DNA from: Desulfobacterales bacterium
Lineage (GTDB): Bacteria > Desulfobacterota > Desulfobacteria > Desulfobacterales > SpSt-501
NCBI GenBank assembly: GCA_030834695.1
Contig: JAUQXK010000085.1
Location: 1-58,927, forward strand
Reading direction: 5' to 3'
DNA: 58,927 bases
The stretch's first letter is position 1. The number at the start of each line of letters is the position of its first letter. Under the pieces are notes generated by a model that was given only the letters and a program-made list of their open reading frames with translations, was not told where the DNA came from and made no database searches. Below, in pieces: positions 1 to 58,927 of this stretch. The position numbers and the translations under genes were made by a program.

Positions 1-39
1 GCATGCCGGAATGACGACGTAAAGACAATTATGAGACCC
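1..39. repeat. Dispersed palindromic repeat, copy A (right end)
   Basis: This is the right half of a repeat family that recurs at about 11666, 33622 and 36645, and more divergently near 41390. The shared module reads gcatgccggaatgacgacgt followed by aaagacaattatgagaccc. Bases 40-207 hold no gene that I can support. The repeat lies just beyond the end of the leftward gene that stops at 208. Confidence 0.75.
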
Positions 40-207
40 GCAATATGTTGGAGTTGGTCGCACGGATATGAGTCTACTCGTTTCGGGTTCGAGCCAACGA
101 CAGGGATCGAGGTTGAAAATGAAGCGAATTGGTAGGATCAACCTATGCATCCGCTCCTATGCCGTCAACCCGGGGAGAGTCGGCGGAATTTCGCACGCCG
201 GCCCGCC

Positions 208-1152
208 TCAATTTCCGGTCGGGGGGATGGACAGGTAGGCCAACCGCTTCATTTCGCGGCGACCGTGGGTAACCGTATCCAAGATGAAGCCGCAGGTGAG
301 ACTCAGGCTGGCCAGGATCATGAGTCCGGTGGACAGGATCGCCGTAGGGAACCGCGGCACCAAGCCCGTCTCGATGTAGGTCATGACGACGGGGTATGCC
401 AGGGCAACGGCGGCCAGCCCGAGGATGCCGGCGATGATCGAAAAGAACGCCAGGGGCCGCTCTTCCTTGAAGAGGTTGAGGATCATTATCAGGATGCGGA
501 AGCCGTCGCGATAGGTGCGCAGTTTGCTTGCCGAGCCCGCCGGGCGGGCCTTGTACGGGGTGACGACTTCGGCGATCGGCATGCGCAGCTCCAGGGCATG
601 GACCGACAGCTCGATTTCGGTTTCAAAACCCACGGACAGGGCCGGGAAGGATTTCACATAACGCCGCGAGAAGACGCGATAGCCGGAGAGGATGTCGGTA
701 AAGGTCCGGCTGAAACAGAGCCCCAGAAAACCGGTCAACAGATCGTTGCCGAAGCGGTGGCCGCGACGGAAGGCCTCGCCCTCGTAGGCGGTCAGCCGCG
801 AACCGACCACCATGTCCAGCTGTTCGTGGACGAGTTTTTCGACCAGAGCCGGCGCGCTGCCCGCGTCGTAAGTACCGTCGCCGTCAGCCAGCACGTAGAT
901 GTCGGCATCCACGTCGGCGAACATCCGGCGCACCACGTGCCCCTTTCCCTGCCGGGGCTCCCGCCCTACGACGGCGCCGGCGGCTCGCGCGCGTTCGACG
1001 GTCCGGTCCTGCGAGTTGTTGTCGTAGACGTAAACCACGGCCTGGGGCAGTGCCGTGCGGAATTCGCGCACGACCTCGGCGATGGCCGCCTCTTCGTTGT
1101 AGCAGGGAAGGATCACCGCCAGGCGATAGCTCCGGGAGCCGAGGGTCGTCAT
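208..1152 (-). CDS. GT2 glycosyltransferase, polyprenyl-phosphate sugar synthase type
   Basis: Family 2 glycosyltransferase of about 314 aa, of the DPM1/GtrB type that moves a sugar from a nucleotide donor to a polyprenyl phosphate at the inner membrane. Visible motifs are PCYNEE near the N-terminus, DNNSQD, the metal-binding DGDGTYD and ILSGYRVFSRR. Two hydrophobic segments end the protein (from about LAFFSIIAGILG and ILSTGLMILASL). The start at 1152 (MTTLG) is chosen because its ATG overlaps the stop of the upstream gene as ATGA; the frame is open further upstream but the overlap argues for coupling. The partner is a membrane GT-C-like protein, which would use the lipid-linked sugar. Donor and acceptor cannot be read from sequence. 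Confidence 0.88.
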   Translation of the reverse strand: MTTLGSRSYRLAVILPCYNEEAAIAEVVREFRTALPQAVVYVYDNNSQDRTVERARAAGAVVGREPRQGKGHVVRRMFADVDADIYVLADGDGTYDAGSAPALVEKLVHEQLDMVVGSRLTAYEGEAFRRGHRFGNDLLTGFLGLCFSRTFTDILSGYRVFSRRYVKSFPALSVGFETEIELSVHALELRMPIAEVVTPYKARPAGSASKLRTYRDGFRILIMILNLFKEERPLAFFSIIAGILGLAAVALAYPVVMTYIETGLVPRFPTAILSTGLMILASLSLTCGFILDTVTHGRREMKRLAYLSIPPTGN

Positions 1153-2804
1153 GGGCTTGTCCCTTTCGATGCGGAAGTCCGCGGGGTGACCCGGCACAGG
1201 TAAAACGGGTGCTCCTGCTGGGGTTCGACTCCCGGGGTGAAGTTTTGGCAGCTGGAGCGGTCCGGCTGCAGGCCGTAGAACTCAAGCGCGTTGAGCGCAT
1301 GCCATTCCTCGTAGTCTCTGAAAAGGATCAGCAATGGGCCTTTGTGCTCGGCGACGGCCCGCATCATCAGGCGGTCGGTCAGGTTCAGGGCCGTCGAAGG
1401 CCCGGTCATATAACCCTGGATGCGCAGAAACCGCACCTGCGGCGGGAAGTAAGGGATCAGGTAAGCGATCGGATCGTGTCCGGTGACCAGCACGATGGAA
1501 TTCCGCTGGGCGGCCAGCGCGGGCAGGTTCACGTTGAAATAGTCGGACGTCCAGGGCCTCCGGCCCCAATGTCCGGGGGCGGTGGTGACGAGCAAAACGA
1601 TCATGGCGGCGACCGCAGCTCGCAGCTGTCGCTGCGGGCCCCGCAGGATGAACCCCAGCACCAGGAAAATCGTCAGGGGCGCCAGGAACTCGCACACGAC
1701 CGCGTAGCGGTACACGGCGAACAGCTTCATCCACAGGACAAAGGAGACTGCCATGAAGATGATGAAAAAGCGGGTCATCGCCCGGGCATCGAGATCGCCG
1801 GAAGAGGATTCGGCGCCGTCGGGTTTTCTACGAACCCTCAGGAACCAGAATACCGGAAGGGCGAGCAACAGGACGTAGAGCAGGGGGAAGCGCAGGTCGC
1901 GGAAGGCGATCTCGCTGACCTGGTTCGGGTCGAAGTTGAACCAGAACGGGAAGAGCAGCCACATCGCCAGATGTTTGGGGATGTAGCGCTCGTCCCGGTA
2001 GGAGCCGTCGGCCCCCCACGGAGATTTGAAGAATTCGTTGAAATAGGGAAAGAGCGGGTTTTGGTAGCGCTGCCACATTTCCAGCAGCCAGAACCCGCTG
2101 GTCAGCGCCGTGCCCGCCAGGACCCCCAATCCGAAGGTGAAGGCCAGGGCCAAGCGCCGCAAGAACGGCGCGTTGAGACCGAAAAAGGCCAGGCAGAGCC
2201 CGACGCAGTAAACGGCAAAGGGCTGTTTGAGGCCGAGAGCCGAACCGGCCAGCAAACCGGCCGCTGCAGCGATCGGCCAGCCGCTGCGCACCGATGCGCA
2301 GAGGCGCTGACGGAAGCGCACGATCAGCCACAGGGCCGTGAGCACCGGCAGGCTTAGGATGTTGTCGCCGTAGCTGGTCCCGATCTCGGCGAGATTGATC
2401 GCACCCAGCACGCCGACCAGGGCCAGCCCCAGGCAGGACCAGGCGGTAGTTCCCGTTCGGCCGAGGTCGACCACCCGGCGGGTGATGCCGTAGATCAAAA
2501 GGACGTTCAGCCCGGGCAGGAAACCCAGGATGAATCCAACCGCCCTCGTCGGCAGCCACGTCACAGCCCAATAAAAAGGTACGTATATCAGCGGATTGTA
2601 GTAGGTTGCGACGTGCGATACGGCGACGTCGTGACCCATGCGGCCGTTCAGGAATGCGAACGGATTGTAATAATGGTAATTGCGCAGGTCCCAGGAAATA
2701 TCCTGACCGAGCCAGAGGATGCTCAGCCCGAAAATGACAGGCGTCAGGCCAAGCAGAAATCTTATCAAGCGCTCATTTTGGGTGGAAGAGTCGGGTGCAG
2801 GCAT
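1149..2804 (-). CDS. Multi-spanning membrane protein, GT-C glycosyltransferase-like
   Basis: Protein of 551 aa with many hydrophobic segments (for example IRFLLGLTPVIFGLSILWLG, VGFILGFLPGLNVLLIYGI, FFIIFMAVSFVLW). An early luminal loop carries WDLRNYHYYNPFAFLNG, an acidic and aromatic loop of the sort found in GT-C enzymes that use lipid-phosphate sugars. It is translationally coupled (ATGA) to the GT2 gene, which supports a two-step scheme: lipid-linked sugar made on the cytoplasmic face, then transferred outside. The exact family is not certain; DUF2029/GT87-like or ArnT/PMT-like are possible. No clear Shine-Dalgarno precedes the start, so the start is tentative. Confidence 0.78.
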   Translation of the reverse strand: MPAPDSSTQNERLIRFLLGLTPVIFGLSILWLGQDISWDLRNYHYYNPFAFLNGRMGHDVAVSHVATYYNPLIYVPFYWAVTWLPTRAVGFILGFLPGLNVLLIYGITRRVVDLGRTGTTAWSCLGLALVGVLGAINLAEIGTSYGDNILSLPVLTALWLIVRFRQRLCASVRSGWPIAAAAGLLAGSALGLKQPFAVYCVGLCLAFFGLNAPFLRRLALAFTFGLGVLAGTALTSGFWLLEMWQRYQNPLFPYFNEFFKSPWGADGSYRDERYIPKHLAMWLLFPFWFNFDPNQVSEIAFRDLRFPLLYVLLLALPVFWFLRVRRKPDGAESSSGDLDARAMTRFFIIFMAVSFVLWMKLFAVYRYAVVCEFLAPLTIFLVLGFILRGPQRQLRAAVAAMIVLLVTTAPGHWGRRPWTSDYFNVNLPALAAQRNSIVLVTGHDPIAYLIPYFPPQVRFLRIQGYMTGPSTALNLTDRLMMRAVAEHKGPLLILFRDYEEWHALNALEFYGLQPDRSSCQNFTPGVEPQQEHPFYLCRVTPRTSASKGTSP

Positions 2805-2834
2805 TGACGATTATTTCATAACTATCTGGAAATA

Positions 2835-2859
2835 TTTGTGATAAATAATCAGTCACAAA
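2835..2859. promoter_or_regulatory. AT-rich promoter region with TTTGTGA-N11-TCACAAA palindrome
   Basis: The 97-bp gap upstream of the leftward GT-C-like gene is AT-rich, in contrast to its surroundings. It holds inverted arms TTTGTGA and TCACAAA separated by 11 bp. The half-sites resemble CRP/FNR boxes, but the spacing is 5 bp too long for CRP. It is a plausible operator or promoter region; the regulator is unknown. Confidence 0.35.
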
Positions 2860-2901
2860 TACACCAGGCCCCGCTGCCTGTCAACCGTAAGTTCGCGGAC
2901 G

Positions 2902-3144
2902 TCAAACGTGGATTGCGACTGCCGCGGAGATGTTGCCGGAGTTTTGCAGGCTGATTTTTCCGCTGGCGGCTGGCAGATGATCCGGGATTTCTATCGCTGC
3001 GCACAGGCTGCAGTCAAGGCAGTAGTTTTTAAAAGCAGCTTCGGTCAGGCAGCGCCGGTAATCAGGACACGCAACCTCGCGATGGGGAGGACTGTCCTCG
3101 CGGCTGGCATTCATCTTCAAGAACTGAGGCTTTTTCTCTTTCAT
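2902..3144 (-). CDS. Small Cys-rich protein (CX5C...CX2CX2C)
   Basis: Protein of about 80 aa starting MKEKKPQF. The start at 3144 is preceded by GGAG at 9-bp spacing; the frame is open upstream but without a comparable site. The central segment CPDYRRC ... NYCLDCSLCA places five cysteines in a pattern that could bind zinc or a small Fe-S cluster. I associate similar Cys-rich small proteins with anaerobic Desulfobacterota, from memory. There is no signal peptide. Function unknown. Confidence 0.6.
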   Translation of the reverse strand: MKEKKPQFLKMNASREDSPPHREVACPDYRRCLTEAAFKNYCLDCSLCAAIEIPDHLPAASGKISLQNSGNISAAVAIHV

Positions 3145-3255
3145 AATTCGACGCTCCGATTGGGTGTCAACGATCTGAATCATACTATCGGACGCCGGAG
3201 CGAAAACCATTAGCCCTTCTTGATGTCCCGGAGAATGCCCGCCCGGGTCGAATCG

Positions 3256-3438
3256 TCAGCAGATCCCCAAGCGGCATTCTCCTTTTCGGTCGCGGGTGAA
3301 CAACCCGCACGGGATGCCGAAAAGAAAAGCCATCCCAGCGGCCAGGCCGAGCAGGATCAGCGCATAGGGTATGAAAAGGTTAACGGCCGTGAAGGCCAGC
3401 AAAAGGACAACCGCCACAAAAGCACAGATCATTTTCAT
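3256..3438 (-). CDS. Small membrane protein, 60 aa
   Basis: MKMICAFVAVVLLLAF starts a protein with two hydrophobic stretches (about residues 4-20 and 24-46) and a basic tail RDRKGECR. GGAAGGGG lies just upstream of the ATG, which supports translation. It sits between two other small leftward genes. No family recognised. Confidence 0.5.
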   Translation of the reverse strand: MKMICAFVAVVLLLAFTAVNLFIPYALILLGLAAGMAFLFGIPCGLFTRDRKGECRLGIC

Positions 3439-3524
3439 CCTGAACCCCTTCCGCTCCCGGCAGGGCCGATGATAGACGGCCGTTGGCTGGAGACGCGTTC
3501 GCCCGAGCGGGTTGAATGATTTCC

Positions 3525-4037
3525 TCAGCGCTCCAATTCGCTTTCCAGCAGGTCTTCTTCAAGCCCAAGGTGGAGGGACCGCCAGGTGTTGTTCTCGTTG
3601 GCAAAAGCCTCGATGTTGGCATTGGTCAGGTGAGCTACCATTTCAACATCCCCGGCGGCCAGATCCTCCTTGCCCATCTTCGCATAAAGCGATGATCGGC
3701 TGTAGTAGGCAGCGCCGTACTCCGGGTTCAGCTCGACCGCCTTGTCAAGGTCCGCCAGGGCGGCTTCATGCTCGCCCTTGCCCTCCCTCGCCAACCCTCT
3801 CATGTGGAACGCCCGGGCATAGGCAGGGTCCACCTGGATGCAGCGGTCGAAGTCCGCAACGGCTTCATCCAGATGCCCTGATTTCAGATGAGCCACACCT
3901 CGCGTGATCAAGGCGATTTTTTGGTGGGGGGCTCGTTCGAGCAACTGGTCAAGCAGTTCCCGGCTTTTGGAAAAGTTTTGTTTGAGAAACTCGGACATAG
4001 CATATGCAAACAGATCTTTCTGGTCGTCATGGGCCAT
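3525..4037 (-). CDS. TPR-repeat protein
   Basis: Soluble protein of 170 aa containing about three tetratricopeptide repeats, for example ALITRGVAHLKSGHLDEAVA, ARAFHMRGLAREGKGEHEAA and AAYYSRSSLYAKMGKEDLAA. These form a helical scaffold for protein-protein contacts. The start MAHDDQKD at 4037 follows an excellent GGAGG with 5-6 bp spacing. A TTG 12 bp further upstream is in frame but has no such site. There is no signal peptide, so it is probably cytoplasmic. The partner is unknown. Confidence 0.8.
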   Translation of the reverse strand: MAHDDQKDLFAYAMSEFLKQNFSKSRELLDQLLERAPHQKIALITRGVAHLKSGHLDEAVADFDRCIQVDPAYARAFHMRGLAREGKGEHEAALADLDKAVELNPEYGAAYYSRSSLYAKMGKEDLAAGDVEMVAHLTNANIEAFANENNTWRSLHLGLEEDLLESELER

Positions 4038-4314
4038 GGTTTCCTCCAAGGTGCATGTAAGCGGATTCTGCTCAGCCGATTTCGGGCTGAGGTCCTGATA
4101 GCCGAAGCTAAGTCTATCAGTTGCACAGTCAACAGGGTTCTAAGGCTTGCGCCCTTCCGTCATTCCTTGCCAGGCCGCGGCCGAAGGAGGGCATCATTTC
4201 CTTTGAGACAAACAACTTGAAAACCGCGCCGATAAGAGGCAAGTATGTCATGGATGCACCTCGGAAGTCGCTTTGGCGTTCACAGTTGGCATCGAAAATC
4301 CAAAAGGAGGGGTT

Positions 4315-5604
4315 ATGAAGCGAGCTGGTTCGGTGGCGTGGGTTGCGGTTCTTTCGGGACTGCTTTTTTTGATTGCTGGTCCGGCTTGGGCGGATTCCAA
4401 GAAGATCGCGGCTGCGATCGACGAGGCGAGCCAGAGCTGCCGGGGCGTTTCGCAGCAGATCTGGGAATTCAAAGAACTCGGCCAGCAAGAGGTCAAGAGT
4501 TCCGCGCTGCTGAAGGAGGAACTCGCTAAAATGGGTTACAAGGTCACCGGTGATCTCAAGGTACCGGAAGACCTTGTGAAGGACGGTATTGCCAAGACCG
4601 CCTTCAAGGCCGAGATGGCCGGCAAGGGTCCCGGCCCGACGGTGACCCTCATGCTGGAGTACGATGCGCTCGCAAACGGACACGCCTGCGGCCACAACCT
4701 GATCGCCACCTCGGGGCTGATGGCGGCAGCGGGCCTGGCCAAGGTCATGAAGGACACCCCCGGCCGGGTCTTCGTCATCGGCACGCCCGATGAGGAACGT
4801 GGCTCACTAGGCGGCGGCAAGGTGGCACTGCTGGAAGGCGGCTACTTTGAAGGCTCGGACGCCGTGTTCATCACGCACGGCTCGGACCGCTGGAGCCTGG
4901 ACCAGCGCCTGCTCGCGATGAAGCGCGCCACCTTTACCTTCAAGGGCAAATCGGCGCATGCCGCCGCAGCGCCCCACAAGGGAGTCAACGCGCTGCGCGG
5001 GGTGCTGCTCACCTTCAACTGCGTCGACCACTTGCGCGAGCATTTGCGCCAGGACGTGCGCATCCACGGCATCGTCACCAAGGGCGGCGGGCCGGTTAAC
5101 GTCGTGCCGGAGCTGGCCCAGGCCGAGTTCGCCTGCCGGGCCCTGGACACGGCGGTCATGGAAAACGCCTATGGCAAGATCGTCAACTGCGCCAAGGCCG
5201 GCGAACTAGGCACCGGTGCGACCCTGGAATTCAAAGAGCCGCGGGTCGCCCTGAAGGCGGCCATCGTCGTGCCGCCGCTGCTGGATGCGGTCCAGGCCAA
5301 CTTGAAAACGCTCGGCATCGCCGCCAACGAATTCAAAGATTTTGACGAGTTGGCGTCTTCCGACCTGGGGATGGTGAGCTACAGCTATCCCACGGTCAAT
5401 GTCTGGTTCAAGATCGCTCCCGAAGGCACGGCCTTGCACAGCGATGCCTTCCGGGAGGCGGCCAAGTCGGACGAGGGGTGGACGTCTGCTGTTCTCGTCG
5501 GAAAGTCGGTCGCACTGTCGGCCTACGAAATGCTGACCAAACCGGAGAAGCTCAAGGCCGTCCAGGATAGTTTCAAAGCGGCCAAGGCCAAAGAGGGTAA
5601 GTAG
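4315..5604 (+). CDS. Exported M20-family amidohydrolase (AbgB-like)
   Basis: Metallopeptidase or amidohydrolase of 429 aa, family M20D, related to p-aminobenzoyl-glutamate hydrolase subunit B. AGGAGGGG precedes the ATG at 4315. The N-terminus (MKRAGSVAWVAVLSGLLFLI ... AWA-DSKK) is a clear Sec signal peptide, which is unusual because most members are cytoplasmic. Metal and catalytic motifs are present: EYDALANGHACGHNL, TPDEERGSLGG and, near the C-terminus, LHSDAFREA. The dimerisation domain begins near KRATFTFKGKSAHAAAAP. It likely releases a carboxylate such as glutamate from an amide conjugate in the periplasm. The substrate is unknown. Confidence 0.85.
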   Translation: MKRAGSVAWVAVLSGLLFLIAGPAWADSKKIAAAIDEASQSCRGVSQQIWEFKELGQQEVKSSALLKEELAKMGYKVTGDLKVPEDLVKDGIAKTAFKAEMAGKGPGPTVTLMLEYDALANGHACGHNLIATSGLMAAAGLAKVMKDTPGRVFVIGTPDEERGSLGGGKVALLEGGYFEGSDAVFITHGSDRWSLDQRLLAMKRATFTFKGKSAHAAAAPHKGVNALRGVLLTFNCVDHLREHLRQDVRIHGIVTKGGGPVNVVPELAQAEFACRALDTAVMENAYGKIVNCAKAGELGTGATLEFKEPRVALKAAIVVPPLLDAVQANLKTLGIAANEFKDFDELASSDLGMVSYSYPTVNVWFKIAPEGTALHSDAFREAAKSDEGWTSAVLVGKSVALSAYEMLTKPEKLKAVQDSFKAAKAKEGK

Positions 5605-5612
5605 CCGCCTTT

Positions 5613-6584
5613 ATGGAGTCGATGCCGTCGCGTACTCAGATTCACCAGATGGCCGCCCGCTGGCTACCCGACGGCAGCCGCCCGGAGGATCTGCGCATTC
5701 ACACCGACACGTCGGACTTCTTCGCGCTCGATGCCGGTGACGTCGTGGTGCTGGACGGCCGGCCGTATTTGGTTCGAAACAGCATCCGCGAGGGTCGTTT
5801 CGGCCTGGAGGACGAAATCAAATTCTGGGTCAAGCGGTCGATCGACCTGGTGAGCGGCGCGATGCGGATCATCAAGCTTGTTTTCTACGAGCGGTTCGAG
5901 GCGACCATCGGCGGCATCACCTTCGAGTGTTTCCGCAGCCCCCGCAAGGAGGCCCGCATCCTCGAGCTCGTCAAGGACCATCCCAACTTCATGCACGGGT
6001 TGTCCGCTGCGGACGAGAAGGGCAACATCGTGCGCGTGCTCGAAACCATCAGCGGGCCCACGCTGGCGGCCCACGTGGCCGACGTCGAGCAGGATCACGA
6101 AACTTATTTTTTTTCGACCCTTCCCGGCATTCTGGACAACTACCTGAGTTGCATCGAGGCGATTCGGTTCCTGCACGACCACGGAGAAAAGCACGGCGAT
6201 ATCCGACGGGATCACATCCTGATCGACAGCGAGAGCGGACACTACCGCTGGATCGATTTCGACTACAACTATCGCCACCGCGAAAACATGTACGGCTACG
6301 ATTTGTTCGGGCTGGGAAACGTGCTGGTTTATCTGGTGGGCAAGGGGGACGTGCTGCTGCCGGACCTCTGCAGCCGCGATCCCGGCGTCCTGTCGCGGCT
6401 CACCGAGGGGGATATGAACATTGTCTTCCACAACCGTCTGGCGAATCTGCAAAAAGTGTTCGCCTACATCCCTGATTCGTTGAACCGGGTTCTGCTGCAT
6501 TTTTCGAGGGGCGCCAACTGGTTTTACGAGAAAACCCCTCAGCTGCTCCAGGATCTCTGCCAGGCCCGGGCCGATATCCTTTGA
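5613..6584 (+). CDS. Protein-kinase-fold protein
   Basis: Protein of 323 aa with eukaryotic-like kinase or APH-type landmarks: IIKLVF (a possible ATP-binding lysine), E at EARILELV, a catalytic-loop-like HGDIRRDHILID and a DFG-like IDFDYN. HGD rather than HRD resembles APH and lipopolysaccharide kinases. The glycine-rich loop is poorly formed. It starts 8 bp after the M20 gene and is followed closely by a universal stress protein, so the three are probably co-transcribed. ATG 5622 (MPSRTQ) is an alternative start. Activity and substrate are uncertain. Confidence 0.7.
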   Translation: MESMPSRTQIHQMAARWLPDGSRPEDLRIHTDTSDFFALDAGDVVVLDGRPYLVRNSIREGRFGLEDEIKFWVKRSIDLVSGAMRIIKLVFYERFEATIGGITFECFRSPRKEARILELVKDHPNFMHGLSAADEKGNIVRVLETISGPTLAAHVADVEQDHETYFFSTLPGILDNYLSCIEAIRFLHDHGEKHGDIRRDHILIDSESGHYRWIDFDYNYRHRENMYGYDLFGLGNVLVYLVGKGDVLLPDLCSRDPGVLSRLTEGDMNIVFHNRLANLQKVFAYIPDSLNRVLLHFSRGANWFYEKTPQLLQDLCQARADIL

Positions 6585-6616
6585 CTTCCATGGCCGGCGC
6601 GGCCGGGGAGGGTAAA

Positions 6617-7090
6617 ATGGCGTATCCAGACGAGCTCAACTTCAACCGCAACGTCCTGCTGGCCGTAGACGATTCCGCGAACGCACGGCGCGCCGTGGCT
6701 TATGTCGCGTACATGCTGGGCGGCGCTAAAAATTCGCGAGTGACGCTGCTGCATGTCATCTCCGAGCCGGAGGAGGACTACTTCGCCAAGATCGAAGAAA
6801 AACAGGAATGGCTGGAGCAATACCGGCGCCGCGTGGAGGCGTTTCTGGAGCAGTTCCGCCGTGAACTGATCGATGCCGGGTTCCCGGCGGAGGCCGTTCA
6901 GACCAGCGCGCCGCTGCGATCCTGTCCCTCCATCGCCGAGTGCATCCTGTCCGAACTCGACCGGACCCAATACGGGACCCTCGTGGTCGGCCGGCAGGGA
7001 TTGTCGCGCAAGGAGGAGTTCCTGTTCGGCAGCGTCTCCAGCAAGATCGTCGGCCATGCCCGCAACTGCGCGGTGTGGGTCGTGGCCTGA
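6617..7090 (+). CDS. Universal stress protein (UspA family)
   Basis: Single USP domain of 157 aa. It begins with the typical strand NVLLAVDDSANARRAVAYVA and ends with the ATP-binding signature region VVGRQGLSRKEEFLFGSVSSK (GX2GX9GS) and CAVWVVA. GGGGAGGGTAAA precedes ATG 6617; an in-frame ATG at 6581 overlaps the previous gene but lacks a site. It lies directly after the kinase-fold gene, so the pair may form a stress or energy-sensing unit (inference). Confidence 0.88.
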   Translation: MAYPDELNFNRNVLLAVDDSANARRAVAYVAYMLGGAKNSRVTLLHVISEPEEDYFAKIEEKQEWLEQYRRRVEAFLEQFRRELIDAGFPAEAVQTSAPLRSCPSIAECILSELDRTQYGTLVVGRQGLSRKEEFLFGSVSSKIVGHARNCAVWVVA

Positions 7091-7105
7091 CGGAAGGAAG
7101 GCCGC

Positions 7106-7309
7106 ATGACACCTCAGGGCATGATTCTGAACCGACTGATGCAATTCGCTGCCGGACTGCGGTTCCCCAAACTCCTGGCAGTGACGGCCGCCCTGTTCAT
7201 TCTCGATCTGATCGTCCCCGATATGATCCCCTTTGCCGACGAGATCCTGCTGGGGCTGTTGTCACTGCTGCTGGCATCGCTGAAAAAGCGCGGTACGGAC
7301 GACCGGTAA
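7106..7309 (+). CDS. DUF6116-like small membrane protein
   Basis: Protein of 67 aa with the core RFPKLLAVTAALFILDLIVP, then IPFADEILLGLLSLLLASLK and a basic tail. I recognise this from memory as the DUF6116 type (RFP..LDL..P...P..DE.LLGLL). GGAAGG precedes the ATG. Two membrane helices are expected. It is probably the last gene of the unit that starts at 4315. Function unknown. Confidence 0.7.
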   Translation: MTPQGMILNRLMQFAAGLRFPKLLAVTAALFILDLIVPDMIPFADEILLGLLSLLLASLKKRGTDDR

Positions 7310-7379
7310 CATCAGGAATCGATGCGGGGTGGATTTCGTCGCCCCCGGGGCGCGGGCCGGTGATGGGTTGGGGGCCGAT

Positions 7380-10007
7380 TCAGTTTGGGGCTGAGCTTTT
7401 TCGGGTCAATCCCTCGAATCGACTTTTTTGGCGGTCGCGGTGCGTATGAAGCTCCACCGGCAAGGCATGGTTGGCGGGCAGCTGCCGGTTCAGTTTCAAG
7501 AGGGATTCTTCCAGGCGGGCCAGCCACCATATACCCCGGCGGCCTAAGTCCTCATGATCTCCGTCCTCCCGTTCCATCCGCATGCACACGTCATAAAGAC
7601 CGTAATAAGCCTCGTTGAAAAAAAGAATCTCCTTGGCGCCCTCCTGGCCGAAGGACGTCACCAGAGCCTTCCATAGCGACCGTTCGGGATGATAGGCCGA
7701 GGTGTTCCACTCATAGTCGGCCACCGTCGCGAACTTGATGCGGTACACCTCGGAGTCCGCGGCCGCGTTCATGTAGAGGTGCCGGCCGTGGTTCAGCCCG
7801 TCGAAACCGTCCGGCCGATCAACGTCCAGCGGCTCGAAGAGGTTGCACAGACGCACCTTGCCCGGGTAGTGAGCCGTGTAGCCGCCGTAGACCGTGGTTT
7901 CCAGGTTGCGGGCGTACAGGGTGTTGTCCCAGAACATGGGCCAGCGGCCGATGAGGTCGCGAAAGCGCCGCAGGTCGGCCAGATCGACGGACAAGGACCG
8001 GATCGTCGGCCCGGTCCAGATGATGGCGACCTCCGTCGGTATCGCGGCGGCGAGCTCCTTCAGATAGATCTCGGCCCTGCCCTCGCTGCGGTCGATGAAC
8101 TCGTTCGCGTACCACGGCGGGCAGAACTCGAAGCGGGTTCCCGGGTAGTCGCGGTCCAGCCAGGTCTTCAGCCGATTGATGACGAAGGCCTGCGCGTTTT
8201 GAAGGTTGATGAAGCGCTTTCGGTCCTCGGGCGCGTAAAGCGAGTAGTTCTTGCGGTTGCGGCCCGCGTGCGGCACGAAATCGTCGGCCAGAAGCATGAT
8301 CGTACCGGCCCCGGCGTCCAGGCCGAGCCTGAAGACATCTTGAAGGGTGTCCAAACTGGCGGCATCGCCGTGGGTCCAGGTGGTGCGGATGGCGTCGCTG
8401 AGGGCCTCGGCGGCCGACCCGGCCTCAAAGTGCGTGTAGGGGTTGACCATCATGCCGATGGACATCGTGCCATTTTCACGGCAGCGCCGGCCGATATCGG
8501 CGATTCCGGATTTAAACAAGGCGGTCGGCTGGTACCAGGCCTTCGACCGGTTCTCGTAGCCGGCATAAATCTTGTTGAGCTTCAACCGGCTCATCCGTTC
8601 CAGCCCTTCGCGATCGCGGTCTATATCCGCCGGCGTTTCCCAAGGTTTGAGCAGATAGGAGCGGCCCAGGAAATCCGGGAAGTCGATGACGGCGGCGCTG
8701 TGATAGACGCAGCGGTCCTCTTCGAGGAGCTGAGCGGCGGTGGCGGCGGCGTAGAAATTGCCGAGGGCCGTTTCCCCGACCAGGAAGACCACATGGCAGG
8801 GCCCCGAATCGAGGGGATGGATGACATAGCCCTGCGGCTTGCCGCTGACCGAGTTCAGCGGCAACCCGGTGCCCCGTTTCCGCAGCAGGGCGTTCCGGCC
8901 GATGGAGAAGACCAACCGTGCGGCCGACGACTCCGTGTCATCGGGATCGCCGGCGACAATCCGTGCTTTCAGCTCCGGCCGATTGCCGGCGGGGTTCAGC
9001 CGGCTTAACGATGCATTGAGTTTCTCCTCCAGCAGATGAGCGGCACTCCGGTCGGCGGGCGCAGGGTCATCCGGAAGCACGATCAAAGGGGCCGTGCCTT
9101 CAACACCGCCGGGGTCGAGGTAGGCAATTTCGCGAACCGGCCGGACCTCCCGGGGGGTGGGGGTCAGGCGCTCCAGCTGGGACAGCGGGCGGTCGAAATA
9201 GGGCTTCAACCGCTCCAGCGCGCTGAAGTTCCACTTCGAGTATCGGAAGGTAACATCGTCCACCCACATGGTGCCCGTGCCCTTCAGGCCTAAAAACAGG
9301 CGCACATAACGCGTCCCGTCGGGGAGGTCGCCTTCCGAGAACGGGTAATTGTAGGTTCGGGCACGCACGCGGGCCCAGTCAAAGTCTTCAACCGACCAAT
9401 AGTTGGCAAAGGTGTAGCTCTTGTCGGAGGTGTCGATCAGATTTCCGCCGATGGGGTTTCTGACGGCGGCATTCAAGGGCTTTTTTTCGACATCGAAGAA
9501 AAGCACCTGGACCGTGACGGCATCCCCCAGACGAGCTCCCAGGCGGAGGCGATTGCCGGCGACTTGCCGCAATCGCACCGCATAGGTGAAATCGTAGTTT
9601 CCGGGAACGACCGGGATGTAGTCGCTGAGGATGCCTTCCGCTGCGTCCATCTCTCCGGCCCGGGCGCGATGGATCTTGATGGCGCGGCGGCCGTGGTAGA
9701 CCTCATCGGGAGAGCCGCCGTTTTCTGCATCAACCCATTGCACTTGCTGTCCGACTTTTTCCCAGCCATCCGGCATTTCGGAGCGATCCGTTGTTCCGAT
9801 CCGCGACCCCGCCTGTTCGAACGACGGATTGCTTACATGGTTGCCTTTTTCGATCTGCTGCAACCTTATCTCATAGGGGATGCCCAACGGGTCGGAACTG
9901 GGTCCGGCCGATGCTCGGGCCGAAGGCGGAGATCCGCCGCCGGCCGTGAGCACCAGCGCACAGATGATTGAAAAGCGGAGGGCGGTTATAAGAAATTCAG
10001 AAATCAT
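7380..10007 (-). CDS. Exported GH84-like beta-N-acetylhexosaminidase
   Basis: Protein of about 875 aa with a signal peptide (MISEFLITALRFSIICALVL). A carbohydrate-binding-like region (about 20-330, with NPSFEQAG and TMWVDDVTFRY) is followed by a GH20b-like alpha/beta domain (about 360-500) and a TIM barrel. The barrel shows GH84 hallmarks: LLADDF with the paired acidic residues near 575/576, WTGP, and FWDNTLY. GH84 enzymes cleave GlcNAc from glycans using substrate-assisted catalysis. The start at 10007 is chosen for the signal peptide; the frame is open up to 10268 and no strong ribosome site decides it. Substrate could be host, algal or peptidoglycan-derived aminosugars. Confidence 0.78.
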   Translation of the reverse strand: MISEFLITALRFSIICALVLTAGGGSPPSARASAGPSSDPLGIPYEIRLQQIEKGNHVSNPSFEQAGSRIGTTDRSEMPDGWEKVGQQVQWVDAENGGSPDEVYHGRRAIKIHRARAGEMDAAEGILSDYIPVVPGNYDFTYAVRLRQVAGNRLRLGARLGDAVTVQVLFFDVEKKPLNAAVRNPIGGNLIDTSDKSYTFANYWSVEDFDWARVRARTYNYPFSEGDLPDGTRYVRLFLGLKGTGTMWVDDVTFRYSKWNFSALERLKPYFDRPLSQLERLTPTPREVRPVREIAYLDPGGVEGTAPLIVLPDDPAPADRSAAHLLEEKLNASLSRLNPAGNRPELKARIVAGDPDDTESSAARLVFSIGRNALLRKRGTGLPLNSVSGKPQGYVIHPLDSGPCHVVFLVGETALGNFYAAATAAQLLEEDRCVYHSAAVIDFPDFLGRSYLLKPWETPADIDRDREGLERMSRLKLNKIYAGYENRSKAWYQPTALFKSGIADIGRRCRENGTMSIGMMVNPYTHFEAGSAAEALSDAIRTTWTHGDAASLDTLQDVFRLGLDAGAGTIMLLADDFVPHAGRNRKNYSLYAPEDRKRFINLQNAQAFVINRLKTWLDRDYPGTRFEFCPPWYANEFIDRSEGRAEIYLKELAAAIPTEVAIIWTGPTIRSLSVDLADLRRFRDLIGRWPMFWDNTLYARNLETTVYGGYTAHYPGKVRLCNLFEPLDVDRPDGFDGLNHGRHLYMNAAADSEVYRIKFATVADYEWNTSAYHPERSLWKALVTSFGQEGAKEILFFNEAYYGLYDVCMRMEREDGDHEDLGRRGIWWLARLEESLLKLNRQLPANHALPVELHTHRDRQKSRFEGLTRKSSAPN

Positions 10008-10187
10008 ACGGACATAAAGATCGGCGTTTATCTCTCGGTGCTTTAGGCGGTATTTCAATGATCGGTTTGTCCCATAAAAAAAAATCGATTGTTTCCCCTT
10101 GCGCCGGCAGGAAAGCATACCTATATTCTCGGATATCAAATGCGGTCGGAATCGAAACGCCGCGTTAAAAAAATGGAGGTGTCCAAA

Positions 10188-10349
10188 ATGAAAACCAAAG
10201 GCCAGAGCCAATCCCATAATCGCGAACAGAGTTATGTCGAGTCTGAAGAGGAAAGAAATAAAGGGCACGTTGATACGCGCTACAAGAACTTCGAGTGCGA
10301 AAACAAGACCAACCTGGGGTGCGACCCCGGAATCGATGTCGCCGGGTGA
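10188..10349 (+). CDS. 53-aa hydrophilic hypothetical protein
   Basis: Starts MKTKGQSQSHNRE, is highly polar and ends with two cysteines (NFECENK, NLGCDPG). GGAGG sits 8 bp before the ATG and a strong intrinsic terminator follows within 25 bp, so this looks like a complete monocistronic small gene. Codon use is less GC-rich than its neighbours. No family recognised. Confidence 0.6.
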   Translation: MKTKGQSQSHNREQSYVESEEERNKGHVDTRYKNFECENKTNLGCDPGIDVAG

Positions 10350-10370
10350 CCTCGTCCGTCTGGATGAACG

Positions 10371-10402
10371 GGGCAGGGCCTAAAAAGGGCTCTGCCCTTT
10401 TT
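10371..10402 (+). terminator. Intrinsic terminator, 10-bp stem and T6
   Basis: The arms GGGCAGGGCC and GGGCTCTGCCC pair through 10 bp (one G-U) around a TAAAAAG loop and run into TTTTTT. It ends the 53-aa gene. The last codons of the convergent EamA gene are encoded inside it. A near-identical 27-nt sequence recurs at 12720-12746. Confidence 0.88.
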
Positions 10403-11321
10403 TATTGGGGCGCCCGCCAGGGCATTCTTTAAGATGGGCTGCGAGGCTTCTTCCGCGCAGCGCCTGTTCTACTTGGATGGCGACCGCGCTTCCCAGAATA
10501 AGCGTTCCGCCGCCTAAGAAATGCCAGCCGACGGGGTCTCTGAACAGAATGATTCCGGCGATCGCCGTGAACAGCAGTTCGCTGGTCATGTAGAGGCCGC
10601 CTTCCCAGCTGCGGCAGTAGCCGAAGCCGTGGTTCATCAAGAGTTGCCCCAGGATGGAAGAAAGAATGATCCCTCCGCAAACGAGCACCTGGCCGAGAGA
10701 CAGCGGCAGGACTGGGGCCTGCAGAAAGAAAGGTGCCGTCACCACCGATCCCACTACGCAAAAATACAAATAAATGATGACCGAGCCGTTGGTCTGCTTG
10801 AGTTGGCGGATGATGGCCATGGTGAGGCCGGCGAAGACCGCGGATAATAAACCGGCGCCGTAGCCGAGGCTCTCGCCGCCGCTTTTGGGGTGGACCAAGA
10901 CGGCGACTCCGGCGAGGACCGTGATCAGGCACGCCCAGCCGAGGGGTGACACCTTTTCGCGGTAGATCCACGATGAAAAAATCGCAGCGAAGGCCGGGAA
11001 GGAGTAAAGCAGCATCAAGGCGGTCGAGACGGGAAGCAGGCGCACCGAAAGAATAAAGAAGAGGAAGGCGATCGAACCAGTGCAGCCTCTGACGATCAGG
11101 AGTTTCGTGTTAAATGATCGAAAAGGGTTGCCGCGACGTCCGAAGACGACCGTCAAAAGCACAAGCCCGCCGAAGAACCGGTAAAACCCGATGTCCCAGA
11201 TGCGGAAGTCGGCCATGGCCTGCTTGAGCAGCAGGTTCATGACCGTGAAAAGGCATGCCGAGAGCAGCATGAACAAAGGCCCGGCGAGGGGACTCTGCCG
11301 GGTGAAGGACAATCTTGGCAT
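10380..11321 (-). CDS. EamA/DMT-family transporter
   Basis: Membrane protein of about 313 aa with ten hydrophobic segments and two EamA repeats, the second beginning near GYGAGLLSAVFAGLTMAI. Members export or exchange small metabolites such as amino acids; the substrate is not predictable. ATG 11321 follows AAGGTGGCC; a GTG 6 bp upstream is in frame. The C-terminal codons (NKKGQSPF) overlap the convergent terminator, so the native tail may have been altered. Confidence 0.87.
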   Translation of the reverse strand: MPRLSFTRQSPLAGPLFMLLSACLFTVMNLLLKQAMADFRIWDIGFYRFFGGLVLLTVVFGRRGNPFRSFNTKLLIVRGCTGSIAFLFFILSVRLLPVSTALMLLYSFPAFAAIFSSWIYREKVSPLGWACLITVLAGVAVLVHPKSGGESLGYGAGLLSAVFAGLTMAIIRQLKQTNGSVIIYLYFCVVGSVVTAPFFLQAPVLPLSLGQVLVCGGIILSSILGQLLMNHGFGYCRSWEGGLYMTSELLFTAIAGIILFRDPVGWHFLGGGTLILGSAVAIQVEQALRGRSLAAHLKECPGGRPNKKGQSPF

Positions 11322-11809
11322 GGCCACCTTGAATCCAGCCGTCAGGAGAGCGTGGCTTTATAAGGCTCGATCCCGGCGCGGGTGATCATTTTTCCCTGAG
11401 TTCGATGATGGCCACGCGCGTGGCGCCGGTAATCTTGACGGTCTTGGCCTGAAAACTATTGCAAACGGATAATGCAGTGTCAAGATCAAGCACGAAAAGC
11501 GGTGCATGCGTCAGGGTATCCGGCGATCAAGCGGTTTCGGGATTGAACGGTCTGACGCGCCTGGCCATCGATGTGGAAGGCACTTATCATGCTCTGGGAT
11601 GTGATTCCTCATTGGAATCATAAAGGAGTTTTTACTAAACCGGCAGCGAAACGCGCAAAGGCCGTCATGCTGGAATGACGACGCAAAGACAATTATGAGA
11701 CCCTTAATAAATAGCGCGCAGACAACAGGGCATCGATCAGAGGACATGAGGACCATCCCGGAATCAAGAGTGCAAAAACGTCGGAACGAGCCGACAGAAG
11801 GATGACCAA
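11322..11809. other. 488-bp intergenic region with repeat copy B and a possible gene remnant
   Basis: Repeat copy B lies at 11666-11703. On the minus strand, about 11386-11529 reads as an open, protein-like frame without a good start (segments HAPLFVLDLDTALSV and VKITGATRVAIIELREK, then TGA). This looks like the C-terminal end of a lost gene. I see no other gene. Confidence 0.4.
11666..11703. repeat. Dispersed palindromic repeat, copy B (right end)
   Basis: Bases catgctggaatgacgacgca then aagacaattatgagaccc match copies A and C with two or three mismatches. It sits in the gap between the EamA transporter and the broken BON-LysM gene. Confidence 0.75.
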
Positions 11810-12240
11810 ATGGGCTGTTCGATTTTGTAAAGGAGATCGGCCACAAGCTGTTCAACCGCGACGAAGAAGCGGCTGAAAAGATTCGAAACCACATTGAAGA
11901 AATGAACCCGGGCATCAGTGGTCTGGCCGTGGAGTTCAAAAACGGCGTGGTTTCCATGTCCGGTCAGGCGGCCAGCGCGGAAGCCATGGAAAAAGCGGTG
12001 CTCATGGCCGGCAACGTGCAAGGGGTTTCGGAGGTCAAGATCGACGGACTGCAGGCCCCGGCGGTTCAGGCCAAGGTCGAGTACTACATCATCAAAAAGG
12101 GGGACACATTGTCAGCCATTGCCAAGCAGTTCTACGGCAAGGCAAACGACTACCCCAGGATCTTCGAGGCCAACCGGGAGGTCATCAAGGATCCCAACAA
12201 GATCTTCCCAGGCCAGAAAATCCGTATTCCTCTCGGTTGA
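11810..12240 (+). pseudogene. BON-LysM protein (YgaU/Kbp-like), frameshifted at codon 2
   Basis: The ATG at 11810 follows AAGGA, but that frame stops after six codons. Shifting by one base just after the ATG gives the family N-terminus (LFDFVKEIGHKLF and NRDEEAAEKI), which runs open to 12240. The rest holds a BON domain (LAVEFKNGVVSMSGQAAS, VQGVSEVKIDG) and a LysM domain (YYIIKKGDTLSAIAKQFYG ... FPGQKIRIP). E. coli YgaU (Kbp) is a potassium-binding protein of this architecture, which is notable beside a potassium locus. The intact part from ATG 11902 (112 aa) could still be made. A one-base deletion or a sequencing error explains it. Confidence 0.75.
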
Positions 12241-12266
12241 TTCGACAGTGACCTTTCACCGTGCGC

Positions 12267-12305
12267 GCCCCTCTGCGCCGGCACCATGCCGAGCGCAGAG
12301 GGGGC
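12267..12305 (+). terminator. Hairpin after the BON-LysM gene
   Basis: The arms GCCCCTCTGCGC and GCGCAGAGGGGGC pair around a 14-nt loop. There is no T-run, so it may be a weak terminator or a 3'-end stabiliser. Confidence 0.45.
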
Positions 12306-12334
12306 TCGATTTGAAGCCGTATAGGAGGACGACC

Positions 12335-12817
12335 ATGAATATCACCGATCTGTTGGGAGCCGTGATGCAGTCCGGAATGAGTCCTTCTTCCGGAGACCGG
12401 ATGAAAAATGCGCTGAGCGGCGGAGGCGGCCTCATGGAAAGCCGGGCCGGGATGATGGGCGGCTAGTCTCCCGAAGTGCCGCTGGGGCTCGTGGAACCGC
12501 AGTCCGAAGCCGAACGGCAGGAGCTCGAGCAGGATTCGGAGATCGTGCTGAAAGCCATGATCAATGCCGCCAAGGCCGACGGACAGATCGACCGGGGCGA
12601 GATTCAGCGTATCGTGGGCAAGCTGAGGGAAACGGGCATGGCTGAGGAGGCCCAGGAGTACGTCATGACCGAAATGCAAAAGCCGATGGACACCCCGGCC
12701 TTGGTTGCCGCGGCCAAGGCCCTAAGAAGGGCTCTGCCCTTTTTTATCGACAAAGGCGGGCATCCCCAACCTTCGAAGATCTTCTTGGGCCCCATGGGAG
12801 GCCGTTTATTCGGATGA
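12335..12817 (+). pseudogene. DUF533/TerB-like (YebE family) gene, interrupted and truncated
   Basis: AGGAGG precedes ATG 12335 and the product begins like the YebE/DUF533 family (MNITDLLGAVMQSGMSPSSG, then DRMKNALSGGGG). An in-frame TAG at 12464-12466 stops it after 43 codons. The same frame continues with the TerB-like core (EIVLKAMINAAKADGQIDRG, EEAQEYVMTEMQKPMD). After ALVAAAK the expected C-terminus is replaced by sequence containing a copy of the 10371-10402 terminator. The usual Gly-rich middle is also missing. It is most likely a decayed gene; 12476-12817 may be called as an ORF. Confidence 0.75.
12720..12746 (+). repeat. 27-nt copy of the 10380 terminator inside the broken DUF533 gene
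   Basis: The sequence CCTAAGAAGGGCTCTGCCC then TTTTTTAT matches 10379-10405 with one mismatch. Here it interrupts a coding frame. The flanks of the two copies differ, so only the terminator core was shared or moved. Confidence 0.7.
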
Positions 12818-12825
12818 CCGATCGT

Positions 12826-13515
12826 TCAAAGGCGCCGGCTGCGGACGCGCTGACGAATCCAAAACAGAAATACCGAAGACAGCACCAGGCTCGCGGCGAG
12901 CACGGCCCGAGGCATTTTGATCTCATGGACTACAGGATGTCCCGTCGCGACCACGAACAGTTCGGTTGCGTGGATGTCCATGTCGCCTCCGTGGTCCGCA
13001 CAGGCAGCATTAAAAACGCCGGTAATCTTCACAAGGTCGCCCTGGTTATTATAATCGCCGAAAAATCGAACCTGGCGGGCCAAATCGGAGGAAAGCCAAA
13101 TCGCCTGGCCTCCGTTGTACCCTTCGGTGGCGGCTCCCGCCTCAATGCTTTTCTCCATGTAGGCATCGTCATTGACATGGATCCATGCCATGCCTCCGCG
13201 GACCATCCGTTCTCCGATTGCCTCTCCCTTGAAGCTGATGATGCGTCCGTTCCAGCCGGTTGCGTTTTCAACCAGAGTCGTGCTGGTCACCTTGACTCCT
13301 GCCGGCGTTTGGTCATCCGGAAAAGGATAGTCGAGGTTTATGCCGGTGGTCCGCTTTGAGGTTTGTGCCCATGCGTGGCCTCCGACAAGAGTGTAATGCG
13401 AACCGGCCAAGTCCCCGAAAAGCAATGATAGCAACAGCCACACGGTCCGCCACAGAAGGTTTCGGCGAGGTCCATTCGGTCGAATGGGAATCATTTGGGG
13501 CATATCAGCGCCCAT
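12826..13515 (-). CDS. Exported or membrane-anchored OB-fold-like protein at the end of the potassium operon
   Basis: Protein of 229 aa. A hydrophobic N-terminal segment (about 20-50, WLLLSLLFGDLAG and GGHAWAQTS) looks like a signal or anchor. A beta-rich domain follows (VKVTSTTLVENATGWNGRII, WLSSDLARQVRFFGDYNNQG, DLVKITGVFNAACADHGGD), resembling an OB fold. A second helix (AVLAASLVLSSVFLFWI) and a basic tail end it. The start overlaps the trkH stop by 11 bp; ATG 13503 is an alternative. Being the last gene of the Trk operon, it may assist TrkH at the periplasmic face (inference). Family not firmly recognised. Confidence 0.65.
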   Translation of the reverse strand: MGADMPQMIPIRPNGPRRNLLWRTVWLLLSLLFGDLAGSHYTLVGGHAWAQTSKRTTGINLDYPFPDDQTPAGVKVTSTTLVENATGWNGRIISFKGEAIGERMVRGGMAWIHVNDDAYMEKSIEAGAATEGYNGGQAIWLSSDLARQVRFFGDYNNQGDLVKITGVFNAACADHGGDMDIHATELFVVATGHPVVHEIKMPRAVLAASLVLSSVFLFWIRQRVRSRRL

Positions 13516-15007
13516 GCCCCCAGGCGACCATATAGCCGGTCAGCGCAAATAAGCTCATGAATTCAAGTCGTCCGGCCCACATCATTAAAATATAGACACT
13601 TTTCATGGCTGTCGGCATAGAGGGGCTGGTCAGCCCGCAGGATAGGCCGGTGTTCGATCCGGCCGAGACGGCGTCAAAAAGCGAATCCATGAGGTCATAC
13701 CCGTAGAAAACGCCCACCAGGGTGCCGATGGAGTAAGTGGCGATGTAGGACAGCACGATGAGCATCGCCGCGCGCACCGTCGCGTCATCCAGCACCCGCG
13801 TGGTGATGTGGTGCCACTTTTGAACGACATGCGAGCTTTCCGGTAAGATCATCCGGCGAATTTCCTGGATGACCGCCGTGACGAGAATCCCCATCCGAAT
13901 GCCTTTGAATCCGCCGGCGGTTGAGCAGGCGCTGGCGCCGATCGCCATGGCCAGGATGACTCCCAGCATGGCCAAGGGGCCCCACTGCCGCACGAAGGTG
14001 CGCGAATAAATCGTGCCGAAGCCGGTCGTGGTATGACCGCTGAAGAGTTGATAAGACATCTTTCGAAAAAGCGCCACGGAGTCGGTGTAGACCCCAAGCT
14101 GCATGAGGCCGGCGGTTGCAATGATCATGGCAATCGTCAGGGTGGCAGTGAATGAAATTATCTCGATATCCTTCCACAGCTCCGAGCGTCGGCCGGTCCA
14201 AAGCGACCAGTGAAGCGCAAAATTGAAGGACCCCACCACCATGATGATCACGCAGATGATCTCATACGCTATCGAGTGGTAATAGAAGGTATTGTAGGAT
14301 TGAGGGGCAAACCCGCCGGTGGACCATGCCCCCATGAAGACCCACATTGCATGCAGCAGGCTTCTCAACGGGCTCTGGCCGATCGCGACCCCTGCAATCC
14401 ACAGCGCGAGCGAACCCACCGCCAGGTAGGCCAGTGACACCAGCCAAATGGCCCGGGCCGTCCGAATCACGTTGGGAAGCAGGCGCTCGTCCTTACCCTC
14501 CCCGACATACATTTTGTAAGCCCCCGCCGACCCACGGAACAGAAATGTCAAAGCGACAACGATGATGCCCTGGCCGCCGACATAGGTAAGTAGGTGGCGC
14601 CACATGTTCAAACTGTTGCTGATGTGATCGAGATCCTGGATCAAATAAAGCCCGGTGGTCGTATATCCGCTCATCACATCGAACATCGCATCGATAAAGG
14701 ACCCGAAGTGGCCCGACAGCCCATGGGGGATGGCTCCCAGGACCGTAGCGACAAACCAGGAAAAGCTGGCGATGACCAAGCCATGAGACCACCTTAGGTC
14801 TTGTGTCGTTTGGCAAGCAATCTCGGACGCCAGCCCAAATGAAAGACAGGCACCAATCGCTATTAAAAAATCAATGGCTGGGCTCCACTCTCCGAGCGAC
14901 AGAGCCATCGCCAAAGGAACGGTCATCAGCATGGCCAGTCCGATGACCACCTTGCCGGTGTACAGTCCGATGATTTTGAAATCGTTATGCCGAGGTCGGA
15001 TCAGCAT
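13505..15007 (-). CDS. trkH: TrkH potassium translocating subunit
   Basis: Integral membrane protein of 500 aa in the TrkH/KtrB superfamily, which conducts K+ and is gated by TrkA. The four pore-loop signatures are visible: SGYTTTGLYL, WSTGGFAPQS, SGHTTTGFGTIY and SAGSNTGLSCGLT, each with the filter glycine. AAGG lies about 5 bp before ATG 15007; a TTG at 15040 is in frame but its purine run abuts the start codon. It follows two trkA-like genes and a 50-aa peptide in the same operon. Confidence 0.9.
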   Translation of the reverse strand: MLIRPRHNDFKIIGLYTGKVVIGLAMLMTVPLAMALSLGEWSPAIDFLIAIGACLSFGLASEIACQTTQDLRWSHGLVIASFSWFVATVLGAIPHGLSGHFGSFIDAMFDVMSGYTTTGLYLIQDLDHISNSLNMWRHLLTYVGGQGIIVVALTFLFRGSAGAYKMYVGEGKDERLLPNVIRTARAIWLVSLAYLAVGSLALWIAGVAIGQSPLRSLLHAMWVFMGAWSTGGFAPQSYNTFYYHSIAYEIICVIIMVVGSFNFALHWSLWTGRRSELWKDIEIISFTATLTIAMIIATAGLMQLGVYTDSVALFRKMSYQLFSGHTTTGFGTIYSRTFVRQWGPLAMLGVILAMAIGASACSTAGGFKGIRMGILVTAVIQEIRRMILPESSHVVQKWHHITTRVLDDATVRAAMLIVLSYIATYSIGTLVGVFYGYDLMDSLFDAVSAGSNTGLSCGLTSPSMPTAMKSVYILMMWAGRLEFMSLFALTGYMVAWGHGR

Positions 15008-15047
15008 TGGCGCCTTAGGGTTGGTTGATTGATGTGACAACCCCTCT

Positions 15048-15200
15048 TTAAAATGAAAGCCATGATGCTATCGCTGAAATGATGAGCGGTATCGTCATAA
15101 GGGTTAATACCGCCAGGGACTCAGTAGCGATACCAAGAAAAAAGTAGACATAGTTTCCCATTTTCCGCAAATTTAGAATGTCACCGGTATTCAGATCCAT
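15048..15200 (-). CDS. 50-aa membrane peptide in the trk operon
   Basis: A short frame running from ATG 15200 to TAA 15048, with GGAG 6-7 bp upstream of the start. The product begins MDLNTGDILNLRKMGNYVYF and continues with a single long hydrophobic helix (FFLGIATESLAVLTLMTIPL, IISAIASW). It fits tightly between the second trkA-like gene (9 bp away) and trkH (40 bp away). Its size, position and one-helix topology recall KdpF and other accessory peptides of ion transporters. No known family is recognised; a role in TrkH assembly or gating is inference. Confidence 0.65.
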   Translation of the reverse strand: MDLNTGDILNLRKMGNYVYFFLGIATESLAVLTLMTIPLIISAIASWLSF

Positions 15201-15209
15201 GAACGGCTC

Positions 15210-15875
15210 CTATTTGCCTGTGAAAAGACGGTTCAATTCGCTTTCCTGGTCAATGGGAGTCACCGCAAACACTTGATCTCCGCATTCAAGTGCCGTATCC
15301 CCCTTCGGTACGATGACTTGGTTGCCTCGTGCCACTGCCACCAACACCGTGTCCGGCGGAAGCTGGAGATCCAAGATTTTCTTTTCGCAAACGGGGCAGT
15401 CTTCATCGGGGAGCACTATTTCCACCAACGCCAGCCGCCCTTTTTTCAAAATATGGTGAGCCAGCACCTCTCCGGCAGATAGCTGCTTTTCGATGAGGTG
15501 GCTGATGATCGTTGTTGCCGAGACAGCTTGGACCCCCAAGGCGTTGAAAATGAACTCGTTGGCGGGGCTGTTGACTCTGCCGATGGCCCGCTTGACTCTG
15601 AAACGCACTTTTGCCAATTGGCAGGCGACCAGGTTCTGCTCGTCTTCGCCGGTGACTGAAATGAAGACATCAGCGTGTTCCACTCCTGCATCCTCTTGCG
15701 CGGTCAAGTTGCATCCATCGCCGGCAATTAACAATACCCGGCTGGGGAGTTCGGCTCCCAATTTTTCAAGGACCGCAGGACGCTTTTCGATCATTGCCAC
15801 ATCATTTCCCTTGGCTGCCAGCAAACTGCCAAGGTGGGAGCCGACTTTGCCTCCACCGTTGATTACGACATACAT
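15210..15875 (-). CDS. trkA: TrkA-like RCK regulatory subunit (second)
   Basis: Cytoplasmic protein of 221 aa with an RCK_N Rossmann domain (VVINGGGKVGSHLGSLLAAK, then an acidic strand end MIEKRP) and an RCK_C domain from about 135 onward, including DTVLVAVARGNQVIVPKGD. It carries a CPVC pair near 165 that could be redox- or metal-sensitive. RCK rings bind NAD(H), ATP or ADP and gate TrkH. GGAAGG precedes the ATG. It lies 4 bp after the other RCK gene, so the two probably form a hetero-octameric or tandem ring, replacing the single double-RCK TrkA of E. coli. Confidence 0.88.
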   Translation of the reverse strand: MYVVINGGGKVGSHLGSLLAAKGNDVAMIEKRPAVLEKLGAELPSRVLLIAGDGCNLTAQEDAGVEHADVFISVTGEDEQNLVACQLAKVRFRVKRAIGRVNSPANEFIFNALGVQAVSATTIISHLIEKQLSAGEVLAHHILKKGRLALVEIVLPDEDCPVCEKKILDLQLPPDTVLVAVARGNQVIVPKGDTALECGDQVFAVTPIDQESELNRLFTGK

Positions 15876-15879
15876 TGTC

Positions 15880-16524
15880 TCATGCCTTCCGCATGTACTT
15901 TTTGATTTTTGAAAAAGACTGACTTTTCACAATGGCAACCACCAAATCACGGTCTTTCAGGAGGGTGTCGCGCCAAGGGATAAAACTGGAACCGTCACGC
16001 ATGACCATGCAGATCCGAAATTGGTTGGGAATTTGAACATCCGCCACTTTTTTCTGATCGATGGCCGGCCCGGCTATAAATTCAATCAGTTCCAAATCGC
16101 CTCGAATCGTCAGGTAATGGCCGTGGCCCTCAACCAGCTTGTCCAGGAGCATTTGGGCGATCATGGTTGTGCCGCAAACGTAGTTTATTCCAAGCTGCTG
16201 GAAGGCGGCTTCCCTCACGCTGTCGTACAATCGGGCGACGACTCTTGGGACGGCGAAGATCCTCGAAGCCACCTCGGCGGTCACCATGTTGACGTTGTCA
16301 TCGTTGGTGACGGCGGCCAGGGCATCGCAGCCCTCAATGCCTGCCTCGACCAAGGCGCTCTTATCGAAACCATAGCCGGTGAGTTTCATCCCATTGAACG
16401 TCGACCCCAACCGCTTGAACGCCTCCGGATCATTGTCAAGGATGGCCACATCGTGGCCTTCCGTCGACAGCAGGACTGCCAACTGTGAACCGACATTGCC
16501 ACAACCCACGACGATGATATGCAT
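15880..16524 (-). CDS. trkA: TrkA-like RCK regulatory subunit (first)
   Basis: Protein of 214 aa. RCK_N begins MHIIVVGCGNVGSQLAVLLS with ILDNDPEAF as the ribose-binding acidic position. RCK_C covers about 130-205 (LELIEFIAGPAIDQKKV, GSSFIPWRDTLLKDRDLVV). The architecture matches half of E. coli TrkA. It lies in the same operon as a second RCK gene, the 50-aa peptide and TrkH, so its partner is clear from context. Confidence 0.88.
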   Translation of the reverse strand: MHIIVVGCGNVGSQLAVLLSTEGHDVAILDNDPEAFKRLGSTFNGMKLTGYGFDKSALVEAGIEGCDALAAVTNDDNVNMVTAEVASRIFAVPRVVARLYDSVREAAFQQLGINYVCGTTMIAQMLLDKLVEGHGHYLTIRGDLELIEFIAGPAIDQKKVADVQIPNQFRICMVMRDGSSFIPWRDTLLKDRDLVVAIVKSQSFSKIKKYMRKA

Positions 16525-16541
16525 ATTTTCGAATTGCCCCT

Positions 16542-17456
16542 CTATCGCGTGGCCTTGAAGGTTCTGCTCTGTACGGCATCCTCAAGGCTCTCCAAAACGT
16601 CTTCGCACTGAGCCGTGATTTTGCGTTTACGGTTCAGCGAGATCTCGAACGACTTGACGTTGGTGTTCTGCCGGGACCATTCGAGCACCCGGCCGGTAAA
16701 TTCCATGAATGCGTCGTAAGCCGCCTCCGCCTTCTGGAGGAGGAGCCTTTTTTCAGGAGGCAGCTTGAGTCTGGCTTCGCTCAGCGATCTCCGGACCACT
16801 GCGTCGTTTTGGCGAATGACCTTTTCGATGCCGTCCATCTCATGGTCATCCGGCGACGCAATGTGAGGGGCATGCAGCACCTGGATTCTGAGCGCGGCGG
16901 TATGTGCATCGTAAAGCCGCCGGCAAACCGGCCCGGCTGCCGAATCGCTAATCAGCTCGGATAGTGCATGGCCGAACTCGTTCATGGCCGTGCTGGCGGC
17001 TCCGAAAGAGAGCCGGGCCGCCTTGAGGTTGGTATTCTGGACGGCAAATTCCAGCACCTGCTGATCGATTTTCCGGAACTCCCTCCAACACGAATCGAAT
17101 TCCTGGAGCAAATCTTTCTCCGGGCCGGAAGGGTATTTTGCTATGAGCGCGGCCAACTCCTGCCGGTCCAGTTCTCCGGCCTCGGCAGTCCGCAGCGACT
17201 CCTCGGCCAACGCGATCGACGCCTCATCGGTGTCGGCCATGACAGAGCTTTTCTCCGCCTCCACGGATTTCAGCAGCTTGATCCGAAGGGCGGAGACGAC
17301 CTCCATCTTCCGGGCCATCATCCGGGGAATGCTGTCCACTCCAACTTGGTGGTCCCTGTCATGAATGCCGATGAAATAGAGGGCCGCGATCAAGCCGAGG
17401 ACGGCTATTAGAAGCCATAAAGGACTTATTTTTCGGTTGGAAGTTATTCTGTCCAT
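16542..17456 (-). CDS. Membrane-anchored helical sensor-like protein without output domain
   Basis: Protein of 304 aa from ATG 17456. One N-terminal helix (ISPLWLLIAVLGLIAALYFI) anchors a long, mostly helical charged region rich in heptads, resembling the extracytoplasmic four-helix-bundle domains of chemoreceptors and kinases. Two similar segments, VLEFAVQNTNLKAARLSFG and VLEWSRQNTNVKSFEISLN, show an internal duplication. No HAMP, kinase or cyclase follows. GTG 17540, with GGTGGAG in front and a 20-bp overlap with kup, is an equally possible start. It lies between kup and trkA, so it may sense an external cue for K+ uptake (inference). Confidence 0.62.
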   Translation of the reverse strand: MDRITSNRKISPLWLLIAVLGLIAALYFIGIHDRDHQVGVDSIPRMMARKMEVVSALRIKLLKSVEAEKSSVMADTDEASIALAEESLRTAEAGELDRQELAALIAKYPSGPEKDLLQEFDSCWREFRKIDQQVLEFAVQNTNLKAARLSFGAASTAMNEFGHALSELISDSAAGPVCRRLYDAHTAALRIQVLHAPHIASPDDHEMDGIEKVIRQNDAVVRRSLSEARLKLPPEKRLLLQKAEAAYDAFMEFTGRVLEWSRQNTNVKSFEISLNRKRKITAQCEDVLESLEDAVQSRTFKATR

Positions 17457-17520
17457 ATTCTCGATCTCATCATTGTGAAAGCCCACGCGACTCTGGGCGA
17501 TTTCCCTCTGTTCCGTCGTT

Positions 17521-19530
17521 TCATAGTTTGATCTGCGCACCCAACTCCACCACCCGGTTTGGAGGGATCCGGAAAAAGGTGGTGGGATTGGCGGCGTTGC
17601 GAGACATGAAGGCGAAAAGGGCCTTGCGCCAGCGCATCATGCGTGAAGTGCCGGTGGTCAAAAGCGTTTCGCGGCCGAGATAGAAACTCGTCTGGATGGG
17701 CTCCACAGTCAGGCCGCATCCGGCGGCAAGCTTCATGATCCTCGGAACGTTGGGGGTTTCCATGTAACCATAAAGCGCCGTGAGGCGGTAAAACCCCTGG
17801 TCAAGGCCTTCCAGGCGTATGCGCAGATCGTCTGTTACAACGGGTACGTCCGCTGATTGAATTGTCAGCAAAACCACCTGTTCGTGCAGGATGTGATTGT
17901 GCTTGACGTGGTGCAACAAGGTGGGCGGGACGCCCTCCGGGGAGAGGGTCATGAATACTGCCGTCCCACGCACGCGTGTCAGCCGGTGCCGGGCCACGTC
18001 CGACAGGAATGATTCCAGCGGCAGCCGGTTGGCAAGAAGCTTCTGCTTCAGTTCTTCCCGGCCCTTTTCCCAGGTCGTGAAGACGGTCGTGATCGCCGCC
18101 GCCGTCACTAAGGTGATCCAGCCGCCATCGAAGACTTTGAAAAGATTCGCGCCGAAGTAACTCAGGTCGAAAAGCAGGAATAGCAGGACCGGCGGCAGGG
18201 CTTTCCACAACGGCCAGCGCCAGACGCGAATCGCGGCGACGAGGTAAAGGCCGGAGGTCAGGCTCATGGTGGCCGTCACCGCCAGCCCGTAGGCGCCCGC
18301 CAGACGGCCGGATTCCTTAAAGGACAACACGAGCAGCAGGCAGGCGATCATGAGCGCGTAATTGACGGTCGGGATGTAAACCTGCCCCTTGACCTCGGCC
18401 GAGGTGTGAACGATCTGAATGCGGGGACAAAAACCGAGCTGAATGGCTTGCTGCGTCAGCGAGAACGCACCGGAGATCAGGGCCTGCGAGGCGATGATCG
18501 TTGCGACGGTGGCCAGGGCCACCATCGGGTAGAGCAACCCCAGGGGAACGAGCCCGTAGAACGGGTGAAAGGCGGCGGCGGGGTTGTTCAAGAGCAGCGC
18601 ACACTGCCCGAAATAATTCAGCAAGAGCGCCGGGTAGGCCAAGCCAAGCCAGGAGAACTGGATGGCGCGGCGGCCGAAGTGCCCAAGGTCGGCGTAAAGC
18701 GCCTCGCCTCCCGTAATGCACAGCACGACCGAACCGAGGACCACAAAACCGTGCAGGTGGTTGGCTGCGAAGAACTTCCACGCATAGCGGGGGTCGAGGC
18801 CCGCAAGGATCCGGGGGGCCTGTAGAATCTCCAGCAAGCCGGCTGTGCCAATGGTCAGAAACCAGAGAATCATGAGAGGGCCGAAGACCTTGCCGATGCC
18901 CGCCGTGCCGCGCTTTTGAAAAAGGAACAGCCCGACCAACACGGCGCATGTCAGAGGCACGATGAACGGTTTGGCTGTTTCGGTGGCGACCTCCAGCCCC
19001 TCGATGGCGGACAGCACCGAGATCGAAGGGGTGATGATCCCGTCGCCGTAAAGCAGCGCCGCCCCGAAGATCGCACCCAGAACCACGGTCGTGCGCACCT
19101 GCGGCGGCAGCTTTGCATTCGAACCCACGATCAGACCCAGCAAGGCGAAAATTCCCCCTTCGCCGCGGTTGTCCGCTCGAAGGATAAACCCGACATATTT
19201 TATCGTTACGACAGTGGTCAGAGACCAGAAGATCAGGGACACCACACCGAAGAGGTTAACCTCGTTCAAGATGATGGCATGCGGTCCGTTGAAGCACTCG
19301 CGCACGGTGTAAAGCGGGCTGGTCCCGATGTCTCCATACACCACTCCCAGTGCGGCCAGCGCCAGCTTGAACGTGTTGTTCTGAGCGGGAATCGATGCGG
19401 GGCCGGGGGTCGGGCATGCCAGTGGCTCCGCGGAGTTGGAATCCACAGGGGAATTTCCGGGATCGTTGCCGTTTGCTGCGATGACGTAGATTTTCTTCTT
19501 GCGTGCGACGTCTTCCATAGGCTTCCGCAT
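17521..19530 (-). CDS. kup: Kup-family potassium:proton symporter
   Basis: Protein of 669 aa, in the range of KUP/HAK transporters. The family signature near the N-terminus is intact (ALGVVYGDIGTSPLYTVREC), followed by GGIFALLGL and about 12 membrane helices. A cytoplasmic C-terminal domain of about 200 aa ends it (from TAVFMTLSPEGVPPTLLHHV). Residues 1-50 are a polar extension. ATG 19518 (MEDVARKK), with GGAAG just before it, is an alternative start. It imports K+ with protons and lies in the same operon as Trk genes and KdpD-type regulators. Confidence 0.93.
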   Translation of the reverse strand: MRKPMEDVARKKKIYVIAANGNDPGNSPVDSNSAEPLACPTPGPASIPAQNNTFKLALAALGVVYGDIGTSPLYTVRECFNGPHAIILNEVNLFGVVSLIFWSLTTVVTIKYVGFILRADNRGEGGIFALLGLIVGSNAKLPPQVRTTVVLGAIFGAALLYGDGIITPSISVLSAIEGLEVATETAKPFIVPLTCAVLVGLFLFQKRGTAGIGKVFGPLMILWFLTIGTAGLLEILQAPRILAGLDPRYAWKFFAANHLHGFVVLGSVVLCITGGEALYADLGHFGRRAIQFSWLGLAYPALLLNYFGQCALLLNNPAAAFHPFYGLVPLGLLYPMVALATVATIIASQALISGAFSLTQQAIQLGFCPRIQIVHTSAEVKGQVYIPTVNYALMIACLLLVLSFKESGRLAGAYGLAVTATMSLTSGLYLVAAIRVWRWPLWKALPPVLLFLLFDLSYFGANLFKVFDGGWITLVTAAAITTVFTTWEKGREELKQKLLANRLPLESFLSDVARHRLTRVRGTAVFMTLSPEGVPPTLLHHVKHNHILHEQVVLLTIQSADVPVVTDDLRIRLEGLDQGFYRLTALYGYMETPNVPRIMKLAAGCGLTVEPIQTSFYLGRETLLTTGTSRMMRWRKALFAFMSRNAANPTTFFRIPPNRVVELGAQIKL

Positions 19531-19550
19531 AGGTGCTGTTACGAGTGAGA

Positions 19551-20234
19551 TCAGTTGCGGTCGATGTCGATTTTGCCGCGCCGGTACTTGTTTTCTCCGG
19601 CTACCCGGTCGATGTTTCTGCGGGCCGGGGCGTACGAGCCGTCCAGCGCCAGCGCCGCATGATAATTCCTCAAGGCCTCCGACGGATGGGCCCCCTGAAT
19701 CTCCAGAACAGCCCCCAGCAGGTTAAATGCTTCGGCCCGCGACGGGTCGATGGACACGGCTTTTCTCAGGTGTGCGCCCGCGGCTTCGAACCGGTGGTCG
19801 CTGATGCATTTCTTGGCCAGCTCGATGCAGGAGGCATAGTCCTTTGCCATGGAGTCGTCGAGGGCTTCGCGTTGGATGACGGCTTCGACCAAGTTGCGGA
19901 TTTCCGGTGGGGTGAACGGCTTTTGGATAAAATCGACAGCGCCCAGCTTCATCGCCGCCACCGCCGATTCGATGCCACCGTGAGCCGTCATCATGATGAC
20001 CCTTATTTGCGGGGCAATGAGTTTAATGCGGCGCAGCACTTCCATGCCGTCGATGCCCGGCATCCAGATGTCCAGAAGCACGATGCCGAAACCCCGTTGC
20101 TCGATGGCCGCCAGAGCAGCCTCTCCGCTGTGGGCGGTTTCGAGCTCATAGCCCAGATCGTTCAGTGCCAGGGACAGCGTCAGGCAAATGTTAGGATCGT
20201 CATCCACGATCAAGATTCGTTTGGACGTCATCAT
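19551..20234 (-). CDS. Response regulator REC-TPR fusion
   Basis: Protein of 227 aa. The REC domain (1-125) has the acidic triad VDDDPN, the phospho-acceptor Asp in LLDIWMPG, the MMTAHGG switch Thr and the IQKPF lysine. Instead of a DNA-binding output it carries about two TPR units (CIELAKKCISDHRFEAAGAH, AEAFNLLGAVLEIQGAHPSE). It probably transmits phosphorylation through protein contacts. ATGA overlap joins it to the KdpD-like gene upstream, and a sensor kinase is two genes upstream, its likely phosphodonor. It may act directly on the transporters encoded downstream (inference). Confidence 0.83.
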   Translation of the reverse strand: MMTSKRILIVDDDPNICLTLSLALNDLGYELETAHSGEAALAAIEQRGFGIVLLDIWMPGIDGMEVLRRIKLIAPQIRVIMMTAHGGIESAVAAMKLGAVDFIQKPFTPPEIRNLVEAVIQREALDDSMAKDYASCIELAKKCISDHRFEAAGAHLRKAVSIDPSRAEAFNLLGAVLEIQGAHPSEALRNYHAALALDGSYAPARRNIDRVAGENKYRRGKIDIDRN

Positions 20235-21934
20235 ATTCTTTCCCCTCCATTTGCGGCAGCCGTTTGAAGTTCAATGCTCTCCACGTGTTCCCTAAGCGCG
20301 CAGCCGGCTTCACCGGCGGTTCCGGCGGCCAGCAGATCCTGACGCAGGAGCGGCTGCTGGCTCAACCGACTGATGAGGCTTAGGTACCGGACATGGACTT
20401 CCGGCGGCGAAACCGGCGAGAGCAGCAAGAAAACGATCCGCACGGATCTGCCGGTGGCGGGCTCCCTGACGCCTTGTTTGGCAAGGCCCAAACCGACTAC
20501 CGCATGCTCCAAACCGGCCAGGCGTGCATGCGGCAACGCCACATCTTCGCCCAGAAACGTCGATCCCTGTTGCTCCCGCTGGGTCAGTGCCTGCCAGGCG
20601 TCCTCCTCCGGGAGCGTTTTGATCCGGCGGCCGCATTCGGAGAGCAGCTGGCGCATGGCGGTTTCTTTTTCTATCGGCTCATCCCAGATGAGAATGGCGG
20701 GCTCTTTCAACAAGGATAGAGAAGGCTTTGCGGCCGCAAGGGGCTTGGCGGCCCGGTTCGTTTCCATGACCGGTTTTTTCACCTGAGCGATGGCGCCGAT
20801 TCCGACCTCGCGGGTATCCAGCACAACGACGGTGGTTCCCTTGGCTTCCTCGACCAGCCGTTGAATGAGGGTCGTTTTTCCGGAAAGCCGCTTCCACAGC
20901 GGCAGCTTTCTTCCGCTGCGACCGACTACGATGTGCCCCACCCGATACTCCTTGGCGAACTGCAGAATCGTTTTGACGACGTTGTCCCCTTTGTAAGTGA
21001 ACACGGTTGCCCCGAGTTGCTGGGCCAGCGTCAGAGCGTTGGACAACACACGCTGGGTTTCGGCATCGATCTTGGTCGGGCTCTCGGAAGCGGTCTGCAC
21101 ATACACCGCATACCAGTTGCGGTTCAGCCGGCCGGCCAGTCGGGAGGCATAGCGCAACAAGGCTTCGCTGTTCGGGCTGCGCGAGCTGAGGCAGACCATC
21201 ACCTGGTCGGGGCTGGACGGGATTTCGTCGGCGAGTGGCGCGCGTCGGCGCGAGTCGATCTGCGCGGCGAGCTCGCGCAGGGTCAGCTCCCGCAGCTGCT
21301 CGAGATTGGACGGCTTGAAAAAATGAGTCAGTGCCGTCTCGATGCGTTCGGTCGTGTAGACCTTTCCTTCCTCCAGGCGGCGTCGGAGGTCCTCCGCGGT
21401 AATGTCCACGTTAACGATCTGGTCGGCCTCAGCCACCACCCGGTCCGGGATGCGTTCGCGCACTTTGACGCCGGTGACCTGCTCGACGGTGTCGTACAGG
21501 CTTTCCAGATGCTGGATGTTCAAGGTTGAAATGACATGAATGCCCGCGGCCAATATCTCCTCGACGTCTTGGTAACGCTTGGCGTTCCGGCTGCCGGGGG
21601 TATTCGTGTGCGCGAGTTCGTCCACCAGTACGAGACTGGGCCGCCGTGCGATGATCGCATCCAAATCCATCTCGTGGATCTCTATGCCCCGGTACACAAT
21701 CCTTCGCCGCGGGATCACCTCCAGCCCCTGCAGCAGGCATTCCGTTTCCTCCCGGCCATGGGTTTCGACCAAGCCGACCGCAATGTCGATTCCGTCTTCC
21801 TTGAAGCGTTGCGCTTCCAGAAGCATCTGGTAGGTCTTCCCAACCCCGGCGCAGTACCCCAGGTAAATTTTGAGCCGGCCGCGCTGTGCTTTTCGAACCA
21901 GCCGAAGAAAGCTATCGGCACGATGTTCCATCAT
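20231..21934 (-). CDS. Kinase-less KdpD: KdpD N-domain + USP + PTS EIIA fusion
   Basis: Protein of 567 aa. Residues 1-230 are the KdpD sensor domain (Walker A GYCAGVGKTYQM, Walker B LVLVDELAHTN). About 245-375 is a universal-stress domain (VMVCLSSRSPNSEALLRYAS ... GHIVVGRSGRK). About 410-555 is a PtsN/EIIA-like domain whose phospho-acceptor His is kept in ALPHARL near residue 469. The membrane, GAF and kinase parts of KdpD are absent; the kinase is the next gene upstream, overlapping by ATGA. In E. coli, EIIA-Ntr regulates both KdpD and TrkA, so the fusion plausibly joins PTS status to K+ sensing (inference). Confidence 0.85.
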   Translation of the reverse strand: MMEHRADSFLRLVRKAQRGRLKIYLGYCAGVGKTYQMLLEAQRFKEDGIDIAVGLVETHGREETECLLQGLEVIPRRRIVYRGIEIHEMDLDAIIARRPSLVLVDELAHTNTPGSRNAKRYQDVEEILAAGIHVISTLNIQHLESLYDTVEQVTGVKVRERIPDRVVAEADQIVNVDITAEDLRRRLEEGKVYTTERIETALTHFFKPSNLEQLRELTLRELAAQIDSRRRAPLADEIPSSPDQVMVCLSSRSPNSEALLRYASRLAGRLNRNWYAVYVQTASESPTKIDAETQRVLSNALTLAQQLGATVFTYKGDNVVKTILQFAKEYRVGHIVVGRSGRKLPLWKRLSGKTTLIQRLVEEAKGTTVVVLDTREVGIGAIAQVKKPVMETNRAAKPLAAAKPSLSLLKEPAILIWDEPIEKETAMRQLLSECGRRIKTLPEEDAWQALTQREQQGSTFLGEDVALPHARLAGLEHAVVGLGLAKQGVREPATGRSVRIVFLLLSPVSPPEVHVRYLSLISRLSQQPLLRQDLLAAGTAGEAGCALREHVESIELQTAAANGGERI

Positions 21935-23799
21935 CCCCGTGACTCCTCATTCGGGCTGGCTGCCGGCGGGGAAGTGATGCCGGCTTGCGGCAGGGTGAAC
22001 CAGAACATCGATCCCCTCCCGGGTGTGGAATTCACACCGACGCTTCCGCCGTGGGTTTTGATGATTTCCTTGACGATGGCCAAGCCCAGACCGATTCCCG
22101 TTGGCTTTCCCTGGCCGGGGACGCGATAGAAGGGCTCAAAGACACGGTTTACATCATCCGCTACGATACCCGCTCCCGTATCCGTCACAGCAAAACGCAC
22201 CATTCCGCTTTCTGCTTCGGCGCTGACGGACACCGCTCCCCCCGGGCCGGTGAAACGCAGGGCGTTTGAAAGAAGGTTGGACAGCACATGCTGGAGCCTC
22301 TTCGAATCGCCGAGAACCTCCGGCACGTCGTCCGGAACGGTATTGTCCAGGCGGACACCCTTATCTCTGGCTTCCACCTGAAACGGCTCCAATGAATCCT
22401 GAGCCAATTGATGGGGTGAAATGCGGTCGATATCCAGCAACGTTCTTCCGGATTCCATGCGGTTAAGGTCCAGCAACTCTTCGACGATGCCGGTCAGCCT
22501 TTCACTTTCCTCCCGGGCGGCAACCAGCAGTTCGGCCTGCTTCGGGTTCAACGGGCCCAGGGTCTCTTCAAGGAGCAGGTGGATGGACATGCGGATCGAG
22601 GTCAAGGGATTGCGCAACTGGTGCGACACGGTCGTGACCGCACTGCGTTTGAGCTCCTGCTGCTCGCGCACCTGGCTCATGTCTTTGAGGATGACGGCCG
22701 TGCCTGAGATCTCGTCGCGGCCGGATTCCGCCTGAATGGGCACGACCGTCGGCGCGAAGAAATATTCCCGGTTGTCCCCGAAAATCTGGATGCAACTCTC
22801 TTTGGCTGTGACATCCACCACACGGCCCTCTGTCTGAACCCGCCGGATCAAGGGCGACAACCAGTCGTAGCCGAGATCTTCGACTTTGACACCGGGCTTG
22901 AGACCGAACAGCCGCTCCGCATCCCCGGTGGCGACTTCCACACGGCCGTCCAGATCCAGCACGGCGATGGCCGAGGGCAGCGCCTTGAAGACTTCGCCGG
23001 TGGCGCGGCGGGTGCGCATCAGATCCAGGCGTTCGCTCCTGCGAATGGTGCGCAAACCCTCCGCCATGGAATTGAACGCCTCGGACAATTGCCCGATTTC
23101 GTCCCTGGACCCAGTTTCCAGGACCCACTCGAGATTGCCGCGGCGGACCTCGTTCGCCGATTCGATCAGTTGCCGGATGGGGTCCAGGATCCAGCGTTGG
23201 ATGAGGAGGCTGAACAGAACGGCTGCGACGGCACAGGCAAGAATGGCAATCGTCATGCGGCGTTGTGCGGAGTCGGCCTGTGAGCGGGCGGCGTCGTTGG
23301 CTTCGCTCATGTTGGCCTGGTTCATTTCCAGGATCTCCTGAGCGAGTCCCTTGATCTGCACGAACAGCGGCAGGAGCGTCGAAAAATAATCCAGACGCCG
23401 TTCTTCGAGAGTGCGGGACGGGTCGATGACTCGGGGGATGATCTCGGAGTACGCTCGGTAACTATCTCCGAGTTGGCGGGATTTTTCTCCTTCACCCGGC
23501 AGCGTGATGTTCCCCATCTCCACCGTCAAGGCCCGCGAGAACTGCTTCATTCCGTCCTCGATCTGGTGCCGGCCGTCGGCGTCCGCCCCCAGGAACGTGA
23601 AGACAATTCCGCTCTCGACGCGCTCGAGGGATTCCTTCATTTCCTGACAGGCCACCACGCTGCGATAGTTCTCCCGCAGGATCACATCGATCGCTTCGCC
23701 CAAATGCCGGATCTGCAAGATGGTCATCACGCCGATGCCGGCCACAATGGCGAGCAGGCCGCCGAAGCCCAACATGAGTTTCTGCCGGATGCTGAACAT
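21931..23799 (-). CDS. Membrane sensor histidine kinase (4HB, HAMP, PAS, HisKA, HATPase)
   Basis: Protein of 622 aa. ATG 23799 (MFSIRQKLML) follows GGAGA at good spacing. TM1 is at about 8-30, then a helical sensory region, TM2 (MTIAILACAVAAVLFSLLIQ), HAMP, a PAS domain (KALPSAIAVLDLDGRVEVAT), HisKA with the phospho-His in VSHQLRNPLTS, and HATPase_c with GIGLGLAIVKEIIKTHGG. It is the first gene of the ten-gene potassium operon. Candidate partners are the REC-TPR protein two genes downstream and the NtrC-type regulator at 30292. It likely supplies the kinase missing from the KdpD-like protein. Confidence 0.9.
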   Translation of the reverse strand: MFSIRQKLMLGFGGLLAIVAGIGVMTILQIRHLGEAIDVILRENYRSVVACQEMKESLERVESGIVFTFLGADADGRHQIEDGMKQFSRALTVEMGNITLPGEGEKSRQLGDSYRAYSEIIPRVIDPSRTLEERRLDYFSTLLPLFVQIKGLAQEILEMNQANMSEANDAARSQADSAQRRMTIAILACAVAAVLFSLLIQRWILDPIRQLIESANEVRRGNLEWVLETGSRDEIGQLSEAFNSMAEGLRTIRRSERLDLMRTRRATGEVFKALPSAIAVLDLDGRVEVATGDAERLFGLKPGVKVEDLGYDWLSPLIRRVQTEGRVVDVTAKESCIQIFGDNREYFFAPTVVPIQAESGRDEISGTAVILKDMSQVREQQELKRSAVTTVSHQLRNPLTSIRMSIHLLLEETLGPLNPKQAELLVAAREESERLTGIVEELLDLNRMESGRTLLDIDRISPHQLAQDSLEPFQVEARDKGVRLDNTVPDDVPEVLGDSKRLQHVLSNLLSNALRFTGPGGAVSVSAEAESGMVRFAVTDTGAGIVADDVNRVFEPFYRVPGQGKPTGIGLGLAIVKEIIKTHGGSVGVNSTPGRGSMFWFTLPQAGITSPPAASPNEESRG

Positions 23800-23961
23800 G
23801 ATTCGTCTCCTCAACCTGAAGCTAAGCACGTGCTGTGCCACGATACATATATAGAAGCTATCCCCGTGCGATGAATTCCGTGAGCCGCAACTGCTGGTCA
23901 TTGCGGCGTTTTATTTTTTTCACGGGGACTCGGTCGTCCCGGCCCGGTTGGGAGCCGGAGA

Positions 23962-24112
23962 TTGCGAAGTACAATCCGGACCTCCAATCACCCTTGCATT
24001 TTGCATGGCCAATCAGATGCAGGCGGTTCGGGTGCAAAGAAAGGCGGGTGCGTCCGTGTCCGAAGAGATTGCACGATGCAAGCCGAAAGAAAGGTTCCCT
24101 TGCTGATTGCAA
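23962..24112. promoter_or_regulatory. Four TTGC-N5-GCAA-like boxes, candidate enhancer sites
   Basis: The 428-bp divergent region (23800-24227) holds TTGCGAAGTACAA (23962), TTGCATTTTGCAT (23994), TTGCACGATGCAA (24069) and TTGCTGATTGCAA (24100). All are 13-bp dyads with 5-bp centres; two are perfect and two have one mismatch in the arms. They form two pairs with 32- and 31-bp steps, about three helical turns, so each pair lies on one face of the helix. The nearest is about 55 bp upstream of the -24 element. They are the best candidate binding sites for the NtrC-type regulator encoded at 28931-30292. Nothing else but AT-rich leader is seen in the gap. Confidence 0.55.
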
Positions 24113-24166
24113 TTCCTCACTTCGTCAGGTGGAGGCTATTCATTTGAAATTTTGGAACATCGCGAA

Positions 24167-24182
24167 TGGCACGCTCTATGCT
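24167..24182 (+). promoter_or_regulatory. Candidate sigma-54 (-24/-12) promoter of the kdp operon
   Basis: TGGCACGCTCTATGCT matches the consensus TGGCACG-N4-TTGCW at every position except ATGC for TTGC. The GG and GC dinucleotides have the required 10-bp gap between them. It ends 45 bp upstream of the first kdp-operon start. An enhancer-binding protein is encoded at the far end of the same locus. Confidence 0.65.
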
Positions 24183-24227
24183 GAAGATCGTGGCTGAGAA
24201 CCCGGATAGGGGAAAAGGAGTCAATGC

Positions 24228-24311
24228 ATGGGCGACGCTGCTTACATCTTCGGTGTGATCGTTTTCTTCATTCTCTGCGCGCTGTACGTTGCGGCGCTCG
24301 ATCGGATGTGA
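24228..24311 (+). CDS. 27-aa membrane peptide upstream of kdpF
   Basis: Begins MGDAAYIFGVIVFF and continues with one hydrophobic helix ending ALYVAALDRM. AAGGAG lies 7 bp before ATG 24228, and kdpF begins 2 bp after its stop. Similar short peptides precede kdpF in some high-GC kdp operons as I recall, but they are rarely annotated. A structural role in the KdpFABC complex is inference. Confidence 0.6.
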   Translation: MGDAAYIFGVIVFFILCALYVAALDRM

Positions 24312-24313
24312 AC

Positions 24314-24394
24314 ATGGACATGATCGTGGGCTGTATCGGCCTGGTGCTGATCGTTTATTTGTTTTTTTCGGTCATACGACCGGAAAGGTTCTGA
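24314..24394 (+). CDS. kdpF: KdpF, small subunit of the potassium-transporting ATPase
   Basis: A 26-aa single-helix peptide, MDMIVGCIGLVLIVYLFFSV followed by IRPERF. The tail (RPERF) is the KdpF hallmark. It stabilises the KdpABC complex in the inner membrane. It starts 2 bp after the 27-aa peptide and ends 2 bp before kdpA, so the three are tightly coupled. Confidence 0.82.
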   Translation: MDMIVGCIGLVLIVYLFFSVIRPERF

Positions 24395-24396
24395 CC

Positions 24397-26211
24397 ATGC
24401 GGATTTTCGACGACACCTTCGGGTGGGCCCAATTGGCGGTGTTTACCGGCCTGCTGTTGCTGCTGACGCGCCCGACGGGCGTTTATCTCTTCCAGGTGCT
24501 GGACGCGCAGGGAAAGACATTCCTGGATCCGGTCCTGCGACCGGTTGAGAGATGCTTTTATTTCCTGCTTGGAGCAGACCCGAAAAAGGAGCAGGATTGG
24601 AAGCAGTATACGATCTCCCTACTGGCTTTCAGCCTGGCCGGCACCCTCTTCACGTACGCCATCCTGCGGATGCAGCACGTGTTGCCGTTGAACCCCCAAG
24701 GCCTGGGGCCGTTCAGCGACCACCTCGCGTTCAACACGGCCGTCAGCTTCATGACCAACACCAACTGGCAGAGCTACGGCGGTGAATCCACGGCTTCCTA
24801 TTTCTCCCAAATGGTGGGGCTGGCGTTTCATAATTTCGTTTCCGCCGCTACAGGCATCGCCGTAGCGGCTGTGCTGGTACGCGGCATCGCCCGGCATTCC
24901 GCCAAGGCCATCGGAAACTTCTGGGTGGACCTCGTGAGGCTGAACCTCTACCTTCTGCTGCCGGCCAGCATCGTTTACGCCGTGTTCCTGGTGTCCCAGG
25001 GCATGATTCAAAACTTCAAGCCCTACGACACGGCCCAGATCCTTGACCCCTACACCGTCGAGGTCGTGAAAAAAGACGACAACGGCGATGTCGTCAAGGG
25101 CGCACCGGGCAACCCGGTGACGGAGGAGCGCAAGATCGACACCCAAACCATCGTGCAGGGCCCCATGGCCTCGCAGGTGGCGATCAAGATGCTCGGTACC
25201 AACGGCGGCGGCTTCACGAACGCCAACGCCTCGCACCCGTATGAGAACCCGACGCCGCTCTCAAACTTCATCCAGATACTCTCCATTTTCCTGATCCCCA
25301 GCGGCCTGACCTATTATCTGGGCCGCATGGTTAAGAACCAGCGCCACGGGTGGGCGGTCTGGGGTGCCATGGCGGCCGTCTTCCTGATGGGGGTCGTCGC
25401 TTGCTGGTGGGCCGAGTCGGCCGGGAACCCCCGCCTGCATGCGTTGGGCGTGGAAGCAGGGTCGGGGAACATGGAGGGCAAGGAGGTACGCTTCGGCATC
25501 TTCAACTCCGCCCTCTTTGCCACCGTCACCACCGATGCGTCCTGCGGCGCCGTGAATTCCATGCACGACTCCTTTACGCCGCTGGGCGGGTTGATCCCCC
25601 TCCTCAATATCCAACTGGGCGAGGTGGTCTTCGGCGGTGTCGGGGCGGGTCTTTACGGCACGCTGGTCTTCGTGGTGCTCGCGGTGTTCCTGGCGGGCTT
25701 GATGGTCGGGAGGACTCCCGAGTATCTCGGAAAGAAGATCGAAGCCACCGACGTGAAATTAAGCGTCTTGTTCGTGATGGCGGCGGCGTTCAGCATCCTG
25801 GGCTTCACGGCCTGGGCGGCGGTGAGCGCATGGGGACCGGCCGCCCTGAACAACGCAGGGCCCCACGGCCTCAGTGAAATGCTGTACGCCTACTCGTCCG
25901 GCACCGGCAACAACGGCAGCGCCTTCGCAGGGCTGACCGCCAACACCTACTGGTACAACACCACCATCGGTCTGGCGATGCTGATCGGGCGCTTCATCAT
26001 GATCATCCCGGCCCTGGCCCTGGCAGGAAATCTGGCGCGCAAAAAGCGTGCGGCGGCAACGGGCGGCAGTTTTCCGGTATCCGGCCCGCTCTTTTCCGTC
26101 CTTCTGCTCGGCACGATCCTGATCGTCGGTGCGCTGACGTTTTTCCCGGCGCTCTCACTGGGGCCCATCGTGGAACACTTCCAGATGACCGGCTCGAGCA
26201 TCACTTATTAG
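24397..26211 (+). CDS. kdpA: KdpA, K+-channel-like subunit of the Kdp ATPase
   Basis: Protein of 604 aa, slightly longer than the E. coli subunit of about 557 aa. It shows the four selectivity-filter regions: TNTNWQSYGGE, TNGGGFTNANASHPYENPTP, TTDASCGAVNSMHDSFTPLG and TGNNGSAFAGL. An extra polar loop (VVKKDDNGDVVKGAPGNPVT) sits between helices. ATG 24397 follows GGAAAGG and lies 2 bp after kdpF. It selects and admits K+ at high affinity when K+ is scarce, powered by KdpB. Confidence 0.95.
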   Translation: MRIFDDTFGWAQLAVFTGLLLLLTRPTGVYLFQVLDAQGKTFLDPVLRPVERCFYFLLGADPKKEQDWKQYTISLLAFSLAGTLFTYAILRMQHVLPLNPQGLGPFSDHLAFNTAVSFMTNTNWQSYGGESTASYFSQMVGLAFHNFVSAATGIAVAAVLVRGIARHSAKAIGNFWVDLVRLNLYLLLPASIVYAVFLVSQGMIQNFKPYDTAQILDPYTVEVVKKDDNGDVVKGAPGNPVTEERKIDTQTIVQGPMASQVAIKMLGTNGGGFTNANASHPYENPTPLSNFIQILSIFLIPSGLTYYLGRMVKNQRHGWAVWGAMAAVFLMGVVACWWAESAGNPRLHALGVEAGSGNMEGKEVRFGIFNSALFATVTTDASCGAVNSMHDSFTPLGGLIPLLNIQLGEVVFGGVGAGLYGTLVFVVLAVFLAGLMVGRTPEYLGKKIEATDVKLSVLFVMAAAFSILGFTAWAAVSAWGPAALNNAGPHGLSEMLYAYSSGTGNNGSAFAGLTANTYWYNTTIGLAMLIGRFIMIIPALALAGNLARKKRAAATGGSFPVSGPLFSVLLLGTILIVGALTFFPALSLGPIVEHFQMTGSSITY

Positions 26212-26291
26212 TCTCCATAGAGGGAAATTCCATATACTCCTTTTAATTCCGAAGCAGGTTCCGGCAGGCCCGGGTTGGAGGGTAATTCGCC

Positions 26292-28316
26292 ATGGCTGCA
26301 AAAATTCATTCAAGCTTCGATCGCGCCATTCTGAGTCAGGCGGTCGCGGACGCGTTCAAGAAGCTTCATCCGGTTTACATGCTGAAGAACCCGGTCATGT
26401 TCGTCACGGAAGTAGGTGCCGCGCTCACCACCCTCGCGCTGATCTTTCGGGCGGAGGGCGAGCCGTTCGGTTTTACCCTGCAGATCGCCTCCTGGCTCTG
26501 GTTCACGGTGCTGTTCGCCAATTTTGCGGAAGCGGTGGCCGAAGGCCGAGGCAAAGCCCAGGCCAACGCGCTGCGCAAGACCCGCACCCGGACCATGGCG
26601 CATCGCCGCGCGCATGACGGCGCGGCTTTCCAGGATGTCCCGGCGGATGAGATGAGAAAAGGGGACATCGTGGTGGTTTCCGCCGGCGAGGCCATACCCG
26701 CTGACGGAGAGGTCATCGAGGGTGCGGCCTCGGTGGACGAATCGACCATCACGGGCGAATCGGCACCGGTTATCCGGGAAGCCGGCGGCGATCGGAACTC
26801 GGTGACCGGCGGCACCAAGGTCCTGTCGGACCGGCTCGTGATCCGCGTCACCGCCAACCCGGGCGAGAGTTTTCTCGACCACATGATCCGCCTGGTCGAG
26901 GGCGCCAAGAGGCAGAAGACACCCAACGAGATCGCCCTCACCATCCTGCTGTCGGCGCTGACGATCATCTTCCTCGTGGTGGTGATCAGCCTTAAATTTT
27001 TCGGCATCTATTCCGAGGTGAACTTTTCGGTCACCGTGCTGACCGCACTGCTGGTGTGCCTGATCCCCACCACGATCGGCGGACTCTTGAGCGCCATCGG
27101 CATTGCCGGGATCGACCGGCTCGTGCAGAAGAACGTCCTGGCCATGAGCGGCCGGGCGGCTGAAGCCGCAGGCGACGTGGATGTGCTGTTGCTGGACAAG
27201 ACCGGCACGATCACCCTGGGGGATCGCCAGGCGACCGAATTCCTGCCGGCCCAAGGGGTCAGCGTGGAGAAGATGGCCGATTCGGCCCAGTTGGCCTCGC
27301 TGGCCGACGAAACGCCCGAAGGCCGGAGCATCGTTGTGCTAGCCAAAAAATACAGGCTGCGGGGGCGTGCGATGTCGGAGATGCCTGCGGCTGTCTTCAT
27401 TCCATTTAAAGCGGAAACGAGAATGAGCGGCGTCGACATCGACGGCCGAAGCATCCGCAAGGGTGCTGCGGACGCCATTGCTGCATATATCGGCGATGCG
27501 CTGCCGCCCTCGGTGCTCGTGGAGGTGGAACGGATCTCGCGCTCGGGCGGGACCGCCCTTGCGGTCGCTGAAAACCGCAGCGCGATCGGCGTGGTGCACC
27601 TCAAGGATGTCGTGAAGGGCGGGTTGAAGGACCGCTTCAAACGCTTCCGCGCCATGGGGATCAAGACCGTCATGATCACGGGGGATAACCGCCTGACCGC
27701 CGCCGCCATCGCCCAAGAGGCCGGAGTGGACGATTTCCTGGCGGAGGCCCGGCCGGAGGACAAACTGGCCCTGATCCGCAAGGAACAGGCCGCCGGGCAT
27801 TTGGTCGCCATGACCGGCGATGGGACCAACGATGCGCCCGCCCTCGCCCAAGCCGACGTGGGGGTCGCCATGAACACCGGGACCCAGGCTGCCAAGGAAG
27901 CGGGCAACATGGTGGATTTGGATTCCAACCCCACCAAGCTGATTGAGATCGTCGAGATCGGCAAACAGATGCTGATCACGCGCGGGGCCCTGACGACCTT
28001 CAGCGTCGCCAACGATGTCGCCAAGTATTTCGCCATCATCCCGGCGATGCTGATGGCCACCTTTCCGGCCATCGGCCCGCTGAACATCATGGGCCTGCAT
28101 TCGCCCTTGAGCGCGATATTGAGCGCCGTCGTTTTCAACGCGCTCATCATCATCGGTCTGATTCCGCTGGCGCTGCGCGGGGTGCGGTTCCGGCCGCTCA
28201 CCGCCGCCGCACTGCTCCGCCGCAACCTGCTCATTTATGGTCTGGGGGGTGTGGTGGTGCCGTTCTTCGGGATCAAACTGATAGACCTTGCCGTCGCGGC
28301 ATTGCACCTGGTGTAG
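26292..28316 (+). CDS. kdpB: KdpB, P-type ATPase subunit
   Basis: Catalytic subunit of 674 aa. It shows the actuator TGES ([11 protein letters not shown]), the phosphorylated Asp in [14 protein letters not shown], the hinge [20 protein letters not shown] and the membrane segments typical of KdpB. GGAGG precedes ATG 26292 after an 80-bp gap from kdpA. It hydrolyses ATP to drive K+ uptake through KdpA. Confidence 0.96.
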
Positions 28317-28332
28317 CCGAGAGGACCTTCAA

Positions 28333-28917
28333 ATGAAAAACATGCTGTCCGAACTTCGCGTTGCTGTGGTCGCCACCCTTTTTCTGGCCGTTGTTCTGTG
28401 CGGCGTCTACCCGCTGGTGGTCTGGGCCCTGTCGCAAGGCCTGTTCCCTCACGAAGCGAACGGGTCGTTGATTCAGCGTGGGGGAACCGTCGTAGGTTCC
28501 GAGTTGATCGCCCAGAACTTCGGCAGTCCGAAGTATTTTCACCCGCGCCCGTCGGCCGCAGGGGAAGCGGGCTATGATGCCGGCAACTCGTCCGGAACCA
28601 ACCTGGGGCCGCTTTCCAAAAAACTAACCGATGCGGTGAAGGAGCGTGTCGAAGCTTACCGAGCTGAAAACGGCCTTGCGCCGGATGCGCGGGTCCCTGC
28701 CGATGCGGTGACGTCGTCAAGCAGCGGCTTGGATCCGCACATCAGTCTCAGGAATGCGTTCCTGCAGGCGCCGCGCGTGGCGCAGGCACGGGGTCTCGAC
28801 AGCGAGGCGCTGGAGAAAATAATCCGTGCCATCACCGAGGGCCGTGACGTCGGTGTCTTCGGTGAGCCGAGGGTCAATGTGCTGAAGCTCAACCTGGCCT
28901 TGGACAAGAAAATGTGA
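28333..28917 (+). CDS. kdpC: KdpC subunit of the Kdp ATPase
   Basis: Protein of 194 aa with one N-terminal membrane helix (LRVAVVATLFLAVVLCGVYP) and a periplasmic domain. Family motifs are GSELIAQNFGSPKYFHPRPS, SSSGLDPHISLRNAFLQAPR and the C-terminal VNVLKLNLAL. GAGG precedes ATG 28333. It assists ATP and K+ affinity of the complex. The gene ends 13 bp from the convergent regulator. Confidence 0.94.
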   Translation: MKNMLSELRVAVVATLFLAVVLCGVYPLVVWALSQGLFPHEANGSLIQRGGTVVGSELIAQNFGSPKYFHPRPSAAGEAGYDAGNSSGTNLGPLSKKLTDAVKERVEAYRAENGLAPDARVPADAVTSSSSGLDPHISLRNAFLQAPRVAQARGLDSEALEKIIRAITEGRDVGVFGEPRVNVLKLNLALDKKM

Positions 28918-28930
28918 GTTTTTGGCGGCG

Positions 28931-30292
<1,362 letters not shown>

Positions 30293-30383
30293 GGATGCTC
30301 TCTTGCAGTGGAATCGGTCTGGAAACCGGCAAATCCTACCACCGGCACCACTGGCTGTAAAGCATGAGGAATTCCGATTGGCG

Positions 30384-30412
30384 TTGACAGCGTTATGCGG
30401 CTTTGTTATCTT
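30384..30412 (+). promoter_or_regulatory. Sigma-70 promoter of the riboswitch-terC unit
   Basis: TTGACA at 30384-30389, a 17-bp spacer and TATCTT at 30407-30412. Transcription would start about where the riboswitch P1 stem begins. Confidence 0.7.
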
Positions 30413-30420
30413 CGCCAGCT

Positions 30421-30572
30421 GTAAAGGGGAGTAGCAACCGGCTATCTGCAGCCGGCCCGTATCCCGTCATTACGGTGGCAATCCCACCCGGGAGCGGCTC
30501 CAGTTACACGAGTTGGACTTGCAAGACCTTTACTCACAGCGTGAACCATCATGCCGCGGGTAAAGGTCTTTT
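30421..30572 (+). promoter_or_regulatory. yybP-ykoY manganese riboswitch with terminator
   Basis: The 5' strand GTAAAGGGGAGTAGC is the conserved start of the yybP-ykoY element. P1 closes with CCTTTAC at 30527-30533. That 3' strand can instead pair with GTAAAGGTC at 30560-30568, forming a terminator followed by TTTTTATTT. Mn2+ binding should stabilise P1 and let transcription continue into the TerC-family gene. Such riboswitches are known to control Mn exporters of this family. Confidence 0.88.
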
Positions 30573-30606
30573 TATTTGCCGCGGCGAAACCTGACAAGGA
30601 GGCAAC

Positions 30607-31371
30607 ATGATTGATTTGGGTTGGCTGGGGCAAGTTGCATTCACGTGGGAATTTTTTATGGCGGTTCTGAGCATCGTGCTCATCGATCTGGTGCTGGCCG
30701 GCGACAATGCAGTGGTCATCGCCATGGCGGTCAAGAACCTGCACGGCAAGGATCGCCAGATGGGGATCATACTGGGTTCGGGCGGAGCGGTCCTCATCCG
30801 GGTGATCTGTACCTTCCTGGTGGCGCAGCTGTTGAACATGCCCCTGGTCAAACTGATCGGCGGGGCCGTGGTCATCTGGATTGCCGTCAAGCTGCTGACG
30901 GAAGGCACCAAGGAGGAATCCCACGGCAAGGAGTGCAACAGCGTCCTGCAGGCGTTTTGGATCATCATCGTCGCCGATCTGAGCATGGGCATCGACAACA
31001 TGCTGGCCGTCGGCGCGGCCAGCCACGGCAACCTGTTCCTGCTGCTGTTCGGGCTGATCCTCTCCATCCCGATGGTGGTGTTCATGAGCACCTGGCTCTC
31101 CACGCTCATGGACCGCTATCCGATCATCCTGTGGATCGGCGCGGCGGTGCTGGGCAAGGTGGGCGGTGAAATGATGATCACCGATCCCTGGGTGAACCGG
31201 TTGCTCAGCCCGACCCAGTGGGGCGAGTATGCCTGCATGGTTTTCTTTATTGTCTTCGTGTGCCTCCTGAGCAAGTGGATCATCAACAGCCGCAGGAGCA
31301 AGGCGGCTCTCGCGCAAGCGGGGGTGTTGCAGGCGGCTGTTGTTCCGGTCGACCCTGACGTCAAGCGATAG
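30607..31371 (+). CDS. TerC/YjbE-family membrane protein, putative Mn2+ exporter
   Basis: Protein of 254 aa with about seven to eight hydrophobic helices. The metal-site motifs of the family are present twice: LIDLVLAGDNAVVIAMAV and IVADLSMGIDNMLAVGAA, each with an acidic GDN/IDN. AAGGAGG precedes ATG 30607. The yybP-ykoY riboswitch upstream makes manganese efflux, or metalation of exported proteins, the likely role. Confidence 0.9.
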   Translation: MIDLGWLGQVAFTWEFFMAVLSIVLIDLVLAGDNAVVIAMAVKNLHGKDRQMGIILGSGGAVLIRVICTFLVAQLLNMPLVKLIGGAVVIWIAVKLLTEGTKEESHGKECNSVLQAFWIIIVADLSMGIDNMLAVGAASHGNLFLLLFGLILSIPMVVFMSTWLSTLMDRYPIILWIGAAVLGKVGGEMMITDPWVNRLLSPTQWGEYACMVFFIVFVCLLSKWIINSRRSKAALAQAGVLQAAVVPVDPDVKR

Positions 31372-31391
31372 GTGCGTCCCGTTCACTCCGC

Positions 31392-31419
31392 CGGAGGGAG
31401 AACGATGGTTCTCCCTCCG
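31392..31419 (+). terminator. Perfect 12-bp hairpin after the TerC gene
   Basis: Arms CGGAGGGAGAAC and GTTCTCCCTCCG flank a GATG tetraloop, 20 bp after the stop codon. No T-run follows, so it could be a non-canonical terminator or a 3'-end stabiliser. Confidence 0.5.
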
Positions 31420-31485
31420 CGTTCATTGCTCCGTCCATTCAATCCCCTCATTTGATCCGCGCCAGCCGTCCCGACTCTTCGCTGG

Positions 31486-31514
31486 TTGACACACACCCGC
31501 TCGTTCCATATTTT
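31486..31514 (+). promoter_or_regulatory. Sigma-70-like promoter for the DUF475 gene
   Basis: TTGACA at 31486, a 17-bp spacer and TATTTT at 31509. It lies about 110 bp upstream of the next start. No riboswitch is visible here. Confidence 0.6.
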
Positions 31515-31622
31515 TGAGCCATTGCGCGCTGCAGGAATTCCAGGTAGTGTTCGGGCTTCCAGGCAAACCGTTGCGCCCGGTCCGGCAGCGCTCGACCCGG
31601 TTCCACAGACAGGGGGATGCCC

Positions 31623-32549
31623 ATGGACATCACCGCAGCTGTTTTGACCATTCTGGGTTTGGCTGTCTTCGAATCCATCACCAGCATCGACAACGCCATT
31701 ATCAACGCCGAAGTCCTGGCCACCATGCAAGCCAGGGCGCGGCGCTGGTTTCTGACCTGGGGCATTGCCATCGCCGTCTTCGGCGTGAGAGGCTTGCTGC
31801 CATGGCTGATCGTCTGGGTCATGGCGCCGGGTCTCAATCCCTGGCAGGCACTCACGGCAACGTTTACGGACGACCCCGCTGCTCAGAAGGCGATTCAAGT
31901 CAGCGCTCCGGTTCTGCTCATCGGTGGAGGCGTCTTTTTCATCTTCCTTTTCTGTCACTGGCTTTTCCAGGAACCCAAAAGATTCGGACTGCCCGGCGAA
32001 GACTTTTTCGCACGGCAAGGCGCCTGGTTTTATGCGGTCGCTTCGGTGGCGCTGATGCTGATCGTCTGGTTTGCTCTCAAGAAAGACCCCATGCTGGGGT
32101 TCGGCGCGGTCGTGGGGTCAACGGCTTTTTTCATAACGCATGGGTTTAAACGTTACGCCGAGTCGCAGGAGGAAAGGCTGCTGCATGATCAGACCTCCAT
32201 ATCGGACATCGCCAAGATCCTGTACCTGGAGGTGATCGACTCCACGTTTTCCATCGATGGAGTGGTGGGCGCCTTTGCCTTCACGCTGTCGGTGCCTCTG
32301 ATCCTGCTGGGCAACGGCATCGGCGCTATCGTCGTGCGTCAGCTCACCATCTACAATTTGGAGAAAATCAAACGCTACATCTATCTCAAGAACGGAGCGA
32401 TGTATTCGGTGCTGGTGCTGGGTTTCGTCATGCTGGCGCACGGGTACGGGCTGCATATTCCCGAGTGGATCGCTCCCCTTGCAACCATCTTCATCGTCGG
32501 GTATTTCTTCTGGAAGTCTTGGAAGCATGCCAAGTCGACCGGCGTCTGA
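31623..32549 (+). CDS. DUF475/TerC-like membrane protein
   Basis: Protein of 308 aa with about nine helices. It carries TerC-like paired acidic motifs (VFESITSIDNAIINAEVLA and LEVIDSTFSIDGVVGAFAF). This is the DUF475 branch of the TerC superfamily. AGGGGG is 6 bp before ATG 31623; ATG 31617 would abut it. Its position after the Mn-riboswitch TerC gene suggests a related metal or tellurite-type function, but it has its own promoter. Confidence 0.85.
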   Translation: MDITAAVLTILGLAVFESITSIDNAIINAEVLATMQARARRWFLTWGIAIAVFGVRGLLPWLIVWVMAPGLNPWQALTATFTDDPAAQKAIQVSAPVLLIGGGVFFIFLFCHWLFQEPKRFGLPGEDFFARQGAWFYAVASVALMLIVWFALKKDPMLGFGAVVGSTAFFITHGFKRYAESQEERLLHDQTSISDIAKILYLEVIDSTFSIDGVVGAFAFTLSVPLILLGNGIGAIVVRQLTIYNLEKIKRYIYLKNGAMYSVLVLGFVMLAHGYGLHIPEWIAPLATIFIVGYFFWKSWKHAKSTGV

Positions 32550-32613
32550 CTTCCGGAGCATGCCTTCCAACAAAAGCGTTTTGGGCATGACGCGTGCAAC
32601 GAAGGTGAATCCC

Positions 32614-33453
32614 GTGCTCAAGATCTTGGCCGTAGCGGTCGGCGTTTACATGGCCTACTGCGCACTCCTGTTTTTCGTGCAGCGGCAGGTGATCTTCCCG
32701 CGGTACCTGATACCGACTCCCGCGGCGCCGGATCTCAAGGCGCCGGGGATCGAACGGTTATGGCTGGAGGCGTCCTTCGGCAAAGTCGAAGCATGGTACG
32801 TGGCTCCGGGGGAAGCGAATACACCTGCCCCGGCGGTCATTTTCGGACACGGCAACGGGGAGCTGATCGATTATTGGCCGAACGAGCTGGGGCGCTTCGC
32901 GTCCATGGGGGTCGGCCTGCTCCTGGTGGAGTATCCCGGCTACGGAAGATCGGCGGGGTCTCCTTCTCAAAAAAGCATCTCCGAAACCTTCACGCTGGCC
33001 TACGATCTTCTGTCTGTCCGTTCCGACGTCGATCCGGGCCGTATCGTTCTGTTCGGGCGTTCGCTGGGCGGCGGTGCGGTCTGCGATCTGGCGCTCAAGC
33101 GGCCGTCGGCCGCCGTCATTCTCATGTCCGCCTTCAAAAGCGTGAGTGCCTTTACGGTTCGGTACCTGGCGCCCGCGTTTCTGATCCGCGACCCGTTCGA
33201 CAACCTGGCGGCGGTCCGGCGATACGCGGGTCCTGTGCTGGTCATTCATGGGAACTCCGATGAAGTGGTCCCATTCAGCCACGGACAGGCTTTGCATGCG
33301 GCCGCCCGAAACGGAAGAATGATCGTATACGAGGCCGGCCACAACGATTGCCCGCCGGACTGGGCGGTTTTCTGGCGCGATGTGGAGGGGTTCCTGCGAG
33401 CAGCGGGGATCCTTCAAAAAGATAGGGCACTAACCCGGTTTCAGGATTCATAG
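32614..33453 (+). CDS. Membrane-anchored alpha/beta hydrolase
   Basis: Protein of about 279 aa with an N-terminal anchor (LKILAVAVGVYMAYCALLFF) and a serine hydrolase fold. Motifs are VIFGHGNGELIDYW (oxyanion loop), GRSLGGG (nucleophile Ser), HGNSDEVVPF (acid) and AGHNDCP (His). It resembles the BEM46/ABHD13-like group of unknown substrate. GTG 32614 is chosen because GAAGGTG lies about 7 bp upstream; ATG 32587 and ATG 32560 are in frame but have poor sites. Confidence 0.82.
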   Translation: MLKILAVAVGVYMAYCALLFFVQRQVIFPRYLIPTPAAPDLKAPGIERLWLEASFGKVEAWYVAPGEANTPAPAVIFGHGNGELIDYWPNELGRFASMGVGLLLVEYPGYGRSAGSPSQKSISETFTLAYDLLSVRSDVDPGRIVLFGRSLGGGAVCDLALKRPSAAVILMSAFKSVSAFTVRYLAPAFLIRDPFDNLAAVRRYAGPVLVIHGNSDEVVPFSHGQALHAAARNGRMIVYEAGHNDCPPDWAVFWRDVEGFLRAAGILQKDRALTRFQDS

Positions 33454-33488
33454 AGGAATACACGGAAGGAAAAGTTCCGCGGCTTATA

Positions 33489-33670
33489 TTAATCGTCTCG
33501 AAATAGTACCGTCATGCCGGACCCCGGATTAATGATCTCCGGGGCAGGCTTGATAAGCCTGCCCCGTACCACGATACGGGGGCATCCAGAACGGGTTGGA
33601 TTCACTGGATTCCGGCTAAAAGCATGCCGGAATGACGACGTAAAGACAATTTTGAGACCCTTAATAATTC
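33489..33670. repeat. Dispersed palindromic repeat, copy C (full length)
   Basis: This is the longest copy. The left end (cgaaatagtaccgtcatgcc) is shared with copy E. An internal hairpin ggggcaggcttgataagcctgcccc is followed by gtaccacgatacgggggca, shared with copy F. The right end (from 33622) is shared with copies A and B. It fills most of the gap before the pagL-like gene. Confidence 0.78.
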
Positions 33671-33699
33671 TAAAGAAGCAGAATCAATGTGGGGGCACG

Positions 33700-34272
33700 A
33701 TGATGCTGAGATACGCGCTTTTCGGTTTGGCTGTTTTTATTTTTGGAACGTTCAATCACCCGTTGCAAGCACAGACTCCTCCTGAAACGGCTTCAGCGCC
33801 CGGCGTCTTATATGGTTTCCGCCTCGGACTGTTGGTACATGATGTCGGGGGGCTTTGGAGCAATACTCGTTCCGAGGGCGGTACGGATGTCAATGCAGAG
33901 ATGGTATTCAGGAAGCCGAGTTTCATGCTCTGGGGCGGAGCCATTCTTCCAAACGTTGGGCTCAGCATCAATAGCCAGGGCGACACCAGCAAGATCTATG
34001 GCGGGGTGGTGTGGGAATTCCTGTTCAGCAATGGATTCTTTTTCAATATCGGCACCGGTCTGGCCGTTCACAACGGCCAGCTGGAATCCGACGATTCCAA
34101 TAAGAAACAACTGGGCTCCCGCATCCTTTTTCGCGAACCCATCGAATTCGGTTTCACGTTTTATGAACGCCATCGCATCTCGATTCTGTTCGACCACATC
34201 TCGAATGCCGACCTGGCCGAGCCCAATGAGGGATTGGATACCCTCGGGGTGCGATACGGCTATCAATTTTGA
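33700..34272 (+). CDS. PagL-like lipid A 3-O-deacylase (acyloxyacyl hydrolase family)
   Basis: Outer-membrane beta-barrel of 190 aa with a signal peptide (LRYALFGLAVFIFGTF ... LQAQTPP). The C-terminal strand region RISILFDHISNADLAEPNEG matches PagL: the catalytic His and Ser of HXSN and a downstream Glu, then a terminal aromatic (GYQF). PagL removes an acyl chain from lipid A in the outer membrane. GGGGG precedes ATG 33700. The final stop codon TGA is supplied by an inserted element (see 34259-34545). Confidence 0.77.
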   Translation: MMLRYALFGLAVFIFGTFNHPLQAQTPPETASAPGVLYGFRLGLLVHDVGGLWSNTRSEGGTDVNAEMVFRKPSFMLWGGAILPNVGLSINSQGDTSKIYGGVVWEFLFSNGFFFNIGTGLAVHNGQLESDDSNKKQLGSRILFREPIEFGFTFYERHRISILFDHISNADLAEPNEGLDTLGVRYGYQF

Positions 34273-34545
34273 TGACTTCGTAAATAGCGGGTTATGGCGC
34301 GCAGCACCACCCTGTTCGGCAACGCAATCGACGTGCTTACTTCCCTCGGCCGCCCCCTTTGGCAAAGGGGGCGGGGGGATTTTAAGATCGACTTCCTTGG
34401 AAGTCCAATCTCTGCGCTGCGCGGCATCTCGCTGCCGCTGCGGCGTACTGCGAGTACGCCTCGCGACACGAGATTCGCGCGCCTTGATCTTGACCTCTTT
34501 ACGAAGTCATCGATTCGGATGACTTTTTACGAAGCTATCAATTTT
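34259..34545. mobile_element. MITE-like insertion with 12-bp flanking direct repeat
   Basis: GCTATCAATTTT occurs perfectly at 34259-34270 and 34534-34545, flanking 263 bp. Just inside lie inverted arms GATGACTTCGTAAA (34271) and TTTACGAAGTCATC (34498). The interior holds ccccctttggcaaagggggc and other palindromes but no gene. The left direct repeat encodes the last pagL codons (YQF), and the right copy is followed by TAA in the same phase. The layout is what an insertion with target duplication would leave. The remaining bases to 34618 hold nothing else I can name. Confidence 0.55.
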
Positions 34546-34618
34546 AACCCGCCAGGGCGGCGGGGTTTCGGCCGCAGCGTGCCGCAACCGTCCGCCGCAT
34601 AGGGATTCCGGAGCTCCA

Positions 34619-35176
34619 GTGGCTAAAAGAGTCTGCCCATTCTGGGTCGGGTATCTGTTAATCCATCCGATCAGAAAGCTGCTCGAAAATCCGTATAAAC
34701 TGTTTGGGAATTTTGTGAGCGAAGGAATGGTCGTGCTGGAGCCGGGAAGCGGAATGGGATATTTCACCATTCCCCTGGCCCACCTGGTCGGGCCGTCCGG
34801 AAAGGTTATTGCGATCGATATCGAGCCCAAAATGATCGCGGTTCTGGAAAAGAGGGCGTTGAAGGCCGGCATGATCAACCGGATCGAGCGGCGGTTGTGC
34901 CGACCCGACCGATTGAACGTTGAAAATCTTCGAGAAAGCGTTGATCTGGCCGTGGTTATCCACATGCTCCACGAAACGCCGGATCAGGAAAAGTTCCTGG
35001 AAGAGATTCGTCAGGCGCTGAAGAAGGGCGGGCGCCTGCTCATCAAAGAACCAAAAGGGCATGTATCCAAACGAGATTTTGAAAACAGCGTTGCCCTTGC
35101 GCGAAGGCACGGGTTCAACCCGGATGGGCTGCAATTTAACTCGGAAGGCCACAAGGTTCTTTTGAAGAAAAGATAA
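34619..35176 (+). CDS. Class I SAM-dependent methyltransferase
   Basis: Protein of 185 aa with motif I VVLEPGSGMGYFTIPL, the acidic end of strand 2 VIAIDIEPKM, motif IV DLAVVIHMLHE and post-motif LKKGGRLLIKEPKGHVS. The substrate is not evident. It starts at GTG 34619 with GGAG about 5 bp upstream. It is short for the fold but complete. Confidence 0.83.
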   Translation: MAKRVCPFWVGYLLIHPIRKLLENPYKLFGNFVSEGMVVLEPGSGMGYFTIPLAHLVGPSGKVIAIDIEPKMIAVLEKRALKAGMINRIERRLCRPDRLNVENLRESVDLAVVIHMLHETPDQEKFLEEIRQALKKGGRLLIKEPKGHVSKRDFENSVALARRHGFNPDGLQFNSEGHKVLLKKR

Positions 35177-35216
35177 CGGGCAGCGTCGGGAAGAACCCGC
35201 TGTTCAACCGGTCCGG

Positions 35217-35582
35217 TCAGCAATCCTCGGGCAAATAGAGCGTATGTTTTCCGGGTGTGCTGTTGGGGCTGATATAAACGGTGCGGGTGCCGGCCGGGGA
35301 TTCAACATCCCCGATATAGGGGTAGTCGCCCGGCTCCGTTTGTTCACTTTTCTCGAAGATTTCGAGCGCGGCAGAGAACAGCTCGCCGACCTGCGGGGAG
35401 ATCGTCCGGCCGCCAAAAGCATTTGGCGATAGGTAGCCCAGCTGCTCCAGGAGGCTCGTCGTCACGTAGCTGAGCGGGCCGGCTGCGTAGGCGGAGTCCA
35501 TTGTGGTCAGCGGGAAAAGGATGCCGTCGCGCGCGGCTTGCCTGTCGCTGGAAGAAAAAGTGACGGTGAAATCTTTTTTCAT
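35217..35582 (-). CDS. Hypothetical protein, 121 aa
   Basis: Begins MKKDFTVTFSSSDRQAARDG and ends KHTLYLPEDC. It looks soluble, with no signal peptide and no motif I recognise. It diverges from the histidine phosphatase gene with a 66-bp AT-rich gap. No strong ribosome site precedes ATG 35582. Confidence 0.5.
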   Translation of the reverse strand: MKKDFTVTFSSSDRQAARDGILFPLTTMDSAYAAGPLSYVTTSLLEQLGYLSPNAFGGRTISPQVGELFSAALEIFEKSEQTEPGDYPYIGDVESPAGTRTVYISPNSTPGKHTLYLPEDC

Positions 35583-35648
35583 GGCGATTATAATTATATC
35601 ATTAGAAGAGCCGGTTCGGGCAAGCAAAAAAGGACAAGGGATCTCGGT

Positions 35649-36266
35649 ATGACCATGCCCACCACCGTATATCTGGTCCGGCACGGCAATGTTCACAACC
35701 CCAACCGAATTCTCTACGGCCGCCTGCCGCGCTTCCGGCTGAGCCAGAGAGGGATGGAAGAGGCACGCGCGGCCGGCCGGTTTCTGAACGGCGCTCCGAT
35801 CGCTGCCCTATATTGTAGCCCGCTGCTGCGGGCCCGGCAGACGGCTCAAGAAATTCGTGCGCTCCTCCCGGATCTCACCCTGCGGCAGTCGCCTCACCTG
35901 CTTGAAGTGCTCAACCCCTTCGAGGGCCGGCCGAGCGCGGAGGTCGACGCCCGGCACGGGGACGTCTACACCGGCGTCGGCCCGCCGTATGAGCAGCCGT
36001 CGGATATCGTCGCGCGCACACTGGAATTTTTCCAGCTGGCCCGCGGCCGCCACGCCGGCAAGAAAGTGGTGGCGGTCACCCACGGGGACGTGATCGTTTT
36101 CGCCTTGCTCTGGGCGCGCGGGATGGCCCTTACCCCCCAGAACAAGTCCGGCCTGCATGCGCTCGGTTTCACCGGCGGCTACCCCGCCACCGGCTCGCTC
36201 ACCGCATTCATTTTTCGAACGGACTCTCCCCGTGAGCTGCCGGAAGTGCATTATTTCAGGCCCTGA
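35649..36266 (+). CDS. Histidine phosphatase superfamily protein
   Basis: Protein of 205 aa with the catalytic signature VYLVRHGNV at the N-terminus, the second Arg in SPLLRARQTA and the second His in VVAVTHGDVI. The family includes phosphoglycerate mutase-like and alpha-ribazole phosphatases; the substrate is unknown. ATG 35649 is preceded by AAGGGAT. Confidence 0.85.
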   Translation: MTMPTTVYLVRHGNVHNPNRILYGRLPRFRLSQRGMEEARAAGRFLNGAPIAALYCSPLLRARQTAQEIRALLPDLTLRQSPHLLEVLNPFEGRPSAEVDARHGDVYTGVGPPYEQPSDIVARTLEFFQLARGRHAGKKVVAVTHGDVIVFALLWARGMALTPQNKSGLHALGFTGGYPATGSLTAFIFRTDSPRELPEVHYFRP

Positions 36267-36282
36267 GGCCATTGACATCAAC

Positions 36283-36308
36283 GCATCAAAATTGTTGTGT
36301 TTTGATGC
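36283..36308. promoter_or_regulatory. Palindrome abutting the antitoxin start, probable autoregulatory operator
   Basis: GCATCAAAA and TTTTGATGC are perfect 9-bp arms around TTGTTGTG, ending directly at ATG 36309. RHH antitoxins usually bind such dyads over their own promoter. No ribosome site lies between the dyad and the ATG. Confidence 0.55.
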
Positions 36309-36656
36309 ATGAGAACGACGCTGGCCAGCGACGATGATGCGGCTTCGCTTTTGGAGCGTATCCGCAGAAAGCGAAACGTCATGTTTAAAGCAGCGGTCAA
36401 TGAGGCATTGCGCCGCGGGTTGAGGGGCATGGCGGCCCCGCCGCCCCGGCTCGCGAAGCCTTATCAGACGCGAGCGGTGTCTCTCGGGCGCTGTTTGGCG
36501 GATAATCTCGATGACATCTCCGAAGTCCTCGCTATATCGGAAGGAGAGGGCCTCCGGCGATCTTGGTTGACGCCAACCTGCTCATCTACAACCTGCCGAG
36601 CGACATGCCGAAGTATTAAAATCCATTTTATTAGCCGCCCCGAAATGGCGACGTAA
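36309..36656 (+). CDS. RHH (CopG/VapB-like) antitoxin with run-on C-terminus
   Basis: The first 75-80 residues look like an RHH antitoxin of a VapBC pair (MRTTLASDDDAASLLERIRR, FKAAVNEALRRGLRGMAAPP, TRAVSLGRCL ... ISEVLAISEGEG). After about residue 80 the frame runs on into what was the toxin gene in another phase, giving an unrelated Ser/Thr-rich tail. A small deletion at the junction probably removed its stop. It may still repress its operator. Confidence 0.65.
   Translation: MRTTLASDDDAASLLERIRRKRNVMFKAAVNEALRRGLRGMAAPPPRLAKPYQTRAVSLGRCLADNLDDISEVLAISEGEGLRRSWLTPTCSSTTCRATCRSIKIHFISRPEMAT
36560..36619 (+). pseudogene. VapC PIN-domain toxin remnant (19 codons)
   Basis: This frame reads ILVDANLLIYNLPSDMPKY and stops. 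ILVDANLLIY is the start of PIN toxins, including the first catalytic Asp. The rest of the domain is absent, and repeat copy D begins about 10 bp further on. The normal ATG before ILVD is also missing. Confidence 0.7.
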
Positions 36657-36675
36657 AGACAATTACGAAATTTTT
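36628..36675. repeat. Dispersed palindromic repeat, copy D (internally deleted)
   Basis: The left-end sequence (ccccgaaatggc) is joined directly to the right-end module gacgtaaagacaatta. It looks like an internal deletion derivative of copies C and E, and lies where the VapC gene was truncated. Confidence 0.6.
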
Positions 36676-36809
36676 TATGAATTCATCCGGTTGATCAGAA
36701 ACGGCTAGATGCAAGGCTTGCGAAGTCCCGAGGAATGAGGCGTACGTCGATTACGCTGCAATGGCGAGGGGTGAGCGGACGCAGCAGATGATCGTTTATC
36801 ATCACCCGG

Positions 36810-37505
36810 CTATGGTGGGGCCTCGACGCGGTGAAACCCCTCCGCCAGCCCGAAGGACTCCCCGGCCGCCATCTCCCGGCAGCGCTGGCGCAGCCACTCG
36901 ACCGGGTCCCCCCGGTTGAACTCGCGGACCTGGCTCGCATGACAGCGCAGGGCGGCGATCTTGAGATCGAAAGTCTGCGTGATATCGGAGCGGAAGTTAA
37001 TGTCTTCGGTCCCCCAGAAGTAAAGCTCCCGCACTTTATGGGGCATAAGCCCCTCCGCCAGAAGATCCGCGTAGGCCAGGCGGTCGCGGGCGAAGGGGAA
37101 GACGGCATCCAGTACCACCTGGCCGATGATGCGGTGATCGCGGTGCCAGATGTAGCGGCGGTAGGGGTCTGAGGTCATAACGATTTCGGGACGAAAACCC
37201 CGAATCATGCGCACGATGAGTTTGCGAAACTCAGCGGTGTCCTCCAGCCCTTGGTCCGGCTGGCGCAAGAAGGTGACGCGCTGAACTCCGAGGGCTCGCG
37301 CCGCGGCGCGCTGCTCCTCTTCACGGATTTCGACAAGCATCTCCGGGGTCAGGGTGGGGTCGGTGGTCCCCTTTTCACCGCTGGTGCAGATGAGATAGGC
37401 CGCTTGCCGGCCCTCCCGTATCCACTTGGCCACTGTTCCGGCGGCACCGAATTCGGCGTCGTCCGGGTGAGCGGCAATCACTAAAATATCCACTGGAGTC
37501 GTCAC
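36810..37505 (-). CDS. PIG-L family deacetylase (MshB/BshB-like)
   Basis: Protein of 231 aa. The metal site is in VIAAHPDDAEFGAAGT, with a further His in WHRDHRIIG. Members remove the N-acetyl group from GlcNAc conjugates, as in mycothiol (MshB) and bacillithiol (BshB) synthesis. GTG 37505 follows GGAG at 7-bp spacing, 13 bp after the GT4 gene. It is the last gene of the leftward unit. The GT4/PIG-L pair suggests a GlcNAc-X then GlcN-X sequence (inference). Confidence 0.87.
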   Translation of the reverse strand: MTTPVDILVIAAHPDDAEFGAAGTVAKWIREGRQAAYLICTSGEKGTTDPTLTPEMLVEIREEEQRAAARALGVQRVTFLRQPDQGLEDTAEFRKLIVRMIRGFRPEIVMTSDPYRRYIWHRDHRIIGQVVLDAVFPFARDRLAYADLLAEGLMPHKVRELYFWGTEDINFRSDITQTFDLKIAALRCHASQVREFNRGDPVEWLRQRCREMAAGESFGLAEGFHRVEAPP

Positions 37506-37518
37506 CGCGCTTCTCCGT

Positions 37519-38832
37519 TCACGCCGGCGGGGCCGCGCCGCAGCCGCAACAGGCCGGCCGCGCGGGTTTCGGATGAAACCCGGCTGCCGCTCTCGGGGCT
37601 GCGCCGGGGGCGCCGATCATGCTCTCGCTATATACCTTCAAAACATCGGTTGCCACCCGGGACCAATCGTAATCGGCCGCTGCGCGCCGAATCGATGCCG
37701 TGCCCGGCAGCCCCGCGGCCCGATCGCGCAGCAAGCCTTCGATCGCGGCCGCCAGGGAAGAGGGTCGAAGGTCTGGGGCCAGGCGACCGTTTCCAGGGTC
37801 CCGCAGGAGTTGCTCCATCGCTCCCACGCGGGTCGCCGCTACCGGCGTGCCGCAGGCCAGTGCTTCCAGGGCGACCATGCCGAAGCTCTCGTAAGACGAT
37901 GGAAGTGATAGAAGGTCGGCCGCGCTGTAGAAGAAGGGGAGTTCGCTCTGCTCGAGCCGGCCCTTGAAGGTAACGCGCCCGCCAATGCCGCAAGAACGGC
38001 TCAGTTCCATCATCCGCCGGCGCGCCCGATCGTGCTCACCATCCCCGCCGACGACGATCAAGCGCAGTTCGGAGATATGCCTCAAGCAAGCGACGGCCCG
38101 GATCAGCCGATCCAGGCCCTTTTCCGGCGCCAGGCGTCCGACGTAAAGAACGAGCTTTTCTTCCGAGGCCACCCCGATTTGCTTGCGGGCGACGGTCCGA
38201 TCCTTCGGCTGAAACCGATCCAGGTCCACGCCGCAAGGAATGACCGTGACCCGGTCTGCGTCGGCGTCGTAATGCCGGATGAGATGGTCCTTTTCACGGT
38301 CGGAGGTGACCACGATTCGGTCGCTGGCGGCAGCCAAGCCGCGTTCGGCGTCCATGCGGGCGTCCGATTCGGATTCGGGGCCGCACACCAGCTTTTTCAC
38401 GGCGGCCAAGGTGTGGAACGTCGTGAGGTGCAGGGCCCCCCACGCTTGACGGGCCCAGAGTCCGACCTGGCCGGAGAGCCAGTAATGGCTGTGGATCACA
38501 TCATACCTCGCGCCCTCCCGTTCCCGGAAGCGCTCCAGCGCGTGGAAGAATCGTGCAAGGTGAGGGTAGAGGGCGGTTTTGGGGGCGTCCCCACCCGGTC
38601 CAAGATCCAAGGGGACGAGGCGCACGTTTTCAGAAATCTGCAAAACGTCGCCGCATGCAAGGCCGTCGCCGGCGCGGGTGAAGATGTCCACGCGATGGCC
38701 GCGCAGGCCCATCTGCCGTGAGAGTTCACGGATGTAGACGCTCATTCCGCCCGTGTCCTGGGTGCCGAGCCGGCCCAGGGGGCTGGAGTGCACGCTGATC
38801 ATGGCGATGGAGTGCGGTAGTGAACGCAACAT
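37519..38832 (-). CDS. GT4 glycosyltransferase (MshA/BshA-like)
   Basis: Protein of 437 aa with a GT-B fold. The N-terminal donor/acceptor loop GGMSVYIRELSRQMGLRGHR resembles MshA and sucrose-phosphate synthase. The C-terminal domain has LYVGRLAPEKGLDRLI and the EX7E region SYESFGMVALEALACG. A Cys/Pro/Ala-rich tail (PARPACCGCGAAPPA) ends it. It likely transfers a hexosamine from a UDP-sugar. AGGAAG precedes ATG 38832. Its partner PIG-L gene lies directly downstream. The acceptor is unknown. Confidence 0.86.
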   Translation of the reverse strand: MLRSLPHSIAMISVHSSPLGRLGTQDTGGMSVYIRELSRQMGLRGHRVDIFTRAGDGLACGDVLQISENVRLVPLDLGPGGDAPKTALYPHLARFFHALERFREREGARYDVIHSHYWLSGQVGLWARQAWGALHLTTFHTLAAVKKLVCGPESESDARMDAERGLAAASDRIVVTSDREKDHLIRHYDADADRVTVIPCGVDLDRFQPKDRTVARKQIGVASEEKLVLYVGRLAPEKGLDRLIRAVACLRHISELRLIVVGGDGEHDRARRRMMELSRSCGIGGRVTFKGRLEQSELPFFYSAADLLSLPSSYESFGMVALEALACGTPVAATRVGAMEQLLRDPGNGRLAPDLRPSSLAAAIEGLLRDRAAGLPGTASIRRAAADYDWSRVATDVLKVYSESMIGAPGAAPRAAAGFHPKPARPACCGCGAAPPA

Positions 38833-38994
38833 GACTTCCTCAATTTCAAGTGATGATCCCGCGCTTAAACTTTTTGGATACTGGATGGGCGCTTCGCGCG
38901 GTCCAGGAAGTTCGATTAAAACAGAACCACGCGCTTCAGCCTTTTATCCACTATCCAGCATCCGGTACCCCGCATCGAGTACCAGGTATCGCTT

Positions 38995-40002
38995 TCACGC
39001 GCCGGAGAGGTCGATCCGGCACCGATAGATCGGCACCGGCTTGCCCCCCAGGTGGTGTTTGTAGGCTTCTTCTCCCTTGAGGAAATCGTATTTAGCAAGA
39101 CCGCGAGCAATGCCATCCCGAATGCTCAGGACTTTGCAAAGAATGCCGACACTCAAGTGGGACAGGTCCGCATCGTAGCCGCTGTTGTAAAGGTAGCGGG
39201 TACCGCCGAAATCGCAGCACCATACCGCGGCGGCCGGACGTCCGTCAACGGCCAGAAACCCGATCCGGGTTTCCGGCACATACTCCGCCAGCAATCGAAA
39301 ATAGCCTTCCATCCGGTCGTCCATGAAGGCGGCCTTGTCGGGGCGGTTCTGCCGGAAGAGCGCGAGAAAATCATTCAGCGCCGCGCGGATCGCCGGGGGC
39401 TCTTGCACCAGGCGGAATTCGGTCGCCGCATGGGTTTCCAGCCGCCTCAGCTTGCGCCGCACCTCGTGGCGCTGTTTGCCGGATAGGATGCGGAGGTAAT
39501 CCTCCCAGGCTGCGGGCAGATCCATCTCGAACAGAACGTCTTCCTCGGCTATGGAGACCGGGTATCCCCTTGCACGGGCCGCCGGGACCAGCTCCTGGAT
39601 GACCACCGAATCGGGCCTCAGCGGATTCAAATCCAGGCGACGAATGCCGGCGCCCCTCAAGTGATCCAAAAGCGCATCGCAGAATTCTCTCCGCCGGTCG
39701 GCGGTGCAGACCAGATCGAGGTGGTCGCAGACATCGGCATCGCCGATGAGCCGGGCTGTTCTCTCTTCCACGCACAGCGGTGCGATGCCGATCACCCTTT
39801 CGGCCGTCCGCAACGAGCGGATCCAGAGAGAAGCCCGTGGCGCGAAAACCTCCTGCCAGGCGCGCATCCAGCCCGGCAGCACAAAGGGCGATTCAAACCT
39901 CAGATGGCTTCCGGCCGCTATCTGACAGCCGGAAACGCTCTCGAAGGTGTCCGCCGCGAAGCCATCCGCGCGGACGGCTCCGGCGGTTTCGGTATCGCCC
40001 AT
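38995..40002 (-). CDS. GNAT/Fem-like acyltransferase (BioF2/CelD type)
   Basis: Protein of 335 aa in the Acetyltransf_6 group (CelD, FemAB-related). Its core has ILSGKQRHEVRRKLRRLE, a long linker and the second GNAT half (IGFLAVDGRPAAAVWCCDFG, YLYNSGYDADLSHLSVGILC). Relatives acylate sugars or, in the Fem branch, add amino acids from aminoacyl-tRNA. ATG 40002 is preceded by AGGA and lies 11 bp after the S51-CysRS gene. 162 bp with degenerate ccagcatcc-type repeats separate it from the GT4 gene. Confidence 0.8.
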   Translation of the reverse strand: MGDTETAGAVRADGFAADTFESVSGCQIAAGSHLRFESPFVLPGWMRAWQEVFAPRASLWIRSLRTAERVIGIAPLCVEERTARLIGDADVCDHLDLVCTADRRREFCDALLDHLRGAGIRRLDLNPLRPDSVVIQELVPAARARGYPVSIAEEDVLFEMDLPAAWEDYLRILSGKQRHEVRRKLRRLETHAATEFRLVQEPPAIRAALNDFLALFRQNRPDKAAFMDDRMEGYFRLLAEYVPETRIGFLAVDGRPAAAVWCCDFGGTRYLYNSGYDADLSHLSVGILCKVLSIRDGIARGLAKYDFLKGEEAYKHHLGGKPVPIYRCRIDLSGA

Positions 40003-40013
40003 GTCCCCGATCC

Positions 40014-41264
40014 TCAATTGATCCGCCAGCGGGCGCCCTCGTTGGTGTCTTCGACGATGACACCGGCACGTTGCAGGCAGTCGCGCAGCGCGTCCGCCTC
40101 CTCCCAGCGTTTCCTCCGGCGCATGTCGTCGCGCAGCCGCAGCAGCTCTTCCACGAGAGGACTCAGGCATTCGTCGGTGGAGCCGGGGCCGGTCGACAAC
40201 GACGATCCCAACATGACCAGCCATTCGCGCAGCATCTCCCGGGCTTGGGAGATAGCCTCCTCGCCCTCCAGATTGCGGGCCGAGGCCCAGATGACGCGGT
40301 CGAGTTCCAGGATGGCGGCCGACATCCCTTCGGCATTGCGGCTTTCCTGTGCGGTCTGAAACCCCGATTCGAGGACATGGATGCTATCCCAAAAGGAGTC
40401 CGGCCGGCTTTCCGCCGACGCCGCTGCGGTTCCTTCGGGGGGCGCCGAAACGGTTCGCGGAGACGGGGGCTGCCAGTTGCCTTTGAAGACATCCAGCGAG
40501 ACAACGGTGTTTTTCGCGAGGGCCAGCTCCGACCCGCCGCGGAGCAGCGTGGCGCCGCCGATGCCGCGGATGCAGGCTTCGTTGCGGGAGAGGTCTATAA
40601 TGCAAGCCGTGTGCTCGTCCATCCCGAGAACATGGGCGTCTTCCGGCAGCAGAGCCGCGAGGGACCGAAAACGGGACTCTCCCATGAAGCAGAAGCGGGT
40701 GTCATGGGTGCCGCCCTCGGCATTGTTCCAATGCGGCATCACCACGAGGTTCAGGCCGAAGCGCCCCAGCAGGTTGAGCCCTTGAACCCAGCGCAGTTCC
40801 TCGCCGACCTTGTATATTTCATAGACCGGAAGGGTGCGGACACCGACGGTCAGGGCGGCGGCGCTGGCAGCCACCAGGCAGGCGCCTTCCTCGATCCGGC
40901 GGGCGAGAATGTCGGGAATCGGAGTGCCCTCCCACTGACGCACGGCGTAAGTCGGGCTGCCGGGGCCGACCAGGACGAAATCGGCCTGCCGCAGGGTGAG
41001 AAACGCTTTTTCGGATTCCAGCGCGCTGAGAGCGTCTTTCGATTTGAAAGCGGCCACGGCCATGGGATGGCCGACTTTATGATGGAAGTACTCGACGGCC
41101 TTGGCGGAGATCTGATCGGCGTTGAGCTGAAAACCGGCCGGGGTGTCTAGGAACACGGCCCTTGCGCCCGTGCCAAGGCGAGCCAGCAGCTCCTTATGGA
41201 CTTCCACCATGGTTGCAGTGAGCTCGCCCGAACCCATGAGGACGATGGTGCCCTTCGCGGACAT
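40014..41264 (-). CDS. S51/glutamine-amidotransferase-like protein fused to a CysRS C-terminal domain
   Basis: Protein of 416 aa. About 1-235 is an S51 (cyanophycinase-like) fold: IVLMGSGELTATMVE, VGPGSPTYAVRQWEG and a nucleophile-elbow-like VAASAAALTVG that retains a Ser. A linker follows. The last 55 residues (VEELLRLRDDMRRRKRWEEA, DALRDCLQRAGVIVEDTNEG, ending ARWRI) are the C-terminal domain of cysteinyl-tRNA synthetase. The catalytic HIGH domain is absent. ATG 41264 follows GGAA. A tRNA-Cys or cysteine-related role is inference. Confidence 0.8.
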   Translation of the reverse strand: MSAKGTIVLMGSGELTATMVEVHKELLARLGTGARAVFLDTPAGFQLNADQISAKAVEYFHHKVGHPMAVAAFKSKDALSALESEKAFLTLRQADFVLVGPGSPTYAVRQWEGTPIPDILARRIEEGACLVAASAAALTVGVRTLPVYEIYKVGEELRWVQGLNLLGRFGLNLVVMPHWNNAEGGTHDTRFCFMGESRFRSLAALLPEDAHVLGMDEHTACIIDLSRNEACIRGIGGATLLRGGSELALAKNTVVSLDVFKGNWQPPSPRTVSAPPEGTAAASAESRPDSFWDSIHVLESGFQTAQESRNAEGMSAAILELDRVIWASARNLEGEEAISQAREMLREWLVMLGSSLSTGPGSTDECLSPLVEELLRLRDDMRRRKRWEEADALRDCLQRAGVIVEDTNEGARWRIN

Positions 41265-41312
41265 ACTTTCCGTCAACACCTACGTTCATTAAAAAGATAA
41301 TGGCAGAATTTA

Positions 41313-41430
41313 TTCGTCCCGAAATAGTACCGTCATGCCGGACTTGATCCGGCATCCAGAAAGCTACTGGATTCCGGCTTTCGCCGGAATGACGAGGTAG
41401 GGCTTATTGTGAGACGTCTAATAATTCTTC
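41313..41430. repeat. Dispersed palindromic repeat, copy E
   Basis: cgaaatagtaccgtcatgcc then gacttgatccggcatccaga, with a right palindrome attccggctttcgccggaat and a divergent right end. It lies between the two S51 genes and overlaps the last codons of the gene that ends at 41418. Confidence 0.72.
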
Positions 41431-42125
41431 ACTTCCACCGGCAGCAAGAGTTGTTCCCCATGGCCGAACACCGTCTGGCTCTCGGGCTTGTAGACGGTGA
41501 CAACCCCCTTACCGTAGACGGTCCATTCGCCGGCCGGGCCGTCGTTCAGCAGCCCGGTTTCCTCGTCGACTCCGATGAGGCTCGCGCCCGGCAGAAGCCG
41601 GCTGAGTCGAGGTGCCCAATTTTTTCCGAACCGATTGTGGTGCGGCAGTACGCAGCAGCCCTGCAGGAAGTTCAGGCCGGGCAGTGCCTGCCCGGATCCC
41701 TGGTCGAAATAGTGCTCGCACAAAACCATCGCGCCCGCACTGCTGCCGCCGATGACCGCGCCGGCGCGGTGGGCGATCCGCATCGCTTCCCGGACCCGGC
41801 TGTCCGCAAGAGTCTCGGCCAGGTAGCGGGTGAAGCCTCCGAGCATAAAGACGAACTTGGCGGATTCCAGTTCCCTGGCCAGGTCCGGCTGGTCCGCTGA
41901 AGCGCGATCGATGACGGGAACCGACCGGACGTTATCCGCTCCCAGGCTTTGAAACCAGGCGACGCCGTTTGCCCCGGCCTGCCGGTCGTTGTTGTCCGGA
42001 GCGGCCGCGGCTGGAATGACGCGGATCGGGGCCTTGCGCCCGCCGGCGGCCTCGATGGCGCGTTTATCGGCCGCTGCCATCCCGATCATGAACTCATTGC
42101 CGCCTTCGAGCAGCACAAATCCCAT
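41418..42125 (-). CDS. S51-family peptidase, cyanophycinase-like
   Basis: Protein of 235 aa with the nucleophile elbow AVIGGSSAGAMVLCEHY (Ser in GXSAGA), FMLGGFTRYLAET and a later LIGVDEETGLL acidic region. Cyanophycinases and dipeptidase E cleave at Asp or beta-Asp bonds. No signal peptide. GGTGG precedes ATG 42125. Repeat copy E covers its 3' end. It is probably the first gene of the leftward cluster, although a repeat separates it from the next gene. Confidence 0.83.
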   Translation of the reverse strand: MGFVLLEGGNEFMIGMAAADKRAIEAAGGRKAPIRVIPAAAAPDNNDRQAGANGVAWFQSLGADNVRSVPVIDRASADQPDLARELESAKFVFMLGGFTRYLAETLADSRVREAMRIAHRAGAVIGGSSAGAMVLCEHYFDQGSGQALPGLNFLQGCCVLPHHNRFGKNWAPRLSRLLPGASLIGVDEETGLLNDGPAGEWTVYGKGVVTVYKPESQTVFGHGEQLLLPVEVKNY

Positions 42126-42198
42126 GGCGCCACCATAACACTCTAAATCGATTGCAAATCAAGTTAATAATCAGCCGTTGGATGTCAATCAGATTGTT

Positions 42199-42229
42199 TT
42201 GACATTTCGCAGGCTGTGATGATAAAAAT
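42199..42229 (+). promoter_or_regulatory. Candidate sigma-70 promoter of ggt
   Basis: TTGACA at 42199-42204 and a GATAAAAAT -10-like region at 42221-42229 with 16-18 bp spacing. It sits in the 160-bp divergent gap, about 57 bp before the ggt start. Confidence 0.5.
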
Positions 42230-42285
42230 TCAGGCGTTCTGCGATCCTGTCCCGCCTTGATGAACCCCAACCAAAGGAGGTCGGC

Positions 42286-43992
42286 ATGAAGATCCCGTCC
42301 CGGAAATTTATCCTCTCTTTTTGCGCTTTCGTAATGGGGCTGATGCTGGTCGCCGCGGCCCTCAATGTCCAAGCGGCATCCTTCCGCCCTGAAAAGAGCA
42401 CAGACGGCGCAGTGATCGCCACCAGCAAGTTCGCGTCCGAAGCCGGCATGCAGGTGCTGCGTGCCGGCGGAAATGCGATCGACGCCGCGGCCTGCGTGGG
42501 TTATACGATGGCCGTCACCCACCCGGTCGCCGGGAATCTCGGCGGAGGGGGCTTCGCCATCATCCGCACCGCCGACGGCAAGATCTACAGCCTCGATTTC
42601 CGGGAAATGGCACCGGGTCAGGCGACCCGCACCATGTACCTGGACGCTGCCGGCAACGTGGTGCCGAAGCTCAGCCTGGACGGATACCTGGCCGCCGGGG
42701 TGCCCGGCACCGTGGCGGGGATGAGCGCCATGCTCGATCGCTTCGGCACGAAAAAGCTCTCCGAGCTGATGCAGCCGGCCATCAAATACGCTGAAAAGGG
42801 ATTTGTCGTCAGCGCCCGCAACGCCGAGACATTCAAGGAGCATGAGCCGCGCCTTTCCAAGTACGGCTCCAGCCGCAGGTACTTCCTCAAACCGGACGGC
42901 GCTACTTACAAAGAGGGCGACCTGCTGGTGCAGAAGGACCTGGCCAAGACCCTGCGGGCCATCGCCGAGCGCGGCCCCAAGGCTTTCTACGAAGGGAGCA
43001 TCGCGGATCTGATCGAGAAGGACATGAAGGCCAACGGCGGCATCATCACCAAAGACGATCTGAAGCGCTACAAGCCGATCTGGCGCGAGCCGGTCCGAGG
43101 GAGCTACCGCGGCTACGAGATCGTTTCCATGGGGCCGCCCAGCTCGGGCGGAACCCACATCATCCAGATGTTGAACATTCTGGAGGGCTTTGACCTCAAG
43201 GCCATGGGACCCAACTCGGCCGCGGCGGTGAACGTGATGGCCGAGGCCATGCGCTTCGCCTATGCCGACCGCAGCGAGTACATGGGCGATCCGGATTTCG
43301 TGAAGGTGCCCGTGGACATTCTGGCCTCCAAAGATTACGCCGAGCGCCTGCGGAAGCGCATCGAGTCCGGCAAGGCCACCCCATCGGACCAGGTGCGGCC
43401 GGGCACATCCTTCAAGAAGGAGGGCAGCAACACGACCCATTACTCGGTGGTGGACCGCTTCGGCAACGCCGTCTCGATCACCTACACCATCAACGACTAT
43501 TACGGCAGCGCCGCCGCCGTGAACGGCGCCGGGTTTCTGTTGAATAACGAAATGGACGATTTCGCAGCCAAGCCGGGCGTGCCCAACCTCTACGGGTTGC
43601 TCGGCGGCGACGCGAACGCCGTGGAGCCTTCCAAACGGCCGCTCTCCTCCATGTCGCCCACCATCGTCCTCAAGGATGGCCAGGTGGTCATGCTGCTGGG
43701 CAGCCCCGGCGGCGCACGGATCATTACGACGGTGATGCAGGTCATATTGAACGTGATCGACCACGGCATGACCATCCGCGAGGCGGTGGACGCTCCACGG
43801 GTGCACCTGCAGTGGATCCCCGACGAGCTGCGCATCGAGAAGAACGGCCTGAGCGCCGACACGGCCGCGAAGCTATCTGCGATGGGCTACAAGATCCAGG
43901 TGCGGGCCAACATGGGCGACGTGAACGCCGTCATGGTGGACCCCAAGACCAAGGTCTTCTTGATTGCGTCCGACCCGCGCAACGAGTTCTGA
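42286..43992 (+). CDS. ggt: Gamma-glutamyltranspeptidase, periplasmic
   Basis: Protein of 568 aa with a signal peptide (FILSFCAFVMGLMLVAAALN ... VQA). The autoprocessing site and nucleophile Thr lie in GSNTTHYSVVDRFGNAV, so a large and a small subunit form after cleavage. GNLGGGGF and the substrate loop PLSSMSPTIVLKDG are conserved. It cleaves gamma-glutamyl bonds of glutathione and similar compounds in the periplasm, releasing glutamate. CAAAGGAGG precedes the ATG. It lies just upstream of a TAXI-TRAP transporter. Confidence 0.95.
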   Translation: MKIPSRKFILSFCAFVMGLMLVAAALNVQAASFRPEKSTDGAVIATSKFASEAGMQVLRAGGNAIDAAACVGYTMAVTHPVAGNLGGGGFAIIRTADGKIYSLDFREMAPGQATRTMYLDAAGNVVPKLSLDGYLAAGVPGTVAGMSAMLDRFGTKKLSELMQPAIKYAEKGFVVSARNAETFKEHEPRLSKYGSSRRYFLKPDGATYKEGDLLVQKDLAKTLRAIAERGPKAFYEGSIADLIEKDMKANGGIITKDDLKRYKPIWREPVRGSYRGYEIVSMGPPSSGGTHIIQMLNILEGFDLKAMGPNSAAAVNVMAEAMRFAYADRSEYMGDPDFVKVPVDILASKDYAERLRKRIESGKATPSDQVRPGTSFKKEGSNTTHYSVVDRFGNAVSITYTINDYYGSAAAVNGAGFLLNNEMDDFAAKPGVPNLYGLLGGDANAVEPSKRPLSSMSPTIVLKDGQVVMLLGSPGGARIITTVMQVILNVIDHGMTIREAVDAPRVHLQWIPDELRIEKNGLSADTAAKLSAMGYKIQVRANMGDVNAVMVDPKTKVFLIASDPRNEF

Positions 43993-43993
43993 A

Positions 43994-44021
43994 GCCGGCC
44001 GTTCGCGGTCCGGCCTTTTTC
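43994..44021 (+). terminator. Intrinsic terminator after ggt
   Basis: GCCGGCC and GGTCCGGC pair around GTTCGC with one bulge, followed by CTTTTTC. The TAXI promoter begins directly after it. Confidence 0.75.
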
Positions 44022-44050
44022 TTGACACCGCTGGGTCGCTATCATAATAT
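44022..44050 (+). promoter_or_regulatory. Strong sigma-70 promoter of the TAXI-TRAP operon
   Basis: TTGACA at 44022-44027, 17-bp spacer and TATAAT-like TAATAT at 44045-44050. This is among the best canonical promoters in the window. A leader of about 80 bp precedes the first start. Confidence 0.8.
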
Positions 44051-44137
44051 GCTATCCCTTGGCTGAAACGGCCTTGCGGCAGGCGCAAGCGAAGTTTTAT
44101 AAGTCAACAGAAACAAACAAAACCCAGGAGGTGTTCC

Positions 44138-45085
44138 ATGAAGAAACTGTTCGGTGCGTGCATGGTTTTTCTGTTTGTATTCGGTGCGGTGGCGACCATC
44201 CAGGCCGCCGACAACCTGGTGCTCGCCACCGGCGGCACCGCCGGGACCTACTACCCCTTCGGCGGCGCCATGGCCAAGATCTGGAACTCCAAGATCAAGG
44301 ATATGAACGTGACCGCCCAGACCAGCGGCGCCTCGGGCGAGAACGTGCGCCTGATCAACAAGAAAGAGGTCGAACTCGCCCTGGTCCAGAGCGACACCCT
44401 GGATTTCGCCTTCAACGCCAAGGAAGCCTTCAAGGAGCCCCTGAAGGCCATGAGTGCCATCGCCGTCCTTTATCCGGAGGTCGTGCAGGTGGTGGTTGCG
44501 GCCGACGGCCCGATCAAGTCTTTCGCGGATCTGAAGGGCAAAAAAGTGGGCGTGGGCGCGCCGGGTAGCGGCACCGAGGCCAACTACCGGCAGCTGATGG
44601 ACGCTTACGGCATGAAAAAAGAGGACGTCAACGGCCAGTACCTGTCCTTCTCCGAGAGCGCCGAGGCATTTAAGGACAAGCACATCGACGCCTTTGTCGT
44701 GACCGGCGCGGTTCCCACCTCGGCCATCATGGATGTCGCCACTCAAAACGCCATCCGCATTCTGCCGATCGCGGACGACATCGCCGCGAAGCTGACCCAG
44801 AAATATCCCTTCCTGGCCGCGGTGAAGGTCCCGGCCAACAGCTACAAAGGCCAGACCGCGGATGTGCCCACCGTGGCGGTGAATGCGGTTCTGATCGCCG
44901 GCAGCCAGCTCAAGGACGACATGGTCTACAACCTCACCAAAGCGCTGTTCGACAACCAGGCCGATCTGGCCGCCGCCCATGCCAAAGGCAAGGAGCTGAA
45001 CGCTCAGTTCGCAGTGAAGGGCGTGTCCATCCCCTACCACCCGGGGGCGGTGAAGTACTACAAGGAGAAAGGGCTGATGAAGTAG
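44138..45085 (+). CDS. TAXI-family TRAP solute-binding protein
   Basis: Protein of 315 aa with a signal peptide (KKLFGACMVFLFVFGAVATI ... QAADN). The TAXI signature LATGGTAGTYYPFGGAMAKI, QSDTLDFAF and VGVGAPGSGTEANYRQLM are present. It binds a carboxylate, commonly glutamate or 2-oxoacids in this family, and delivers it to the fused permease two genes on. CAGGAGG precedes the ATG. Confidence 0.93.
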   Translation: MKKLFGACMVFLFVFGAVATIQAADNLVLATGGTAGTYYPFGGAMAKIWNSKIKDMNVTAQTSGASGENVRLINKKEVELALVQSDTLDFAFNAKEAFKEPLKAMSAIAVLYPEVVQVVVAADGPIKSFADLKGKKVGVGAPGSGTEANYRQLMDAYGMKKEDVNGQYLSFSESAEAFKDKHIDAFVVTGAVPTSAIMDVATQNAIRILPIADDIAAKLTQKYPFLAAVKVPANSYKGQTADVPTVAVNAVLIAGSQLKDDMVYNLTKALFDNQADLAAAHAKGKELNAQFAVKGVSIPYHPGAVKYYKEKGLMK

Positions 45086-45108
45086 AAAGCCGCCCGGAGC
45101 GGCTTTCT
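45084..45108 (+). terminator. Hairpin directly after the TAXI gene
   Basis: The arms AGAAAGCCGC and GCGGCTTTCT pair perfectly (10 bp) around CCGGA, beginning at the stop codon. No full T-run follows, so it more likely protects the binding-protein mRNA or attenuates permease expression. Confidence 0.6.
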
Positions 45109-45145
45109 ATATGAAGAAGTTCTTAGGCCAGAAGAATAAGGACCT

Positions 45146-45192
45146 TGCGACCCTTCCGGTAAGCTTTTGCGATTGACGCTGGAAGGGTCGCA
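45146..45192 (+). promoter_or_regulatory. Second inverted repeat in the TAXI-DUF1850 gap
   Basis: TGCGACCCTTCC and GGAAGGGTCGCA are perfect 12-bp arms around 23 nt, ending 15 bp before the DUF1850 start. It may be an mRNA hairpin limiting downstream translation or an operator. Confidence 0.5.
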
Positions 45193-45207
45193 CGCATCTT
45201 AAATCAA

Positions 45208-45711
45208 ATGCACCGTCGATGGATCGCAGGCTTGGTAGCCGCCGGCGCTGGGGTTGCCGGGCTTTTGCTCTGGCCGTTTATCCCCGCGTTTGAATTAATC
45301 GACGGACGCAGCGGCCGTGTCGCCTTTTGTGCCCGCGTCCGGGTCGGCGAAGAGTTTGTGCTGTCGTTTGTCCATTCTGTGAACAAGCGGCCCGTTTATG
45401 ACACGCTGCGGGCGGAGGCCGATCACCTGGTCATTGTCGGGTCCCGGTTCGATTCCTTCGGCGCCGGCATGCCGGAGGCTTCGACGCCGGAAGGCACGCT
45501 GGCCATTGCCAAAGACGGCTGGCTGGAATGGACCATCAACCGTCCCGTCCCGGAAATCACCATCCGCGTGGGTTGGGTGGCCGAACACACCCTGCATATC
45601 AAGGATCGGAAGATCCGGCTGGCTGATCTGGCAGAACCGGGGAAACCATTAACCATGCGCGTTCGCGAACTTCGAATGTTCGACCTCCTCAAAGGCAGGT
45701 GCATCCCATGA
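45208..45711 (+). CDS. DUF1850 protein of a TAXI-TRAP operon
   Basis: Protein of 167 aa with an N-terminal hydrophobic helix (IAGLVAAGAGVAGLLLWPF) and an exported beta-rich domain (FVLSFVHSVNKRPVYDTLRA). DUF1850 genes commonly sit between TAXI binding proteins and their fused permease; the function is unknown. Its stop overlaps the permease start as ATGA. Confidence 0.85.
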   Translation: MHRRWIAGLVAAGAGVAGLLLWPFIPAFELIDGRSGRVAFCARVRVGEEFVLSFVHSVNKRPVYDTLRAEADHLVIVGSRFDSFGAGMPEASTPEGTLAIAKDGWLEWTINRPVPEITIRVGWVAEHTLHIKDRKIRLADLAEPGKPLTMRVRELRMFDLLKGRCIP

Positions 45712-47714
45712 GCGAAAAAGAAAAAGATCCGGTTCAGCCCGGTGTTCTCACCACCAAGATGGAAGGGGTCGAGGCCGTCTCCAAGGAAGAGATCGAAGAA
45801 ATCCTAAAGAAGGTCGACAAGGAGGCTGCCGCCCGCAAGCTGACCGGCACGCCGCATTGGATCGTCTATGTCATCGGCGTTTCATGGTCGATCTTCCAGG
45901 TGTACACGGCGGCCTTCGGGTTGCTTCCTGCCCAGCTGCAACGATCCATCCATCTGGCGTATGCGTTCGTATTGACCTACCTTCTGTTCCCGGCCCGTGC
46001 CGGGAATGACGATAACCGCCTGCACTGGTACAACTGGGCGCTGGCTATTTTCGCCGGCTACATCGGGTTGTACATGGCCCTCAATTACGTGCGCATCATG
46101 GAGGCCGGTGGGGATTATTCCCGCATGGATTATCTTGTCGCCGGCTGCGGCATCCTGCTGACGCTGGAGGCGTCGCGGCGGGTGGTGGGGCTGCCGATCG
46201 TCTGCCTGGCGGCGTTTTTTCTGGTCTTTTCCTATTTCGGATCATACTTCCCCGGATTCATGTCGCACCGCGGGTATTCCCTCGAGCGGATCGCATCCCA
46301 CATGTTTCTGACCACCGAGGGCATCCTGGGTATTCCTCTAGGGGTGGCGGCGACGTTCATCTACCTGTTCATCCTGTTCGGCTCCTTCCGTGAAAAATCC
46401 GGGCTGGGGCAGCTCTTCATCGATATTTCCAACGCCGTGGCCGGCTGGGCCTCCGGCGGCCCGGCCAAAATGGCGGTCGTCACCAGCGCTTTGGAGGGAA
46501 CGGTTTCCGGGAGCTCGGTCGCCAACACGGTGGAATCCGGCAGCCTCACCATCCCCATGATGAAGCGCCTCGGCTACCGGCCCGAGTTCGCCGCGGCGGT
46601 GGAGGCGTCATCTTCCACCGGCGGGCAGATCATGCCGCCCATCATGGGTGCTGCGGCGTTCATCATGGCCGAGTTTCTCAACGTGCCTTACCTCGACATC
46701 GCCAAGGCGGCGGCCATCCCGGCCTGTCTCTATTTCTTCGGCGTGTTCATGGAGGTGCACTTCGAGGCCAAGCGCTGCAATCTGAGGGGCCTGAGCCGCG
46801 ACGAGCTTCCCAGGTTTGCGGATGTCATGAAGGAGCGGGGACATCTCTTCGTTCCCCTGTTTGCGATCATCATATTCCTTTCGATCGGGTTCACCCCGCT
46901 ATACGCCGCCCTCATGGGCCTGGTGACCTGCATCATTGCGGGTGCCTTGAAGGTGTCCACCCGCATGAGCCCCCGGCAAATAGCCGACGGGTTCGAGCTC
47001 GGTGCCCGCAACGCCGTCGGCGTCGCTCTGGCCTGCGCTTCGGCCGGCATTATCATCGGCGCGATCACCCTGACCGGGCTGGGGCTCAAGCTGGGTAACG
47101 GACTGGTGGAGCTCGCCGGCGGCAATCTTCTACTGACGCTTATCTTCACCATGATCACTTCACTCATTCTCGGCATGGGTGTGCCGACCACGGCCAACTA
47201 CATCATCACCTCCACCATCGCTGCGCCGGCCCTGATCCAACTGGGCGTGCACCCGCTGGCGGCGCACATGTTCGTTTTCTATTTTGGGATCGTGGCCGAC
47301 ATTACGCCGCCGGTCGCTCTGGCCGCTTACGCCGGCGCGGGTATCGCCAAATCCAACGCCTTCTGGACGGGGGTCACCGCCACCAAGCTCGCCATCGGGG
47401 CGTTTCTCACGCCCTACATTTTCGTCTACAACACGTCCATGCTCTGGATCAATACGACGTGGTACGCGATGATTCAGACGCTGGTCACGTCTTGTGCGGG
47501 CATGACGGCGATCGGTGCGGCCATGATCGGTTATTTCGTGGCACCGATGAACTGGATCGAGCGGATCTTGTTCATCGCGGGGGGCCTGTTGCTCGTGGAC
47601 CCGGGCACGATCACAGATATCATGGGGATCGGCTTGTTGGCCGCGTGCGTGGCCAATCAGTACCGCAAGAAAAGAGCAGGGGCGGTCAGCACGGCTACCA
47701 CTGCGGATGCGTGA
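45708..47714 (+). CDS. TRAP transporter fused permease (DctQM type)
   Basis: Protein of 668 aa with about 16 or more helices. The first four form the DctQ-like part, and the rest the DctM-like channel with repeated GXXXTG-like loops (GTVSGSSVANTVESGSLTIP, GGQIMPPIMGAAAFIMAEFL, GMGVPTTANYIITSTIAAPA). ATG 45708 follows CAGGTG and overlaps the DUF1850 stop. It imports the TAXI-bound solute driven by an ion gradient. Confidence 0.94.
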   Translation: MSEKEKDPVQPGVLTTKMEGVEAVSKEEIEEILKKVDKEAAARKLTGTPHWIVYVIGVSWSIFQVYTAAFGLLPAQLQRSIHLAYAFVLTYLLFPARAGNDDNRLHWYNWALAIFAGYIGLYMALNYVRIMEAGGDYSRMDYLVAGCGILLTLEASRRVVGLPIVCLAAFFLVFSYFGSYFPGFMSHRGYSLERIASHMFLTTEGILGIPLGVAATFIYLFILFGSFREKSGLGQLFIDISNAVAGWASGGPAKMAVVTSALEGTVSGSSVANTVESGSLTIPMMKRLGYRPEFAAAVEASSSTGGQIMPPIMGAAAFIMAEFLNVPYLDIAKAAAIPACLYFFGVFMEVHFEAKRCNLRGLSRDELPRFADVMKERGHLFVPLFAIIIFLSIGFTPLYAALMGLVTCIIAGALKVSTRMSPRQIADGFELGARNAVGVALACASAGIIIGAITLTGLGLKLGNGLVELAGGNLLLTLIFTMITSLILGMGVPTTANYIITSTIAAPALIQLGVHPLAAHMFVFYFGIVADITPPVALAAYAGAGIAKSNAFWTGVTATKLAIGAFLTPYIFVYNTSMLWINTTWYAMIQTLVTSCAGMTAIGAAMIGYFVAPMNWIERILFIAGGLLLVDPGTITDIMGIGLLAACVANQYRKKRAGAVSTATTADA

Positions 47715-47766
47715 GCGAAGAACTTCGCAATGGACGGCTTTCGAGGAAGCTGAAATTCTTTTCTGC

Positions 47767-47812
47767 GGGAGCGGCTTTCAGCCGCGATCATCGCGGCTGG
47801 AAAGCCGCTCCC
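47767..47812. repeat. GGGAGCGGCTTT palindromic repeat, full hairpin
   Basis: GGGAGCGGCTTTCAGCCGCG and CGCGGCTGGAAAGCCGCTCCC pair almost perfectly (about 22 bp) around ATCAT. It lies between convergent genes, so it may terminate both. One arm recurs at 52279-52300. Confidence 0.75.
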
Positions 47813-47888
47813 ACGAGAAGAGCGAAGCAAACCAGTCCCCTGTAAAACCGCCGATGATAGCCCGCTTCGTTTCGTCATAGTCAACCCC

Positions 47889-49706
47889 TCACCCCATCGC
47901 CTTCATTTCATCAACCCGCCGATTGTAATACGCGATCACTTCCCTGCGGCTCAGCATGCCGATCAGTTCACGGGCGTCGTCATCCTGTACCACCGGCAGA
48001 CTGTCGATGTTCTTCATTGTGAATTTTTTCAGGACCGAATTGAGATCTTCGGACGGCGAGGTGGTGATGATATCCGAAGTACCGATGTCCCTCATGACGA
48101 CCAGCTTGCCGATTCCGGGGGAGAACAGCACGCTGCGGATATCGTTGATGGAAAAAATTCTCGCCAGTTTTCCGTGCTCATCCATCACCGGGAAGTAGTG
48201 CTGGTCCGATTCCGAGAAATGCTTCCTGAAATCCGCAAAGAGCATATTCTCCGGAATCATGACCACCTTGCGAATGCGGTCCAGCACATCGCAGACCGTG
48301 ATGGCCTGCAGTACATCGACAAAGAATTCGCCGGAATGCGCGGGCGAATCGATTCTCCGCCAGACCTGGCTCTTGAATAGCGTCCAGCGCCGGGTGGCCA
48401 GGTAGGCCACCGAACACACCATTAGGCTTGGCAGCAGCAGATGGTAGGAATTGGTCATCTCGCTGACGAAAATAATGGTGGAGATCGGCGTGTTGGAAAC
48501 GGCTGCGAAAAAGGCGGCCATTCCCACCACCACAAAGGCCCCGGGCGAACCGACGACTTCGGGGAGCACCTGGTGAAATGTCTGGCCCACCGCACCGCCC
48601 AGAGCCGCGCCGATGACGATCGATGGGCCGAACAGCCCGCCGCTGCCGCCGGAGCCGATGGAAAAAGAGGTCGTGATCATTTTTCCGATCGCCAGCGACA
48701 AGAGAAAGGATAACGCCACCTCCTGGGTGAGCGCTTTCTGGGCGTAGCCGTATCCGAAGGCCAGGGTGTGCGGAAGGAAAAACCCGACGATACCGGTCAG
48801 GCCACCGCCGATTGCCGGCTTCAAATAATTCGGAATGCTCAGGCCGTGGAAAAAGCGGGTGGTGGCGTGAAACAGTTTAATGAAAAATACCCCGGCCCCC
48901 GCCACCACCATTGCCAACACCAGATACGGGCCGAGTTCCAATGGGTTGCGAAAGATGAAATCCGGCGATTGCAACAGGGAGCCCCAGCCGAACACCATGC
49001 AGAACAGGCAGTAGGCAACGGCCGAGGCCATTCCCGCCGGGATGATGACTTCGTATTCGAACTCAGGATCCCGGTAGAGGAATTCGGCCGCAAAAAGCGC
49101 TCCGGCCAAGGGGGCCCTGAAAATGCTTCCCACGCCGGCAGCGATGCCCGCCGCCAAGAGGATGCGCCTTTCCCTTGCCGAGAGCTTAAGCTTCACGGCC
49201 AACCAAGAACCGATTCCCGCCCCGATCTGCGCAATCGGTCCTTCGCGTCCGCCGGAGCCTCCGGTCGTCAGCGTAATGACCGTCGCCAGGGTTTTGATCA
49301 ACGGTATCCGGGCGCGGACAAGGCCATCTTCGTGGTGATACGCATGGATGGCGGCATCGTTGCCGGCGCCGGCAGCCTCCGGGGCAAACCGGTAGACCAG
49401 CCATCCGCTTAAGAGACCTCCGGCCGCGGGCAGGATCAAAAGCACCCAGCGGTTGAATACGCCGCTGCCAGGCGAAAACAGTGCAAACTCTCCGGCCGAA
49501 GCCGGAGGGCGATAGCCGGCCAGGAAGTCGAGAAAAACCCTCATGCCCAGCTGACAGAGGTAGTAGAATGCAATGGAGGCAATGCCGGCGACCACACCGA
49601 CACAGACGTAGTAGAAGGCCCAGCGGCCGATATGAGTCAGTCCATCACGAAAAGGCACGCCTTTGCCGGCCCTCCCGCCCATCGGCAACCTTTTTGTCAG
49701 GTCCAT
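47889..49706 (-). CDS. ClC-family chloride channel/antiporter with CBS domains
   Basis: Protein of 605 aa. The ClC selectivity signatures GSGGREGPIAQIG, GIAAGVGSIFRAPLAGALFA and GSGGSGGLFGPSIVIG are intact, with the glutamate of GREGP retained. Two CBS domains end the protein (from about VCDVLDRIRKVVMIPENML and SDIITTSPSEDLNSVLKKFT) and likely bind adenine nucleotides. A roughly 80-aa linker with an extra alpha/beta segment lies between them. Transport of Cl- or another anion at the inner membrane is expected. No strong ribosome site fixes the start. Confidence 0.93.
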   Translation of the reverse strand: MDLTKRLPMGGRAGKGVPFRDGLTHIGRWAFYYVCVGVVAGIASIAFYYLCQLGMRVFLDFLAGYRPPASAGEFALFSPGSGVFNRWVLLILPAAGGLLSGWLVYRFAPEAAGAGNDAAIHAYHHEDGLVRARIPLIKTLATVITLTTGGSGGREGPIAQIGAGIGSWLAVKLKLSARERRILLAAGIAAGVGSIFRAPLAGALFAAEFLYRDPEFEYEVIIPAGMASAVAYCLFCMVFGWGSLLQSPDFIFRNPLELGPYLVLAMVVAGAGVFFIKLFHATTRFFHGLSIPNYLKPAIGGGLTGIVGFFLPHTLAFGYGYAQKALTQEVALSFLLSLAIGKMITTSFSIGSGGSGGLFGPSIVIGAALGGAVGQTFHQVLPEVVGSPGAFVVVGMAAFFAAVSNTPISTIIFVSEMTNSYHLLLPSLMVCSVAYLATRRWTLFKSQVWRRIDSPAHSGEFFVDVLQAITVCDVLDRIRKVVMIPENMLFADFRKHFSESDQHYFPVMDEHGKLARIFSINDIRSVLFSPGIGKLVVMRDIGTSDIITTSPSEDLNSVLKKFTMKNIDSLPVVQDDDARELIGMLSRREVIAYYNRRVDEMKAMG

Positions 49707-49772
49707 TCAGGCAATTGCAAGCGCTCGTTTGAGAAGCAGATCTTAGAGGAATTGCAGGATTGGAGGATCCGG

Positions 49773-49904
49773 CTACTTTCCAGTCTTCCGGCCTTTAATC
49801 GCTCCGATTAAATTCTGCAGGGTGCCAAGTACGGCACATGCCAGCACGCCAAAAATGGCCGTCCGGATGATCCAATCGGATACTCCCATGTTTGAAAAAT
49901 CCAT
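49773..49904 (-). CDS. 43-aa single-helix membrane peptide
   Basis: Begins MDFSNMGVSDWIIRTAIFGV with one membrane helix (IFGVLACAVLGTLQNLI) and a basic tail KGRKTGK. GGAGG lies 7 bp before ATG 49904. It is 66 bp upstream of the ClC gene in the same direction and may be co-transcribed. No family recognised. Confidence 0.55.
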   Translation of the reverse strand: MDFSNMGVSDWIIRTAIFGVLACAVLGTLQNLIGAIKGRKTGK

Positions 49905-49970
49905 GATCTCGCCTCCCTTCCATTTCTTATTAGCCCGGCCGCCAGATCCATCAATACCACCATTCCGGAT

Positions 49971-50009
49971 GTGATAAGCCTGCCCCGGACCACGATACGG
50001 GGGCATCCA
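49971..50009. repeat. Dispersed repeat, copy F (central module only)
   Basis: gtgataagcctgccccggac then cacgatacgggggcatcca matches the central part of copy C (33548-33587) with one mismatch. The outer ends of the family are absent here. Confidence 0.65.
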
Positions 50010-50419
50010 TCTGATCATTAATGAACCCAGATAAGATAGACCAGCCTAATATTTTTATATCCCATTCTGCGTTTACAGGAAAGCCATAAAACAAACATCC
50101 CTCTCCAGCGGACATGGAGAGGGGTGATTGCTTTATGCGACCGAAAACCGTTCGAACCGTCCGCGGAGCCGTCAACTCCGGCTGCCTACTGGACTCTACT
50201 TGCCGCCGTCGGTCTTGGCCGCCTCGACCGCTACGGCCACATCCCCGCCGTGAGCGGGCTCGGTTTCGCATTTCACCTAACAAGCATCTTTCGAACATCG
50301 GGTCGATCTGCGCACTTGTGGCGGCTGGCATTGCACCTAATCCAACTTGCCGTTTCAGTGGCACATCGGGGCGCGAAGGGAAGGCGGACCGGTAGGGTTG
50401 CTGGCGTTGGTTTTTGTTG

Positions 50420-50448
50420 TTGACAGGGCGTCTGCCATTCGATATTGA
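50420..50448 (+). promoter_or_regulatory. Promoter of gntR and the sugar-acid operon
   Basis: TTGACA (50420-50425), a 17-bp spacer and TATTGA (50443-50448). Just downstream GAATTCTGCATACAAAATAC is AT-rich and contains TGCATACA-like half-sites that a FadR-type GntR protein could bind. Confidence 0.6.
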
Positions 50449-50491
50449 ATTCTGCATACAAAATACAACATTCAAAAAAGGCGGTGTCCCT

Positions 50492-51223
50492 ATGGCCGCT
50501 CCAGCTCGCCTTAGAAAGTCAAGATCCTTTGCTTCCAGGCCAACCGGTCGGCGAGGTGTCATCAATCTCGGCGCCGAGCACGAAAACCTCGATCATAAAG
50601 CTTATCAGATCCTGAAATCCATGATCATGGATCGCCAGCTTCTGCCCGGCGAGAAAATTCCTCAAGAGAAGCTGGCCGAGGACCTGGGCATCAGCCGCAC
50701 TCCGCTCGTCAACGCCCTCAAGTTTCTGGAGAAGGAGAAGCTCGTCCAGTCCATTCCGCGGCGCGGCTTTTTCATGCGCACGTTCACCAAGAAAGAGATG
50801 ATCTCCATTTTCGAGTTGCGCGAAGTGCTGGAGGGTTTGGCCGCCCGCAAGGCCGCTCAAAAAATAACCGACAGCCAGATCGTCCAACTGCAGAAATTTT
50901 TCAAACCATTTGCCGGGGACAAGGATATCATCGACATCCGCAACTACGCCCGGGAGGATCGCCGCTTCCACAATTTTCTCCTCGATATCGGGGCCAAGGA
51001 GTTCCTAAAAAGTATCCTCGAAACTTATAACATCATCAGCTACAGCTATCAGGTGGTCGCACCCGAGGGCCTGGTGCGCCACCCCAGAGAAACCATCTGT
51101 GAGCATCAGGCCATGATCGAAGCCATTGCCCGGCGAGATGCCGAAATGGCCGAAACCCTCATGCGGCGGCACTTCCAGAGGTCCCGGGCGGTTTTGCAGG
51201 AATCCTTGAAGGCGAACGATTGA
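50492..51223 (+). CDS. GntR-family (FadR/FCD) transcriptional regulator
   Basis: Protein of 243 aa. The winged HTH shows the GntR pattern LLPGEKIPQEKLAEDLGISR then TPLVNALKFLEKEKLV. The FCD effector domain follows (FELREVLEGLAARKAA, DRRFHNFLLDIGA, HQAMIEAIARRDAE) with metal-binding His/Asp. AAGGCGGTG precedes ATG 50492. It is the first gene of the catabolic operon and probably represses it until its sugar-acid ligand is present. Confidence 0.9.
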   Translation: MAAPARLRKSRSFASRPTGRRGVINLGAEHENLDHKAYQILKSMIMDRQLLPGEKIPQEKLAEDLGISRTPLVNALKFLEKEKLVQSIPRRGFFMRTFTKKEMISIFELREVLEGLAARKAAQKITDSQIVQLQKFFKPFAGDKDIIDIRNYAREDRRFHNFLLDIGAKEFLKSILETYNIISYSYQVVAPEGLVRHPRETICEHQAMIEAIARRDAEMAETLMRRHFQRSRAVLQESLKAND

Positions 51224-51245
51224 AAATCCAAGGAGCACGTCGCGC

Positions 51246-52262
51246 GTGAACACCCATGGGTCAGCATGCCTCACAGCCGCCGATGGGCGGCCGTTTTCGG
51301 TTTCTCCCGCAACGTTAAAATGGGAAGGAAACGGGCTGGTGCGGCCGGAGTGCGTCCTCGCTACCGCTGCGGGCGACCTCTTTGCCGCCGACTGGCGAGG
51401 CGGTGTCGCTCACATCCGGACGGACGGATCGCAGACCCTGTATGCCGGCCGCCTCCCCGGGGGACGCCCCCTGCGGCCCAACGGGATTGCCCTGCGGCGC
51501 AGCGGGGCTTTTCTTCTGGCAGACCTCGGCGTAACCCAGGGCGGGGTCTTTGAACTCGGCCGCGACGGGTCCGTCCGGCCTTTTATAGAGGAAGTTGACG
51601 GTGTTGAATTGCCGCCATCCAATTTCGTCGCCGAAGACCGTCTGGGCCACATATGGGTGACCGTGAGCACGCGGCTGCGACCGCGCACACAGGCGCACCG
51701 GGCGGACGTCGCGGACGGCTTCATCGTGCTCGTGGACGAGCGTGGTGCGCGCATCGTGGCCGACGGCCTGGGGTACACGAACGAAGCCGTCGTGAGCCCT
51801 GACGCAGACTGGCTTTACGTGAACGAAACCTTCGGCCGGCGGCTGGTGCGGTTTCCCATCGTCGCGGGCGGTGCGCTCGGCGCCCGCGAAACTGTGGCCG
51901 TCTTCGGCAAAGGCACCTTCCCGGACGGCCTCGCCTTCGATGCCACGGGCGGGGTGTGGGTCACCAGCTTCGTGAGCAACCGTGTCATCCGCGTGGGGCC
52001 GGACGGGGCGCAGCAGCTCGTCCTGGAAGACGCGGACGAAACCCACGTCGAGTGGTGCGAGCAAGCCTTCGCGGCCGGCGAGATGGGGCGTGCCCACATG
52101 GACGCCTGCGGCGGGCGGTTTCTGAAGAACATCTCGAGCTTGGCCTTTGGCGGCGCCGACCTGCGGACCGCTTATCTCGGCTGCCTGAAGGGAGATTCGA
52201 TTGCGGTTTTCAGGTCGCCGGTTGCTGGGCATCCGCCGGTGCACTGGCGCTATTCCAAGTGA
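51246..52262 (+). CDS. SMP-30/gluconolactonase-like beta-propeller protein
   Basis: Protein of 338 aa with blades recognisable as WEGNGLVRPECVLATAAGDL, LRPNGIALRRSGAFLLADLG, DGLGYTNEAVVSPDADWLYV and FPDGLAFDATGGVWVTSFVS. The conserved E (PECV), N and D metal ligands of SMP-30 lactonases are in place. It likely hydrolyses a sugar lactone. The start is GTG 51246, with AAGGAG upstream, 22 bp after gntR. Confidence 0.85.
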   Translation: MNTHGSACLTAADGRPFSVSPATLKWEGNGLVRPECVLATAAGDLFAADWRGGVAHIRTDGSQTLYAGRLPGGRPLRPNGIALRRSGAFLLADLGVTQGGVFELGRDGSVRPFIEEVDGVELPPSNFVAEDRLGHIWVTVSTRLRPRTQAHRADVADGFIVLVDERGARIVADGLGYTNEAVVSPDADWLYVNETFGRRLVRFPIVAGGALGARETVAVFGKGTFPDGLAFDATGGVWVTSFVSNRVIRVGPDGAQQLVLEDADETHVEWCEQAFAAGEMGRAHMDACGGRFLKNISSLAFGGADLRTAYLGCLKGDSIAVFRSPVAGHPPVHWRYSK

Positions 52263-52278
52263 ATTGGCGGGTCTTATG

Positions 52279-52300
52279 TGGGAGCGGCTTTCCAGCCGCG
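52279..52300. repeat. GGGAGCGGCTTT repeat, second copy
   Basis: GTGGGAGCGGCTTTCCAGCC then GCGA matches the arm at 47791-47815 in the opposite orientation. A degenerate second arm ends near 52366 (gaaagactctccca). It fills the gap between the lactonase and dehydrogenase genes. Confidence 0.65.
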
Positions 52301-52434
52301 ACGAGCCGACTTCGCCATAGCAGCCCTGGCTGCGACGGCTGAATCGAGGCTGAAAGACTCTCCCAAAAAAAACAACTTACAGGTTGATAGCCTGACGCCG
52401 GGCGTCATGGCCCGCTTAACAGGTAAATCTCCGC

Positions 52435-53544
52435 ATGACACCCTCGAGCATATTTGAAATCGCGGTGCTTCCCGGAGACGGGATCGGCGTGGAAGTGACG
52501 TCGGCCGCCGTGGAGGTGCTCGATACCCTGTGCGCCGAAATCGGCGGGATCCGGTTCAACTGGCAACATTACCCCGGCGGGGCGCAGACCTATCGCGACA
52601 CAGGTGTGGCGCTGGCCGACGAGACCCTGAAGGCATTGGAGAACGCCGATGCAATCCTGTTCGGCGCCATGGGCCTGCCGGACATCCGTTACCCGGACGG
52701 TACCGAGATTGCCCCTCAGCTGGACATCCGGGTGAGCCTGGATCTGTATGCCGGGGTCCGGCCGATCCGCGCCTTTGCGGGGCTGCCGTGCCCGTTATCC
52801 GACCCGCGCGCCGCCGGCATTGATTTCGTCCTCGTCCGCGAGCAGACCGAGGGGCTCTTTTACGCGCGGGGCCGCGGGCAGGTCATCGCCGACCAGGAGG
52901 CGCAGGATACGATGCGGATCACGCGCAAGGGCTCTGAGCGGGTTTTCGACTTTGCCCTGCGGCTGGCCGAGCGGCGAAAAGAACGCGGCCGGCCGGGGCG
53001 GGTCACCTGCGTCGACAAATCCAATGTGTTCGCATCGATGGCTTTCTTCCGCCGGATCTTCGACGAGCAGGCACGGCGGTTTCCCGCCATTGCGGCGGAT
53101 CACTGCTACATCGACGCTATGGCATTAAATCTGATTCGCCAGCCGTGGGCTTACGATGTCATCGTGACCGAGAACATGTTCGGCGACATTTTGTCGGACT
53201 TGGGTGCCGGCCTGGTCGGTGGCATGGGCATGGCACCCTCCGGCGACATCGGAGATCGGCATGCGCTCTTTCAGCCCGCGCACGGGTCGGCGCCGGACAT
53301 CGCCGGGACCGGCAAGGCCAACCCCACGGCCATGTTCCTGTCGGCCGCGATGATGCTGGAGTGGTTCGCGGAGCGCCACGGGCAGACCGCCTGCCGCGAA
53401 GCCGCCGACGTGCTGGGCCGAGCGATTGAGCGGACGTTTCAGCAAGGACGCGTCAAGCCATTTGAATTCGGCGGGTCGAGCGGCACCGCCGCGATCACCC
53501 GGGCGGTCATAGATGCGTTCCGGGTGAATGCCCGCAAGCGTTGA
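52435..53544 (+). CDS. Isocitrate/isopropylmalate-type decarboxylating dehydrogenase
   Basis: Protein of 369 aa in the beta-decarboxylating dehydrogenase family, closest in look to tartrate dehydrogenase/TtuC. Motifs are [21 protein letters not shown], the substrate-Arg region [13 protein letters not shown], the catalytic Tyr of FYARGRG, KSNV and [20 protein letters not shown], then the cofactor loop [20 protein letters not shown]. It would oxidise and decarboxylate a 2-hydroxyacid derived from the imported substrate. ATG 52435 has only a weak site. Confidence 0.88.
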
Positions 53545-53617
53545 GAGCCGTACGGACGTATCGAGGAACAAGGACATGTTGGCACCAACCCCATCAAACC
53601 CCAAGAAGGAGGGAGTC

Positions 53618-54631
53618 ATGAACCGAAAAACGCTGTGGGCCAAGGTTTTCTGCATCCTGGTGGCGGTCATGGTTTTCGGAGCGCTGAATGTCGGCGCCCA
53701 GACCGTGCTGAAATTCAGCCACACCGACCAGCAGCAGGGCGCGCGCCAGGCCGCTGCTCTTTTCTTTGCGAAAAAGGTCGAGGAGTACACCAATGGTCGT
53801 TACAAGGTGCAGGTGTACTGCTGCAGCCAGCTCGGCAACGACCCCAAGAACATCGAACAGTTGGCCCTGGGCGGTATCGATTTCACCGTTTCGAGCACCG
53901 GCTCCTACGCGCCCCATGTGGACACCCTGAACCTCACGATGCTCCCCTTCCTCGTGGAAACCTACGACCAGGGCTGGAAGCTCTACGACGAGTCCAAGTG
54001 GCTCCAGGCCCAGTTCGACAAGGCCCCCGCCAAGGGGTTCCGTTTCCTGTCCACCTTTGAGGCAGGGTTCCGCTGCATGACCACTCGCGACCCGTTGAAC
54101 ACCCCGGCCGACGCCAAGGGCAAGAAGCTGCGCACGTTTCCGAACGAGATGATGCGTTGGACGCTCGAGGACATCGGCTTCAGCGTCCAGATCATGCCGC
54201 TGCCCGAGGTGTACATGGCGATCCAGCAGGGGGTCGTCAGCGGCCAGGAAAACCCGATCGACACCATCTACTCCAACAAGTTCTACGAAGTGGCGCCCAA
54301 CGTGACCCTGACCCAGCATGTCTACAGCCCGATCCCGCTCGCCATTTCCGAAAAGACCTGGCAGAAGCTCTCCGAGGCCGACCGCCAGGCCGTCACCAAG
54401 GCGGCCAAGGAAGCGGCCGCATTCAGCCGTCAGGAGATCCGCGCCAACGACGACCGGCAGCTGAAGGAGATGGCCGACAAGGGCGCCAAGATCGCCAAGC
54501 CCAACCTGGAACCGTTCCGCCAGGCGGTGCAGCCGGCCTATGCCAAGGCGCGTGAGAAGTTCGGCGCCGAGAACGTCAACGCCATCTTGAAGGATGCGGA
54601 AGCGGTGCGCCAGGCGCTTCCGGCCAAGTAA
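53618..54631 (+). CDS. TRAP transporter solute-binding protein (DctP family)
   Basis: Protein of 337 aa with a signal peptide (AKVFCILVAVMVFGALNVGA-Q). DctP features are LKFSHTDQQQGARQAAALFF, GGIDFTVSSTGSYAP, the carboxylate-binding Arg region KLRTFPNEMMRWTLEDIG and VSGQENPIDTIYSNKFYEVA. It captures a sugar acid or other carboxylate. GAAGGAGGGAG precedes ATG 53618. Confidence 0.93.
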   Translation: MNRKTLWAKVFCILVAVMVFGALNVGAQTVLKFSHTDQQQGARQAAALFFAKKVEEYTNGRYKVQVYCCSQLGNDPKNIEQLALGGIDFTVSSTGSYAPHVDTLNLTMLPFLVETYDQGWKLYDESKWLQAQFDKAPAKGFRFLSTFEAGFRCMTTRDPLNTPADAKGKKLRTFPNEMMRWTLEDIGFSVQIMPLPEVYMAIQQGVVSGQENPIDTIYSNKFYEVAPNVTLTQHVYSPIPLAISEKTWQKLSEADRQAVTKAAKEAAAFSRQEIRANDDRQLKEMADKGAKIAKPNLEPFRQAVQPAYAKAREKFGAENVNAILKDAEAVRQALPAK

Positions 54632-54658
54632 TTATCTCGATCAACGGGTTGCATACCG

Positions 54659-54694
54659 GCAAGACGCCGGTCTTCAACGGGTCCGGCGTCTTGC
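54659..54694 (+). terminator. 12-bp hairpin between dctP and dctQ
   Basis: GCAAGACGCCGG and CCGGCGTCTTGC are perfect arms around a 12-nt loop; TTC and the dctQ ribosome site follow. It probably stabilises the binding-protein mRNA or partly attenuates permease transcription. Confidence 0.6.
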
Positions 54695-54709
54695 TTCAAG
54701 GAGTTTTCT

Positions 54710-55228
54710 ATGAATGCCCGACTCTTGCCGGCCGGGCCGCCGGCGCCGCCTGCGATCCGCTGGCTGGGTGTGGTGGTCGATTACACGCTGGTTTCGATGG
54801 GTGCGGTCATGACCGTTCTCGTCTTCTGCAACGTGCTCATGCACCTGTTCCACCAGGACATCGCCTGGACCACTGAACTGTGCGAGTTCATGATGGTCTG
54901 GGTCACGTTTCTGGGGGGGGCCTCCGCGGCGCGCCGCGGGGCGCACATGACGATCACCGAGTTCATCGACAAGCTGGCCGGGAAATCCCGCTTCAAGGCG
55001 GATGCGGTCGTTCAGATGCTGTGCCTGGCGGTGCTTTGCCTGCTGGTCCGGTACGGGGTTGGCATCGTCATGGCCAACTGGGGCAACATTCTGACCGTTC
55101 TCGACTGGCCCATGGCGTTTCAGTATCTCGCGTTGCCGGTCGGCTCGACGGCCTCCCTGGTGTTCGTCGGCTATGACCTCATTCAAATCCTGCGCGGCAA
55201 GCCCCGCAAGGAACGGTATGGAGATTGA
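54710..55228 (+). CDS. TRAP transporter small permease (DctQ)
   Basis: Protein of 172 aa with four membrane helices, the DctQ fold (VDYTLVSMGAVMTVLVFCNV, ELCEFMMVWVTFLGGASAAR, MTITEFIDKL). AAGGAG precedes ATG 54710. It pairs with the large permease 3 bp downstream. Confidence 0.9.
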   Translation: MNARLLPAGPPAPPAIRWLGVVVDYTLVSMGAVMTVLVFCNVLMHLFHQDIAWTTELCEFMMVWVTFLGGASAARRGAHMTITEFIDKLAGKSRFKADAVVQMLCLAVLCLLVRYGVGIVMANWGNILTVLDWPMAFQYLALPVGSTASLVFVGYDLIQILRGKPRKERYGD

Positions 55229-55231
55229 GCG

Positions 55232-56521
55232 ATGTTTGCCGTGATTATCTTTGCCGTGTTCTTCGTGGTCGCGTGTGCGGGCGTGCCCCTCATGTACGCG
55301 CTGCTGGCGACCACGGTGGGCATGATCTGGTCTTACGGGCTCTCGCACCCCCTGGAGTCGATCTTCCTCAGCTTCATCTCCGGCGTGGAACCTTTCATCC
55401 TGATCGCGGTGCCGTTGTTCATCTTCGGCGGCGAGTTGCTCTCCAAGGGCGGGGTGGGCAAGCGCATCGTGGCCTTCGCGGTGACCCTCTTCGGTTTCAT
55501 GCCGGGCGGGCTCGGGGTGGTCTGCGTCGTCTCCTGCCTGCTCTTCGGCGGTATCTCCGGGTCCGCGATCGCCGACACGGCGGCCATCGGGTCGCTGATC
55601 ATTCCCATGATGATCCAGCGGGGATATCCCCCTGCCTTTGCGGCGGCGCTGCTCTCGGTCGCCGGGACGCTCGCCCTGCTGATGCCGTTGTCCATCCCCT
55701 TCCTGGTTTACGCCTTCATCTCCGGGGTGTCGATGCGGCTGCTGTCCATGTCCGGAGTGATCCCGGCCATGATATCGGCTTTGGCGCTGATCGGCGTCTG
55801 CATCTGGTTCGGCAAGAAGACCGGCTGCGACAAGGGCGGCCATCCCGCTACGGCCGGTGAGATCCTGGCGGCCTTCAAGGAGGCTTGGCCGGCGCTGTTG
55901 ATGCCCATCATGATCATCGGCGGAATATGGACCGGGCTGTTCACCCCCACCGAGGCGGCCGCCATCGCCGTCGTGTACGGGGTCATCATCTCGATCTTCC
56001 TATACAAGGACCTCAAGTGGCGGGACCTGCCGGAGATCATGCTGAAGTCGTTCCAGACCAGCGCGGTGGTGATGCTCGTCATCGGCGCCACCGGTTGCCT
56101 GGCCTGGTTGATCACAGTGGAGCAGGTGGCGGCCCAGCTGGCGGACTGGGTCCAGGCCGTGGCGCACCAGCAGTGGCTGTTCCTGCTTATGCTCAACGTT
56201 TGCCTTTTTCTGGTGGGCATCTTCATCGAACCGCTGCCGGCCATGCTGTTGACCATTCCACTGTTTTTGCCGGTAGCCCAGGCGTTTCGTGTCGACCTGG
56301 TCCACCTCGGGGTGGTCGTGACGGCCAATCTCTCGATTGCCTTGTACACTCCGCCCGTCGGGGGGCCGTTGTTTGTCGCAGCAAGCCTCGCCAAGGCCGG
56401 GATCGGGGCCATCACCAAGCACCTGATCCCGATGATGACGGTCACGTTCATCGTCGTGCTGATCGTAACCTACATCCCGGCGACGACCAAGGTCATTCTC
56501 TGGCTGTTCAATATGAGGTAA
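55232..56521 (+). CDS. TRAP transporter large permease (DctM)
   Basis: Protein of 429 aa with about 12 helices. Typical segments are VPLFIFGGELLSKGGVGKRI, GGISGSAIADTAAIGSLIIP and GIFIEPLPAMLLTIPLFLPV. GGAG precedes ATG 55232. It forms the Na+-coupled channel that receives the solute from DctP. Confidence 0.94.
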   Translation: MFAVIIFAVFFVVACAGVPLMYALLATTVGMIWSYGLSHPLESIFLSFISGVEPFILIAVPLFIFGGELLSKGGVGKRIVAFAVTLFGFMPGGLGVVCVVSCLLFGGISGSAIADTAAIGSLIIPMMIQRGYPPAFAAALLSVAGTLALLMPLSIPFLVYAFISGVSMRLLSMSGVIPAMISALALIGVCIWFGKKTGCDKGGHPATAGEILAAFKEAWPALLMPIMIIGGIWTGLFTPTEAAAIAVVYGVIISIFLYKDLKWRDLPEIMLKSFQTSAVVMLVIGATGCLAWLITVEQVAAQLADWVQAVAHQQWLFLLMLNVCLFLVGIFIEPLPAMLLTIPLFLPVAQAFRVDLVHLGVVVTANLSIALYTPPVGGPLFVAASLAKAGIGAITKHLIPMMTVTFIVVLIVTYIPATTKVILWLFNMR

Positions 56522-56557
56522 ATGCATTTTCGGCCGCACCCAAGGAGCTTTTTCATA

Positions 56558-57400
56558 ATGATCGGCGTTTCACCGGCCTATTTCGTCTCGAAATTTTCAA
56601 ACCGGTTTTCCCCCGCTGATGTTGCGGCGGGCCTCGAGGATCTGCCTGCCCTCGGCTTTTCCGGCTTCCAGCTCGAAGTGTTTCACCGGGAAAGCCTTGA
56701 AACATGGGCGCGAACGGGCGCTGCCGAAATCCGGAGAAAATCTTCGGATGTGGGGTTGAAGGCCCATCAGTTGGTGGCCCACTTCATGCTGGGAGACTTT
56801 GCCGAACGGCAAAGTCTTGTTTCAAATGCGGCTGTCGAGAACATGAAGGCGGTGCTTGAAATGGTAGATCTTTTTGACGAATGTCGGGTTGTGACCGTTC
56901 CGCTGCCGGCTTTCGGTTACCCGTCGTCGTCAAGTAGGGATGATTACCTCTTTCTTTTCGAACGCTGCGCAGCGAAAGTGAGCCGACTCCTGGCGATGGT
57001 CGAGGAGGCTGGGCGCTGCATGGCCCTGGAAATTCTCCCGGGTGCCATCGTGGGCGGGATCGACGGTTTCCTGCGGCTGTGCGAGCACCTGGGGTCGGAG
57101 ACCCTCGGCTTCAACTTCGACACGGGCCACGCCTGGGCCTGCAAAGAGAATCTTTATCTGATCCCCGCCAAGCTCGGGCCGCGGATTCTCGGCACCCACC
57201 TGTGCGACAACTTCGGAAACGAGAACCTGTCGCTGCGGCCGGGGGCCGGATCCATCGACTGGCCGCGGCTCATCGCCGCCCTCACGGCCTGCGGGTACAA
57301 CGGGTCCTGGGACGTTGAAATCATCTGCAAACCGGAAGATGCATCTGTCGAATACGGCGGTGGTCGAAAATTCATCGAGAACCTATTGAACCAATCCTGA
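56558..57400 (+). CDS. Sugar isomerase/epimerase TIM barrel (xylose isomerase-like), first
   Basis: Protein of 280 aa in the AP-endonuclease-2/xylose isomerase-like superfamily. Metal-site positions appear in CMALEILPGA, LGFNFDTGHAW, LGTHLCDNFG and GSWDVEIICK. AAGGAG lies 10 bp before ATG 56558. Members isomerise, epimerise or decarboxylate keto-sugars. It is 36 bp after dctM, in the same operon. The substrate is not predictable. Confidence 0.85.
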   Translation: MIGVSPAYFVSKFSNRFSPADVAAGLEDLPALGFSGFQLEVFHRESLETWARTGAAEIRRKSSDVGLKAHQLVAHFMLGDFAERQSLVSNAAVENMKAVLEMVDLFDECRVVTVPLPAFGYPSSSSRDDYLFLFERCAAKVSRLLAMVEEAGRCMALEILPGAIVGGIDGFLRLCEHLGSETLGFNFDTGHAWACKENLYLIPAKLGPRILGTHLCDNFGNENLSLRPGAGSIDWPRLIAALTACGYNGSWDVEIICKPEDASVEYGGGRKFIENLLNQS

Positions 57401-57420
57401 TTGGCGCAGAGGAGACACCC

Positions 57421-58386
57421 ATGCTCAAAATGGCCATCATCACCGGGTTCCTGTCCAAAACCAAGGACCGGTTCCACGAGTACAACCAGCCGCTCGATTT
57501 AGACGGCAAGTTCAAGCTCATGACCGAGCTGGAAGGCTTCGACGGTGTGGAGATCGTCTTCCCTTACGAGGTCAGCGACGCGGCTAAAACCAAGGCGGTG
57601 TTGAAAAAGCACAAGCTGAAGGTCGCTGCCGTCAACGTGAACGTCAAGGCCGAGCCCGAGTTCCGCAACGGCGGGCTGACCTCGCTCGACAAGAAAATCC
57701 GTAACAAGGCCGTGCGGTTCATTAAGGAAGCCAAGGATTTTGCCGAGGCGGTCGGCGCCGACAAGGTCACGTGTTGCCCGCTTGGCGACGGTTACGAGTT
57801 CGCCTTCCAGCACGACTATGCCGTGGCCTGGAAACATCTGGTCGAGACGTTCGGCGCGGCCGGAAGCTACAAGACGAACATTCCGCTGTTCATCGAGTAC
57901 AAGCCCAGCGAGACCCGCGGCCGATGCTTCGTGGATACGGCCGCGAAGACGCTTTGCCTGCTGAACGACATCGGTATCAAGGAAATGGGGGTGACACTGG
58001 ATTTCGGCCACTCCACCTACGGCAACGAGAACCCGGCCGAGGCGCTGGTGCTGCTGGCGGAGAGCCCTTTCAGATACTACATCCACATCAACGACAACGA
58101 CGGTAAGTGGGACTGGGACTACTTCTGCGGCACCAAGCACTTCCTGGAATACGTCGAATTCATCTACTACCTCAAGAAGTACAAGTACAGGGATTACCTC
58201 ACTTCCGACACGTCTCCGACCCGCTGGAACATCAAGGAGGTCTTCGAGGCCAACAGCCGCATGACCAATCGCATTTGGGATAAGTTGGATAAAATAGATG
58301 GAGGCCTGATCTCCCGATTGCTGGCCAGCGGAGACTATATGCAGACGTGGAAGTTCATCGAGGCGAATATCTTCGGTTTGAAATGA
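57421..58386 (+). CDS. Sugar isomerase/epimerase TIM barrel, second
   Basis: Protein of 321 aa of the same superfamily but only distantly like the first barrel. Metal-site candidates are in LFIEYKPSETRGR, VTLDFGHSTYGNENPAEALV, YYIHINDNDGKWDWDYF and YLTSDTSPTRW. The aromatic loop DGKWDWDYFCGTKHF is distinctive. ATG 57421 lies 20 bp after the first barrel gene. A ketose epimerase or isomerase role that prepares a transketolase substrate is inference. Confidence 0.84.
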   Translation: MLKMAIITGFLSKTKDRFHEYNQPLDLDGKFKLMTELEGFDGVEIVFPYEVSDAAKTKAVLKKHKLKVAAVNVNVKAEPEFRNGGLTSLDKKIRNKAVRFIKEAKDFAEAVGADKVTCCPLGDGYEFAFQHDYAVAWKHLVETFGAAGSYKTNIPLFIEYKPSETRGRCFVDTAAKTLCLLNDIGIKEMGVTLDFGHSTYGNENPAEALVLLAESPFRYYIHINDNDGKWDWDYFCGTKHFLEYVEFIYYLKKYKYRDYLTSDTSPTRWNIKEVFEANSRMTNRIWDKLDKIDGGLISRLLASGDYMQTWKFIEANIFGLK

Positions 58387-58394
58387 TGGCGTTG

Positions 58395-58418
58395 CCGGGC
58401 TGACGATCCCGGTTTTTT
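58395..58418 (+). terminator. Weak hairpin with T6 between the TIM-barrel and transketolase genes
   Basis: CCGGG and CCCGG (5-6 bp) flank CTGACGAT and are followed by TTTTTT. As it lies inside a co-directional operon, it may attenuate transcription rather than end it. Confidence 0.45.
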
Positions 58419-58441
58419 GGGGAAGCTTGAAGGGGAACAGC

Positions 58442-58927
58442 ATGGAAACCAAAACACTTGGGTCCGATATATCCCTGTCCGAGAGAGCCTACCGCATTCG
58501 ACGGAATGCCCTCCGGATGGGGGCCGTTCAGGGACAAGGTTACATCGCGCAGGCGCTCGCTATAGCGGATGTGCTGGCGGTAGCCTATTTTCATGCACTT
58601 CGATACCGGCCCGAAGATCCCACATGGGAAGAGCGCGATCGGTTTCTATTGTCCATCGGCCATTACGCCATCGCGCTTTACGCGGTATTGATCGAAGCGG
58701 GCATTCTCCCTGCAGCGGAGCTTGAGACCTATGGTTGCGACGACAGCCGTCTACCGATGTCGGGCATGGCAGGGTACACGCCCGGTATGGAGATCACCGG
58801 CGGCTCGCTGGGACACGGCCTGGGCATTGCGGTGGGCATGTGCCTGGGTCTTAAGCGCAAGTCCTCACCCTGCTTTGTTTACAACTTATTGTCAGACGGC
58901 GAGCTAGACGAAGGCTCGACCTGGGAG
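58442..58927 (+). CDS. Transketolase N-terminal subunit, partial (runs off the window)
   Basis: 162 codons are visible, and the frame is open at the right edge. AAGGGGAACAGC precedes ATG 58442. Thiamine-diphosphate-domain motifs are visible: FLLSIGHYAIALYAVL, ITGGSLGHGLGIAVGMCLGL and LLSDGELDEGSTWE (GDGE written SDGE). It looks like the N-terminal half of a split transketolase, whose partner should follow. It would exchange two-carbon units on the product of the isomerases upstream. Confidence 0.88.
   Translation, partial: METKTLGSDISLSERAYRIRRNALRMGAVQGQGYIAQALAIADVLAVAYFHALRYRPEDPTWEERDRFLLSIGHYAIALYAVLIEAGILPAAELETYGCDDSRLPMSGMAGYTPGMEITGGSLGHGLGIAVGMCLGLKRKSSPCFVYNLLSDGELDEGSTWE

Follow-up and report, generated by a model that had tools for sequence, protein, structure and literature searches.

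The window, by which we mean the whole stretch of 58,927 nucleotides that was analysed, carries a gene cluster that we read, with a probability of about one half, as directing the synthesis of a mycothiol-like thiol, with the MshC step replaced by another. Judging from its gene families the cluster, which is conserved in anaerobic bacteria, looks able to synthesize a mycothiol-like antioxidant thiol, and our reading is that Cys-tRNA, rather than an MshC reaction, would supply the cysteine. The ATP-using cysteine ligase appears to be replaced by an enzyme that, in its predicted structure, resembles those taking amino acids from tRNA. The five leftward genes that the initial annotation had placed at positions 36810-42125 are all found there (Table 1); the likely start of the Fem-like gene is the ATG at 40002, with GAGGA upstream of it.

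Table 1. Cluster genes and neighbours in the window, with their family matches.
Feature	Position	Strand	Match or basis
Histidine phosphatase, convergent neighbour	35649..36266	+	PF00300; start ATG picked by eye
PIG-L de-N-acetylase (MshB/BshB-like)	36810..37505	-	PF02585, E 1.9e-32
MshA-like GT4 glycosyltransferase	37519..38832	-	TIGR03449, 336.5 bits
Fem-like double-GNAT (Acetyltransf_6/'CelD') protein	38995..40002	-	PF13480, E 2e-25
S51 + CysRS C-terminal fusion	40014..41279	-	PF03575, E 1.8e-6; PF23493, E 6e-10
CysRS-derived helical + anticodon-binding module, fusion residues 298-421	40017..40388	-	Structure and profile matches to CysRS
Second S51 (cyanophycinase/PepE-like) hydrolase	41418..42125	-	PF03575, E 4e-14
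Gamma-glutamyltransferase (ggt), divergent neighbour	42286..43992	+	TIGR00066, 640 bits

The sugar core and known thiol pathways

The initial annotation envisaged a GlcN-X core, and the MshA-like GT4, the PIG-L protein and the distribution of inositol synthase agree with this, X being probably inositol, whereas all scores stay below the MSH equivalog cut-offs, which speaks against the main reading. The GT4 falls under the curated cut-off of the MshA model (336.5 against 462.5 bits) with the next model at 127 bits; in the window, in Desulfacinum and in one Bacillota locus alike, the MshA model outscores every other by a wide margin. Its nearest solved structures are 3c48 (247 bits), which we take to be Corynebacterium MshA, and 6kih Tll1590 (235 bits). 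The residues of the UDP site and the inositol-phosphate site are retained; against the main reading, Lys85 is replaced in 2/10 sequences and MshA Asn25 is a serine in 10/10. The PIG-L protein, predicted from its sequence to unmask the glucosamine amine, scores best with BshB1 (108 bits, cut-off 182.5) and reaches 51.7 of 224 bits with the MshB model.

Inositol-1-phosphate synthase has one match above the Pfam cut-off in the window's own genome, away from the cluster. In a sample of 197 genomes of the phylum it is present in 26/26 MshA-like genomes, compared with 114/197 overall (Fisher 2e-7), and in 19/19 MshA-like genera (p 2e-5). Its gene is linked in 14/80 loci, these being the best 80 of 590 confirmed relatives, so that counts favour close relatives, and it lies downstream of the Fem-like, MshA-like and PIG-L genes in three Bacillota loci. 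For two linked synthases an NCBIfam scan returned TIGR03450 (mycothiol_INO1) as the sole model, at 400 and 429 bits (cut-off 638). Speaking against the main reading, the synthase was found in 10/13 fusion genomes near the window and is absent from G002, G003 and G008. The co-occurrence of the MshA-like gene with inositol synthase, together with the 0/58 counts for BshC and MshC given below, indicates a GlcN-inositol, mycothiol-like core.

A conventional cluster for a polysaccharide or for modifying envelope sugars would also be expected to hold such families, since GT4, PIG-L, PF13480 and Gfo/Idh proteins are frequent there. We consider this explanation hardly probable at all, because inositol synthase accompanies the MshA-like gene in every genome of the sample that has the latter, because the recurring neighbour families, some of which were family-scanned, yielded no recognisable flippase, polymerase or polyprenyl-phosphate transferase, and because a CysRS module has no role in such a cluster.

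With mycothiol biosynthesis in the Actinobacteria (Ino1, MshA, MshB, MshC and MshD) the cluster genomes have the inositol synthase, the MshA-like GT4 and the PIG-L deacetylase in common, but the Fem-like protein and the S51-CysRS fusion stand in the place of MshC, and the hosts are Desulfobacterota, Nitrospirota-labelled genomes and Bacillota. Bacillithiol biosynthesis (BshA, BshB and BshC) likewise shares a GT4 and a PIG-L protein, but the GT4 scores 100 bits with the BshA model against 336 with MshA. As had been claimed, neither BshC nor MshC was found: BshC (PF10079) occurs in 0/58 genomes, the window's own included, in a search whose control gave a match in 3/14 genomes, Bacillus subtilis among them, and MshC in 0/58 above the 485-bit cut-off, again including the window's own, the best match reaching 319 bits. 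The two best matches to the MshC model in the window's own genome are the ordinary CysRS and a CysK-CysRS fusion (G000:C115). The latter is not favoured as an MshC stand-in, as 46/58 genomes by hand count, some with the cluster and some without it, have open frames of 759-839 residues with a CysRS-like match, CysK having been seen in that of the window's own genome, the sole one read.

Standard bacillithiol or glutathione synthesis elsewhere had been named as the alternative source of thiol. The absence of BshC bears on the first; for the second, the GCS2 glutamate-cysteine ligase (PF04107), the family searched among GshA types, is absent from the window's own genome and present in 2/23 fusion-bearing genomes, a depletion that is not significant (p 0.38). 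No MshD was recognised within the window's cluster. Among relatives, MshD-like genes near cluster genes are rare. They reach 103.6 and 77 bits, with MshD the top model each time, and lie on the opposite strand; in the 168 partly overlapping loci searched, MshD-like genes, below the cut-off, are in L140 and L163, and tblastn added a match of 120 residues in L070. A mycothiol-transferase-like neighbour is also rare (108.7 bits), which is a further likeness to mycothiol systems, and GloB-like genes are found near cluster genes of some relatives more often than either. A genome survey placed mshA-D in Actinobacteria only (PMC6282198).

The Fem-like protein

The AF2 model of the Fem-like protein (pLDDT 94.8) has the double-GNAT Fem fold of aminoacyl-tRNA-dependent transferases, which bears out the earlier designation of the Fem/CelD-like protein as a Fem-like enzyme. 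Its top Z scores are to FemA (22.0), Sbb17 and FemX (both 21.5) and the FemX-RNA complex 4ii9 (20.2). Over FemA, FemX, Sbb17, Sba18, L-PGS and MprF they range from 16.7 to 22, compared with 13.8 to MshD, and an identity with MshD is thus disfavoured by the fold. At the sequence level the family had no match to solved structures at E 1, so the link to aminoacyl-tRNA transferases rests on the fold and on Pfam FemAB_like, which was found in 32/39 homologues.

With FemABX and the natural-product GNAT-fold aminoacyl-tRNA transferases (FemX, Orf11 of BD-12, Sbb17/Sba18) the protein shares the double-GNAT fold (Z 20-22) and a positively charged conserved helix. A Tyr-Lys pair lies near its end (Tyr313 in 39/39 and Lys314 in 38/39 homologues), Lys314 being a candidate for FemX Lys305 that was paired by motif only. 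The protein differs in its low identity (11-15%), in the proposed donor, Cys-tRNA, and in the proposed acceptor, GlcN-inositol. We propose from the model that it is a candidate aminoacyl(cysteinyl)-tRNA-dependent transferase; against the main reading, the Fem fold is a trait of the broad PF13480 family, which includes proteins annotated as acetyltransferases.

The model does not reveal amino acid specificity, and its fold matches include Sbb17/Sba18, solved with streptothrisamine, and the MprF lipid aminoacyltransferases. The GlcN-inositol core might then be made and receive another amino acid or an acyl group, giving a non-thiol product such as an antibiotic-like, osmolyte or lipid-linked conjugate. 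We regard this as unlikely in view of the tRNA-Cys contacts kept in the fusion, the GloB-like, MST-like and MshD-like genes near cluster genes in some relatives, and the distribution of BshC and GCS2 described above.

The S51-CysRS fusion

The S51 protein with a CysRS C-terminal domain is present as the initial annotation had it, except that the fused segment extends beyond the 51 residues of the Pfam domain. About 120 residues of the family profile match E. coli CysRS 337-460, with E values of 7e-12 to 2e-8 against four CysRS chains, and in a structure comparison the module aligns to residues 333-461 of 1u0b (Z 8.5). The CysRS residues described as contacting G34 of tRNA-Cys in PMC12684709, R423, R427, W432 and D436, correspond to R383, R387, W392 and D396 of the fusion. 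R383 and D396 are kept in 53/53 homologues, R387 in 50/53 (lysine in 3), and position 392 is aromatic in all 53 (W in 45, F in 4, Y in 4). The alignment therefore suggests that the tRNA-Cys G34 contacts are retained, while the S51 fold stands in the place of the aminoacylation domain of cysteinyl-tRNA synthetase. A dedicated tRNA-Cys gene adjoining the cluster is rejected, as none lies beside it in 55 cluster loci (0/55), and this speaks against the main reading.

Residues 3-274 match S51 folds with Z of about 16 to 26.5 (top 6nqc, 26.5). The fold is held in common with the S51 peptidases cyanophycinase and dipeptidase E, and S139, E154 and H183, presumably the S51 catalytic triad, are invariant in 53/53 homologues. 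The fusion differs from these peptidases in its low score with the cyanophycinase model (16.9 bits, cut-off 126.6), in its PHWNNAEGGTHDTRFC-type motif and in its CysRS tail.

Cyclodipeptide synthases form a Ser aminoacyl-enzyme, and with this precedent, the invariant Ser139, Glu154 and His183 and the kept tRNA-contact residues, the fusion could itself be the ligase, Ser139 taking cysteinyl from Cys-tRNA as an acyl-enzyme and handing it on to GlcN-X while the Fem-like protein acts as an acetyltransferase in the place of MshD. This seems to us decidedly improbable: the nearest folds of the fusion are peptidases, five genomes have the MshA-like and Fem-like genes with the fusion not detected, by its fold the Fem-like protein resembles aminoacyl-tRNA transferases much more closely than MshD, and the genes of G220 and G266 include separate MshD-like ones.

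Conservation, proposed route and implications

The fusion, Fem-like, MshA-like and PIG-L genes form a recurrent operon in Desulfobacterota and in some of the Nitrospirota-labelled genomes; even where unlinked they tend to be found in the same genomes, Bacillota included. In the phylum sample, 26 genomes have the MshA-like gene, 23 the fusion and 33 the Fem-like gene; the MshA-like gene and the fusion coincide in 21 (p 2e-21), the MshA-like and Fem-like genes in 25 (p 1e-23). These p-values ignore shared ancestry, and genus-level values were computed too. Two observations speak against the main reading, namely that 5/26 MshA-like genomes have the Fem-like gene without a detected fusion, and that 5/25 checked fusion genomes (those of L055, L058, L107, L121 and L128, possibly incomplete) lack the Fem-like and MshA-like genes at the thresholds used. 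The 25 were chosen, 22 from among the 27 loci lacking linked partners and the others being L065, L072 and L118, and several are also in the phylum sample, so that the two counts are not independent.

Among the best 80 of 590 loci, scored with preset bit thresholds and with less than 5.5 kb of downstream sequence in 34, PIG-L homologues are linked in 35 and the second S51 in 23; some of these loci are the same contigs as in the other set of relatives, and the counts are not independent. Co-conservation of the five claimed families thus holds for four, the second S51 being an occasional member. The divergent ggt, which had been drawn into the thiol theme, is rejected as a member of the system, with 0/80 of these best loci and 0/12 relatives' contigs, a few of them stopping short of its expected position. 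The histidine phosphatase, kept in part of the clade (6/12 relatives' contigs and 11 of the best 80 loci, with a query set that left out the sequences of L075, L079 and L094, of another type), is a possible phosphatase for GlcNAc-inositol-phosphate. Two kinds of Gfo/Idh gene, each inside 26 of the best 80, are not accounted for by the proposed pathway, which speaks against the main reading.

The fusion might instead be an accessory hydrolase, either an editing deacylase for tRNA-Cys or an Mca-like amidase recycling thiol conjugates, and dispensable for synthesis. Its hydrolase fold, its invariant Ser, Glu and His and the two sets of five genomes above would fit such a role. We think it quite unlikely, since most linked loci have the fusion upstream of the other genes and on the same strand as these, and since its co-occurrence with the MshA-like gene is very tight.

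We return to the main reading and put forward a more specific hypothesis, held tentatively as falling somewhat short of an even chance, that in several anaerobic lineages, namely Desulfobacterota, Nitrospirota-labelled genomes and Bacillota, a mycothiol-like thiol is made via Cys-tRNA(Cys) captured by the S51-CysRS protein, as donor for the Fem-like transferase. What the analysis shows for the main reading is homology, predicted folds, residue conservation, gene linkage and co-occurrence; from these we infer which substrates are used, that cysteine is the residue added, that tRNA donates it, and in what order the steps run. In the main reading, inositol-1-phosphate synthase, encoded elsewhere in the genome or, in some relatives, in or beside the cluster, would supply inositol phosphate, onto which the MshA-like GT4 would put GlcNAc. 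A phosphatase, of the histidine or HAD type and encoded next to the cluster in some members of the clade, may take off the phosphate, and PIG-L deacetylation would yield GlcN-inositol. The ordinary CysRS would charge Cys-tRNA(Cys), from which the Fem-like protein would transfer cysteine to the glucosamine amine. The fusion could hold tRNA-Cys through its anticodon module and either deliver it in charged form to the Fem-like enzyme or clear wrong products with its hydrolase part.

In the literature covered, with most subscription papers outside it, we found no published non-actinobacterial mycothiol route or tRNA-dependent thiol. To our knowledge, which thiol serves anaerobes that lack known genes for glutathione or bacillithiol is an open question, and we know of no earlier low-molecular-weight thiol drawn from charged tRNA. 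Since the isolate Desulfacinum infernum DSM 9756 (locus L118) carries the operon, the proposal is directly testable. If true, this would be the first low-molecular-weight thiol made from charged tRNA, with one mycothiol step replaced by a different chemistry, and mycothiol-like chemistry would be far wider than thought. The redox buffer would then be coupled directly to translation, a central redox cofactor competing with the ribosome for Cys-tRNA.

Composition and distribution of the gene cluster

Gene calls and family models of the window recovered all five leftward genes that the initial annotation had proposed as a new thiol or aminosugar-conjugate pathway, separated in coordinate order by 13, 162, 11 and 138 bases.

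Genes of the cluster and other features in the window (forward-strand coordinates)
Feature	Position	Strand	Basis or remark
PIG-L	36810-37505	-	family match
GT4, MshA-like	37519-38832	-	TIGR-type mycothiol MshA model
Acetyltransf_6 (Fem-like) protein	38995-40002	-	start read as ATG at 40002
S51 protein with CysS_C domain (fusion)	40014-41279	-	domain matches
Second S51 protein	41418-42125	-	domain match
VapB-type antitoxin-like frame, then apparently a broken PIN-like frame	36309-36656		by eye
TRAP transporter genes, TAXI-type and DctP/DctM	44138-47714 and 53528-56521

The fusion was identified in 13 of the 58 related genomes (the G033 copy is shorter and diverged), the other matches lying mainly in the CysRS tail. 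Of twelve relatives' contigs besides that of the window (L038-L049), 11 carried the Fem-like gene, 10 the MshA-like gene, 7 PIG-L and 6 a histidine phosphatase. A linked PIG-L was not found on L041 and L046, although these contigs have room, and the most divergent, L049, had none of the first three. Four (L039, L040, L043, L044) carry a TAXI gene beside the cluster, with no gamma-glutamyltransferase gene (ggt) between.

We also used the fusion alignment to scan genome contigs of GTDB and analysed the best 80 of 590 confirmed places by tblastn with preset bit thresholds. Their labels are mostly Desulfobacterota, along with metagenome-assembled genomes labelled Nitrospiraceae/Nitrospirae and Syntrophomonadaceae/Bacillota and a few loci labelled Dormibacterota and Actinomycetota; L118 is from an isolate, Desulfacinum infernum DSM 9756. 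Among these 80 loci (in brackets, the subset of 46 whose contigs extend 5.5 kb or more downstream), we counted Fem-like 50 (34), MshA-like 46 (35), PIG-L 35 (31), inositol-1-phosphate synthase 14 (12), histidine phosphatase 11 (11), HAD phosphatase 10 (8) and GloB-like metallo-beta-lactamase-fold (MBL) hydrolase 9 (7). Of the five families of the proposed pathway, the fusion and the first three recur together; the second S51 protein was present at only 23 (17) loci. The usual order is fusion, in some cases two Gfo/Idh genes, Fem-like, MshA-like and PIG-L, and 128 of 131 matches of the last three families share the strand of the fusion. No linked member of these three was found in 27 of the 80 loci, many of whose contigs stop nearby. 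The suggested link to the divergent ggt was not borne out: ggt was found at none of the 80 loci, including the 46 with long downstream sequence, and on none of the 12 relatives' contigs, several of which end early.

Two Gfo/Idh oxidoreductases, one kind with an N-terminal ThuA-like part, occur within roughly one cluster in three (each at 26 of the best 80 loci; ThuA-Gfo/Idh at 19 and Gfo/Idh at 21 of the 46; for example L061:2445-4097 and L073:3077-4111). The pair is missing from the window cluster and is perhaps involved in inositol or sugar oxidation. In six deltaproteobacteria-type loci (L098, L107, L108, L109, L112, L119) the gene after an unlinked fusion belongs to a single family (L107:11347-12087 and relatives), whose scanned member is a PNP/UDP phosphorylase-family protein (PF01048).

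Co-occurrence was assessed in 197 genomes drawn evenly from the phylum. We detected the fusion in 25, of which 23 were counted, since G081 and G230 matched in the S51 part only, although the G081 protein carries CysS_C as well. The Fem-like protein was found in 40 genomes at E 1e-20 (33 above 200 bits) and the MshA-like protein in 26 at E 1e-60. Fusion and MshA-like genes occur together in 21 genomes against 3.0 expected (p 1.6e-21), and MshA-like and Fem-like genes in 25 against 4.4 (p 1e-23). By hand count, 15 of 143 genera have the fusion, 19 the MshA-like gene and 14 both (p 2e-14). Counting against the association, MshA-like and Fem-like genes were present with no detected fusion in G074, G085, G089, G111 and G220.

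The association persists when the genes are unlinked, several genomes of family f72 having the fusion on a separate contig while MBL, Fem-like and MshA-like genes are adjacent in L143, L144 and L146. Nine Bacillota-labelled genomes have a partner-free fusion contig; in seven of these we found both a Fem-like protein above 350 bits and an MshA-like protein, and in an eighth a Fem-like fragment. Among 25 fusion genomes picked mostly for the absence of a linked partner, 18 had a Fem-like and 18 an MshA-like protein, the sets not being identical, and neither was found in five (those of L055, L058, L107, L121 and L128). In the genomes of the Dormibacterota/Actinomycetota-type loci L128-L130, Fem-like was found in none of three and MshA-like in two. 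L155, L158 and L161 have the order Fem-like, MshA-like, PIG-L, opposite-strand GloB-like MBL and inositol-1-phosphate synthase, with one additional frame each in L158 and L161. In a separate clade, f80, inositol-1-phosphate synthase adjoins a Fem-like gene and a GT4 that has diverged further (L150:4520-7798; L149:7028-10321), and its member G081 has an S51-CysS_C protein elsewhere (L148); this arrangement may represent another subtype of the pathway.

Probable mycothiol-like first steps and the place of MshC

The GT4 scored 336.5 bits against the mycothiol MshA model, below the curated cut-off of 462.5, with the runner-up at 127 and BshA at 100 bits. Among solved structures, the closest to it are 3c48 (247 bits; titled "predicted glycosyltransferases"), which we take to be Corynebacterium MshA, and 6kih Tll1590 (235 bits), presumably a sucrose-phosphate synthase, and since both are near, the acceptor may judging from sequence be another phosphorylated compound. 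Among residues that we take to be MshA ligands, Tyr110, Thr134 and Arg154 are retained in all ten cluster GT4s and Lys78 in eight (exceptions L040 and L044). The UDP-site residues reported in PMC12182360 are also retained in the ten, Leu320 being Leu or Met, as are Gly23 and His133 of the inositol-phosphate site; the Asn25 position is Ser in all ten.

Inositol-1-phosphate synthase was identified in 114 of the 197 genomes, including all 26 with MshA-like (p 2e-7), all 33 with Fem-like (p 2e-9) and all 23 with fusion genes (p 1.5e-6). Of the 58 related genomes, 10 of the 13 that have the fusion and 15 of the 45 that lack it carry the synthase (p 0.009), the three fusion genomes without a match being G002, G003 and G008. 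The two linked synthases that were scanned matched a single model, TIGR03450 mycothiol_INO1, at 400 and 429 bits (cut-off 638). Given this co-occurrence and the model matches, the first steps probably yield GlcNAc-inositol once a phosphatase has acted. Dephosphorylation could be carried out by the histidine or HAD phosphatases that adjoin some clusters; the histidine phosphatase matched cobC first (58-65 bits) and the MSMEG_4193 family second only (54 bits).

The absence of MshC and BshC holds beyond the locus: BshC, and MshC above its cut-off, were each found in none of the 58 related genomes. GCS2-type glutamate-cysteine ligase was not found in the window's own genome and occurs in 2 of 23 fusion genomes versus 32 of 197 overall, a non-significant difference (p 0.38). 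GloB-like MBL hydrolases recur in or beside the clusters; three scored 77-86 bits against the hydroxyacylglutathione hydrolase model (cut-off 200.8). Some 1 kb from the Fem-like gene of G220, and separated from it by one small frame, is the gene for a DinB protein that matched only the mycothiol transferase model MST_Rv0443 (108.7 bits, cut-off 170). The same genome encodes, on the opposite strand between MshA-like and PIG-L, a tandem GNAT that matched MshD best (103.6, cut-off 163). A 43% identical tandem GNAT (MshD 77 bits) lies on the opposite strand between Fem-like and PIG-L in G266. Such matches are rare: of 168 partly overlapping loci, 3 have an MshD-like match, one of them covering 120 residues where the locus ends, and one has the mycothiol transferase. 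They matter because, with a separate MshD candidate, it is the MshC step that lacks an enzyme.

Candidate proteins for cysteine transfer

The AlphaFold2 model of the Fem-like protein (39 sequences, pLDDT 94.8) was most similar to FemA (Z 22.0), Sbb17 and FemX (both 21.5), Sba18 with streptothrisamine (21.1), FemX-RNA complexes (about 20), L-PGS and MprF (16.7-19.2) and 2hqy, a protein of unknown function (17.3), at rmsd 3.5-4.2. Acetyl-CoA tandem GNATs reached Z 14.9 at most, with rmsd mostly above 5.5 (MshD 13.8 and 13.1), and leucyl/phenylalanyl-tRNA-protein transferase 13.9 over under half of the length. PF13480 was matched by all 39 sequences, FemAB_like by 32, FemAB by 7, LPG_synthase_C by 3 and Acetyltransf_1 by one. 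Because PF13480 is broad, tRNA use does not follow from the fold match. PMC12945691 describes Orf11 of the BD-12 pathway as Gly-tRNA-dependent with streptothrisamine as substrate, and a positively charged helix and Lys305 in FemX. In the Fem-like helix 174-190, Arg177, His178, Arg182, Lys183 and Arg185 are invariant in all 39 sequences; Tyr313 (39 of 39) and Lys314 (38 of 39) are, by motif match, a candidate counterpart of the FemX lysine.

In the model of the fusion (53 sequences, pLDDT 86.8), residues 3-274 are predicted to form an S51 fold (Z 26.5 to 6nqc, 24 to cyanophycinase, 16-22 to dipeptidase E), and Ser139, Glu154 and His183, which are putative hydrolase residues, occur in all 53 homologues. 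Residues 298-421 resemble residues 333-461 of CysRS 1u0b (Z 8.5), with an rmsd of 16.3, so that this match is no single rigid superposition; a profile search confirmed the CysRS-like module, with four CysRS chains at positions 292-415 (E 7e-12 to 2e-8). In the E. coli complex, Arg423, Arg427, Trp432 and Asp436 touch G34, according to PMC12684709. Their counterparts are Arg383 (53 of 53), Arg387 (50, Lys in 3), Trp392 (45 Trp, 4 Phe, 4 Tyr) and Asp396 (53). The fusion is without an aminoacylation domain, and charged tRNA would therefore have to be supplied by the ordinary CysRS, identified at G000:C65 of the window's genome (442 bits).

The same genome encodes a 765-residue cysteine synthase-CysRS fusion (L032:559-2856; G000:C115:70064-72361); on visual inspection, its HIGH and KMSKS motifs seem degenerate. 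In 46 of the 58 related genomes, CysRS-like matches fall in open frames 759-839 residues long, with mostly lower scores in the window's own genus.

The main idea of the initial annotation is upheld, its ggt connection excepted. The gene set is conserved and widely spread; its first steps resemble those of mycothiol synthesis, MshC above its cut-off is missing from the 58 related genomes, and GlcN-inositol is the likely product. We infer that the residue then added would be cysteine, which the Fem-like enzyme would take, with the help of the fusion, from Cys-tRNA charged by the ordinary CysRS.
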